IMG/VR virus record: IMGVR_UViG_3300044960_000747
Span: 1 to 36,994 of that record
Strand: one strand, 5' to 3'
Source: a virus
DNA length: 36,994 nucleotides
Made by a program: the position numbers and the translations under genes. Shown here piece after piece: positions 1-36,994 of the stretch (positions are counted from its first letter, which is position 1; each line of letters starts with the position of its first letter). The notes under the pieces were generated by a model, which saw nothing but the letters and a program-made list of their open reading frames with translations, was not told the DNA's origin and searched no databases.

Positions 1-29
1 CCGAGGCCGAGCTTCGGGGAAGGAGTTAG
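1..29 (+). CDS. int: 3' end of tyrosine integrase (partial)
   Basis: The first 29 bases encode the last eight residues and TAG stop of the integrase that is complete at 35318-36418; the codons read EAELRGRS then stop. The window therefore begins inside a second copy of the integrase gene, showing that the sequence is circular or tandemly repeated. Confidence 0.9.
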
Positions 30-250
30 AAGGCAACTGGTGGATTGGGCTGTGGTGGCTTGGGGTCGCGTGCCCGCCGCGGCCCTCGATCCGCGCGGCC
101 AAATGGGCCGATAGGCCGCGCGGCCCCGGGATGCTCACGGCGGCCATTCCGCCGAGCGGGCCGGCCCCGCTACACCATTACCTTTTTCGGGGCCGGGCGG
201 TCCGGCCCCATGGCCGGCGATGCATGCCATCGGTCGCCGGTCGCCCGTTG

Positions 251-312
251 CCCCGCTCCGCGCCGGGTCGCTGTCCCCGCCTCATCACCCGCCGGCCGGA
301 GCGGGGTTTTTT
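251..312 (+). terminator. Rho-independent terminator after integrase
   Basis: A 9-bp GC stem (CCCCGCTCC at 251-259 with GGAGCGGGG at 298-306) is followed by six T at 307-312. The 38-nt loop can itself pair (GCCGGGT with ACCCGCCGGC). The region 30-411 holds no convincing gene; it contains this terminator, a GGCCCCG/CGGGGCC inverted repeat near 161-200 and heptad hairpin 319-398. In the second copy (36640-36701) the T run is broken by an A. Confidence 0.7.
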
Positions 313-318
313 GGGCGC

Positions 319-398
319 AAAGAGCGGAGAGCCGAGAGCGGAGACACAGATTCTAGTCTCTTGGCTCTCTGCTCTTCGCTCTTCGCTCTTAGCTCTTT
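319..398 (+). repeat. Type A heptad hairpin element
   Basis: Left arm of AGAGCNN units, an asymmetric centre (gaCACAGATTCTAGTC) and a right arm of NNGCTCT units; arms are complementary, giving a long stem. It ends 13 bp before the start codon at 412. Confidence 0.9.
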
Positions 399-411
399 GG
401 GGAGTGCCAGC

Positions 412-1077
412 ATGGCGACATTCCACCTGGCGAGAATGAACTGGATAGCCGACCTCGACCAGCCGGGGGCCACGGTGATCACGGAGGCCTGGGCGGGGCA
501 TACGGCGGGCTACGTGGCACGGTTGGAGCCGGGCAGGACCAATCCCCTATATGAGGTCGTGCGGCAATTCCTCGATCCGGCCACGGAGGGGCGTAGCGCC
601 TGGGGCAATGGCCGGCGGGTGTATCGGATCGAAGAGCCGGGCGTGTATGAGGCGGAAAGCCGCGGCTGGCAGCGCCAGGTACGGCGGGTATGGTTCGAGA
701 TCGCGGGGGATGGCCGGGTGCGCCCCTGCCTGGACCGTGACGCTGCCATTGCCTCGTTGCACGGCATGACGCTGTCGGAACTCGTGGCGGCCCGCCTGGC
801 GGACTGGACCCAGCGGCCGAGCGACCGCGGTTGGCAGAGGCGGATCGAAAGGGCCCGCCAGGCGAACCAACAGGAAGGACTGCCGCCCTTGGAGGGGACC
901 CCCCGCCAGGTGGATTATGCGGAGGTGGTCCGCCACCAGCGATTGGCCGAGGCTCGCCGGCGTCTGCGGCCTTCGGAGGTGCGGATGCTGTCGGAGGTGA
1001 CCAGTGCCCAGTGGTGGATCGACCACCGGAGGACCCAATGGAGCCGGTTGCTCCTTGCCTTGCGGGCTCCAAGCTGA
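412..1077 (+). CDS. Hypothetical protein, first gene of the early block
   Basis: A 221-residue basic, Arg- and Trp-rich protein with no family I recognise. The start is the ATG at 412, preceded by GGGGAG at 399-404 at normal spacing; an upstream in-frame extension would run through the hairpin repeat and terminator and is rejected. The C-terminal half (residues about 120-221) is predicted mainly helical with many Arg. It is the first gene after the integrase terminator and opens a run of small early genes. A second, 98%-identical copy of its first 64 codons is at 36801-36994, where residue Gln51 is Lys; two further changes are silent, which supports real coding. Confidence 0.75.
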   Translation: MATFHLARMNWIADLDQPGATVITEAWAGHTAGYVARLEPGRTNPLYEVVRQFLDPATEGRSAWGNGRRVYRIEEPGVYEAESRGWQRQVRRVWFEIAGDGRVRPCLDRDAAIASLHGMTLSELVAARLADWTQRPSDRGWQRRIERARQANQQEGLPPLEGTPRQVDYAEVVRHQRLAEARRRLRPSEVRMLSEVTSAQWWIDHRRTQWSRLLLALRAPS

Positions 1078-1119
1078 GAGCAGGGGGCAGGGAGCAGGGA
1101 GCCCCGTGCTCCCTGCCGG
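1078..1119 (+). repeat. Type B heptad hairpin element (short)
   Basis: GCAGGGA units facing CCCTGCC units form a short GC-rich hairpin between the stop at 1077 and the next gene. Confidence 0.75.
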
Positions 1120-1146
1120 CCTCCGCTTCCCTAGGGGGAAGTCGCC

Positions 1147-1473
1147 ATGAGCGTAGTGCAGTTTCGGACGAAGGCGCGGGTGCAGTGGACCGATGCGGCC
1201 CGGTGGCGTATCTACCAGACCGTCGATGGCCGGTACCGCGTGGTCGAAAGCCGCTCGCTCTACGGTCTGCCGACGGTATGGTACGCCCAGGTTTACGTGC
1301 GGGAATCCTGGGGATGGTGCTGGGACCTTTTGGGAAGGCACCGCACGCGCCGGGCCGCGGAACAGCATGTTATCAAGGAGGCTGCGAAGGATGCTCGTAC
1401 TGAAGCGAAGAATCGGCGAAGGACTCGTGCTCAGGCTGGCGGACGGACGGACCGTCCGGCTGGAGGTGCTTGA
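1147..1473 (+). CDS. Hypothetical small early protein
   Basis: A 108-residue basic protein. Residues about 20-75 form a compact segment rich in aromatic residues (WRIYQTVDGRYRVV, GWCWDLLGRH) that looks like a small beta domain; the last 35 residues are Arg/Ala-rich. The start ATG follows AGGGGGAAG. The 3' end overlaps the csrA-like gene by 83 bases in another frame, so the two are probably translationally coupled. The family is not recognised. The C-terminal tail could be an accident of the overlap, but the first 75 codons look genuinely coding. Confidence 0.6.
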   Translation: MSVVQFRTKARVQWTDAARWRIYQTVDGRYRVVESRSLYGLPTVWYAQVYVRESWGWCWDLLGRHRTRRAAEQHVIKEAAKDARTEAKNRRRTRAQAGGRTDRPAGGA

Positions 1474-1579
1474 CGCTGGCCGGCACGGGCTGCGCCTGGG
1501 GATCGAAGCCCCGGCGGACATACATGTCCTGCGGGAAGAATTGTGCACGCACGACGCGAAAGGAACCCCCCGTGAATGA
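1391..1579 (+). CDS. csrA: CsrA-like carbon storage regulator, RNA-binding protein
   Basis: A 62-residue protein starting MLVLKRRIGE and carrying the CsrA pattern through GIEAPADIHVLREEL. CsrA is a small dimeric post-transcriptional regulator that binds GGA motifs in mRNA leaders and blocks or stabilises transcripts. Residues equivalent to the E. coli RNA-binding positions L4, R6 and R44 are present (L4, R6, R48 after a 4-residue insertion), so it should be functional. The start ATG at 1391 has AAGGAGG at 1376-1382. Two GGA motifs flank the ribosome site and start, compatible with autorepression. It overlaps the preceding gene by 83 bases and the next by 8. Phage-borne csrA genes are uncommon. 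Confidence 0.88.
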   Translation: MLVLKRRIGEGLVLRLADGRTVRLEVLDAGRHGLRLGIEAPADIHVLREELCTHDAKGTPRE

Positions 1580-2519
1580 GATGACCGTCCGAAGCGAAGT
1601 ACCGGCGCCTCTGGCCCCGGCGGTGCCGCGGGAACAGATCGCCCATCTGGAAACGGTGGCCGGTTGGTGTGAGTCGTTGGCCCGCAGCCCCCTGGGACGC
1701 TTCGAGCGAGCGTTTTGCCTGGCCGCGGCCATGCGGCGCCTCCGCGGCCTGGTCACCGACCAGATGATGGCCGACGTGATGGCCCTGCAGGGTTCTCCCC
1801 TGGGATTCCGGACCGACCGGGACGAGGCCGGGGGCTACCCCTTGAGCGTCGTCAAGGAGGTGGTCATCGAGGCCACGCTCCGCGGGCTGAGACTGGTGGG
1901 CAACGAGGTGAACATCATCGCCGGGCGGTGCTACGTGACCAAGGAGGGGCTATTGCGACTGGTGCGGAACTGGCCGGGCCTGGCCAATCTCCGCTTGGAC
2001 CTCCGGGCTCCCAAGATCGAGGGGGATTGGGCTCTGGTGCCCTGCCGGGCCACCTGGACGCTCTACGGCGAACCCCGGGTCTTGGATTGCACGGCCGAGA
2101 GGTCCATTCCTGTGCGTGTGAACAAGGGGATGATCGTCGACGCCATTCTGGGGAAGGCCCAGCGCAAGCTCTTGGCCCGCATCTATGAGCAACTCTGTGG
2201 GGATGCGGCCCACCTGGCCGACGAGGACGAGACGCCGGCGGGTGCGGACCCATCTGCCGGCAGCGGCGCCCCCTGTCCCGAGGTGGCCGCCCCCAGTTCT
2301 CCGCTGGAGGAGTACCTGCGGCAAATCCACGGGGCTACGGACCGCCGGCAGATTGGCCAGACGGTCAAAATGGCGGCGGTGGACCCGCAATTGTCGGCCG
2401 AGGACCGGGCCCAGGTGGTGCAGGCCGCCAACCGCCGTAGCGGCGAATTGCGGACCGGCAAACCAGAACAGCAGAATCTGATCGATACCCAGGCAAGCGC
2501 ACCAGAAGCAGGATGGTAG
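1572..2519 (+). CDS. Phage early protein, possible single-strand annealing recombinase (RecT-like)
   Basis: A 315-residue protein. The core (residues about 60-200) has a pattern I associate with phage proteins near recombination genes: a GFRTD stretch, then IEATLRGLRLVGNEVNIIAG, then CYVTKEG. The overall order, with a helical N-terminus, a central sheet with GR.Y.TKEG, and a disordered acidic tail (PAGADPSAGSGAPCP), resembles RecT/Erf-type annealing proteins, but the match is by eye only. The start is taken as GTG 1572, with AAGGA 8 bases upstream and overlapping the csrA stop; ATG 1581 is the alternative. It could equally be an uncharacterised replication accessory protein. Confidence 0.45.
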   Translation: MNEMTVRSEVPAPLAPAVPREQIAHLETVAGWCESLARSPLGRFERAFCLAAAMRRLRGLVTDQMMADVMALQGSPLGFRTDRDEAGGYPLSVVKEVVIEATLRGLRLVGNEVNIIAGRCYVTKEGLLRLVRNWPGLANLRLDLRAPKIEGDWALVPCRATWTLYGEPRVLDCTAERSIPVRVNKGMIVDAILGKAQRKLLARIYEQLCGDAAHLADEDETPAGADPSAGSGAPCPEVAAPSSPLEEYLRQIHGATDRRQIGQTVKMAAVDPQLSAEDRAQVVQAANRRSGELRTGKPEQQNLIDTQASAPEAGW

Positions 2520-2531
2520 GAGGCGGTCGGC

Positions 2532-2804
2532 ATGGAAGGCGTGATCACGGGGATGATCCTGGCCGTGGTGGGATGGTGGAGCTGGACGCGGATTCCGCTG
2601 GCCGGGCGGAGGCTGCCGGGCGCAAGTCCTTTGGACCCGTCGGTGCCGCTGCTCCGCGCTGCGCGCTACCTGCGTGCGTTGTGCCGCGAGGCCCACCGCG
2701 TGCGACGCCTGGGCGCCTATAGCCAGGCCGCGGACCGCTGCGCGGCGGTGATTGCGGCCTTGGAAGGAGCGCAGGTGGAAGAACGCAGACTGGCATCGGG
2801 CTAA
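2532..2804 (+). CDS. Small protein with one N-terminal membrane helix
   Basis: A 90-residue protein with a hydrophobic segment at residues 4-19 (VITGMILAVVGWWSW), followed by a basic, Ala/Arg-rich helical region. A good ribosome site (AGGAGG at 2518-2523) precedes ATG 2532. Its topology suggests an inner-membrane anchor with a cytoplasmic helical domain. No family recognised. It sits 12 bases after the previous stop and 20 before the next gene, inside the early operon. Confidence 0.65.
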   Translation: MEGVITGMILAVVGWWSWTRIPLAGRRLPGASPLDPSVPLLRAARYLRALCREAHRVRRLGAYSQAADRCAAVIAALEGAQVEERRLASG

Positions 2805-2824
2805 AAGAAATTGGGAGGTCCAGG

Positions 2825-3115
2825 ATGGCGGCTTGGAAAACGGTCAACGTGTGCGAGTACGACGTGGCCAGGGCCGGCGTAGGTTGCGGCGAATGTTATG
2901 CGTGCCGGCTGCAACTGCTGCAGCGCAGGTTGGACGAGCTTGTTGCCGCGGTGCGCCGAATGCGGCAGGCGGAACAATCCTACCGTGAATTCGTATGGCT
3001 CGGTGGTCCTCCCGGACGATCGAGGTCCCCGGCGAGAAACGCCGGACTGCAGCTCATGGAGGCCGAGGCCGTGGTGGACCGGATGTTGGAGGAGTTGGAG
3101 GGGGAAGAGTCGTGA
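2825..3115 (+). CDS. Small Cys-rich protein (possible zinc-binding)
   Basis: A 96-residue protein with four cysteines near the N-terminus (C10 and the CGECYAC cluster), a spacing that could bind zinc, followed by a helical, possibly coiled-coil region ending in an acidic C-terminus. GGGAGG lies upstream of ATG 2825. The stop overlaps the next start in a GTGA arrangement, so the pair is likely coupled. Bases 2995-3031 inside it are identical to 17706-17742 in the tail chaperone gene, but read in another frame. Function unknown. Confidence 0.6.
   Translation: MAAWKTVNVCEYDVARAGVGCGECYACRLQLLQRRLDELVAAVRRMRQAEQSYREFVWLGGPPGRSRSPARNAGLQLMEAEAVVDRMLEELEGEES
2995..3031 (+). repeat. 37-bp exact direct repeat, copy 1
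   Basis: Positions 2995-3031 (starting ATGGCTCGGTGG) are identical to 17706-17742. Here the sequence is read in the frame giving LGGPPGRSR; in the second copy it gives MARWSSRTIEVP. Confidence 0.9.
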
Positions 3116-3432
3116 GCCGCGCTAAAGGTCGATGCTGCGATACCTGCCATCAACCTGTCAGTCCAGGAGAAGGCGTTCTGGTCATTGACGAGCATGAGGC
3201 TTTGATGGTCGCCCACAAGATCAAACAGTACCCGTGCCAGCGAATACCGCGAGCGTGCTGGCGCTGGGGACATGACCGCTGCATCCAAGGGGGTAATTTC
3301 ATCATCCCGGATGATTGCATCGATACGCCGCGCAAGGCGTTAGGATGGACGCTGGAACTCGTGAGGTATGAGTGGTTCGCCGGCACCGATTGGGATGTGA
3401 TGATGGACCGATTGGGGTACGTTGAGGGCTAA
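3112..3432 (+). CDS. Hypothetical Cys-rich protein, treble-clef-like zinc site
   Basis: A 106-residue protein starting at GTG 3112, overlapping the previous stop by four bases. The N-terminus has CCDTCHQP and, about 35 residues later, C.....C with WGHDRC, a layout compatible with a zinc-binding fold of the small phage DNA-interacting type. The C-terminal half (TLELVRYEWFAGTDWDVM) has no recognised motif. The alternative ATG start at 2995 lies inside the upstream gene within the 37-bp repeat and would add a low-complexity Gly/Arg segment, so it is rejected. Function unknown. Confidence 0.6.
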   Translation: MSRAKGRCCDTCHQPVSPGEGVLVIDEHEALMVAHKIKQYPCQRIPRACWRWGHDRCIQGGNFIIPDDCIDTPRKALGWTLELVRYEWFAGTDWDVMMDRLGYVEG

Positions 3433-3445
3433 AAGGAGGGTGGCG

Positions 3446-3640
3446 ATGATTGACTACTGGCGCGTCCGATTCGATTTCGGCATGACGGCTGAGGGCTGCG
3501 CGACACCAGAAGAAATGGCTCGCGAGTACCCAGGGGCAGCGGCCTGCTACCGCACATTGCAGGCCATGATGGCTGCGCGTGCGATGAGGGACCACAGGCA
3601 GTTCGAGCATCTGACGTACTGCGATCGGCCTGCCAAATAG
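3446..3640 (+). CDS. Hypothetical small protein
   Basis: A 64-residue protein beginning MIDYWRVRFD. A strong ribosome site (AAAAGGAGG at 3431-3439) sits seven bases before ATG 3446, which decides this start over ATG 3422. No recognisable domain. It is the last intact small gene before a broken gene fragment and the replication protein. Confidence 0.6.
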   Translation: MIDYWRVRFDFGMTAEGCATPEEMAREYPGAAACYRTLQAMMAARAMRDHRQFEHLTYCDRPAK

Positions 3641-3642
3641 CA

Positions 3643-3807
3643 TGGGAACGGTGGCCAGGCTATGACATCATCACCTGGGTTGACCCGCGTCGTGTGTCTG
3701 GCGAGGTGCCCGGTTACTGCTTCCTGCGGGCGGGATTTCGCCGGGTGCGGCGGACACGCAGGGGGTTGATCGAGATGGCGGCCGCGCCGAAAACGGTGCG
3801 GGCTTAG
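3643..3807 (+). pseudogene. C-terminal remnant of a common phage protein
   Basis: This frame encodes about 54 residues (ITWVDPRRV, then PGYCFLRAGFRRV, then RRGLIEM) that match the C-terminal half of a small protein widespread in actinobacterial and other phages, recalled pattern FVD..V....PG.CF.KAGFR.VG.TK.GL. The N-terminal half, which usually contains an FRNEG...SS.LI segment, is missing and there is no ATG, GTG or TTG start with a ribosome site at the right place. The frame stays open upstream but overlaps 3446-3640. I read it as a truncated gene. The rest of 3808-3884 holds only small GC hairpins. Confidence 0.5.
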
Positions 3808-3884
3808 GCCGCTACAAGCGGCGGGCGGGTGCAAGCCCCGCCGGCGGCACTGCCGGGGCGGTCCCGGCCAACGGAGTTAGCGCG

Positions 3885-4742
3885 ATGGGCGCGGACTGGA
3901 TTCCCGTGAGCATCGACTTGGCCAGCCGGGAGGAAGTCCTCCTGCTCGCGTCCACGCTACGTCGCTCGCCGGCTGAGATAGTCGGTCTGCTGGTCATCAC
4001 CTGGTCATGGTTTTCGCGCGAGACCCTCGACGGCGTGACCCGTCTGGACGTGGATGCCTTGGCGCGCGGAATTGGCGTGCCCGCATCTTTCCTCCAGGCG
4101 GCTGCTGCCGTCGGCTGGCTCTCCGTCACGGAACATGGCTGCGCGGTGCCCAAGTTCGACCGATGGTTATCTCCAACCGCCAAGCGGCGTACCCTGGAGC
4201 GTTTGCGGCAGGCCAATCATCGGCTGGCTAAGAAGGCCCACGGAATCCGGGAGCCCTGTCACGCTTGTGTCACGCAGATGTCACGCTCGATGCGTGACGG
4301 AAAGACAGTACAAGAACAAATAGAAGTACAAGATCCTCCTCCGACGACTTCGTCGTCGTCGTCGGATCTTGCGCGGCCTCCGCCGCGAAAGACGACGACG
4401 GCGACGACGGCGGAGGGATGCAACGGGTCGGTGAAGGACTGCGCGCTGGGAATCTGCGCCGCGCTGTGGCCAGGCCGGCGGGAACCGATCACCGATAGCC
4501 GCGACCAGCGGTTGCTCTACCAACTGGCCGTGGCCGCCCAGAATGGCCACCGGCCATGGATCCGGCGGCTGGTACAGGCCGCGCGCCAATCCCGCGCCCG
4601 GGCGCCGATGGCTTGGGTGCTGGCCAAGCTGGCGACCTACGCGCCGGAAGGCACGGACGTGGAGCGACTTTTGGCGGCGATCGAGGTACCCGCCTGGGCC
4701 CTGGCCGACCCAAGGCATTGGCCCGATGCAACTGGCGGGTGA
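3885..4742 (+). CDS. Phage replication initiator-like protein (winged-helix N-terminus)
   Basis: A 285-residue protein. Residues 4-110 have the pattern of phage replication/primosome proteins of the O/DnaD type: WIPVSIDL, a run of helices, VITWSWFSRE, LDVDALARGIGVPASF and GWLSV....VPKFDRW, a winged-helix DNA-binding domain. A low-complexity linker (residues about 140-180, Ser/Pro/Thr rich) leads to a C-terminal helical domain (about 185-285) that may contact the helicase. As in phage lambda O, the linker-coding DNA carries inverted repeats (4330-4412) that could be the origin. It lies at the end of the early block, as expected. No helicase or primase gene is visible, so host machinery is probably recruited. 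Confidence 0.65.
   Translation: MGADWIPVSIDLASREEVLLLASTLRRSPAEIVGLLVITWSWFSRETLDGVTRLDVDALARGIGVPASFLQAAAAVGWLSVTEHGCAVPKFDRWLSPTAKRRTLERLRQANHRLAKKAHGIREPCHACVTQMSRSMRDGKTVQEQIEVQDPPPTTSSSSSDLARPPPRKTTTATTAEGCNGSVKDCALGICAALWPGRREPITDSRDQRLLYQLAVAAQNGHRPWIRRLVQAARQSRARAPMAWVLAKLATYAPEGTDVERLLAAIEVPAWALADPRHWPDATGG
4330..4412. other. Candidate replication origin hairpins inside replication gene
   Basis: AAGATCC (4330-4336) pairs with GGATCTT (4364-4370), and GACGAC (4343-4348) with GTCGTC (4358-4363), forming a stem with one bulge; a GCGGCCTCCGCCGC hairpin and repeated GACGAC units follow. The position in the linker region of an O-like gene mirrors the lambda origin. The Ser/Thr codon runs could also produce this by chance. 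Confidence 0.3.
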
Positions 4743-5064
4743 CGCCGACGACTGGGCGATTTGGTGGCGGGACATGGAGCTGGTGCGCCGGCTCTTGGAG
4801 GGGCGGGATTGGCAGGATTTGCCGGTCGATGCCGAGTTGGTAGCGCAGTACCGCCGCCGGCTGGGTCGGGGTCTGGACCCGCTGGAGATCGTGGGTCCTC
4901 CGCCGTCGTTGGTGGCGGCCCGGGCGGCCATGCTCCGCGAGGGCCCTGGCCATATCACGGACAGGGGGAGAATCCTCCCTAGCAGGTTGGAGGTGGGGGA
5001 GGAGGAAATCCCCGGCCGCCGGCGGGCCAGAGGTGCGGGAAATCCGCAGCGGATCAGGTCTTGA
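4726..5064 (+). CDS. Hypothetical protein coupled to replication gene
   Basis: A 112-residue protein whose ATG overlaps the end of the replication gene by 17 bases. It starts MQLAGDADDWAIWWRDME and is rich in Arg, Leu and Asp, with helical segments to residue 80 and a basic tail. No known motif. The overlap suggests translational coupling and a helper role in replication (for example a loader), but this is context only. Its stop codon lies within the terminator stem that closes the early operon. Confidence 0.55.
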   Translation: MQLAGDADDWAIWWRDMELVRRLLEGRDWQDLPVDAELVAQYRRRLGRGLDPLEIVGPPPSLVAARAAMLREGPGHITDRGRILPSRLEVGEEEIPGRRRARGAGNPQRIRS

Positions 5065-5076
5065 TCCGGATTTTTT
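5041..5076 (+). terminator. Rho-independent terminator closing the early operon
   Basis: Nested inverted repeat: AATCCG (5041-5046) with CGGATT (5067-5072) outside, and GGATCA (5051-5056) with TGATCC (5062-5067) inside, followed by T6 at 5071-5076. It overlaps the stop of the upstream gene. Confidence 0.6.
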
Positions 5077-5077
5077 C

Positions 5078-5106
5078 TTGACACTTTTTCCGTTGGTATT
5101 CACTCG
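5078..5106 (+). promoter_or_regulatory. Possible promoter for packaging genes (-35 TTGACA)
   Basis: A perfect TTGACA at 5078-5083 follows directly on the terminator and sits about 120 bases before the packaging operon. At 16-17 bp spacing the -10 is poor (around 5100-5106); TATTCA at 5097 is too close. The placement between operons is the main support. Confidence 0.3.
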
Positions 5107-5130
5107 TGCGTGGGGGCGGGCGTACAAAGG

Positions 5131-5203
5131 AGCTAAGAGCGGAGAGCGAAGAGCCAAGACACCGATTCTCGTCTCTCCGCTCTACGCTCTCTGCTCTACG
5201 CTG
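5131..5203 (+). repeat. Type A heptad hairpin element
   Basis: AGAGCNN units, a centre with ACACCGATTCTCGTC, then NNGCTCT units. It ends three bases before the ATG at 5206, so the mRNA start region would be next to a stable hairpin and has no other ribosome site. Confidence 0.9.
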
Positions 5204-5205
5204 CT

Positions 5206-6204
5206 ATGGACGCACGTTATTGGTGTGAGTGGCTTTGCGAGTTGCGCCGGGCGCTGGTGCGGTTCGCCGAGTCCCAGGCGGCTGTTCCAGGGGAGGATGT
5301 CTGGCGGCGGATTGCCGGTTTTACTCCCGGAATCTCGGGGGATGCCCGCAGGGATGCGCTGGTGCCGCGGGTGCTGGAACTCCAGACAAAGGCGGCCTGC
5401 GGGCAATGGGATGCCGAGGCGGTGGAGGCGGCCGTTTCGCTTTTGGAGGCGGCCGTGGACCTGGAGCCCGAGCCCAGTGCCCAGGTGGAATCGATCGAGG
5501 AACTCGACCGCCAGCGGGTGCCCGACCATCAAATCTGCCTGATCTACGGGTTCGTGGACGACCGGGGTCGGCCGGAGCTGTGGAAACTCGGCCAAGAGCG
5601 GGCCCGGCCCGGGACGTGGACCGGCGGGGACTGGACGCCCCCCTTGGTGGCCCGGCATCGCCAGTGGGTCGCGGACCAGCGCCAGGCCATAGCGCAGTTG
5701 GCCTGTCAACTGCGGTCCAAACTTCCCCGCAGGCCGCAGGCCCCGGAATCCGTGGAGCAGCTTTTGCGCGAGGGGGTGTCGGCGGCCCAAGTGGCGGCCA
5801 TGACGGGGCGGCCCGTGGAGGAAGTCTTGTCCGAAGCGGAGCGGTTGCAACTGGCGGTGCCGCGGGAATACGGGGTGCCTGTGGCGGCCCGGGCGCCCCA
5901 AGAACCGGACCTGGACGATTGGGCCCGAGCCGCGGCGGTGCTGCGGCGGCGGGGGTTATTGAGCCCGTCGGAGGACGATTTTTCGCTGGACGACTGGAGC
6001 CAGGTGCGGGAGTTCGGCCGGCTGCAGGCGGCCGGCCAATCCCTGCGTCAAATCGCAGAGCACCTGGGCATCAGCTATCGCGCTGTGCGCCGACTGAAGG
6101 ACCAGTGGGAGGCGCTCGATGAAAGACAGCAAAGACCAAAGAGCGAAGAGCAAGGAGCCGAGCAGCAAGCGTCGCAAAGCGGCCCGCCCGAAGAAGACGC
6201 ATAA
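5206..6204 (+). CDS. HTH-containing protein of packaging block
   Basis: A 332-residue protein. Two helix-turn-helix-like segments are visible: residues about 188-212 (LREGVSAAQVAAMTGRPVEE) and 275-300 (GQSLRQIAEHLGISYRAVRR). The rest is helical with acidic patches. DNA-binding proteins just upstream of terminase genes often act as terminase small subunits or pac/cos recognition proteins, so this may share that role with the next gene or regulate the late operon. There is no Shine-Dalgarno before ATG 5206, which directly follows a hairpin. The C-terminal 25 residues are low-complexity, Gln/Glu-rich, and are encoded by DNA resembling a heptad-repeat left arm (6128-6160). Confidence 0.6.
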   Translation: MDARYWCEWLCELRRALVRFAESQAAVPGEDVWRRIAGFTPGISGDARRDALVPRVLELQTKAACGQWDAEAVEAAVSLLEAAVDLEPEPSAQVESIEELDRQRVPDHQICLIYGFVDDRGRPELWKLGQERARPGTWTGGDWTPPLVARHRQWVADQRQAIAQLACQLRSKLPRRPQAPESVEQLLREGVSAAQVAAMTGRPVEEVLSEAERLQLAVPREYGVPVAARAPQEPDLDDWARAAAVLRRRGLLSPSEDDFSLDDWSQVREFGRLQAAGQSLRQIAEHLGISYRAVRRLKDQWEALDERQQRPKSEEQGAEQQASQSGPPEEDA

Positions 6205-6718
6205 GCTCAGTCCCGGGGCGGTTCGCCAGGCCCAGCGGGCGTGGCTCATGGGTTGCCCCCAGGCCCAGATCGCCCAGCGTCTGGGGGTGACCCGGCAGGC
6301 GATCGCCGCCCTGGTGGCCCATTGGCGCGAGGAGTGGCGGGCCGATGCGCTCCGCTGCCGGGACGAGGTGTTGGCCGCCCTGCGCATGTTGCGCTACGAG
6401 GCCTGGCGGCGGCATGGCCAGGCGATGCGCGTCCCGCAGTCCCACGAGCAGATCTTCGAGGAACTGCGGCGAGTGGGGGCTAAGGGCCAGCCGCTCAAGC
6501 GGGTCCTGGGAACCATCCGGCGTTGGGACCAAGCCGGTTGGCTGCGGCTGGTAGCATGGACGATCGAGCACGAGGCACGGCTGTTGGGCGTCTACCGGCA
6601 ACCGGAAGGTGCTGGCCTGGAATTGCGGGTCGCCGGCCGGGCCCCCGAGGATGTGGAGCGGTCCCTGGTGGAGCGGATCCAGAGGTTGTTGGGCCATGGT
6701 GCGTCGGACCATCCCTAA
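6119..6718 (+). CDS. Probable terminase small subunit (HTH)
   Basis: A 199-residue protein with a very basic N-terminus (Lys/Arg-rich to residue 30) and an HTH at about residues 40-65 (GCPQAQIAQRLGVTRQAIAA) followed by WREEW. This arrangement directly before the large terminase is typical of small subunits that bind the packaging site. ATG 6119 follows GGGAGG at 6107-6112. It overlaps the preceding gene by 86 bases in another frame and the large terminase by 23. The Lys/Arg-rich N-terminus is encoded by sequence similar to heptad repeat units (RAKSKE). Confidence 0.65.
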   Translation: MKDSKDQRAKSKEPSSKRRKAARPKKTHKLSPGAVRQAQRAWLMGCPQAQIAQRLGVTRQAIAALVAHWREEWRADALRCRDEVLAALRMLRYEAWRRHGQAMRVPQSHEQIFEELRRVGAKGQPLKRVLGTIRRWDQAGWLRLVAWTIEHEARLLGVYRQPEGAGLELRVAGRAPEDVERSLVERIQRLLGHGASDHP

Positions 6719-8342
6719 AGAGCAGGGAGCAGGGAGCGGGGAGCAGGGAGGAATCCCCCTGCCCCGTGCCCCCCGCCCCCTGCCCCGTGCCCCCCGCCCC
6801 CTGCCCCGTGCCCCCTGCTCTTCGCCCTCCGCCATTTTGGAAGTGCTGCGTGGCGACCCGGATATCTGGCAGGAGGCGATGCTCTGGGGCACGGGCTACT
6901 GCCAGTTTCGCCCGCGGCCGGACCGGCCCGAGTTGTTCGACCAGCAGCAGAGTTTCGTGGAGGACCAGTTGCCGGGGGTGGCCATCCTGATCGGGGGGAA
7001 CGGTTCGGGGACCACCACGGCCGCGGCCGCCAAACTGGCGCGTTTTGTGCTCTACCGCCAGCCTCCGCCCCGGCCCTGTACGCCGTTCTGGGTCTTGTCG
7101 GAGACCTACGACCAGGTATGCGGCGTCTGTTGGGCGGAAAAACTCCTGGGACAGCAATTCCTTCCGGAATGCGAAATCGACTGGGAGAACATCTCCTGGC
7201 TGGACCGGAAGCGAGGCTGGCCCAAGGCGGTCCCCTTGCGTCCCTGGCCCGGGCGCCCGGGCGCCAGCTGGCAGCTGGAGTTCAAGTCCTACGAGCAAGG
7301 CCGCCGGGCCCTGCAGGGCCGGAGCATCGGGGGATTCTGGTTCAGCGAGCAGTTCCCGGTAACCTTGCTTTTGGAGGTGCTCCGCGGCTGCCGGGAATAC
7401 ATGTTCCCCGGGAGTTGCTTCGTGGAGTTCACCCCGGTGGACCCCGAGCTTTCGCTGTGGGTGGAGTCCGTGATGGACGATCCGCCGCCGGGCTGGAAGG
7501 TATATCGCCTCAACACGGAGTGCAACACGAGCCTGGCCGCGGAGTGGCTGCGGAGCTTCAAGGCGGCCTTGCCGGCGGAGATGGCGGCCACGCGGCTTAC
7601 GGGGGCCTTGCCCGGTTGGGAGGGCGCCATTTTCGAGACGTTTTCACCGGCCAGGCACGTGGTGCCCGAAGAGCAGATCGATTTTCCCGCCGGCGTGCAG
7701 TACTTCCGCGGGATCGACTGGGGCGCCAGCGCCCAGCACCCGTTTGCGGCCGTGTGGGCCTGGCGGGACAACACGGCACGCTGGTGCGTGTTCGATGAAT
7801 ACTGGAGCCCGCGCGGAGAGCTGACGCCGCTAGACCACGGGGAGGCGATGGCCCAGCGGGATCAGCGGTGGGAACTGGACCAGGTGACGACGTTCTGCGA
7901 CCCGAGCCGCCCGGACCTGATAAATCTCTTCGGCCAGCAAGGGTGGGCCGTGTTTCCAGCCGCCGGGGCGGGGGGTCCTCGCGTGCTGGAATCCATCGAT
8001 GCCGTGCGGGCACTGTTGGCAGCGGAGGATCCGCCGGGGCGGCCTCGGCTGGTGATTTCCTCGGCCTGCCGGCGGCTGATCGAGGAAATGCGAAAGTACC
8101 GATGGAAACGACCGCCCCGCGGTTCCTGGAACCCTCAGACGCCGCCGCCCCAGCCGGTCAAGCGCGAGGACGACTGCGTCGATGCGCTGCGCTACATGGT
8201 CCACAGCGCCGAAAGGCAATTGTCGGGAAGCCCGCCGGCCAGCGCGGAGACCGGGGGCATCGTGCGGCCGGACGTGCCCATCGCCGCAGGCGCGGCAGGG
8301 CGGGAAGCCCAACTGGCTCGTGGATTCTTTCGGCGGAGATGA
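6696..8342 (+). CDS. terL: Terminase large subunit (odd Walker A, repeat-encoded N-terminus)
   Basis: A 548-residue protein that should package DNA with an N-terminal ATPase and a C-terminal RNase H-like nuclease. The ATPase P-loop is GGNGSGTT at residues 100-107: the invariant lysine is threonine at 106. A Walker B-like FWFSE ends at E218. Nuclease acidic residues are D341 (GIDWG), D402 (FCDPS) and D496 (DDCVDALRY). The only ATG before the conserved region is 6696, overlapping the small subunit; from it, residues about 8-45 are translated from a heptad repeat (EQGAGSGEQGG, then PLPRAPR units). A non-ATG start near 6837 would avoid the repeat. Length without the leader is normal. Confidence 0.85.
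   Translation: MVRRTIPKEQGAGSGEQGGIPLPRAPRPLPRAPRPLPRAPCSSPSAILEVLRGDPDIWQEAMLWGTGYCQFRPRPDRPELFDQQQSFVEDQLPGVAILIGGNGSGTTTAAAAKLARFVLYRQPPPRPCTPFWVLSETYDQVCGVCWAEKLLGQQFLPECEIDWENISWLDRKRGWPKAVPLRPWPGRPGASWQLEFKSYEQGRRALQGRSIGGFWFSEQFPVTLLLEVLRGCREYMFPGSCFVEFTPVDPELSLWVESVMDDPPPGWKVYRLNTECNTSLAAEWLRSFKAALPAEMAATRLTGALPGWEGAIFETFSPARHVVPEEQIDFPAGVQYFRGIDWGASAQHPFAAVWAWRDNTARWCVFDEYWSPRGELTPLDHGEAMAQRDQRWELDQVTTFCDPSRPDLINLFGQQGWAVFPAAGAGGPRVLESIDAVRALLAAEDPPGRPRLVISSACRRLIEEMRKYRWKRPPRGSWNPQTPPPQPVKREDDCVDALRYMVHSAERQLSGSPPASAETGGIVRPDVPIAAGAAGREAQLARGFFRRR
6718..6829 (+). repeat. Type B heptad hairpin element inside terL frame
   Basis: AGCAGGG units, centre GGGAGGAATCCCCC, then CCCCTGC/CCCGTGC units. 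It is read in frame from ATG 6696 into the terminase. Confidence 0.9.
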
Positions 8343-8346
8343 ACGG

Positions 8347-9354
8347 ATGCCCCTGACCCCGCTCCAGCGCCGAGTGTTGCGCGAGCTGCGTGCCAGCGAG
8401 CTGGGCCAGGTGCTGGGACTGTACGAGTCGATTGTCCGGGACGTGTCGGCCGGAGGCCCGCGGGCGCGGCGGGCGGCCGAGAAGCTGGTCCGTACCGTGC
8501 AAGCCGGGACGGCCACCAGCGCCATCGCCCGTGCGGGCCGAATCCTCATCCAGCGAGCCCAACAGCGGGCGATCCACTACCAGGCCGGCGGCTTCTGGAG
8601 GGCCCTCCACGCCGTGATTCGGGAGATGACCACCCTCGTGCCCCTGTTGCGCGAGACCTTCGACTATGGACCGCGCCAGGAGGTGGGCTTGGCGATGCGC
8701 CTCCTGGAGGCCTTCGCCGATCAACCCGAGGTGCAGCGCTGGGCGGCCGAGGTCCTGCGGGGACGGGGCTATCAGGTGGTGGCACCGGGCGAAGAGGAAA
8801 GTCCGCCGCGCCGGCCGCCCCGGGAAGGCAAACCGCACGCCGTTATCGTCGGAGGCGTCCGCTATCCGGCCGACCATCCCCTGGTCACAGGCGAGATGCT
8901 GCAAACGCCGGAAAGCTCCAATGTCTACAGTTACGGCTACGACCTCGAGACCCGAAGCCTGTACGTCCGCTTCAAAGCGCCCGTGGAACATCGCGGCGGA
9001 CGGAGTTTTGCCCTGGGCCGGCCACACGTCCCCGGACCACTCTATCGGTACTTCAACGTTCCTCCCGAGGTCTTCCTGCGGATGCACGCCAGCCGATCCA
9101 AGGGGGACGCCGTCTGGGACCTATTGCGTATCCGAGGCACGGTCTCGGGCCACAGGTATGACTATGCCCTGGTCGGCATTACCCAAGGCTACGTACCCCG
9201 CAAGGCGACCTTGGGGGTGGAGGGGGAATGGTTCCTGGAGCGCGAGGTGGTGGGAAGGTCGGGAAGGGTTTACCGGAGCCGGCCGGCCCGCCTGGTCCGG
9301 CCCTTGCCCGAGCGGGGGCTCCCGGACCGGGGCTGGCCCGACCGAGGAATCTAG
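8347..9354 (+). CDS. KTSC-domain protein of the packaging/portal block
   Basis: A 335-residue protein. Residues 1-150 are helical and basic. Residues about 190-260 match the KTSC domain: SSNVYSYGYDLETRSLYVRF, then PLYRYFNVPPEVF and SKGDAVWDLLRIRG. KTSC domains are about 60 residues and common in phage and bacterial small proteins, with a suggested but unproven nucleic-acid role; here the domain carries an insertion between its strands. The C-terminus (from about 300) is basic and ends in short PDRG repeats. ATG 8347 follows the terminase stop by four bases with GGAG upstream, so it is co-translated with packaging genes. The role may be in packaging or as a morphogenesis accessory. Confidence 0.65.
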   Translation: MPLTPLQRRVLRELRASELGQVLGLYESIVRDVSAGGPRARRAAEKLVRTVQAGTATSAIARAGRILIQRAQQRAIHYQAGGFWRALHAVIREMTTLVPLLRETFDYGPRQEVGLAMRLLEAFADQPEVQRWAAEVLRGRGYQVVAPGEEESPPRRPPREGKPHAVIVGGVRYPADHPLVTGEMLQTPESSNVYSYGYDLETRSLYVRFKAPVEHRGGRSFALGRPHVPGPLYRYFNVPPEVFLRMHASRSKGDAVWDLLRIRGTVSGHRYDYALVGITQGYVPRKATLGVEGEWFLEREVVGRSGRVYRSRPARLVRPLPERGLPDRGWPDRGI

Positions 9355-9545
9355 GAGCAAAGAGCAGAGAGCAGGGAGCAGGGAGCAGGGAGCGGGGAGC
9401 GGGGAGCGGGGAGCAGGGAGCAGGGAGCGTAGAGCGGAGAGCCAAGAGCAGAGAGACGGGTTCTACGCTCTCTGCTCTCTGCTCTTCGCCCCGAGCCCCC
9501 TGCCCCCTGCCCCCTGCCCCCTGCCCCCTGCCCCGTGCCCCCTGG
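9355..9545 (+). repeat. Composite nested type B + type A hairpin, ~190 nt
   Basis: Type B left arm (AGCAGGG/AGCGGGG units), then type A left arm, a centre with GACGGGTTCTACGC, type A right arm, then type B right arm (CCCCTGC units). The two classes are concentric, so the whole element folds as one long hairpin. It ends 16 bases before the portal start. Confidence 0.92.
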
Positions 9546-9561
9546 TTGAGAGGAACAAGTG

Positions 9562-11787
9562 ATGGCCGAATTGATCCAACCCATCGAGCACAACGGCGGC
9601 CGGCTGTTTGAACTGCCCCCCAATCTCGGCCAGTTCCCCCTGCCCCATGTGGCCACCTTCAGCGGCCTGGTGGATACGGTGGCCCGGGTCTACCGGCCGA
9701 GCGACGAGGCCCTGGCCCACAGTTGGGAAAACGCCCGGTACATGAGGAACGATCCCACGGTGATGGAATGCCTGGAGCACCGGCAGCGCTCGACCGCTCT
9801 TCTGCCGTGGTATGTGGAACCCGAGGACCCGGACGTTGACCAACAGCGAGAACTCGCCCAAAAGATCGAGCGCTTGCTGAACCGCATTCCCCGGTTCATG
9901 CAGTACCGGGAGAACCTGTTGCACGCCCTATGGTACGGGCGTTATGCCGTGGCCCACCGCTGGCGCTGGAAAACCATCGACGGTCGGGATCACCTGGTCG
10001 TGGATGGCTGGTATCCGATCAATGGCGACAAACTCGTCTTCGGCTGGGATGATACCGCCGGCTGCGAGCGCGTGGGCATCCGCGTCAACCCGGCGATCCC
10101 GGAAGGGACGCTGGTGGCGGGCCGCTGGGCGGTGGAGCGGATTCGGCAGGGGATCGAGTACACCAGCGTCGGCACGGCGTATTTTTTGCGGCCCTGGGAG
10201 CGGCCGCTCTTGGCCGTCCACAAGCACTATATCGAGGACGCCCCCTACGAGACGCCGGAACAGGCGGGAACCCGCCACGGCGTGGGCCTGCGGAGCCGGA
10301 TTTACTGGATCTGGTACCAGAAGCAGGAGACCTTGGCCTTTTTGATGGAGTTCCTGGAACGCAGCGCGTTCGGTTTTGAGATCTGGTTCTACCCCTGGGG
10401 CGATCCGGAAGCCCGGGAACGGGCCCGCCGGGCAGCCCTGGAGCGGATCGGGGAACACCGCAATGTAGTGCTCGTGCCCCGGCCCGTAGGCCCCGATGCC
10501 CCGGCCTACGACTACCAGCGGATCGAGCCGAGCATGGCCGGGGCGGAGGCGGCCAAGGAGATCATCCTGGGCTACTTCGGCTCTTTGATCAAGCGGTACA
10601 TCCTCGGACAAACCTTGACCAGCGAGGCGGCCAATACCGGGCTGGGCAGTAACCTCGGGGAAATCCATCTGGCCACCTTCAAACAGATCATCCGCTACGA
10701 CGCCGCCAACCTGGAAGAGACGCTCACCACGGACCTGGTGCGCCCCCTGGTGGCGTATAACTGGCCCCAGTACGCCCGGGTGGCATTTCGCTTCCGAATC
10801 CGCACCGAAGACCCGAATATCCAGGAGAAACTGGAGACGTGGCAGAAGGCCTTCGAGATGGGATTGCCCCTGCGGGCCCAGGACGTGCGGGACCTGATCG
10901 GCGCGACGGCACCGGCCGAATCGGACGAGGTGCTCCAATCCCCCTCGGTACCGTCCCTATCGTCCGGCATGGGCGGGCAGCCTCCCGAAACCGTGGGTTA
11001 TGCAAGGGCAGCGCTTACCCGCTACGGCTTGCCCCCGGGCCTGCCCCGGAACCCCCGACCCGGTCAAACCGCCAGGATCGGGGACAAAACCTATATCTTC
11101 GACCCGGAAACGCACCGGTGGAGACTGTGGGACCAGCCCGCATCGCGGCCCAGCGAACCTCCGCGGCCCGAAGTGCCCTCTGCCGAACCTCCCGCCCAGG
11201 CAGCACCCGCCCGGCCCTTGCAATCCCCCTTGCCGCGGGTGGATTTCCAGGCCAGCAGCCCGAAGCGGTTCGTTCGCTTCCGGGACCAATTGCCCAAGGA
11301 CCGTCTCGCCTTCCTTTCACGCTATACTGCCCAGGAGATTGCAGCTAAAATCGAAAAAGGGGCCAGAATCTACCAGACGGCCGACGGCACGGCTGGCTAC
11401 ATGCTGGTCCCCCTCGAAGGACGGCCCGGACAGTACGACCTGGGCAACGTGTTCCGCCTGGAGCACGGGGTACCAGGCGCGGGCGGGGCGGCCGTGGCCA
11501 AGGCGATTAGCCAGGGGGCCACGACCTTGGATTGCATCGGGCCCCAACTGGCGAAGCTCTATGCGCGATTCGGATTCAAGGTCTGGAAGGTGGACGCCTG
11601 GGATGACCAGTACGCCCCCCCGGATTGGGATTACGAGCAGCACGGCCGCCCCAACATCTACTACATGTACTACGCGGGCGAAACCCGCGATGAGGAGGAA
11701 ATCCGCCGCCGGTATGAGACACGATTCTATCCAGAACTCTATCCCCAACAATATCCTGCTGGTTACTCAGGAAAGCCCATCCCATGA
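9562..11787 (+). CDS. Portal protein (DUF935/Mu gp29 family) fused to acetyltransferase-like C-terminal domain
   Basis: A 741-residue protein; DUF935 portals are usually about 450-520. The portal part (residues about 20-465) shows the family signature ILGQTLTSEAANTG, then LGEIHLATF, then LVRPLVAYNW. The portal forms the dodecameric channel at the capsid vertex. After a proline-rich linker (about 495-560) comes a domain at about 565-735 with ATTLDCIGPQLAKLYARFGF and APPDWDYEQHGRPNIYYMYY. That pattern resembles GNAT-like domains fused to or encoded beside phage structural and toxin proteins. The start is ATG 9562 (GTG 9559 is possible) with AGAGGAA upstream. The fusion is seen directly; acetyltransferase activity is inferred. 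Confidence 0.85.
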   Translation: MAELIQPIEHNGGRLFELPPNLGQFPLPHVATFSGLVDTVARVYRPSDEALAHSWENARYMRNDPTVMECLEHRQRSTALLPWYVEPEDPDVDQQRELAQKIERLLNRIPRFMQYRENLLHALWYGRYAVAHRWRWKTIDGRDHLVVDGWYPINGDKLVFGWDDTAGCERVGIRVNPAIPEGTLVAGRWAVERIRQGIEYTSVGTAYFLRPWERPLLAVHKHYIEDAPYETPEQAGTRHGVGLRSRIYWIWYQKQETLAFLMEFLERSAFGFEIWFYPWGDPEARERARRAALERIGEHRNVVLVPRPVGPDAPAYDYQRIEPSMAGAEAAKEIILGYFGSLIKRYILGQTLTSEAANTGLGSNLGEIHLATFKQIIRYDAANLEETLTTDLVRPLVAYNWPQYARVAFRFRIRTEDPNIQEKLETWQKAFEMGLPLRAQDVRDLIGATAPAESDEVLQSPSVPSLSSGMGGQPPETVGYARAALTRYGLPPGLPRNPRPGQTARIGDKTYIFDPETHRWRLWDQPASRPSEPPRPEVPSAEPPAQAAPARPLQSPLPRVDFQASSPKRFVRFRDQLPKDRLAFLSRYTAQEIAAKIEKGARIYQTADGTAGYMLVPLEGRPGQYDLGNVFRLEHGVPGAGGAAVAKAISQGATTLDCIGPQLAKLYARFGFKVWKVDAWDDQYAPPDWDYEQHGRPNIYYMYYAGETRDEEEIRRRYETRFYPELYPQQYPAGYSGKPIP

Positions 11788-12032
11788 GCGCAGCCGAACA
11801 CCCTCAAGCGACCAAGCCCTTCGTGCCGATTCCCACTCAACTTCCGGAGCCTGTTCGCCCCGATCGCAGCCTTCCTCCCGAGGAGTACGCCAAGGCATTG
11901 GAAGAATACGAGCGGGCCATGAAGCAGTTTTGGAGAGAGTACACGTTCGGGGCGAATTACGAAGAGAATCCGCTTTACAAGCAGCCCTACGCGGACAATG
12001 AGTGGGAAGCCATAAAAGAGCTTATCCTCTAG
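11784..12032 (+). CDS. Small acidic protein, tandem paralogue 1
   Basis: An 82-residue protein starting MSAAEHPQATKPFVPIPTQL and ending NEWEAIKELIL. It overlaps the portal stop by four bases (ATGA), so it is translationally coupled. It is closely similar along its whole length to the next gene: shared LPPEEYAKA, EEYERAMKQFW and GANYEENP. No known family. The middle looks like one amphipathic helix. Given the position it may be a minor head or morphogenesis component. Confidence 0.75.
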   Translation: MSAAEHPQATKPFVPIPTQLPEPVRPDRSLPPEEYAKALEEYERAMKQFWREYTFGANYEENPLYKQPYADNEWEAIKELIL

Positions 12033-12089
12033 GTTCCCCGAGCTGAAGCCAGCAAGTTACCTTTGCGGCTACCGACGAAAGGGCTATCC

Positions 12090-12344
12090 ATGAGCGCAGC
12101 CGAACAACCCCAAGGGCATAAACCGTTCGTGGAGATTCCGACTCAACTTCGCGAGCCTGCCCCTCCCGATCCCAACCTCCCTCCCGAGGAGTACGCCAAG
12201 GCATGGGAGGAATACGAGCGGGCCATGAAGCAGTTTTGGAAGGAGGACTTGTACGGGGCGAATTACGAAGAAAATCCGGCCTATCAGGCCAGGAAGCCGT
12301 ATTGGGATAACGAGTGGGAGGCCGTCAAAGACCTCATCCTCTAG
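12090..12344 (+). CDS. Small acidic protein, tandem paralogue 2
   Basis: An 84-residue protein, paralogue of the gene before it, starting MSAAEQPQGHKPFVEIPTQL and ending NEWEAVKDLIL. The two diverge mostly at charged and loop positions while keeping the LPPEEYAKAWEEYERAM helix and the C-terminal NEWEA motif, implying selection on the protein. ATG 12090 is preceded by GAAAGGG. The in-frame start at 12063 lies in the intergenic gap and breaks the paralogy, so it is rejected. The 57-base gap between the paralogues contains no hairpin. Confidence 0.72.
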   Translation: MSAAEQPQGHKPFVEIPTQLREPAPPDPNLPPEEYAKAWEEYERAMKQFWKEDLYGANYEENPAYQARKPYWDNEWEAVKDLIL

Positions 12345-12366
12345 GTCCTGAAGCATCCCGCCAGCC

Positions 12367-12518
12367 AAGAGCAGGGAGCAGGGAGGGGGGGGCAGGGAGC
12401 AGGGAGCGTAGAGCGGAGAGCTAAGAGCGAAGAGCTAAGAGCGGAGACACAGATTCTGGTCTCTTCGCTCTACGCTCTCTGCTCTCTGCTCTTCGCCCCC
12501 TGCCCCCTGCCCCCTGCC
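12367..12518 (+). repeat. Composite nested type B + type A hairpin
   Basis: Outer AGCAGGG units, inner AGAGCNN units, centre gaCACAGATTCTGGTC, inner NNGCTCT, outer CCCCTGC. Concentric order as at 9355-9545. Confidence 0.92.
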
Positions 12519-12535
12519 GCCGGCCTGATCCGCCC

Positions 12536-12730
12536 TTGACTCGTCCCGAGCCCGATCGTCACACTCGCCAGGAGGAGAACCATAGCCGCGCGGCCGAGGC
12601 TCGCCGCGAACTGGACCGCTTGCTGGCCGTAGCGTGCCACCCGGAGTTTACAGGTCGGGTGGGGATTGAGATCAGCGTCCAGCGAGGTCGGCTGCTGCGG
12701 CTGCGGGCCTCCCTGGACCAATACCGCTAA
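12536..12730 (+). CDS. Possible small protein, TTG start
   Basis: A 64-residue reading frame with a TTG start and no clear ribosome site. The second half (GRVGIEISVQRGRLLRLRAS) has a beta-strand pattern seen in short phage proteins, and the N-terminal half is helical and charged. It lies between two hairpin elements and just before a strong terminator. Coding status is uncertain; the frame has no disturbing features but could be chance in GC-rich DNA. Confidence 0.42.
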   Translation: MTRPEPDRHTRQEENHSRAAEARRELDRLLAVACHPEFTGRVGIEISVQRGRLLRLRASLDQYR

Positions 12731-12810
12731 GAGCTAAGAGCGGAGAGCGAAGAGCGGAGAGCCAAGACACCGATTCCGGTCTCTACGCTCTACGCTCTCT
12801 GCTCTCTGCT
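12729..12810 (+). repeat. Type A heptad hairpin element
   Basis: AGAGCNN units, centre with ACACCGATTCCGGTC, NNGCTCT units; starts on the stop codon of the small upstream frame. Confidence 0.9.
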
Positions 12811-12835
12811 ACCACAGCGGGCGCCTGAGCACCAG

Positions 12836-12879
12836 ACCCGCTTTCGCTCCCACGGTTGGGAGCGGAAGCGGGTTTTTTT
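12836..12879 (+). terminator. Strong rho-independent terminator before head genes
   Basis: Near-perfect stem of about 17 bp (ACCCGCTTTCGCTCCCA with TGGGAGCGGAAGCGGGT, one pyrimidine/purine-run mismatch), loop CGGT, then T7 at 12873-12879. It separates the packaging/portal block from the protease-capsid block. No convincing promoter is visible in the 54 bases between it and ATG 12934. Confidence 0.9.
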
Positions 12880-12883
12880 GTTG

Positions 12884-12939
12884 CTAAGAGCCTAGAGCGA
12901 AGAGCAGACAGGCGGCTGTCTGCTTTTCGCCCTATGCTC
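12884..12939 (+). repeat. Type A-like hairpin overlapping a start codon
   Basis: AGAGCNN left arm, a GACAGGCGGCTGTCTGC centre, then a CTTTTCGCCCTATGCTC right arm. The ATG of the protease-scaffold gene (12934) lies inside the right arm. Confidence 0.7.
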
Positions 12940-14382
12940 GCCGCCAACCTTACCTCTGCCACGGCCGGACTGGACCCCCAACAGTTCGTCACCGTCCGCG
13001 ACGTGCCGATCTTCCGCCGCCATCGGCTGGTCTTGGCCGACGGCCAGGTGATCGACATCGGCTTGGAGGAACTCCAGGCCATTGCCCGCCGATGCAACCA
13101 GCGGATCGAGGACACCGGGGACTATGCGGCGGTGACCATCGGGCATACGAGCGATCCGGACCAGGACGCCGAGCAGCCGGAAACCGTGGGATTCGCCGGC
13201 CCGTTCCGCGTGGGGAAGTTCCTCGATGGCGACCAGAGCGACTGGGCGATCCTGGCCGACCTGCACATTTATCGGGATCGGGCCGAGGTACTGCGCAAGT
13301 ACCCTCGGCGCAGCGCGGAACTCTGGCGCGATGGACCGGTGGATCAGTGGTATCTGGACCCCATCGCCCTGATCAGCGATACCCCCAGGCTGGACCTGGG
13401 GCTGTTGTACTATGCCCGCAAGCCCGACGGCCGGCTGGTGGCCAAATACGCGGCCGCCGCCGCCTCGCCCAGCGCCACGAGCGTCTATCTGCCCGAACAC
13501 ACGTCTGCATCCCAGACCCTCCAGGAGAACAAGCCGATGCCCGGGATCATCAGCACGATCCGCCAGCGCATGGACCAGGCGGCGGAGGACCAGTACCAGA
13601 AGCCTGGGCCGGAGGTACCCGAGGAGCTCCGGCCGCTGTGGGAGGCGATCATGAATACTCCGGCCATGCAGTGGGTCCTCCGCAAGATGGCCGAGGAGAA
13701 CCAGGATCAGTCTCCCGCCCCTGCCGGCAGCGAGCCCTCCAAGGTGGAGTACGAGGGCCAGCCCAGCGACAAGGTGCCACCGGAGAAGGCCCGACAGATC
13801 CTCCAGGACGGTACAGCCCAGGGCAAACCGCTGACGGATGCGCAGCGCCGCATGTTCCAGGCCGCGGCCCATAAGGACGACTATCAAGCCCAGGAACCGG
13901 AGGGCGAGACCGTGAAGAAGGAAAACGTCATCGAACCCCAGAAGACCGACATCCAGGCCGCCCTGGAATCGCTCCAGGCCAAGGCGGCCCGGCTGGAGCA
14001 GGAATTGGCCGCCGAGCGGGCCAAGCGCGTCGACGCCGAACGCTACGCGAAACTTCAGGCCTTGCGGAAGCGTTTTGCCTTCGATCTGGACAAGGAGTTC
14101 GAGCGCTGCCGGTATAGCCGGATGAGCGAGCAGCAATTCCAGGACCACGTCCAGGGTGTGATTCCCAATTACAAGGAGCTGCCCGTGGAGGTCCATGTGC
14201 CCCACTTCGATGAGGTGCTCTTTGCAGACACGGGTCGGGAGCGTTACGAGCGGAATGCCGATGGATCGGTGACCCGCACCCGCTACGGCCGCGAGGTGGC
14301 CGTACGGGCCAAGGAACTCGCGCTGCGCAAGGGCATCCCCTTCGAGGACGCCCTGGAACAGGTGAGCAAAGGAGCCAGCTAA
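12934..14382 (+). CDS. Prohead protease-scaffold fusion
   Basis: A 482-residue protein. Residues 20-165 resemble phage prohead proteases of the Mu-I/HK97-like serine type: TIGHTSDP with H71, VGF at 85-87, AILADLHIY at 105-113, and KYPRRSAELW with the candidate nucleophile S127. The remainder looks like scaffold: helical and charged, with a coiled coil at about 340-390 (LQAKAARLEQELAAERAKR) and a conserved-looking C-terminal region. Such fusions self-cleave during capsid maturation and precede decoration and major capsid genes, as here. ATG 12934 lies in a repeat arm and lacks a ribosome site; the upstream start at 12856 would lie in the terminator and is rejected. Confidence 0.72.
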   Translation: MLAANLTSATAGLDPQQFVTVRDVPIFRRHRLVLADGQVIDIGLEELQAIARRCNQRIEDTGDYAAVTIGHTSDPDQDAEQPETVGFAGPFRVGKFLDGDQSDWAILADLHIYRDRAEVLRKYPRRSAELWRDGPVDQWYLDPIALISDTPRLDLGLLYYARKPDGRLVAKYAAAAASPSATSVYLPEHTSASQTLQENKPMPGIISTIRQRMDQAAEDQYQKPGPEVPEELRPLWEAIMNTPAMQWVLRKMAEENQDQSPAPAGSEPSKVEYEGQPSDKVPPEKARQILQDGTAQGKPLTDAQRRMFQAAAHKDDYQAQEPEGETVKKENVIEPQKTDIQAALESLQAKAARLEQELAAERAKRVDAERYAKLQALRKRFAFDLDKEFERCRYSRMSEQQFQDHVQGVIPNYKELPVEVHVPHFDEVLFADTGRERYERNADGSVTRTRYGREVAVRAKELALRKGIPFEDALEQVSKGAS

Positions 14383-14469
14383 GAGCAGGGGGCAGGGAGC
14401 GGGGAGCAGGGAGGAAATCCCCCTGCCCCGTGCTCCGTGCCCCCTGCCCCCTGCCCCGTGCCCCCTGCT
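14381..14469 (+). repeat. Type B heptad hairpin element
   Basis: GCAGGGA/GCGGGGA units, centre GGGAGGAAATCCCCC, CCCCTGC/CCCGTGC units; ends 17 bases before the decoration protein start. Confidence 0.92.
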
Positions 14470-14486
14470 GAAAAGGAGCCCACGAC

Positions 14487-14903
14487 ATGCCTAGCGACCC
14501 CAACTTCATCGCCGGCGGCGACATCCTTCCCTGCCGCTTCGTGAAACTCTCCGACAAGCACACCGTGGTCCAGGGGACCGACAACGCCGTGGTGATCGGT
14601 GTGGCCGGTCCGGGCGCGAAAATCCCGCCCCTGAACGATCTGGTGAGCCAGAACTATCACGCCCGGGCGGGCGATCCCGTGCAGGTCTTTGGCGAGGGGA
14701 CGGAATGTCTCTTGGAGGCCGGCGGGACGTTTGCCGCGGGAACGCGACTGAAGTCCGACGCCAACGGACGAGGCGTGGCCATCGCCACCACCGGCACCAC
14801 CATCCAACAGATCGGGGCTATTGCCCTGGCCAGTGCCAGCGCGGCCGGCGAACTGGTCCGGTGCCTGGTGCAAATCTACAGCGAGCGGCCCGCCCTGAGC
14901 TAA
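14487..14903 (+). CDS. Capsid decoration protein (DUF2190-like)
   Basis: A 138-residue beta-rich protein starting MPSDPNFIAGGDILPCRFVK. The pattern of short strands and glycine turns (VVIGVAGPGAKIP, AGDPVQVFGEGTECLLEAGG, AGTRLKSDANGRG, AIALASASAAGELVRCLV) is that of small capsid decoration/cement proteins encoded just before major capsid genes. It would sit on the outside of the mature head as a stabiliser. Ribosome site AAAAGGAG at 14471-14478, spacing eight. The major capsid gene starts 21 bases downstream. Confidence 0.75.
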   Translation: MPSDPNFIAGGDILPCRFVKLSDKHTVVQGTDNAVVIGVAGPGAKIPPLNDLVSQNYHARAGDPVQVFGEGTECLLEAGGTFAAGTRLKSDANGRGVAIATTGTTIQQIGAIALASASAAGELVRCLVQIYSERPALS

Positions 14904-14924
14904 GCGTGAAAGGAGGATTTCTCG

Positions 14925-15974
14925 ATGCCCCCCGTTTTTGCCGGTGCCAATGCGGTATACATCCACGACCACGAGGCCAGCCAGAAGATGGTCGTGGAAT
15001 TCGCCCGCAACCGCGGCGACTTCGCCCTGAACAACTATATCCAGGTGGTGCCTGCCACCAAGCCCGCGGGTTATTACCTGGAGATGACCGTGGAACAGGC
15101 CGGGAGGATCCTCAACGCTGACCTCCGGGAGTTCGTCTGGGCCGATAACGCGGATGCCCCGGACGGCAACTGGGGTCTGGAGAGTTTCGAGTGGAAGCCC
15201 TTCGAGTGCCGCCGCTACGCCTACCCCTTCCGGATGGGGCATTTGGCGGCCAAGAACGCCACCTGGGACATCGTGGCCCAGCACAGCCGCATCGCGGCCC
15301 AGCAGGCCATGACCGGCCGCACCGTAAAGGTCTTGGACTTGTTGACCACCAGCGGCAATTGGCCGGCCAGCCACGTACTGAACGTGACGACCATCCCGGG
15401 CAACAGCGGGAACTGGGCCCAGTCCACGACACAAAGGCAGGATATCCGCCGCAGCCTGATCACCGGCTGCGAGAAAATCCTGGACGATACCTTGGGGGCG
15501 GTCAAACCCGCCGATCTGCGCCTGGTCATATCCAGCGGGCTGGCGGGCAAGATCGCGCAAAGCCAGGAGATCGTGGACTACATCAAGGGCTCGCCGGATG
15601 CCCTGGCCCAAATCCGGGGCGAGTTGCCCGGACGAAATGTGATCTACGGCCTGCCGAACCGGCTGTATGGCTTTGAGCTGTTCGTGGAGGACGCCCGCAA
15701 GGTCACCACGGCCAAGGGGGTCAGCCCGCAGGTCAAGACCGCCGTGTTGGGCGATACCCTGGCCCTGCTCGTTTCCCGGCCGGGCGGATTGGAAGGCGTC
15801 TCGGGGGCCCCCTCGTTCTCCACGGTAACCGTCTTCGCCGTCGTCGAGGACGAAATGCGGGTCGAGATCCAGGAAGACAGCTGGAACCGAGTGACCCGGG
15901 GCCGGGTGGTCGATCACTTTGACGTGAAACTGACGGCCCCGTCGGCGGGCATCCTGTTTACCAACTGCTCGTAA
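14925..15974 (+). CDS. Major capsid protein (HK97-fold expected)
   Basis: A 349-residue protein located between decoration protein and head-tail connector, where the major capsid gene belongs. Its size and features fit HK97-fold capsids of the Mu/P22-related type that use a separate protease: a long N-terminal region, the KNATWDIVAQHSRIAAQQAM helix, the DIRRSLITGCEKILDD spine-helix-like segment, then a domain with PADLRLVISSGLAGKIA and a basic C-terminal domain ending VVDHFDVKLTAPSAG. An excellent ribosome site (AAAGGAGG at 14908-14915) suggests high expression. I recognise it by context and general layout, not by a specific motif. Confidence 0.8.
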   Translation: MPPVFAGANAVYIHDHEASQKMVVEFARNRGDFALNNYIQVVPATKPAGYYLEMTVEQAGRILNADLREFVWADNADAPDGNWGLESFEWKPFECRRYAYPFRMGHLAAKNATWDIVAQHSRIAAQQAMTGRTVKVLDLLTTSGNWPASHVLNVTTIPGNSGNWAQSTTQRQDIRRSLITGCEKILDDTLGAVKPADLRLVISSGLAGKIAQSQEIVDYIKGSPDALAQIRGELPGRNVIYGLPNRLYGFELFVEDARKVTTAKGVSPQVKTAVLGDTLALLVSRPGGLEGVSGAPSFSTVTVFAVVEDEMRVEIQEDSWNRVTRGRVVDHFDVKLTAPSAGILFTNCS

Positions 15975-15987
15975 GGAGCGGGGACCC

Positions 15988-16088
15988 AAGAGCAGGGAGC
16001 AGGGAGCGGGGAGCGGGGAGCAGGGAGGAAATCCCCCTGCCCCGTGCTCCGTGCCCCCTGCCCCGTGCCCCCTGCTCCCTGCCCCCTG
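15988..16088 (+). repeat. Type B heptad hairpin element
   Basis: AGCAGGG/AGCGGGG units, centre GGGAGGAAATCCCCC, CCCCTGC/CCCGTGC units; four bases before ATG 16093. Confidence 0.92.
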
Positions 16089-16092
16089 AACC

Positions 16093-16593
16093 ATGGCCTA
16101 CGCGACGCCCGAAGACCTCAGCGTGCGATTTCACCTGCCCCTGCTGGAGGACCTGGCCAGCGATACGGGCAGTCCCGCCGCTGGCCTGGCCAACAACCCG
16201 CGGGTCCTGGCGGCCCTGGAAGATGCCAGCGGACGGATCGACGCGGCCTTGTTGGTGGGTGGGCGTTACCAGCCCGGCGACCTGGAGGGGCTGGCCGGCC
16301 ACAGCCAGGCCCACCTCAAGCGGATCACCTGCGCGCTGGCGGTAGGTTACTTGGTTCAGAACCGCGTCGCCCGCCTGGACGAGGGCACGAAGGCCATGAT
16401 CGAGCAGGCGGAGCAGGTCTTGGACTTGTTGCGCAAGGGCCTGAACGTCTTCAACCTGCCGCAGCATCAAGAAGCCGGCCGGTCCGTGGTCGATGGTCCC
16501 ACCGTGGCGGAACGGATCGCGCTGAACACCCTTCCCGTGCGGGTGCGGCACTTTTATCCCCGGGATTCCGGTCGGTTGCCTCTGGGAAGATAG
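16093..16593 (+). CDS. Head-tail joining protein, gp36-like (DUF1320)
   Basis: A 166-residue protein starting MAYATPEDLSVRF, the hallmark opening of Mu gp36/DUF1320 adaptor proteins, with helical segments through residue 125 (ALEDASGRIDAALLVGGRY, LKRITCALAVGYL). It probably forms a ring connecting portal and tail. The start codon comes directly after a hairpin with no Shine-Dalgarno visible, so translation may rely on coupling or on hairpin-adjacent initiation. The gene lies between the capsid and tail-tube-like genes, consistent with its role. Confidence 0.8.
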   Translation: MAYATPEDLSVRFHLPLLEDLASDTGSPAAGLANNPRVLAALEDASGRIDAALLVGGRYQPGDLEGLAGHSQAHLKRITCALAVGYLVQNRVARLDEGTKAMIEQAEQVLDLLRKGLNVFNLPQHQEAGRSVVDGPTVAERIALNTLPVRVRHFYPRDSGRLPLGR

Positions 16594-16602
16594 GAAGTTG
16601 CC

Positions 16603-17136
16603 ATGGCCATCAGCCCTGTCATCCGCGGACTGGCCCAGGTGTATGTGGATACCGGCGACCAGGGAGACTTCGAGCCGTTGGGGCTTACCCGCAATGGCGT
16701 GCAGTTCTCGGACCAGCGGTTCGTGATGCCCATCCCCAGCGATGAGAACGGCGGCGACGAAGGCCCCCCCGTGGACTTCGTCTGGCTGGGGATGATCCTC
16801 CGGATGGAGATGGAATTCACGACCTGGGACGATGAGGTCCGCAAGAAGCTCGTGCACGGATACCGACTACTCCAGGGAGATAATCTGGGGATCATCAAGC
16901 CCGCGGGGATGCTACTCTTGGCCGGCGGCCGGAGCTTTAAGTTCCGCATTCAAAGCAAGGCGGAGGATCGCTCGGACGGGAAATTGCTCACCTGGACCTT
17001 TGGCCGCTGCACTCTGGTGCGCGAGCCCATCAGCCACAACTGGGGCCGGCGGTATTCCACCTTGCGGATCGTGGCCGAGGCCTGGCGGGATCCCACGACG
17101 GGCGAATTGTGGAAAGAGGAGCTCCTCACACCATGA
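16603..17136 (+). CDS. Probable tail tube / major tail protein
   Basis: A 177-residue beta-rich protein (QVYVDTGDQGDFEPLG, VDFVWLGMILRMEMEF, RSFKFRIQSKAED, LLTWTFGRCTL, RYSTLRIVAEAW). Position after the gp36-like connector and before the frameshifting chaperone gene is that of the major tail protein. The segment with TWTFGRC resembles tube-protein beta strands, but no diagnostic motif is present. AGGAAG lies upstream of ATG 16603. The stop overlaps the next gene's start (ATGA), so translation is coupled. Confidence 0.65.
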   Translation: MAISPVIRGLAQVYVDTGDQGDFEPLGLTRNGVQFSDQRFVMPIPSDENGGDEGPPVDFVWLGMILRMEMEFTTWDDEVRKKLVHGYRLLQGDNLGIIKPAGMLLLAGGRSFKFRIQSKAEDRSDGKLLTWTFGRCTLVREPISHNWGRRYSTLRIVAEAWRDPTTGELWKEELLTP

Positions 17137-17597
17137 TCGCTGGAGTGCTGAAGCGCTGGAGGGCGTCGCGTTTGAGACGCCGCGGGTTCTTCGTGCAAAG
17201 GCTGCGGGAGGGCGGCTGGGTGGTCGGCGATCCCCTGGTGCTCTACCGCCGCCTGATGAACCACAAGCATCTGGACATGGGCCGATTGCCCGAAGTCCTG
17301 CGGCAGGGCAAGGAGCCCGAGGCGACCGAGGCCATGCAGGCCCTGGCCGAGGTGTTCGGGGTGCGTCTCTGGGACGGGAGACAGGGACTGTCCGAGCAAG
17401 AGCTGTCGGATTTGGTGCTGGCCTTCTACGACCACCTGGAGGGGCTAAAAAAAACGCCCGTCCCGCCGCCGATCTCGCCGGAGCCTACGGACTGGCCGCG
17501 CTCGGGTACTGGTACGGACGCAACTGGTCCAGCGACCGCGGGCTCCTGTGCGGATTGTACCTCCACTGCGAGCGGATCGAATCCCGTTGGGCCCTGA
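17133..17597 (+). CDS. Tail assembly chaperone, zero-frame product (G-like)
   Basis: 154 residues in the zero frame. The first 105 (MIAGVLKRWRAS, WVVGDPLVLYRRLMNH, EATEAMQALAEVFGV, LVLAFYDHLEG) are helical and look genuine. After the A8 run at 17447-17454 the zero frame continues for 47 codons in Pro/Thr/Ser-rich sequence that looks non-coding. The gene lies between tail tube and tape-measure candidates, where siphophages encode G/GT chaperones using a -1 shift. ATG 17133 overlaps the previous stop. Confidence 0.7.
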   Translation: MIAGVLKRWRASRLRRRGFFVQRLREGGWVVGDPLVLYRRLMNHKHLDMGRLPEVLRQGKEPEATEAMQALAEVFGVRLWDGRQGLSEQELSDLVLAFYDHLEGLKKTPVPPPISPEPTDWPRSGTGTDATGPATAGSCADCTSTASGSNPVGP

Positions 17598-17767
17598 GGA
17601 TTTTCCGCGGGCTGGCGGCCTGCCTGGCCGGCCCCGACCGCGGGATGTTCCGTTCGGCCAGCGACGAAGACAGTGAGGCGGTCGAATTGGCCTACGAGGA
17701 CCTGATGGCTCGGTGGTCCTCCCGGACGATCGAGGTCCCCGAGGACGCCAACCTGGACCTGTTGTAA
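17133..17767 (+). CDS. Tail assembly chaperone, -1 frameshift product (GT-like)
   Basis: If ribosomes slip by -1 on A AAA AAA at 17447-17453, reading continues as KKNARPAADLAGAYGLAALG to a stop at 17767, giving 211 residues. The downstream frame has good coding character: aromatic-rich WYGRNWSSDRG, CERIESRWALRIF, and an acidic C-terminal helix SDEDSEAVELAYEDL. The heptamer fits the X XXY YYZ rule and the zero frame exactly. The alternative explanation is a one-base indel (natural or sequencing) in the homopolymer; both give the same long product. The last part overlaps the second copy of a 37-bp repeat. Confidence 0.75.
17447..17454 (+). other. Slippery A8 site for programmed -1 frameshift
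   Basis: CTA AAA AAA ACG in the zero frame contains the heptamer A AAA AAA. Homopolymers of eight A are otherwise rare in this GC-rich window. No downstream pseudoknot could be verified by eye. Confidence 0.7.
17706..17742 (+). repeat. 37-bp exact direct repeat, copy 2
   Basis: Identical to 2995-3031. Here it encodes MARWSSRTIEVP near the C-terminus of the frameshifted chaperone. Confidence 0.9.
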
Positions 17768-17848
17768 AGAGCAGGGAGCAGGGAGCGGGGAGCAGGGAGC
17801 AGGGAGGAAATCCCCCTGCCCCGTGCCCCCTGCCCCCTGCCCCGTGCT
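17767..17848 (+). repeat. Type B heptad hairpin element
   Basis: AGCAGGG units, centre GGGAGGAAATCCCCC, CCCGTGC/CCCCTGC units; ends four bases before ATG 17853. Confidence 0.92.
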
Positions 17849-17852
17849 ATAT

Positions 17853-18926
17853 ATGTGGCGCGACCTGGAAGAGACCTTGTTGCGACTGGCCCGCCGGCAG
17901 GAGGCCGCCGGCGTGGAACATCCCCTCCAGGCCCTGGTGGCCCGCTTGGCGGTTGCGGGGCCGGCGGTGATCGAGCATGCGCCGCCGGCCGAAAACGCCC
18001 GCCAATTGTCGCGGATGCTCCAGCGCCCGGGCGCCGAGCCGCCGCCCGCCGGGCCGCGGGCCGAACACGCCCATCCCTTGTTATGGATGCTCCAGCGCCC
18101 GGGCGCCGAGCCGTCGCCCGTTGGGCCGCGGGCCTCCGGCCAGGAGGAGGGCGCCACCCGGGACCTGGCCCGCGCACTGCGTGCGCTGGCCGACCGTCTG
18201 GCCCGCGCCCGACAACCGAGCTCGGAGGAAACAGCGCAGCGCACGGCCCGTGCCCCCACTCCCGCCTCCCACCCCGCGGTCCAGACCGCTACGCGGCTAG
18301 CGACTTTGCGCGGGCCGGTCTCCGGAGTGCTGGGCGTGCTGGGCGCCCTGGCCACGTTACCCTTTGCTATCGAGAAGTTCTCTCGGGCTCTGGTGGCCTA
18401 TGGGGATCGGCTTTTGGAGGCCCGGCGGGCCGGGGCCCTCTATGCCCCCGAGGCCCTGGGGGCCCTATCCCAGCTGGAATGGCGCCGGCGGATGCAGATG
18501 GCCCAGACGGCGCGAGACACCGCGGCGATGACCGCTGCCCTGGCCAGGGCCCAGGCCAGGACGGAAGAGATCTGGCAGCCCGCCCGGGCCGCCTGGATCA
18601 ATACGTCCCTGCGGTTCCAAGTCGGCCTGCACAGTTTCCTGGAGCCGTTCCAGCGGGGCATGGCGGGCATCTCGCAGTACTTCGCCCGCATGGCCGATGG
18701 CGCGATGGCGACCTTCCACGACATCACGGCGTTTCTCAACAAGGTAGGCAAGCCGTTCGGGCTGAATCTGCCCGTCTGGGAGCTGCCCAAGAAACCCAAG
18801 GAGGACGAGACGCTCGGGCACTTCCTCAAGACGCTGGCGGGACCCTGGCATGGGCTGGTGCCGCCCCCCCAGCCACCCCAGCGCCTGCCGCGGCCCCTGT
18901 GGCCGCCTCGGCCCTGGCAGCAATGA
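17853..18926 (+). CDS. Short tape-measure-like tail protein (tentative)
   Basis: A 357-residue, mostly helical, Ala/Arg/Leu-rich protein. It lies directly after the chaperone, where the tape measure is expected. Residues about 50-105 contain a duplicated segment (MLQRPGAEPPPAGPRA and MLQRPGAEPSPVGPRA). A hydrophobic stretch at about 155-180 (GVLGVLGALATLPFAI) could be the membrane-active segment found in tape measures. The C-terminus is proline-rich. At this length it would specify only a very short tail, so it may be a minor tail protein or one part of a split tape measure. ATG 17853 has no ribosome site after the hairpin. Confidence 0.5.
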   Translation: MWRDLEETLLRLARRQEAAGVEHPLQALVARLAVAGPAVIEHAPPAENARQLSRMLQRPGAEPPPAGPRAEHAHPLLWMLQRPGAEPSPVGPRASGQEEGATRDLARALRALADRLARARQPSSEETAQRTARAPTPASHPAVQTATRLATLRGPVSGVLGVLGALATLPFAIEKFSRALVAYGDRLLEARRAGALYAPEALGALSQLEWRRRMQMAQTARDTAAMTAALARAQARTEEIWQPARAAWINTSLRFQVGLHSFLEPFQRGMAGISQYFARMADGAMATFHDITAFLNKVGKPFGLNLPVWELPKKPKEDETLGHFLKTLAGPWHGLVPPPQPPQRLPRPLWPPRPWQQ

Positions 18927-18934
18927 GGTAGCCC

Positions 18935-20986
18935 ATGAACACCGTGCTCCAATACGGCCGCGTGGTGCTTCTGAACTGCCAGACCCGCGATTTCTCCTGC
19001 CGGGTGCACTACGACACCAGCGGGACGGACAAGGTGGCCCTGGACATCAGCTTGGCCGTCGCCGGCTGGTACAGCCCCGAGAATCATCAAGCCTGGGAGC
19101 AAGCCGTCCAAGAGAACAAATCTCTAGCCCGCCTCGTGCCCACGATCGAGGTCACCGGGGCGGTACAGATTCCGGGAACGCCCGCCTGGCTTCCCAAGTT
19201 CGGCCGAAGCGCCCCCCAGCACTTCCATTGGCTCTTGCGCTCCTTCGTGCCTCGGCAGGAACTGGTCTATTGTATCTACCACCCGGAATTGGCCGGCTCC
19301 AGCGAGGAGATGGAGCCGGTGCTTGTGATCGTGCCCCGCGGACAGTTCCGAGGCACGATCCTGAATAACGACACTTTCCCCGTGCTGGCCGACATCGCCA
19401 ACGGGCCCAAGCCCAAGGACGTGATGGTGGAGCGCGTGGTCGGCAATAGCCTGCGGGTGGCGCTACGTATCGATGCGACCTGCATCCTCGATTGGAACCA
19501 GGCGGGGCCCCGTTCGGACGAATGGGACAATTATGCCCAGTTCCTCCAGTGGCTCCGCGGTGGCGGGGAGCTGTCCAATCGCTGGAGCATCAGCGAGACC
19601 ATGGATGAAAACTGGTGGATCCACCGCAACATCCGCGGCCGGATCACCGTGGCCGGCACGCTCCATGCCCAGCCGGGCGTCGTCGCCCCGCGGCAATCCT
19701 GGAACGTCCCGCCCCAACTGAGGCGCTATCTGGCCTGGCCGCCCTTGGAGCGGGGCTTCAAGCGCCAAGGCTTCCTCTTCCATGCCACCGAGGACGGACT
19801 GGTGGCGGAGTATACCATCGACGACGTGCAAATCCACGAGGCAGCCCCCTGGCCGGCTACCAATCTCGTGGGTTCCACGACGTTCGCCCTGGATCCCCGA
19901 GGCGGCCCCGTGTCGGCCCTGTGGACGGCGGATTTTACCGTCCAGGGTCCGCCCCACGTGGATCGACGTTTATTGATCCAGGTCGCCATGACCGTGATCG
20001 AGGCCCTGAGCCTCAACTTCCAGCAGATCAACGAGGCCAAGACGAACGTCTACCTGGAAAGCTGCACCATCCGCTGCCTCTACGGGCCCCGCCAGGATGT
20101 CAACGTGCAGATGACCCTCCGCCTCCAGCCCGGGGCGACGGACAAGGACGAGGTGATGGGGGAGTGGTACAGCAACTTGCGCGACAAGTGGCTAGGCAAG
20201 CCCCTGGAAATCACCCACTGGAAGCTCTTTGGGGGGATCGAAGGCAAATACGACCGCACGCAATCCTTTCTGCCCAATCCCTACGGTTATGACGTGGCGC
20301 GCCAAGGCCGAAACGAGCAGCGTCTGGCCGTGCTGGCCCTTTTGAGCTGCTATCTCCAGTGGCCCGGCGGCCCGCATTATTTCGAGTGGCCCACCCCGCC
20401 GCCCCCGGATACCACCCCGCCGCCGAATCCCGCCCCCCCGGATTATCCCGTGCAGGAATCCCCCGAACCCCTGCCCCAGGCGAACCACAGTTATTACCAG
20501 TCCTCGGATGCCTCGGTCTATACCTTCTACGCCATGAGCTGCCGGCACCAGAAGGACGAGCGGATCGTGCCCCTCCCCCTGGTGGCCAGCCCCGCCAGTT
20601 CCGCCAAGCCGCCCACCGTGCGGATGATCCGCATGGGACAGCCGGCCGCCCAACTCATCGTGGAGTTCGATGCCGAGCGCGTGGGCCAGAAGCCCGCCAT
20701 CCCCTTGCCCAAAACCTTTTCCCTGGCCCAGGACAACCAGGCGGTGCTCCTCGACGAGGACATCCAATATCACGCCCCCTATCCCACGCCCGACGGACGG
20801 AATCTGGCCTACAAGATCAGCGGCCGACTCGTGTTCCACCTGACGCGCCCGGTCGGGGACGATGAGACGATCGACTTCGGCCGATTGCCCTATACCCGCA
20901 TCTCCCGCTCCGAGCGGAGCACCCGCCGGAGCGAGATCGCCGATGCTTCCCTCTTGGACCTGTCAGCCGGCGAGCAACCCGCATGA
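18935..20986 (+). CDS. Large tail structural protein with proline-rich hinge
   Basis: A 683-residue protein, beta-rich, starting MNTVLQYGRVVLLNCQTRDF. Two globular parts flank a proline hinge at residues about 487-515 (TPPPPDTTPPPNPAPP). No enzymatic motif. The place after the tape-measure candidate fits a distal tail, baseplate or tail-shaft component. GAGGTAG lies upstream of the ATG and the stop overlaps the next start by four bases (ATGA). The hinge suggests an extended, flexible protein on the virion. The assignment as structural rests on gene order and composition. Confidence 0.6.
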   Translation: MNTVLQYGRVVLLNCQTRDFSCRVHYDTSGTDKVALDISLAVAGWYSPENHQAWEQAVQENKSLARLVPTIEVTGAVQIPGTPAWLPKFGRSAPQHFHWLLRSFVPRQELVYCIYHPELAGSSEEMEPVLVIVPRGQFRGTILNNDTFPVLADIANGPKPKDVMVERVVGNSLRVALRIDATCILDWNQAGPRSDEWDNYAQFLQWLRGGGELSNRWSISETMDENWWIHRNIRGRITVAGTLHAQPGVVAPRQSWNVPPQLRRYLAWPPLERGFKRQGFLFHATEDGLVAEYTIDDVQIHEAAPWPATNLVGSTTFALDPRGGPVSALWTADFTVQGPPHVDRRLLIQVAMTVIEALSLNFQQINEAKTNVYLESCTIRCLYGPRQDVNVQMTLRLQPGATDKDEVMGEWYSNLRDKWLGKPLEITHWKLFGGIEGKYDRTQSFLPNPYGYDVARQGRNEQRLAVLALLSCYLQWPGGPHYFEWPTPPPPDTTPPPNPAPPDYPVQESPEPLPQANHSYYQSSDASVYTFYAMSCRHQKDERIVPLPLVASPASSAKPPTVRMIRMGQPAAQLIVEFDAERVGQKPAIPLPKTFSLAQDNQAVLLDEDIQYHAPYPTPDGRNLAYKISGRLVFHLTRPVGDDETIDFGRLPYTRISRSERSTRRSEIADASLLDLSAGEQPA

Positions 20987-22593
20987 ATCTCTACGACGGA
21001 AGCCAGGGACTCTTCGACCTGTTGGGCCGCGCCTATCACGCCCTGGATGTGCTGCTCCAGGCCCACGGGCCCGGCGTGCCGGCCGCCGTCGAGGCCTTCG
21101 CCGCGGCCTGCGATGCCCTGGCCAACCAACTGCCGATCGACCAGGCTTTCCAGGGCCTACCCGCCGCCACCACGACCTGGCAGCAACAATCGGCGGGACT
21201 GGCCGGGGCACTGCGTGTAGCCTGCCAGAATCTCGTGGTGGAGCTGGTCCGCCGCGACTCCCCCGCCCGGGCCCGTTCCCCCCAAGAGGCCTGGCAATAC
21301 ATCATCGACCAGATGCTATCAGGCGGCTATTACGTGGCCCAACCCGCCACGGCCTACGGGGTCACCGCCGTGTCGGGCAACACGGGCCCCAGTCCCTCCT
21401 TCCTGGCCAGCCTGGACGACCTCGGGGGCTATCGCCTGCCCCTCGTGATCCCGGAATCCCTGGACGCCCGGGCCGAGACGGCCACCACGCTGGGCCTGGC
21501 CAGCGGCCCGCCCGTGGATCCCCTGTCGGGCCTTTGGCCCACCGGTTCGGGCGTACGTCAAACGGCCCTGGTCTACGGCGGACAAGAATCCCAGGTGCCC
21601 AATGCCGACTTCGAGCGTGTCACCAACGGGTTGCCCGCGGATTGGACGGTCACCGCCGGCAGCCCTTTGATCTCCGTCGTCGAGCCGGAACAACAGACGG
21701 TCACCATCTCGGGCTCGCCCACGGGCGGCTGGTACGCCTTGCTCTATACCGACCCCGAAGGCCGCATCTGGTCCACCGGACCGCTGAACTACAACGCCGC
21801 CCAGGCCGAGGTAACCCGCGCGCTGCGCGAAATCCCGGACCTGGCCGAGGTCACCGTCCTGACCACCGGGACCAGCCCGAATTTTACGCACGCCATCACC
21901 TTCGAGGGCCTCGGGGGAGATGTGGCCCAACTGGCCTCGATCAACGCGCTGACCGGCGGCACCGCCCCGCAGATCACGCACGCGACCCCGCGCCCCGGAG
22001 AACCCGGTTCTTTCCGGGGCCGCAGCCTCAAGATCACCAGTGACGGGGCGACCCTGCCGGTGCTTTATGCCCCTGTCAATGTCCAGGCAGGGCAGGTCTA
22101 CGCCCTGCATGTCTGGGTCCGGCGGTCCGGGTCTACCCCGGGCGGTGCCCTGCGGATCGCCCTGGTCGATGGCCTGGCGGGCAACGTCACCAGCTCGCCC
22201 GCCGGCACGTCCAACGCCCTGGCGGTCAATGCGGCCAGCGTGCCGGAGGCCAACCATCTCGGCTTGGGGATGGCATGGCGCGTACGCCCCGAATACGCCG
22301 GCACCCTCTGGATCGAGATCCGGGCCACGTCGGCCTGGGCATCGGGCACCGCGGTGTATCTGGATGACCTGTTCCTCGGGCCCCTGCTGCCGCTTTACAC
22401 GGGCGGCCCCTACCTGGGCATCTTCCGGCCCCAGCGCCCCGTGCGCCCGGGCGACCGCTGGACGCTCAGTTTTACGAACGATCGCGCCGGAAAGGTCCTG
22501 GAATGGACCCACCGCGTCTTCGGCCTGGACCAATACAACCTGTCGTTGCCGCGCGCCGGCACGACACTGATACCCGATTCCGTGATCCACTAA
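20983..22593 (+). CDS. Tail/virion surface protein with beta-repeat and jelly-roll-like domain
   Basis: A 536-residue protein. Residues 1-120 are helical. Residues about 230-325 match a beta-repeat common in virion and surface proteins (QTVTISGSPTGGWYALLY, LNYNAAQAEVTRALREI, ITFEGLGGDVAQLASI, ALTGG). Residues about 345-470 look like a carbohydrate-binding-module type beta-sandwich (GQVYALHVWVRRSGSTPGG, LWIEIRATSAWASGTAVYLD). This is consistent with a tail or fibre protein contacting the host surface. It is coupled to the upstream gene through ATGA overlap. Binding specificity cannot be read from sequence. Confidence 0.62.
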   Translation: MNLYDGSQGLFDLLGRAYHALDVLLQAHGPGVPAAVEAFAAACDALANQLPIDQAFQGLPAATTTWQQQSAGLAGALRVACQNLVVELVRRDSPARARSPQEAWQYIIDQMLSGGYYVAQPATAYGVTAVSGNTGPSPSFLASLDDLGGYRLPLVIPESLDARAETATTLGLASGPPVDPLSGLWPTGSGVRQTALVYGGQESQVPNADFERVTNGLPADWTVTAGSPLISVVEPEQQTVTISGSPTGGWYALLYTDPEGRIWSTGPLNYNAAQAEVTRALREIPDLAEVTVLTTGTSPNFTHAITFEGLGGDVAQLASINALTGGTAPQITHATPRPGEPGSFRGRSLKITSDGATLPVLYAPVNVQAGQVYALHVWVRRSGSTPGGALRIALVDGLAGNVTSSPAGTSNALAVNAASVPEANHLGLGMAWRVRPEYAGTLWIEIRATSAWASGTAVYLDDLFLGPLLPLYTGGPYLGIFRPQRPVRPGDRWTLSFTNDRAGKVLEWTHRVFGLDQYNLSLPRAGTTLIPDSVIH

Positions 22594-22611
22594 CCGAGAA
22601 GGAGACCTGGG

Positions 22612-22941
22612 ATGCTGTTTCGCAAAGTGCTGGAATTGCTCCGGGGACTGGCCGCCAACCTCAAGCTGCACCTGGATGCGGAAATGCTCCGCCAGGCCAT
22701 GCTCCGGGCCCTGGAGGCGCTGGCTCAGGCGGCCGGCCAGACGCCCTCGCTCTGGGACGATCTGGTGATCCAAGCAGCCATCGCCTTCGTCCAAAGCGAG
22801 GCCTGGTCCATGCTCCTGGAGTTGCTATTGCGCCAGCAACCGCCCGCAGCGGCTACCCCGAGACCCTACGCGGATCTGGCGGATAGCGACCTGGAACTGG
22901 CGCTGCGACAGAAATTCGAGACCTTAGCCCTGGGAGTCTGA
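22612..22941 (+). CDS. Hypothetical small helical protein
   Basis: A 109-residue, mainly helical protein rich in Leu and Ala (MLFRKVLELLRGLAANL, MLRQAMLRALEALAQAA, SEAWSMLLELLLRQQ). It has a good ribosome site (GAAGGAGA at 22597-22604) before ATG 22612. Amphipathic rather than membrane-spanning. No recognised family. It lies between tail genes and the secreted protein and may be structural or an accessory chaperone. Confidence 0.6.
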   Translation: MLFRKVLELLRGLAANLKLHLDAEMLRQAMLRALEALAQAAGQTPSLWDDLVIQAAIAFVQSEAWSMLLELLLRQQPPAAATPRPYADLADSDLELALRQKFETLALGV

Positions 22942-22944
22942 CCC

Positions 22945-23790
22945 ATGACAGTGGCAAGCGGCAAGCGGCAAGCGGCAAGCGGAGAGCGGCAAGCGGCAAG
23001 CGGAGAGCGAAGAGCCAAGACACAGATTCTGGTCTCTCTGCTCTACGCTCTCTGCTCTCTGCTCTTGGCCTGCCCCGGATGGGCCGCCGGGCCTAACCAG
23101 GGGATCGATGGACCGTCCCAGGCCCCGCCTTATACGATCCTGGAACATCGGCTATCGGGCGATTGGGAATCGGGAGTGTGGGACATCGAACCGGCCCTGC
23201 AGCCGTTCAGCCAATGGCGGGTCTCCAGCGACGGCCTGGGGGTGCTATGGACGGCGCCCCCCGGCCGCTACACGCTCCGGGTGATCTCGGTCCACTGGGC
23301 AGAAAAAAGGGTCGCCCAGTGGCGTTTGGTGGTCACCATCGGCGACAAGCCCCCCGGGCCTGAGCCCAAACCCCCCGAACCGGAACCGCGGCCGGACCAG
23401 AAATACCAAGTGGTGATCTTGATCGAGTCGGGCAATCTCGACGATCTGCCCAGCGGACAGCTGGAAATCGTGGCCAGCCGCAAGTTCCGGGCCGCACTCC
23501 AAGCGGCCGGACACCAGCTGGTAGCCATCGTAGACCGCGATACGCCCCCCAGCGACCGCCTGCGACCTTTCTTTGCTGCCGCCAGCGGAAAATCCCCTCC
23601 CCTGCTATTGAGGGCCCCTCTGGCAGGCGGACAGATCGAGGCCATCCCCCTGCCCGCCAATATCGACGATACGCTCCAAGCGCTCCAGAAGTCGCCAGGC
23701 ACATGGGCACCACAGGTTCCCCATTCGGGAACCGCCCCCGCGAACCCCTCGTGCCCCGGCGGCACGTGCCCTTTGCCCAGGAGGTGGTAA
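22945..23790 (+). CDS. Secreted or lipoprotein-like protein with repeat-encoded signal peptide
   Basis: A 281-residue protein. Residues 1-28 are basic (four SGER/SGKR-type units), residues 28-42 hydrophobic (ILVSLLYALCSLLLA), and LLAC at 40-43 fits a lipobox; WAA at 46-48 could instead be a signal peptidase I site. All of this is encoded by a type A heptad hairpin (22957-23066). Residues about 60-130 form an Ig/PKD-like beta domain (VLWTAPPGRYTLRVISV). After a Pro/Glu linker (PGPEPKPPEPEPRPD), residues 150-255 look thioredoxin-like in layout but without a CxxC. It is co-transcribed with the papain-like gene two bases downstream. Localisation is inferred; function unknown. Confidence 0.65.
   Translation: MTVASGKRQAASGERQAASGERRAKTQILVSLLYALCSLLLACPGWAAGPNQGIDGPSQAPPYTILEHRLSGDWESGVWDIEPALQPFSQWRVSSDGLGVLWTAPPGRYTLRVISVHWAEKRVAQWRLVVTIGDKPPGPEPKPPEPEPRPDQKYQVVILIESGNLDDLPSGQLEIVASRKFRAALQAAGHQLVAIVDRDTPPSDRLRPFFAAASGKSPPLLLRAPLAGGQIEAIPLPANIDDTLQALQKSPGTWAPQVPHSGTAPANPSCPGGTCPLPRRW
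22957..23066 (+). repeat. Type A heptad hairpin element translated as signal peptide
   Basis: AGCGGCA and AGAGCGA units, centre aagaCACAGATTCTGGTC, then NNGCTCT units. The left arm encodes the basic n-region and the right arm the hydrophobic core of a signal peptide. Confidence 0.92.
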
Positions 23791-23791
23791 G

Positions 23792-24586
23792 ATGACCCGG
23801 ATTTACGGCGACGACAATTGGCATCTGCTCGTGGGCGGGCCACGCACGGAGGACGGCTCTCCGCAGATATTCCCTCGGCGCACGCGCTATGGCAGCCCCG
23901 AAGCGCAGGCCATCGGGCTGGTGCCGATCGAGGACTATCCGGATCGGATCATCCCGAAGGCCGACTGGCAATCCGTCATTCAAGAGTGCCACGCGCAACA
24001 GACGTTCGCGCTGTACCACCAGCGGGCCAGCGGCGTGTTTAGCGCGGGTTGGAACCAGGATGGCCTGGGATATTGCTGGGCCTACGGGCTCTCGGCCGCG
24101 GTGATGGACGCCCGCGAGGCGGAAGCGCAGAAGCCGGTGCGGCTGGCCCCCACGAGCCTCGGCTGGCTGGTGGGCTGGCGGAATCAGGGGTATTACCTCG
24201 ACGGCGCGATCGAGGGGGCCCGGCAGCGCGGCATTGCACCCGCTGAGTATGTGCCGGACCTGTCGATTTCGCCCAGCCGTTTCAAAAGCGGGTGGGAGGA
24301 GGCGGCACGGTTGTACCGGCCGCTGGAATGGTGGGACACTCGCCGCCAGGCCGGAACCGAGCCCTTCATTGGCCAATGTCTGGCCATCCTCCGCACGGGC
24401 CGCCCGCTCTATGTGGCCTATAACTGGTGGGGCCATGCGCTGGAATGCGTGGCATTGGAATGGTCATCCGGGGGGGTGGTGTGGGTGCTACGGAATTCCC
24501 ACGGGGAGGACGATGTGATTCGCCTTCAGGGCACGCGCGGCATACCCGACGAGGCCTACGGCGTGCGGGCGATCTCCCAGGCCTAG
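23792..24586 (+). CDS. Papain-like cysteine peptidase (C1-type)
   Basis: A 264-residue protein with all papain catalytic elements in order: oxyanion Gln89 and nucleophile Cys95 in NQDGLGYCWAYGLSA, His215 in GHALECVAL, and Asn235 in LRNSHGE. No signal peptide and no pro-region are evident. Ribosome site AGGAGG at 23782-23787 before ATG 23792. In phages such enzymes may process structural proteins or, next to a holin-like gene, act in lysis or host entry; no conventional lysozyme or amidase gene was recognised in this window. Activity as a peptidase is well supported; the substrate is unknown. Confidence 0.82.
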   Translation: MTRIYGDDNWHLLVGGPRTEDGSPQIFPRRTRYGSPEAQAIGLVPIEDYPDRIIPKADWQSVIQECHAQQTFALYHQRASGVFSAGWNQDGLGYCWAYGLSAAVMDAREAEAQKPVRLAPTSLGWLVGWRNQGYYLDGAIEGARQRGIAPAEYVPDLSISPSRFKSGWEEAARLYRPLEWWDTRRQAGTEPFIGQCLAILRTGRPLYVAYNWWGHALECVALEWSSGGVVWVLRNSHGEDDVIRLQGTRGIPDEAYGVRAISQA

Positions 24587-24595
24587 GAGCATAGT

Positions 24596-24710
24596 AGCAG
24601 GGAGCAGGGAGCGGGGAGCAGGGAGCAGGGAGCGGGGAGCAGGGAGCAGGGAGCGGGGAGGAAATCCCCCTGCCCCGTGCTCCGTGCCCCCTGCCCCATG
24701 CTCCCTGCCC
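24596..24710 (+). repeat. Type B heptad hairpin element
   Basis: AGCAGGG/AGCGGGG units, centre GGGAGGAAATCCCCC, CCCGTGC/CCCCTGC units; 13 bases before the holin-like start. Confidence 0.92.
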
Positions 24711-24723
24711 TAAGGAGCGGACC

Positions 24724-24999
24724 ATGGATGTCGATCCGGGCGTGCTGAAAACGATACTCGAAAGCCTGGGCCTGGTGGGGGTCCCCCTCGGCGTCATGGC
24801 GTATATCTGCGTGTACTACGTTCGGGTCGCCATGCCCAATCTGGTCCGGGAATTCCGGGAGGAGACCGCCGCGATCCGGGCAGAGGCCCTGGCCGAGCGC
24901 CAACAGCACGCCGCGCACGTAGAACGGCTGTCTCAGGCCATCGAGACCCTGGCGCAAACCATCCATGCGGATGGCGGCCGCAAAGCGCAGAAAACCTAA
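24724..24999 (+). CDS. Small membrane protein with coiled coil, holin candidate
   Basis: A 91-residue protein: short polar N-terminus, one hydrophobic segment at residues 14-34 (LGLVGVPLGVMAYICVYYV), then a long amphipathic helix to residue 85 (EETAAIRAEALAERQQHAAH) likely to form a coiled coil. Size, single span and charged tail suit a holin of the single-helix type or a spanin-like partner. It follows the papain-like peptidase, supporting a lysis cassette reading. AAGGAG precedes ATG 24724. The stop overlaps the next start (TAATG). Confidence 0.55.
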   Translation: MDVDPGVLKTILESLGLVGVPLGVMAYICVYYVRVAMPNLVREFREETAAIRAEALAERQQHAAHVERLSQAIETLAQTIHADGGRKAQKT

Positions 25000-25472
25000 T
25001 GGCACGCGAATCCGATATTCTCCAAGCGATCCTGGATCGGCTGCGCAGCGAGTTGCAGTTGGGCGAGCGTACCGCGTTCCTCGCCCTGAGCCATAGCGAG
25101 CCACCCAAGGTGCCCCGCGCCGGCGACTGGGTGCTTACGGTCACCCCGGGACGCTCCCAATACCCTCTGGAAGAGCAGGCCTTCGGCCAGCAATTGGTCG
25201 AAGAACTGGTGATTACCGTAACGATCTACACGCGGATCGCCCTGGATCCCGTGGACCACGCAGAGGCCCTGATTCTGGATGCCACCCGAGGACTGGCGGA
25301 GGCCAAACGCCGTGTGGCCCGGGCCCTGGCCGGCCGGATGCTCTTCTCGGGCCCTACGCCCCTGGTGCGGGATGCCTTGGAGCTGCGATTCGCCTCGGAA
25401 ATCCACTACGCCCCCGAGGCGCATATCGCCTGGCAGGAATTGGACTTCGCCGTGCGATTCGACTGGGACTAG
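24999..25472 (+). CDS. Probable tail terminator/completion protein
   Basis: A 157-residue alpha/beta protein starting MARESDILQAILDRLRSELQ with strands WVLTVTPGRSQYP, LVEELVITVTIYTRI and a C-terminal ELDFAVRFDWD. The helix-strand-helix plan resembles tail-terminator or neck proteins. The displaced position (after lysis-like genes rather than beside the tail tube) makes this uncertain. The start overlaps the preceding stop by one base. Confidence 0.45.
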   Translation: MARESDILQAILDRLRSELQLGERTAFLALSHSEPPKVPRAGDWVLTVTPGRSQYPLEEQAFGQQLVEELVITVTIYTRIALDPVDHAEALILDATRGLAEAKRRVARALAGRMLFSGPTPLVRDALELRFASEIHYAPEAHIAWQELDFAVRFDWD

Positions 25473-25487
25473 CGGAGGACGCGCGCT

Positions 25488-27848
25488 GTGCCGCAAGCGG
25501 AGTTGGGCGCCGACGTGCCTCTGTTATATCCGGACCGCGATGGCCGGCTGGCAGAGTTTTTGGACCATTGGCTGCCCCTGCAGATGGCCAGCCTCTTTGG
25601 CCCAGAGGCCTATCGGACGGCGGGTGTCCATCGCCCCAGGACGGCGATCTTTTTCGACGAGATTTTAAGCAACAATCGCCGCGTCCTGGGGGGAAGCCTG
25701 AGTGACGACCAGACGGGATTTCCCGTCTATCCGTGGAGCCACCTGCCGCCCGCCTGGATCCCCAACAGCGTCTGGATACCCACGGGCGCCAGCCGCTGGT
25801 CCATCGGGCTGTTCTGGCTGGAGTGGTCGGCCTGGCAGGCCTACAGCCCCTATGATATCCGCTGGAATGTGGGCACGGCGGAAGACCCCTGGTACATCCC
25901 GCTCGAACCGCTCGTCGCGTTTCGCGCCACCGAAGACCTCTGCCTGGCGGTCTATACGGATGCCCGCTTCCGCGAGAGCCAACTGGCCGCCCACCTGGAC
26001 CCCGGGGAACCCGATCCGTTTTATCCCGGCACCAATTGGGCCCTGTTGGTCGCCCAGTTGCCCTTTGCCGACCGGGTGCGGATGAGCACCCGGGAGGATA
26101 TCCCCTGGACCGACCTCTGCCAGGTCTGGCCGGGACGGGAATGGTTCCGCGATCTGCCGGCGGGGCTGGCCCTGGATGCCATCGCCGCTTGTCTGGGAAA
26201 ACGCATCATCTACCATCCCGTCGACCAATATTACCTGGCTCAGACGATCCTCGACGCCGGCGGGGGTCTGGCCCAGAACGACGCCGCTGTGGCGGTGGGG
26301 GGACTCGCCAGCCTGCCGGCCACCCCTAACCAGAAGCTGCGAGGCGTAACCGTCTCCCTGCCTATCCTGCTCTATTACGAATACGATCAGGGACAGAGCG
26401 CCTGGCGCATGGACCCCAGCGGCAAGCGCTACAGCCTGGAATTCGTGAGGGACACCCAGGGCCGCAAGCACAAACACCTCGCCTGCACCCACCCCGTGAA
26501 AATGCGGCCCTCCGGAGAAATCCTCAATCTTGATATGACCGGCCTGGTGGTCGAGTATCTGGCGGACCTCGTGGCCGAGTGGCATGACACGCAACCCACT
26601 TACCTCTTGAGCCGTACCCCCGATGCCCACTGGGTCCCCACCGCCTATGACGATTGGGTCTGGTACATGGCCGAGGCCCGTGACGGGGGATATTGGCCCA
26701 AGTGCCTGGTGGCCTCGATGCCTCCCGACTGCCACCCGGTCGAATTCCCCATCCACGACGATCCCCCGGTCCGCGTCTCGTCGAGCAGTTCCTCCTCCAG
26801 CAGCTCCAGTTCCTCGTCGAGCAGTGGGTCCTCGGCCAGTTCCTCCAGCGGAAGTCCTTCCCAAAGCAGCCAATCGGCGGAATCGTCCTCAGCCAGTTCG
26901 TCGGAATCCCGATCCTCCGGCTCGGCCAGCGCCAGCGGCTCGGGCAGCCCGTCCGGCTCGGCCAGCGCCAGCGGCTCGGGCAGCCCGTCCGGCTCGGCCA
27001 GCGCCAGTGCTTCGGGCAGCACAAGCGGAAGTCCCTCGGCCTCTGGTTCGGCCAGCGCCAGCGGCTCGGGCAGCCCGTCCGCCGGGCCGAAATCGTCGTC
27101 CAGCCCTTCGTCGTCCAGCCGCTCGTCATCCCAGAGCCAGTCGCTCTCGGCCAGTGGCTCCGGCAGCGATGGGGGCATCGTCTGGCCCCCCTGGACCGGC
27201 TGGGAGAGTTCTTCCTCCGGCAGCCCCAGCGGGTCGAGTTCGTCCCGCTCTAGCGCCAGTTCCAGCGGGTCCAGCGCGTCCAGCGCGTCGGCCAGCTCCT
27301 CGGCCAGCGCCAGTTGCGACACCTCGGGCGCGGCCTGCCCGGCCCCGGAGGGCCAGGAATTCTTCATCGGAGCCGCGGGCGGTATCTACGAAATCCCGTG
27401 CTGGGCCACCCGGCTTTATCTCGGGTTCCACGACGGCTACCAATGGAACAACAACGCTGGCAGCGTGTACGGTTTCTACCGCTGGATCTATCCGGGCCAG
27501 AATTTCGGTGCGGACAACAACGTCGGCGTAGGGGCCACGTGCTGCTTGTTCTTCGCTTACGCCCCGGACAACGCCATTGGGCCCTGGGGCGAGATGCCCA
27601 TGAGCAGCTTTCGCCCGGTGAGCATCCCCATTCCCCCCAACGCCATCGCCGTCCGATTGTTCAGTTTCGCCGGCAATTGGACGTTCAATCATGGCGACGG
27701 AGATACCTACTACGGACCCGATGGGGGTCCGCCCTATGTGCCCACCAACAGCGCCTACATGAGCCCCGCGTACAACTCGCAGAACTTGCGGACCATCACC
27801 ACCGGCAGCGGCGCCCTGGTGGGCATGTTCGGCGTGTCGTGCCCCTAA
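25488..27848 (+). CDS. Large tail protein with serine-rich linker and C-terminal lectin-like domain
   Basis: A 786-residue protein, GTG start with GGAGG at 25474-25478. Residues 1-425 form a globular, Trp/Tyr-rich domain likely to attach to the tail. Residues about 430-610 are almost only Ser, Ala, Gly and Pro, including a 12-residue unit (SGSASASGSGSP) repeated in DNA blocks of 36 bp near 26916-27077. Residues 615-786 are a beta-rich Cys-containing domain with ATRLYLGFHDGYQWNNNAG, a pattern seen in carbohydrate-binding beta-sandwich domains. This suggests a receptor-binding protein on a long flexible stalk. Three sugar-modifying enzymes follow, so the linker is a candidate glycosylation target. 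Confidence 0.7.
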   Translation: MPQAELGADVPLLYPDRDGRLAEFLDHWLPLQMASLFGPEAYRTAGVHRPRTAIFFDEILSNNRRVLGGSLSDDQTGFPVYPWSHLPPAWIPNSVWIPTGASRWSIGLFWLEWSAWQAYSPYDIRWNVGTAEDPWYIPLEPLVAFRATEDLCLAVYTDARFRESQLAAHLDPGEPDPFYPGTNWALLVAQLPFADRVRMSTREDIPWTDLCQVWPGREWFRDLPAGLALDAIAACLGKRIIYHPVDQYYLAQTILDAGGGLAQNDAAVAVGGLASLPATPNQKLRGVTVSLPILLYYEYDQGQSAWRMDPSGKRYSLEFVRDTQGRKHKHLACTHPVKMRPSGEILNLDMTGLVVEYLADLVAEWHDTQPTYLLSRTPDAHWVPTAYDDWVWYMAEARDGGYWPKCLVASMPPDCHPVEFPIHDDPPVRVSSSSSSSSSSSSSSSSGSSASSSSGSPSQSSQSAESSSASSSESRSSGSASASGSGSPSGSASASGSGSPSGSASASASGSTSGSPSASGSASASGSGSPSAGPKSSSSPSSSSRSSSQSQSLSASGSGSDGGIVWPPWTGWESSSSGSPSGSSSSRSSASSSGSSASSASASSSASASCDTSGAACPAPEGQEFFIGAAGGIYEIPCWATRLYLGFHDGYQWNNNAGSVYGFYRWIYPGQNFGADNNVGVGATCCLFFAYAPDNAIGPWGEMPMSSFRPVSIPIPPNAIAVRLFSFAGNWTFNHGDGDTYYGPDGGPPYVPTNSAYMSPAYNSQNLRTITTGSGALVGMFGVSCP
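26916..27077 (+). repeat. 36-bp tandem units encoding the Ser-rich linker
   Basis: Units start at 26916, 26952, 26988 (diverged 3' end) and 27042 (diverged 5' end), each encoding SGSASASGSGSP or a variant. They imply expansion by slippage or unequal recombination. Confidence 0.85.
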
Positions 27849-27849
27849 T

Positions 27850-27893
27850 GCGCAGGGAGCGAAGAGCAGAAAGCAGAAAGCAGGGAGCAAGAG
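27850..27893 (+). repeat. Half heptad element (left arm only)
   Basis: GAGCGAA, GAGCAGA and AAGCAGG units without a matching right arm, in the 48-base gap before the GT25 gene. GGGAGC in it may serve as the ribosome site. Confidence 0.65.
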
Positions 27894-27896
27894 ACC

Positions 27897-29228
27897 ATGA
27901 TCCAGTTCGAGCGGGTATACGTCATCAACCTCCGCCGCAGGCCCGACCGCCTGCGGGCCTTCTGGGAACGGCTGAAAGCCTGCCAGTGGCCCTTTGGGCA
28001 ACCGATCGTCTATCCGGCCATCGAAGGCGACAAAGTCGGCGTGCCCCCGGAGTTCACCCAGGGCGGCGGGGCCTATGGTTGCCGGATGAGCCACCTCCGC
28101 ATCCTCCAGGATTGCCTCATGGAGGATGTCCCCTCCGTGCTGATCCTGGAAGACGATGCGGATTTCCGGCCCGATTTCGGCCCGACCGTCCAGGAGTTCT
28201 TGGCGCGGGTGCCCGACGATTGGGAAGGGATCATGCTCGGTGGCCAGCATCACGTGCCGCCCGTACCGGTGCGCGAGGGTGTGGTCCGCGTGCGCAACGC
28301 CCAGCGGACCCACGCCTACGCCGCCCGAGGCCGATACCTCCGCTGCCTGCAACAACGCTGGGGCAACGCCACCGTGCATATCGATTGGCTGATGCGAGAT
28401 TGGCAGCACCAGTTTTTGGTTTATGCCCCCAGCCGCTGGCTGGTGGGCCAGGCCGGCGGCCGCTCCGATATCCGGGGCGCCGAAAAGCCCAAGGAATGGT
28501 GGCTCCCCCCCTCGGGCCAGGAACCCGTGGTGATCCTCCGCGCCCCTCGCCTGGTGATGGAGGCCCTCAGAGACCGAGGCTGGCACAGCGGCATGGAACG
28601 CGATCCGGCTACGGGCTTGGACCTGGGTTTGATCCAATGCTTCGAGCCGGGACTGCCGCCGGCCGAGAGCCGGGATCGCCTCCACCGCTGGATCCACACC
28701 GTACAGTGGGAATGCACCGGCGGAGGCATGGTCTGCACCCTATGGCACCCCGAGGCCAGATTGGAGATGGTCCAGGCCGCCTGGTCGGGTCCCGTGATGC
28801 TCGTCGAAGCCGATTCCATCGAGGCGGCCGAAGCCCAACTGCCCGAGTCGCTCCGCCAGGCCCTTGCGGGTTCGGCCACGGTGCGACTGTTGCCCATCGT
28901 CTTGCTGGACGCCCCGCGCCCGGTGGTGGAGCGGCTGTTGGAACTGGGCTGGCATATCGGCTACTGGCGCAACCCCGAGACCGGCATCGACCGCGGGCTG
29001 GAGCGGATCATGGGACCAGAGACCCCGCCGGACCAGCGCGTGGGGGAATTGGCCAAATGGTGCATCGAGCTACGGCGCGAGGCGGTCCGAGACGGAAAGA
29101 TCCTGGCCGTCTGGCACCCCGAGATCGACGAGACCCTCTTGGCCCGGGCCACGGCCGACCCGGTAATCCCCATCCGCGCCCGGTCCGTGGACGATGCCAT
29201 CGCGCAGTGGCAAAAGACAGGCCAATAA
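27897..29228 (+). CDS. GT25-family glycosyltransferase with duplicated C-terminal domain
   Basis: A 443-residue protein. Residues 1-185 are a GT25 domain: VYVINLRRRPDR at 7-18, GCRMSHLRILQ at 61-71, and ILEDDADF with the metal/nucleotide-sugar acidic residues at 85-89. GT25 enzymes transfer hexoses to lipooligosaccharide or, in animals, to collagen. Two C-terminal copies of a domain of about 105 residues follow (209-315 and 332-438): each starts with VV..LL or VILRAPR, contains GWH.G..R.P.TG.D.GL, and has a LWHPE/VWHPE motif. ATG 27897. It lies directly after the Ser-rich tail protein. Confidence 0.82.
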   Translation: MIQFERVYVINLRRRPDRLRAFWERLKACQWPFGQPIVYPAIEGDKVGVPPEFTQGGGAYGCRMSHLRILQDCLMEDVPSVLILEDDADFRPDFGPTVQEFLARVPDDWEGIMLGGQHHVPPVPVREGVVRVRNAQRTHAYAARGRYLRCLQQRWGNATVHIDWLMRDWQHQFLVYAPSRWLVGQAGGRSDIRGAEKPKEWWLPPSGQEPVVILRAPRLVMEALRDRGWHSGMERDPATGLDLGLIQCFEPGLPPAESRDRLHRWIHTVQWECTGGGMVCTLWHPEARLEMVQAAWSGPVMLVEADSIEAAEAQLPESLRQALAGSATVRLLPIVLLDAPRPVVERLLELGWHIGYWRNPETGIDRGLERIMGPETPPDQRVGELAKWCIELRREAVRDGKILAVWHPEIDETLLARATADPVIPIRARSVDDAIAQWQKTGQ

Positions 29229-29321
29229 GCGGCAAGCGGAGAGCGAAGAGCGGCAAGCGGAGAGCGAAGAGCCAAGACACAGATTCCGGTCTCTCTGCTC
29301 TACGCTCTCTGCTCTTCGCTC
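29225..29321 (+). repeat. Type A heptad hairpin element
   Basis: AGCGGCA and AGAGCGA units, centre aagaCACAGATTCCGGTC, NNGCTCT units, followed by AAGGAGG at 29325-29331. Confidence 0.9.
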
Positions 29322-29367
29322 CGTAAGGAGGAACTACGGACAACCGCCCCCTGGGGGCCATCGACTT

Positions 29368-31506
29368 GTGGACGCCGATGTACTGGAGCGCCGCAAAGCG
29401 ACCTGCCGGAATTGCCCGCAGTATGTCTGCCGGGACGCCGCGCTTCCGTACTGCCGGCGGGAGACCACCCGCCCCGACGGACAGTTCTGCGAGCGCTGGG
29501 CCCAGGCACGCTATGCCCTGCGGCTCTTGGGATACTTGCCCCCCTGTGATCGCTGGAGGGAGCAGCCCGTGATGGAGTTTCCCCGACACCTCCCCGACCG
29601 CACCGATACGCCCCTGACCACCCTGTACCTTCACTGGTGGCGGCCGCCGGCCGCCGACCGACAGGCGGAGATCGAGCTGTGCCTGCGGCGGAACTTGGAT
29701 TGCCCGGCCATAGACCGAATCATCGCCCTGGCCCGGCCGGACGAACGTCCGTCATTCGACCATCCCCGCTTGCGAGCCAAACTCCTCTGGGTGGATTTCT
29801 CCGCCGAGCGGGCCACCTACCGCGACCTCTTCGCCGCGGTCAATGCCTGCACGACGACCCCCTGGGACCTGAACATCGTGGCCAATAGCGATATATGGTT
29901 CGACGAAAGTCTCCAGGCCCTGAAGGACCTCGATCTGTTCAGCGTCTGCGTGGCCTTGTCCCGCTGGGAAGGCGAAAGCGATACCTTGGCCGGCGACAAC
30001 TCCCAGGACTGCTGGATCTTCCAGGGACCTGTGCGGCCCCTGACCGACCCCACGGATGTTTACCTGGGCACCTTCGGTTGCGATTGGCGGATCGCCTGGG
30101 TCCTACGGCACAACGACTATGCCCTGCTGAATTGCCCCTTCGACGTGCGGGTCCACCACGTGCACCAATCGCCGTATCGGAATAACCTCTCCATGGTGCC
30201 CGGCCCCCACCATCCCCACGTCCCCTACCAGCGACTCCGGGATGTGCGCCTGCCGGCCGGCCGCCACCAGCGCGGGGGGCTGTTGAGCTGGAGCCTCTGG
30301 GGCGACCAGGTCCGCTATCTGGCCGGCGCGGTCGAAAACGCGAAACTCGCGCGCTGGCTCTACCCCGAATGGACCGCCCGCTTCTGGGTGGACGACTCGG
30401 TATCACCGGAAACGCTCGAGGCCCTCCGGGCCGCCGGCGCCGAAGTCCTCGAGGCGCCCCGCTGGCCCGGCTGGCACGGCGGCCTCTTTTGGCGGCTGCT
30501 GGCCGCCGACGAACCTGGCTTCGTCCGCTGGGGCATCCGCGACTGCGACAGCCGGCTCACTTACCGCGAACGCCTGGCCGTCGACCAGTGGATCGCCTCG
30601 GGATTGCCCCTGCATACCGTGCGGGATCACCCGGGGCACAAGCAACCGATCATGGGATGTTGCTTTGGCGGCCAGCGGGCGGCTGTGCAGGACATGGCAG
30701 GGCTCATCGCCCGCTGGCGCACCACGGGACACGGCGACCATTACGGCTCCGATGAAGCCATGTTGCGTGAACTCCTTTGGCCCCAAGTAAAAGACCAGAC
30801 CCTGGTGCACACGGATCTGGGGGATATGTACGGCCATGGCGGGTACCTTCTCCCCTTCCCCTGTCGAAGCTGGGAGAACGGGCGCTTCGTGGGCGAGCAC
30901 ATCTATGAGGACAACCACCACCACGGCGAGGACCGCGACAGCTACCTGGCCGCCCGCTGGCACGCCGCCCCACAGACCGTGCCGACCCGAGAGGAATTGC
31001 TCGATCTGATCCCCGCCGGCAGCCGCGTGGCCGAAATCGGCGTGTTCCGTGGGGATTTCGCCCGAGTGATCCTCCTCCGCTGCCGTCCGGCCGAATTGCA
31101 CCTGGTGGACCTCTGGAGGGGATCGGCTAGCTCCGGCGACAAGGATGGCCGGAACGTCGTGACCATCCTCGATATGAAAAGCGTCTATCGCGAGCTGCTG
31201 GACGAGTTCGCCGATCAACCCGCCGTGCGCCTCCACCGCGGGGACAGCGTCGAGGTATTGCGGCAAATGGCCGAGGGGAGTCTGGATGCTGCCTACCTGG
31301 ACAGTTCCCACGAATACCAGGCCACCCTAGCCGAACTGGCCCAACTCCAACGGGTTGTCCGCCCGGGCGGCTGGATCATGGCCCACGATTACCAGCCCGG
31401 CTGCCCGGTCTACCAGGCGGTCAATGAGTGGCTGGCTCGCACGGGCCGGCGGATCGCGTATATCACCCGGGACGATGGGTGTCCCAGCATTGCGGTGGTG
31501 AATTGA
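29368..31506 (+). CDS. Trifunctional glycosyltransferase/glycosyltransferase/methyltransferase
   Basis: 712 residues from GTG 29368. Residues 10-42 have a Cys cluster (CRNCPQYVC, C29, C41) that may bind zinc. Residues about 83-275 look like a nucleotide-diphospho-sugar transferase domain (LNIVANSDIWFDESLQAL at 169-186). Residues 305-500 form a second GT-like domain (LYPEWTARFWVDDSV, GGLFWRLLAADEPGFV, IRDCDSRLTYRERLAV, VRDHPGHKQPIMG). Residues 538-712 are a class I methyltransferase (AEIGVFRGDFARVILL, HLVDLW, LDSSHEY, RPGGWIMAHD). The strong AAGGAGG at 29325 is 36 bases upstream of this start, so the true start or an unusual initiation remains open; an ATG in frame exists only upstream within the repeat. 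Confidence 0.72.
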   Translation: MDADVLERRKATCRNCPQYVCRDAALPYCRRETTRPDGQFCERWAQARYALRLLGYLPPCDRWREQPVMEFPRHLPDRTDTPLTTLYLHWWRPPAADRQAEIELCLRRNLDCPAIDRIIALARPDERPSFDHPRLRAKLLWVDFSAERATYRDLFAAVNACTTTPWDLNIVANSDIWFDESLQALKDLDLFSVCVALSRWEGESDTLAGDNSQDCWIFQGPVRPLTDPTDVYLGTFGCDWRIAWVLRHNDYALLNCPFDVRVHHVHQSPYRNNLSMVPGPHHPHVPYQRLRDVRLPAGRHQRGGLLSWSLWGDQVRYLAGAVENAKLARWLYPEWTARFWVDDSVSPETLEALRAAGAEVLEAPRWPGWHGGLFWRLLAADEPGFVRWGIRDCDSRLTYRERLAVDQWIASGLPLHTVRDHPGHKQPIMGCCFGGQRAAVQDMAGLIARWRTTGHGDHYGSDEAMLRELLWPQVKDQTLVHTDLGDMYGHGGYLLPFPCRSWENGRFVGEHIYEDNHHHGEDRDSYLAARWHAAPQTVPTREELLDLIPAGSRVAEIGVFRGDFARVILLRCRPAELHLVDLWRGSASSGDKDGRNVVTILDMKSVYRELLDEFADQPAVRLHRGDSVEVLRQMAEGSLDAAYLDSSHEYQATLAELAQLQRVVRPGGWIMAHDYQPGCPVYQAVNEWLARTGRRIAYITRDDGCPSIAVVN

Positions 31507-31520
31507 TAAACCCCAGAAAA

Positions 31521-31634
31521 GGAGCGAAAAGCCAAGAGCAAAGAGCGGAGAGCAGAGAGCGTAGAGCGAAGAGCCTAGAATCTGTGTCTTAGCTCTCTGC
31601 TCTCCGCTCTTCGCTCTCTGCTCTCTGCTCTTCG
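31521..31634 (+). repeat. Type A heptad hairpin element, centre inverted
   Basis: AGAGCNN left arm and NNGCTCT right arm as elsewhere, but the asymmetric centre reads AGAATCTGTGTCT, the reverse complement of the usual ACACAGATTCT. The element has been inverted or was inserted in the opposite orientation. Confidence 0.9.
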
Positions 31635-31643
31635 ACACAGGCC

Positions 31644-32648
31644 ATGACACAGAGACGCTGCTTGGTAGCCGGGGCCGGAGGATTCATCGGCGGCCATCTG
31701 GTCCGGTATCTGGCCGACCGCGGCTGGTATGTCCGAGCCGCGGACAAGAAACCGCTGCCCCAATGGTGGCAACGGGACCTACGGGCCGAATCCCTGTGCC
31801 TGGATCTGGCGGTCCCCGAAAACTGCCATCGCGCCTGCGAGGGCGTCCAAGAAGTCTACCACCTGGCCGCTGACATGGGCGGCATCGGCTTCATCAGCCA
31901 CCAGCACGTCGCCTGCCTGCGGAATATCCTCATCACGGCCCACCTCCTGGAGTCCGCCTGGCGGGCCGGTGCGGAATCGTTCTTCTATGCCAGTTCGGCC
32001 TGCGTCTATCCTACTACCTTGCAGCAAGACCCGGCCGTCCGGGCCCTCAAGGAGGAACAAGCCTACCCCGCGCTGTGCGAGCGGGGCTACGGCTGGGAAA
32101 AACTCCTGGGCGAAATGTTCTGCCAGGAATACTGGCACGACCGCGGCCTGAAAACCTTCATCGCCCGCTTCCACAACGTATACGGCCCCCACGGCTCTTG
32201 GAACGACGGCCGCGAAAAAGCCCCGGCCGCCATCTGCCGCAAGGTGGCCGAGGCCCTGCGCCGCAGGGAGCACGAAGCGGCCAGCAGCCCGCCGGGAATC
32301 GAGATCTGGGGCGACGGCACACAGACCCGCAGCTTCCTCTGGATCGGCGATTGCCTGGAAGGCATCCAACGCATCACGCAGTGCGATCGCCTGATCGCCA
32401 CGCCGGTCAATCTCGGGTCCAGCGAATGCGTGACGATCAACCGCCTGGTGGAACTCGTCGAACAGGCGGCCGGCCTGGACCAGCCCCTGCCCCGCATCTG
32501 GCGCACGGATGCCCCCCGCGGAGTGGCCGGGCGCAATAGCGACAATACCCTCCTACGGGAGATGACCGGCTGGGAACCGGCCACCCCGCTGGCCGTCGGA
32601 TTGAAGCCGACCTACGCCTGGATCGCTCGCCAGGTGTGGGGCGCCTAA
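31644..32648 (+). CDS. GDP-mannose 3,5-epimerase-like NAD-dependent epimerase
   Basis: A 334-residue short-chain dehydrogenase/reductase-type sugar epimerase. NAD site GAGGFIGGH at 10-18; ADMGGIGFI at 76-84; YASSACVYP at 115-123; catalytic pair Y149 and K153 in YGWEK; then RFHNVYGPHGSW, GREKAPAAICRK, IWGDGTQTRSFLWI and GRNSDNTL. These match plant GDP-mannose 3,5-epimerase (which makes GDP-L-galactose/gulose) more closely than generic UDP-glucose 4-epimerases. ATG 31644. It would supply an activated sugar to the neighbouring transferases. It converges on the - strand membrane gene with four bases of overlap. Confidence 0.87.
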   Translation: MTQRRCLVAGAGGFIGGHLVRYLADRGWYVRAADKKPLPQWWQRDLRAESLCLDLAVPENCHRACEGVQEVYHLAADMGGIGFISHQHVACLRNILITAHLLESAWRAGAESFFYASSACVYPTTLQQDPAVRALKEEQAYPALCERGYGWEKLLGEMFCQEYWHDRGLKTFIARFHNVYGPHGSWNDGREKAPAAICRKVAEALRRREHEAASSPPGIEIWGDGTQTRSFLWIGDCLEGIQRITQCDRLIATPVNLGSSECVTINRLVELVEQAAGLDQPLPRIWRTDAPRGVAGRNSDNTLLREMTGWEPATPLAVGLKPTYAWIARQVWGA

Positions 32649-33079
32649 TGCAGGCGGGCGTGCTCCAGGACGGCCAAAAAATAATGGACGACCAGCATCA
32701 CGAAATAGGTCACGAATGTCCCCAGCACGACGCCCGCCACCAGACCCGCCCCCCATTGCAGCGCGATCCGGAAGTGCTTGCAGACTGCTAGACTAGCCGT
32801 CACGGCGGTCATCATCCCCAGCACCACCAGGGCGACTAAAACCGCCCTGGCGTCCACTTCCCACACAGTCGGACGAGCGGGCGGCGCCGTCGCGGTGTTC
32901 CCCTTCCTATCGGGTGACAGGGCAATGAAGGCCACGAGGATCAGGCAAATGGCAAGGAGCACGAACCCCCAGAACGCCGCTGGCGGCACTTGGCGGACAG
33001 GCCTAAAAGGGGGCAACTTTCCCCCGAAGGGCCCAGACGGGCCGATCGGGACGGGCGGAGGCGGAGGCGGGCAAGACAT
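32645..33079 (-). CDS. Membrane protein, three predicted helices
   Basis: A 144-residue protein starting MSCPPPPPP with a Pro-rich cytoplasmic-like N-terminus (to residue 35), then hydrophobic segments FWGFVLLAICLILVAFIAL, VLVALVVLGMMTAVTASLA and LVAGVVLGTFVTYFVMLVV. The longer frame to 33139 lacks support. It is read opposite to the structural genes and is downstream of the toxin gene, so it may belong to a lysogeny-expressed - strand unit. It might act in superinfection exclusion or host-membrane modification, which is speculation from location and topology. Confidence 0.68.
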   Translation of the reverse strand: MSCPPPPPPVPIGPSGPFGGKLPPFRPVRQVPPAAFWGFVLLAICLILVAFIALSPDRKGNTATAPPARPTVWEVDARAVLVALVVLGMMTAVTASLAVCKHFRIALQWGAGLVAGVVLGTFVTYFVMLVVHYFLAVLEHARLH

Positions 33080-33210
33080 GGCGATGCCCTGGCAAGTGCC
33101 CCTGGAGACACACGGGGCGGGCAGCCGTGCCAGGTCCACGGTTTTCGTGAATTCACCCTAGCCCGCCTGAACTTCTAGCGTAATCCCGACTGCCGCGGGG
33201 AACAAGAAAA

Positions 33211-33269
33211 ACGGAGAGCCAAGAACCTGGAGTCCCTCTCTCTGCCCTTAACTCTTCGCTCTCCGCTAT
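33211..33269 (-). repeat. Degenerate type A hairpin element
   Basis: GAGAGCC/AAGAACC on the left and NNGCTCT-like units (TTCGCTC, TCCGCTA) on the right; the centre is lost (CTGGAGTCCC). It lies between the toxin gene and the membrane protein gene on the - strand. Confidence 0.6.
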
Positions 33270-33275
33270 AGTAGC

Positions 33276-33557
33276 CTATGACAACCAGGCGAAGCCTACG
33301 TGGTACACCCGGATTTCCGATTCATTGTCCCTATAGTAGAAGAAGACATCGAACGCGAACTCCCTCCCCTGGTAGTGCCCACAGATACGGTACTTCTGTC
33401 CTCCCCAGGGGCCTACTGGCCAAGCCCGCTGGGAAAGGCCGACGGGATCTTTCTTGAGTTTTTCGAGTCCCGATTCCAGCACGCCCACCAGATCTTCGGG
33501 GATATCTTGCGGAATGTCACGGAGCGCGTTCTGCCCGAAGACGATTGCGTAGCTCAT
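33276..33557 (-). CDS. RelE/ParE-like toxin
   Basis: A 93-residue protein starting MSYAIVFGQNALRDI, with helices LVGVLESGLEKLKKDP, then the basic strand-rich half GQKYRICGHYQGREFAF and a C-terminal IRVYHVGFA. This is the usual RelE/ParE plan of type II toxins (mRNA interferase or gyrase inhibitor). GGAGAG lies upstream on the - strand. Its first 41 bases overlap the end of the gene before it, the typical arrangement of a toxin-antitoxin pair with the antitoxin first. Confidence 0.65.
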   Translation of the reverse strand: MSYAIVFGQNALRDIPQDIPEDLVGVLESGLEKLKKDPVGLSQRAWPVGPWGGQKYRICGHYQGREFAFDVFFYYRDNESEIRVYHVGFAWLS

Positions 33558-33993
33558 CCATCGCTCTCCCCATCAGAATCCCATGGCCTGCCTCCAAAGC
33601 CTCCACGTCTTCGCGGACAGCGTCAACGTTCAAAGGAAGCATCTGTGTCTCGGCAACCGCTCGCCGAAAATCCTGGGCCTTTTCGATGATGTGGCCCTGG
33701 GCTTCGCATTCCGCGATCGCTTCAAGTAACGTCTGACTGATGGAGAGCCACCATTGAAACAAGCCAGACCACTCCCGCGCGGCATCCCATGAGAAAGGGA
33801 CGCTTCGGTCGGCCACGAAGTCTCGCCACCGCGCGAAGTGCCGGTGGATCAATTGGTGCAACATCAATCCCGCCGCAATGGCATCTTCCAGACGGTAAGC
33901 TCGCATCGCCACAGCGTGCTCTTTCTTCCACGTTTCAGCCGCTGGGAGACTGTAAGGCTCCAGCAAACGTGCGATGTCGTCAAACTCGCTCAT
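33517..33993 (-). CDS. Probable antitoxin partner, extended
   Basis: A 158-residue, mostly helical protein starting MSEFDDIARLLEPYSLP, with a Trp-rich middle (FVADRSVPFSWDAAREW, GLFQWWLSISQTLL) and a C-terminal segment (AETQMLPLNVDAVREDVEAL) like those of antitoxins that lie next to RelE-type toxins. It is longer than most antitoxins (70-100 residues), and no DNA-binding motif is obvious. The role is inferred from gene order and overlap; it could instead be an unrelated protein. Confidence 0.5.
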   Translation of the reverse strand: MSEFDDIARLLEPYSLPAAETWKKEHAVAMRAYRLEDAIAAGLMLHQLIHRHFARWRDFVADRSVPFSWDAAREWSGLFQWWLSISQTLLEAIAECEAQGHIIEKAQDFRRAVAETQMLPLNVDAVREDVEALEAGHGILMGRAMDELRNRLRAERAP

Positions 33994-34205
33994 CGGCAGA
34001 TCCCCACATAGCGGGCCACGGAACTCGCAGAAAAGCAGCCGATCCTACCCTCCGTGGCAATTGCTGGCAATGGCGTTCCCCCTGCAATCTTTCAGCAACA
34101 AGCAGAGAATGTCAACCGGATTCCTAGCCGGACCCGCAGCTATGCAGAGCGGGCACACTTGTTGGTCGGACGGTACCACCCAGTAGGGGACATGTCTAAC
34201 GGCCA

Positions 34206-34250
34206 CTGCGGCAATGGCCGCAGAATGGCCGCAGATTTCTGCGGCCATTC
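34206..34250. promoter_or_regulatory. Cluster of palindromes near attP
   Basis: A 13-bp perfect inverted repeat (arms at 34223-34235 and 34238-34250, core ATGGCCGCAGA, 2-base spacer) is preceded by a direct copy of AATGGCCGCAG at 34213-34223 and by CTGCGGC at 34206-34212, which also pairs with it. The region 33994-34584 has no convincing gene; it holds this cluster, further inverted repeats and the tRNA fragment. Likely binding sites for integrase, excisionase or a repressor, or a structured RNA. Confidence 0.55.
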
Positions 34251-34289
34251 CAACGAGCCCGGTCCGAGCTTTCCGCCCGGCTACTGCCG

Positions 34290-34313
34290 ACCGGTAACTG
34301 GCTGGCTACCGGT
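34290..34313. promoter_or_regulatory. Inverted repeat ACCGGTA-N10-TACCGGT
   Basis: Perfect 7-bp arms at 34290-34296 and 34307-34313 with a 10-base spacer, one helical turn and a half centre to centre. Candidate protein-binding site in the integration region. Confidence 0.45.
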
Positions 34314-34435
34314 GATCCGCGAGTGACTGGCCACCAAAAACCGCCACCACGCGGACGGGCGCCCTGCGGACCGGTGGGCGCTGAAGGGGAGAGCAGTCGC
34401 CGCTCGGGCAACTTAGGGGCTATCTGTGGCCGGCA

Positions 34436-34482
34436 TTGGACTGAAAATCCAGGTGTCGCCGGTTCGATCCCGGCCCTGTCCA
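34436..34482 (+). other. attP: attP core candidate: 3' half of tRNA-Phe(GAA)
   Basis: The 47 bases reproduce a tRNA 3' half: anticodon stem-loop TTGGA-CTGAAAA-TCCAG (anticodon GAA, Phe), a 5-nt variable loop, T-arm GCCGG-TTCGATC-CCGGC, acceptor CCTGTCC and discriminator A. No matching 5' half (GGACAGG with D-arm) lies upstream at normal spacing, and CCA is not encoded. A tRNA 3' half 0.9 kb from a tyrosine integrase is the usual form of a phage attachment site, rebuilding the tRNA gene on integration. Confidence 0.75.
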
Positions 34483-34519
34483 CTACCGCCGCGGGGATTG
34501 GCATACCCCTGGCGGGTTT

Positions 34520-34542
34520 GCACTGGATATACGGTCCAGTGC
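34520..34542. promoter_or_regulatory. Operator-like inverted repeat before excisionase gene
   Basis: GCACTGGA-N7-TCCAGTGC, 8-bp perfect arms, ends nine bases before the -35 box at 34551. Possible repressor or Xis binding site. Confidence 0.5.
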
Positions 34543-34550
34543 TCGGCTCC

Positions 34551-34578
34551 TTGCAAATCGCAAGAGCTGTAGTAGAAT
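34551..34578 (+). promoter_or_regulatory. Candidate promoter of the excisionase-like gene
   Basis: TTGCAA at 34551-34556 and TAGAAT at 34573-34578 with a 16-bp spacer. The expected transcription start falls on the ATG at 34585, so the mRNA could be leaderless or use ATG 34594. Confidence 0.5.
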
Positions 34579-34584
34579 GAGGGC

Positions 34585-34797
34585 ATGGTTACGATGCCAG
34601 ACATTGACGAATACATCACGGCGCAAGAGGCCGCCAGAATCTTGCGGAGAGAACTCAGCGCATTGACCCGCTACGTCAGACAAGGATTTCTGAAGCCAGT
34701 CTGGAAGGGCGGCGTGAGATTGTTCCTGCGGTCAGAGGTGGAACGGTTTCAGCCGCCGCCGGTCGGCAATCCGAATTTCAGGCGGCGCAAGTCCTAA
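34585..34797 (+). CDS. xis: Excisionase-like HTH protein
   Basis: A 70-residue protein with a MerR/excisionase-type winged HTH: YITAQEAARILRRELSALTR, YVRQGFLKPVWKGGVRLFLR, then EVERF and a basic tail. Small proteins of this form between attP and integrase bind and bend attachment-site DNA and direct excision. ATG 34585 follows GAATGAGGG; ATG 34594 is the alternative start. A perfect terminator follows, so it is a single-gene unit under its own promoter. It could also be a regulator of the AlpA type. Confidence 0.72.
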   Translation: MVTMPDIDEYITAQEAARILRRELSALTRYVRQGFLKPVWKGGVRLFLRSEVERFQPPPVGNPNFRRRKS

Positions 34798-34811
34798 CGG
34801 TGGAAGACCTT

Positions 34812-34842
34812 AGGCGAATTCTTCTGAATTCGCCTTTTTTTC
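34812..34842 (+). terminator. Rho-independent terminator after excisionase gene
   Basis: Perfect 10-bp stem AGGCGAATTC/GAATTCGCCT, loop TTCT, followed by T7 (34836-34842). Confidence 0.9.
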
Positions 34843-34846
34843 ATCT

Positions 34847-34874
34847 TGCAATTTGGAATAGGTATGTTACATTG
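34847..34874 (+). promoter_or_regulatory. Candidate promoter upstream of integrase
   Basis: TTGCAA at 34847-34852 and TACATT at 34869-34874 with a 16-bp spacer, the same -35 and spacing as the promoter at 34551. The 440 bases to the integrase hold a heptad hairpin and no convincing gene. Confidence 0.4.
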
Positions 34875-35171
34875 GATGACAGTCCGAGCATCTCATGGCC
34901 GCCGCTGTGGCTGCCCCGGGGTGCTCCCTTAGCCCAGGCGGGTGCCTTTGGCCCTCTAGGCGCGCTGGCGAACCAGCGGACCGAAGGGCCTTTGGCCACC
35001 TGCCGCCGACACGGACGCCCCGCCCATGGGCAGCCCGCTTGCCTGCCAATTGGTCTTCGCCCCCGAGCCAGGCCCGCTGCTATTGGTCCAGGATGGGACC
35101 CGGCTGCCCAGGCAAGCGACCTGGCCGGGGGCCTTTCTGCGGCGCGCCCCGCTCGGGATGCCATACTTGAA

Positions 35172-35240
35172 TAGCGGAGAGCAGAGAGCCGAGAGCAGAG
35201 AGTTCGGCTCCAGGCTCTTCGCTCTTTGCTCTTCGCTTCG
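35172..35240 (+). repeat. Type A-like heptad hairpin element
   Basis: AGAGCAG/AGAGCCG units, a divergent centre (GTTCGGCTCCAG), NNGCTCT units; upstream of the integrase. Confidence 0.8.
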
Positions 35241-35317
35241 TTGGAGCAGCGGGCCGGCGGCCCGCAGGGAGGCTGCCCGCCAGGGGCACGATGGCCGACT
35301 GGCCCAGGAGTTCGGCC

Positions 35318-36418
35318 ATGAGTGCTACGAGTCGGCTTCGTCTCTTCGTGCCCAGCCGCGAAAACCCATCCGGATCAGAGGAAATCCCTGTCGAACGGGG
35401 CGGCGCGCCGGCCCTACGATTGACCGATGTGCTGGAAATCTATCTGAGCCGGCGCAGGCTCTCCAAAGAGAGCGCCTATCTCTACCGACTGGCCGCCAGG
35501 CGATGGGCGGAAGCCACGGGGGACCCGCCGCTCTGCGAACTCCGGCTCTCAGAGGCCCTTGCATTCCCAGGATACTTGGCCGAATCGGGTCGGGCGCAGG
35601 CCTCGATTGCCCGGGACATGCGCCATGTGCAGATGCTCTTGAACTTTGCGGGGCCCAAGAATGGCCGGCGCAGTGGCCCATGGGACCTGGGACTGTTCGG
35701 ATTCACGCCGATCTATCTGCGTGGAAAGTTGCAGGGCCTCTGGCCACGTTCGGCGCCGCAATTGTCGGAATCCAGAAGGCGGGAGAACGATCCCGAGGGC
35801 ACGAGCCGGCCGATTTGGACCCCCGAACAGCGCCGTGCGGTCTGGGAGGCATGTCGATACGCTCGTCGGCCGCGATTGGACGAGGTATCGGCCTGTCAAT
35901 GGTGGCGGTGCGCATTGGACGTGGCGACGGGTTCGGGGCTCCGCCGGCGGACAATTCTGGCCTTGGAAAGATCATGGCTGCGCGAAGCCTCGCCGGGACA
36001 ATGGATTCTGGACATACCGGCCTGGGCCGTCAAATCCCGTCGCCGCACCTTGATCTATGCGAACCGTCTGGTCCGCGACGCAATTGCCGCCATGCCTACC
36101 GGAGACATCGTGTTTCCCTGGCCCTATCGCATCCGCGGAGAGGAACCGAATTGGCGGCCGTTACACGAGGAGTTCCAACGGATCATGAACTGCGCCGGCC
36201 TGCCGGCGGAGGCTCGGCGTGGGGCCGGATTCCACTCATGCCGGCGAGTCGCCGGCGACTACCTCTATTGCCGCGATCCGGCGGTGGCCCGCGAGACATT
36301 GGGCCATGCTTCCGAGTGGGTTACCCGAGCCCACTACACCCAGGCGGTATCGAGGGCATTGGCTGGCGCGAGGGTGCTGGAGGAATTTGCCGAGGCCGAG
36401 CTTCGGGGAAGGAGTTAG
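35318..36418 (+). CDS. int: Tyrosine recombinase / phage integrase
   Basis: A 366-residue integrase with all catalytic residues: R209 in GLRRRTILAL, K239 in AVKSRRRT, H306 and R309 in FHSCRR, H330 in LGHAS, and the nucleophile Y340 in RAHYTQ. Residues about 35-135 are the helical core-binding domain (LEIYLSRRRLSKESAYLYRL). The start is ATG 35318, seven bases after CAGGAG at 35305-35310; ATG 35291 would add nine residues without a ribosome site. It catalyses site-specific recombination between attP and the bacterial attachment site, probably tRNA-Phe given the fragment at 34436. A terminator follows. Confidence 0.92.
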   Translation: MSATSRLRLFVPSRENPSGSEEIPVERGGAPALRLTDVLEIYLSRRRLSKESAYLYRLAARRWAEATGDPPLCELRLSEALAFPGYLAESGRAQASIARDMRHVQMLLNFAGPKNGRRSGPWDLGLFGFTPIYLRGKLQGLWPRSAPQLSESRRRENDPEGTSRPIWTPEQRRAVWEACRYARRPRLDEVSACQWWRCALDVATGSGLRRRTILALERSWLREASPGQWILDIPAWAVKSRRRTLIYANRLVRDAIAAMPTGDIVFPWPYRIRGEEPNWRPLHEEFQRIMNCAGLPAEARRGAGFHSCRRVAGDYLYCRDPAVARETLGHASEWVTRAHYTQAVSRALAGARVLEEFAEAELRGRS

Positions 36419-36639
36419 AAGGCAACTGGTGGATTGGGCTGTGGTGGCTTGGGGTCGCGTGCCCGCCGCGGCCCTCGATCCGCGCGGCCAAGTGGGCCGA
36501 TACGCCGCGCGGCCCCTGGATGCTCACGGCGGCCATTCCGCCGAGCGGGCCGGCCCCGCTACACCCTTACCTTTTTCGGGGCCGGACGGTCCGGCCCCAT
36601 GGCCGGCGATGCACGCCACCGGTCGCCGGTCGCCCGTTG

Positions 36640-36701
36640 CCCCGCTCCGCGCCGGGTCGCTGTCCCCGCCTCATCACCCGCCGGCCGGAGCGGGGTATTT
36701 T
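36640..36701 (+). terminator. Rho-independent terminator after integrase, second copy
   Basis: Same 9-bp stem as 251-312; the T run is TATTTT here rather than T6, so it may be weaker. Confidence 0.6.
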
Positions 36702-36707
36702 GGGCGC

Positions 36708-36787
36708 AAAGAGCGGAGAGCCGAGAGCGGAGACACAGATTCTAGTCTCTTGGCTCTCTGCTCTTAGCTCTTCGCTCTTAGCTCTTT
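36708..36787 (+). repeat. Type A heptad hairpin element, second copy
   Basis: Same as 319-398, with one unit changed from TTCGCTC to TTAGCTC. Confidence 0.9.
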
Positions 36788-36800
36788 GGGGAGTGCCAGC

Positions 36801-36994
36801 ATGGCGACATTCCACCTGGCGAGAATGAACTGGATAGCCGACCTCGACCAGCCCGGGGCCACGGTGATCACGGAGGCCTGGGCGGGGCATACGGCGGGCT
36901 ACGTGGCACGGTTGGAGCCGGGCAGGACCAATCCCCTCTATGAGGTCGTGCGGAAATTCCTCGATCCGGCCACGGAGGGGCGTAGCGCCTGGGG
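36801..36994 (+). CDS. Hypothetical protein, partial second copy of first gene
   Basis: The first 64 codons of the gene at 412-1077, cut by the window end. Compared with the first copy it has one amino-acid change (Gln to Lys at residue 51) and two silent changes. Confidence 0.8.
   Translation, partial: MATFHLARMNWIADLDQPGATVITEAWAGHTAGYVARLEPGRTNPLYEVVRKFLDPATEGRSAW

Follow-up and report, generated by a model that had tools for sequence, protein, structure and literature searches.

The viral genome analyzed here, a stretch of 36,994 nucleotides referred to below as the window, carries a csrA-like gene (1391 to 1579, plus strand) whose 62-amino-acid product is assigned, from its sequence and its modeled fold, to the CsrA family. 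On balance, we consider it probable that the product of this gene is a functional and divergent phage CsrA/Rsm protein that represses host mRNAs at GGA sites and that is made together with recombination and replication genes, since it is located in their operon. The product would fold as the usual swapped dimer and would bind GGA in single-stranded stretches that overlap a Shine-Dalgarno sequence. Shortly after the phage enters or is induced, the translation of a set of host mRNAs would be blocked, or these mRNAs would be destabilized, and host physiology, possibly including defense gene expression, may be shifted in favor of the phage. A rewiring of host translation, as put forward in an earlier note on this DNA, is plausible by analogy: other phage RsmA proteins are proposed to have such an effect on the host, and the plasmid protein RsmQ was demonstrated to have it. 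The find is real but largely expected, because phages with csrA are already known.

The assignment was based on Pfam, PHROG, a fold model, codon usage, and a residue alignment. The translation of the open reading frame (ORF) at 1391 to 1579 (MLVLKRRIGEGLVLRLADGRTVRLEVLDAGRHGLRLGIEAPADIHVLREELCTHDAKGTPRE) matched Pfam family PF02599 (CsrA) over residues 1 to 53 with an E value of 2.7e-12 and 46.9 bits, compared to a cutoff of 27, and it matched phrog_9500, annotated as CsrA-like regulator, with an E value of 2.8e-9. Codon usage is coding-like from 1391 on but not in the same frame from 1193 to 1390, which indicates that the start at 1391 is correct. The RNA-binding positions retained in the product are L4, R6, R7, G37, A40-P41, V46, R48 (corresponding to R44 of the Escherichia coli protein), E49, and E50; E46 was also counted among the retained RNA-contact positions, whereas H43 is lost, with L47 in its place. 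L4 and R44 were described as the critical RNA-contact residues of CsrA (PMC7652899), and both are present, the latter as R48. For the fold model, which was built with 12 relatives in the input, the best 14 PDB fold matches were all CsrA, RsmA, or RsmE, including some RNA-bound structures, with probabilities mostly between 0.98 and 1.00, E values of 0.02 to 0.2, and TM scores of 0.4 to 0.6. The model is that of a monomer in which beta1 and beta5 are unformed, and its mean pLDDT is modest at the RNA-binding ends (72 for residues 1 to 10; 65 and 58 for residues 51 to 62). Taken together, the Pfam and PHROG matches, the retention of L4, R6, R7, and R48, and the CsrA folds bear out the claim of the earlier note that the window encodes a CsrA homologue with intact RNA-binding residues.

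The phage protein shares with CsrA, RsmA, and RsmE of bacteria (PF02599; 2bti, 2jpp, and 2mfc) the core, L4, R6, R7, the AP motif, the R44 equivalent with the two glutamates that follow it, and the fold match. It differs from bacterial CsrA in that 19 of the 53 aligned positions are identical to the E. coli protein, in four extra residues between beta1 and beta2 relative to that protein, in the loss of H43, and in scores below the NCBIfam CsrA equivalog cutoffs (38.4 versus 70.1 bits for TIGR00202 and 37.6 versus 73 bits for NF002469). The sequence-based assignment is thus one to the CsrA family and does not imply that the phage protein is an ortholog of the bacterial global regulator. L005 and L043/L055 have insertions at nearly the same position between beta1 and beta2. 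The closest relative found has 48% identity, and identity to GenBank phage homologues amounts to at most about 45%. A phylogenetic tree of 23 CsrA proteins (58 columns) provided no placement, with most forks open, and the phage protein forms in this tree a branch of ~4 changes per column, far from any characterized CsrA. As for clues to the host, scanning genomes with the CsrA alignment yielded only Paenibacillus genes that share MLVLKRRI, and nothing useful emerged when the capsid gene or the repeats were searched against phages or plasmids.

The first and last 605 bases of this IMG/VR virus record (1 to 605 and 36390 to 36994) form a direct repeat with 98% identity (~13 substitutions), and the record is therefore probably a full unit of ~36.4 kb; the near-identical direct ends suggest a circular or permuted genome with strain variation in the assembly. 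With the ends joined, the gene order is integrase, gene 412, gene 1147, csrA, gene 1572, and the rep-like gene 3885. The tyrosine integrase (35291 to 36418, plus strand; phrog_1, E value of 1.9e-11), which in this arrangement is upstream of the csrA operon, marks the phage as temperate, and an HTH_17 excisionase-like gene is found at 34585 to 34797 (plus strand). Gene 412 (412 to 1077, plus strand; 221 amino acids), the first of the probable early operon, has a weak match to phrog_16123, for which no function is annotated. It is followed by gene 1147 (1147 to 1473, plus strand), which encodes 108 amino acids without a known family. The replication-initiation-like protein (3885 to 4742, plus strand; phrog_2509, E value of 5e-22) is the third in the order csrA, RAD52-like gene, rep. 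Surrounded by these genes, csrA is found in a probable early block, in agreement with the location given in the earlier note.

The gene that overlaps the csrA stop (1572 to 2519, plus strand; GTG start, 315 amino acids) probably encodes a single-strand annealing protein of the RAD52 superfamily, as judged from its model and its gene neighbors. It had no Pfam, PHROG, or NCBIfam match, none of 14 aligned family members matched Pfam or PHROG, and a PDB profile search returned only an unrelated match (E value of 0.48). For the family model (pLDDT of 84), the first 11 PDB fold matches were all human RAD52, at modest scores (E values of 0.02 to 0.2 and TM scores of 0.17 to 0.33). The partnership with an exonuclease or rep gene expected of an annealing protein was observed: a DUF3799 nuclease is encoded directly upstream of the RAD52-like gene in L061, and a rep gene is found downstream of it in four records. 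The pairing of DUF3799 with recT is typical of phage annealing proteins (PMC8093625). Members of the family (1572 to 2519; L060 to L079) contain the motifs GSPxGFRTD and GLRLxGNExNII, and they possibly represent a new group of single-strand annealing proteins.

In the earlier note, two GGA motifs around the ribosome site and start of csrA (1378 to 1392) were taken as a leader with a spacing compatible with dimer binding and autorepression. The two motifs exist, although at 1377 to 1379, within the Shine-Dalgarno sequence AGGAGG (1376 to 1381, plus strand), and at 1389 to 1391 (plus strand), where the motif overlaps the start codon (GGATG; context AAGGATG). Both are inside the coding sequence of gene 1147, in the frame of which they are read as AAG GAG GCT GCG AAG GAT, and the tail of this gene extends 83 bases into csrA. 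Since the coding signal of gene 1147 extends to 1389 and the csrA frame is used from 1391, the proposed leader is upstream coding sequence, and translating ribosomes would sweep the two GGAs; a translational coupling of both genes is possible. The GGAs are spaced by 9 nt, just short of the 10 to 63 nt that a CsrA dimer can bridge, with an optimum above 18 nt (PMC7652899). Furthermore, they are not distinctive, since at least two GGAs between -30 and +5 occur in 11 of the 33 genes of the window and in 24% of random 35-mers, and 13 phage csrA leaders did not differ significantly in GGA enrichment from 143 other genes (P = 0.13). Local folding of the leader also provided no support for autorepression. 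In contrast to the autoregulation of E. coli CsrA, which involves a GGA in an untranslated leader and a bridgeable spacing, the phage motifs are translated, 9 nt apart, and no commoner than at other genes; autorepression of csrA at its own leader is therefore not supported.

Alternative readings differ in the targets that the protein would have. It may be a local regulator with targets mostly in its own operon or among other phage mRNAs, setting when the RAD52-like and replication genes, rather than host genes, are translated; we consider this unlikely. In its favor, csrA recurs beside recombination genes. An alignment including the L019 homologue retrieved relatives of gene 1572 in 20 viral records, and scans of viral contigs with the terminase, the portal, gene 412, and the single sequence of gene 1572 retrieved no relatives. 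csrA and the RAD52-like gene were found together in 5 of these 20 records (the near-identical G029 and G030, G031, G036, and the L019/L075 record), where the counts for both families come from pattern-based scans and cover part of the existing total. Each of the five has both genes on the same strand with no more than about 2.5 kb separating them, and the window, L019, L061, and L063 share the arrangement csrA, RAD52-like gene, rep on a single strand. For the three records that were not selected by distance, this proximity corresponds to a combined Fisher P value of 0.015 under uniform placement, which is suggestive only, because early genes cluster anyway. In a separate lineage (L002, L003, L004, L012, and L014), csrA is preceded by genes for an ERF annealing protein and a candidate nuclease, and in G007, one of 2 csrA-bearing records among 12 related by the major capsid protein, it is located beside a candidate replication gene; portal and terminase relatives are present within these capsid-related records. 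The ribosome site of gene 1572, downstream of csrA, also contains a GGA. However, the starts of csrA and its neighbors are no richer in GGA than those of other genes, the GGA sites preceding csrA are themselves translated, and csrA is absent from 15 of the 20 records of the RAD52-like family, indicating that the RAD52-like gene does not need it. A lower probability is given to the broader view that environmental phages inherit csrA, a new RAD52-like annealing protein, and the replication initiator together as a conserved early module, in which CsrA would time translation of the phage recombination and replication genes in addition to, or in place of, acting on the host.

Lower still is the probability that the protein has no target set of its own and interferes with the host Csr system, either by forming mixed dimers with host CsrA or by titrating its antagonists. 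This would agree with the finding that plasmid RsmQ interacts with the Rsm proteins of its host as well as with RsmY/RsmZ (PMC9928087) and with the tendency of csrA-bearing phages toward hosts that have CsrA (PMC8450108), but the strong sequence divergence of the product makes mixed dimers less likely, and no CsrB-type RNA was found in the phage with Rfam. That csrA is a recently acquired passenger or a decaying gene without function in the phage appears very unlikely. Whereas its patchy distribution, exemplified by the capsid-related records searched, and its long branch would fit a passenger, the gene has an open frame, coding-like codons, a good ribosome site of its own, intact RNA-contact residues, and tight overlaps with both neighbors.

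The reading that we favor, namely, a functional repressor of host mRNAs, is in line with the retention of csrA genes in unrelated phages, repeatedly adjoining recombination genes, and can be compared to known systems. Phage csrA genes are of a known kind and were surveyed in 2020 and 2021; they were found in 30 of 2,517 phages (PMC7366521) and in GenBank and IMG/VR (PMC8450108). RsmA represses CRISPR-Cas, and homologues are encoded by phages; since cas mRNAs are bound by RsmA, these homologues were suggested to suppress host CRISPR-Cas (PMC8450108). In Burkholderia phage JC1, the gene for the CsrA/RsmA protein gp47 is between the portal and capsid genes (PMC9144972), whereas csrA of the window overlaps genes of a recombination operon. 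Vibrio phages also have a small csrA gene in their genomes; that of Vibrio phage 431E45.1, like that of Providencia phage PSTCR8lys, is found, as here, among small genes that mostly have no assigned function. RsmQ, which binds GGA/AnGGA and changes host behavior (PMC9928087), is likewise a CsrA homologue on a mobile element, but it is borne by a plasmid in Pseudomonas and its function was measured, whereas that of the phage gene is deduced from sequence. Linked in several phage lineages to a recombination operon, the divergent copy described here extends the range of phage CsrA sequences and suggests where to look. A single phage regulator of 62 residues could seize many host mRNAs; to our knowledge, there are few direct functional tests of global RNA-binding regulators in phages.

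A number of other features were observed. (i) Elements composed of 7-nt units (GAGCGGA/GCTCTCT type), mostly intergenic, are present between many genes, namely, at 300 to 411, 1078 to 1140, 5095 to 5205, 6690 to 6800, 9360 to 9558, 12345 to 12530, 12715 to 12855, 14383 to 14486, 15975 to 16092, 17745 to 17870, 22942 to 23070, 24587 to 24723, 29229 to 29330, and 31507 to 31643. They are predicted to form long hairpins of about -0.45 to -0.7 kcal/mol per base. As a consequence of this folding, only 6 of the 76 GGAs in 15 intergenic heptamer-repeat regions are predicted to be unpaired; together with an Rfam search of the phage for CsrB-type RNA that returned no family, this led us to reject a CsrB-like sponge. 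(ii) The capsid-related record G007 contains a CRISPR-like array of ten 36-nt repeats at a 66-nt spacing (L055:5350-5991). Directly after it is a 410-amino-acid ORF (L055:6057-7289) without a Pfam, PHROG, or clear PADLOC match; located near the candidate replication gene and csrA, this ORF possibly encodes a compact CRISPR effector. (iii) A pair of small genes (11761 to 11972 and 12067 to 12278; 82 and about 90 amino acids) with 82% identical DNA is located between the portal gene and the gene at 12856. (iv) The 786-amino-acid ORF at 25488 to 27848 contains a long serine/glycine-rich low-complexity stretch at 26600 to 27250 (SSSSS..., GSGSPSGSASASGS). (v) The late part of the phage encodes a glycosyltransferase family 25-like protein (27897 to 29228) and a sugar-nucleotide epimerase/dehydratase (31644 to 32648), which are possibly involved in surface-polysaccharide modification.
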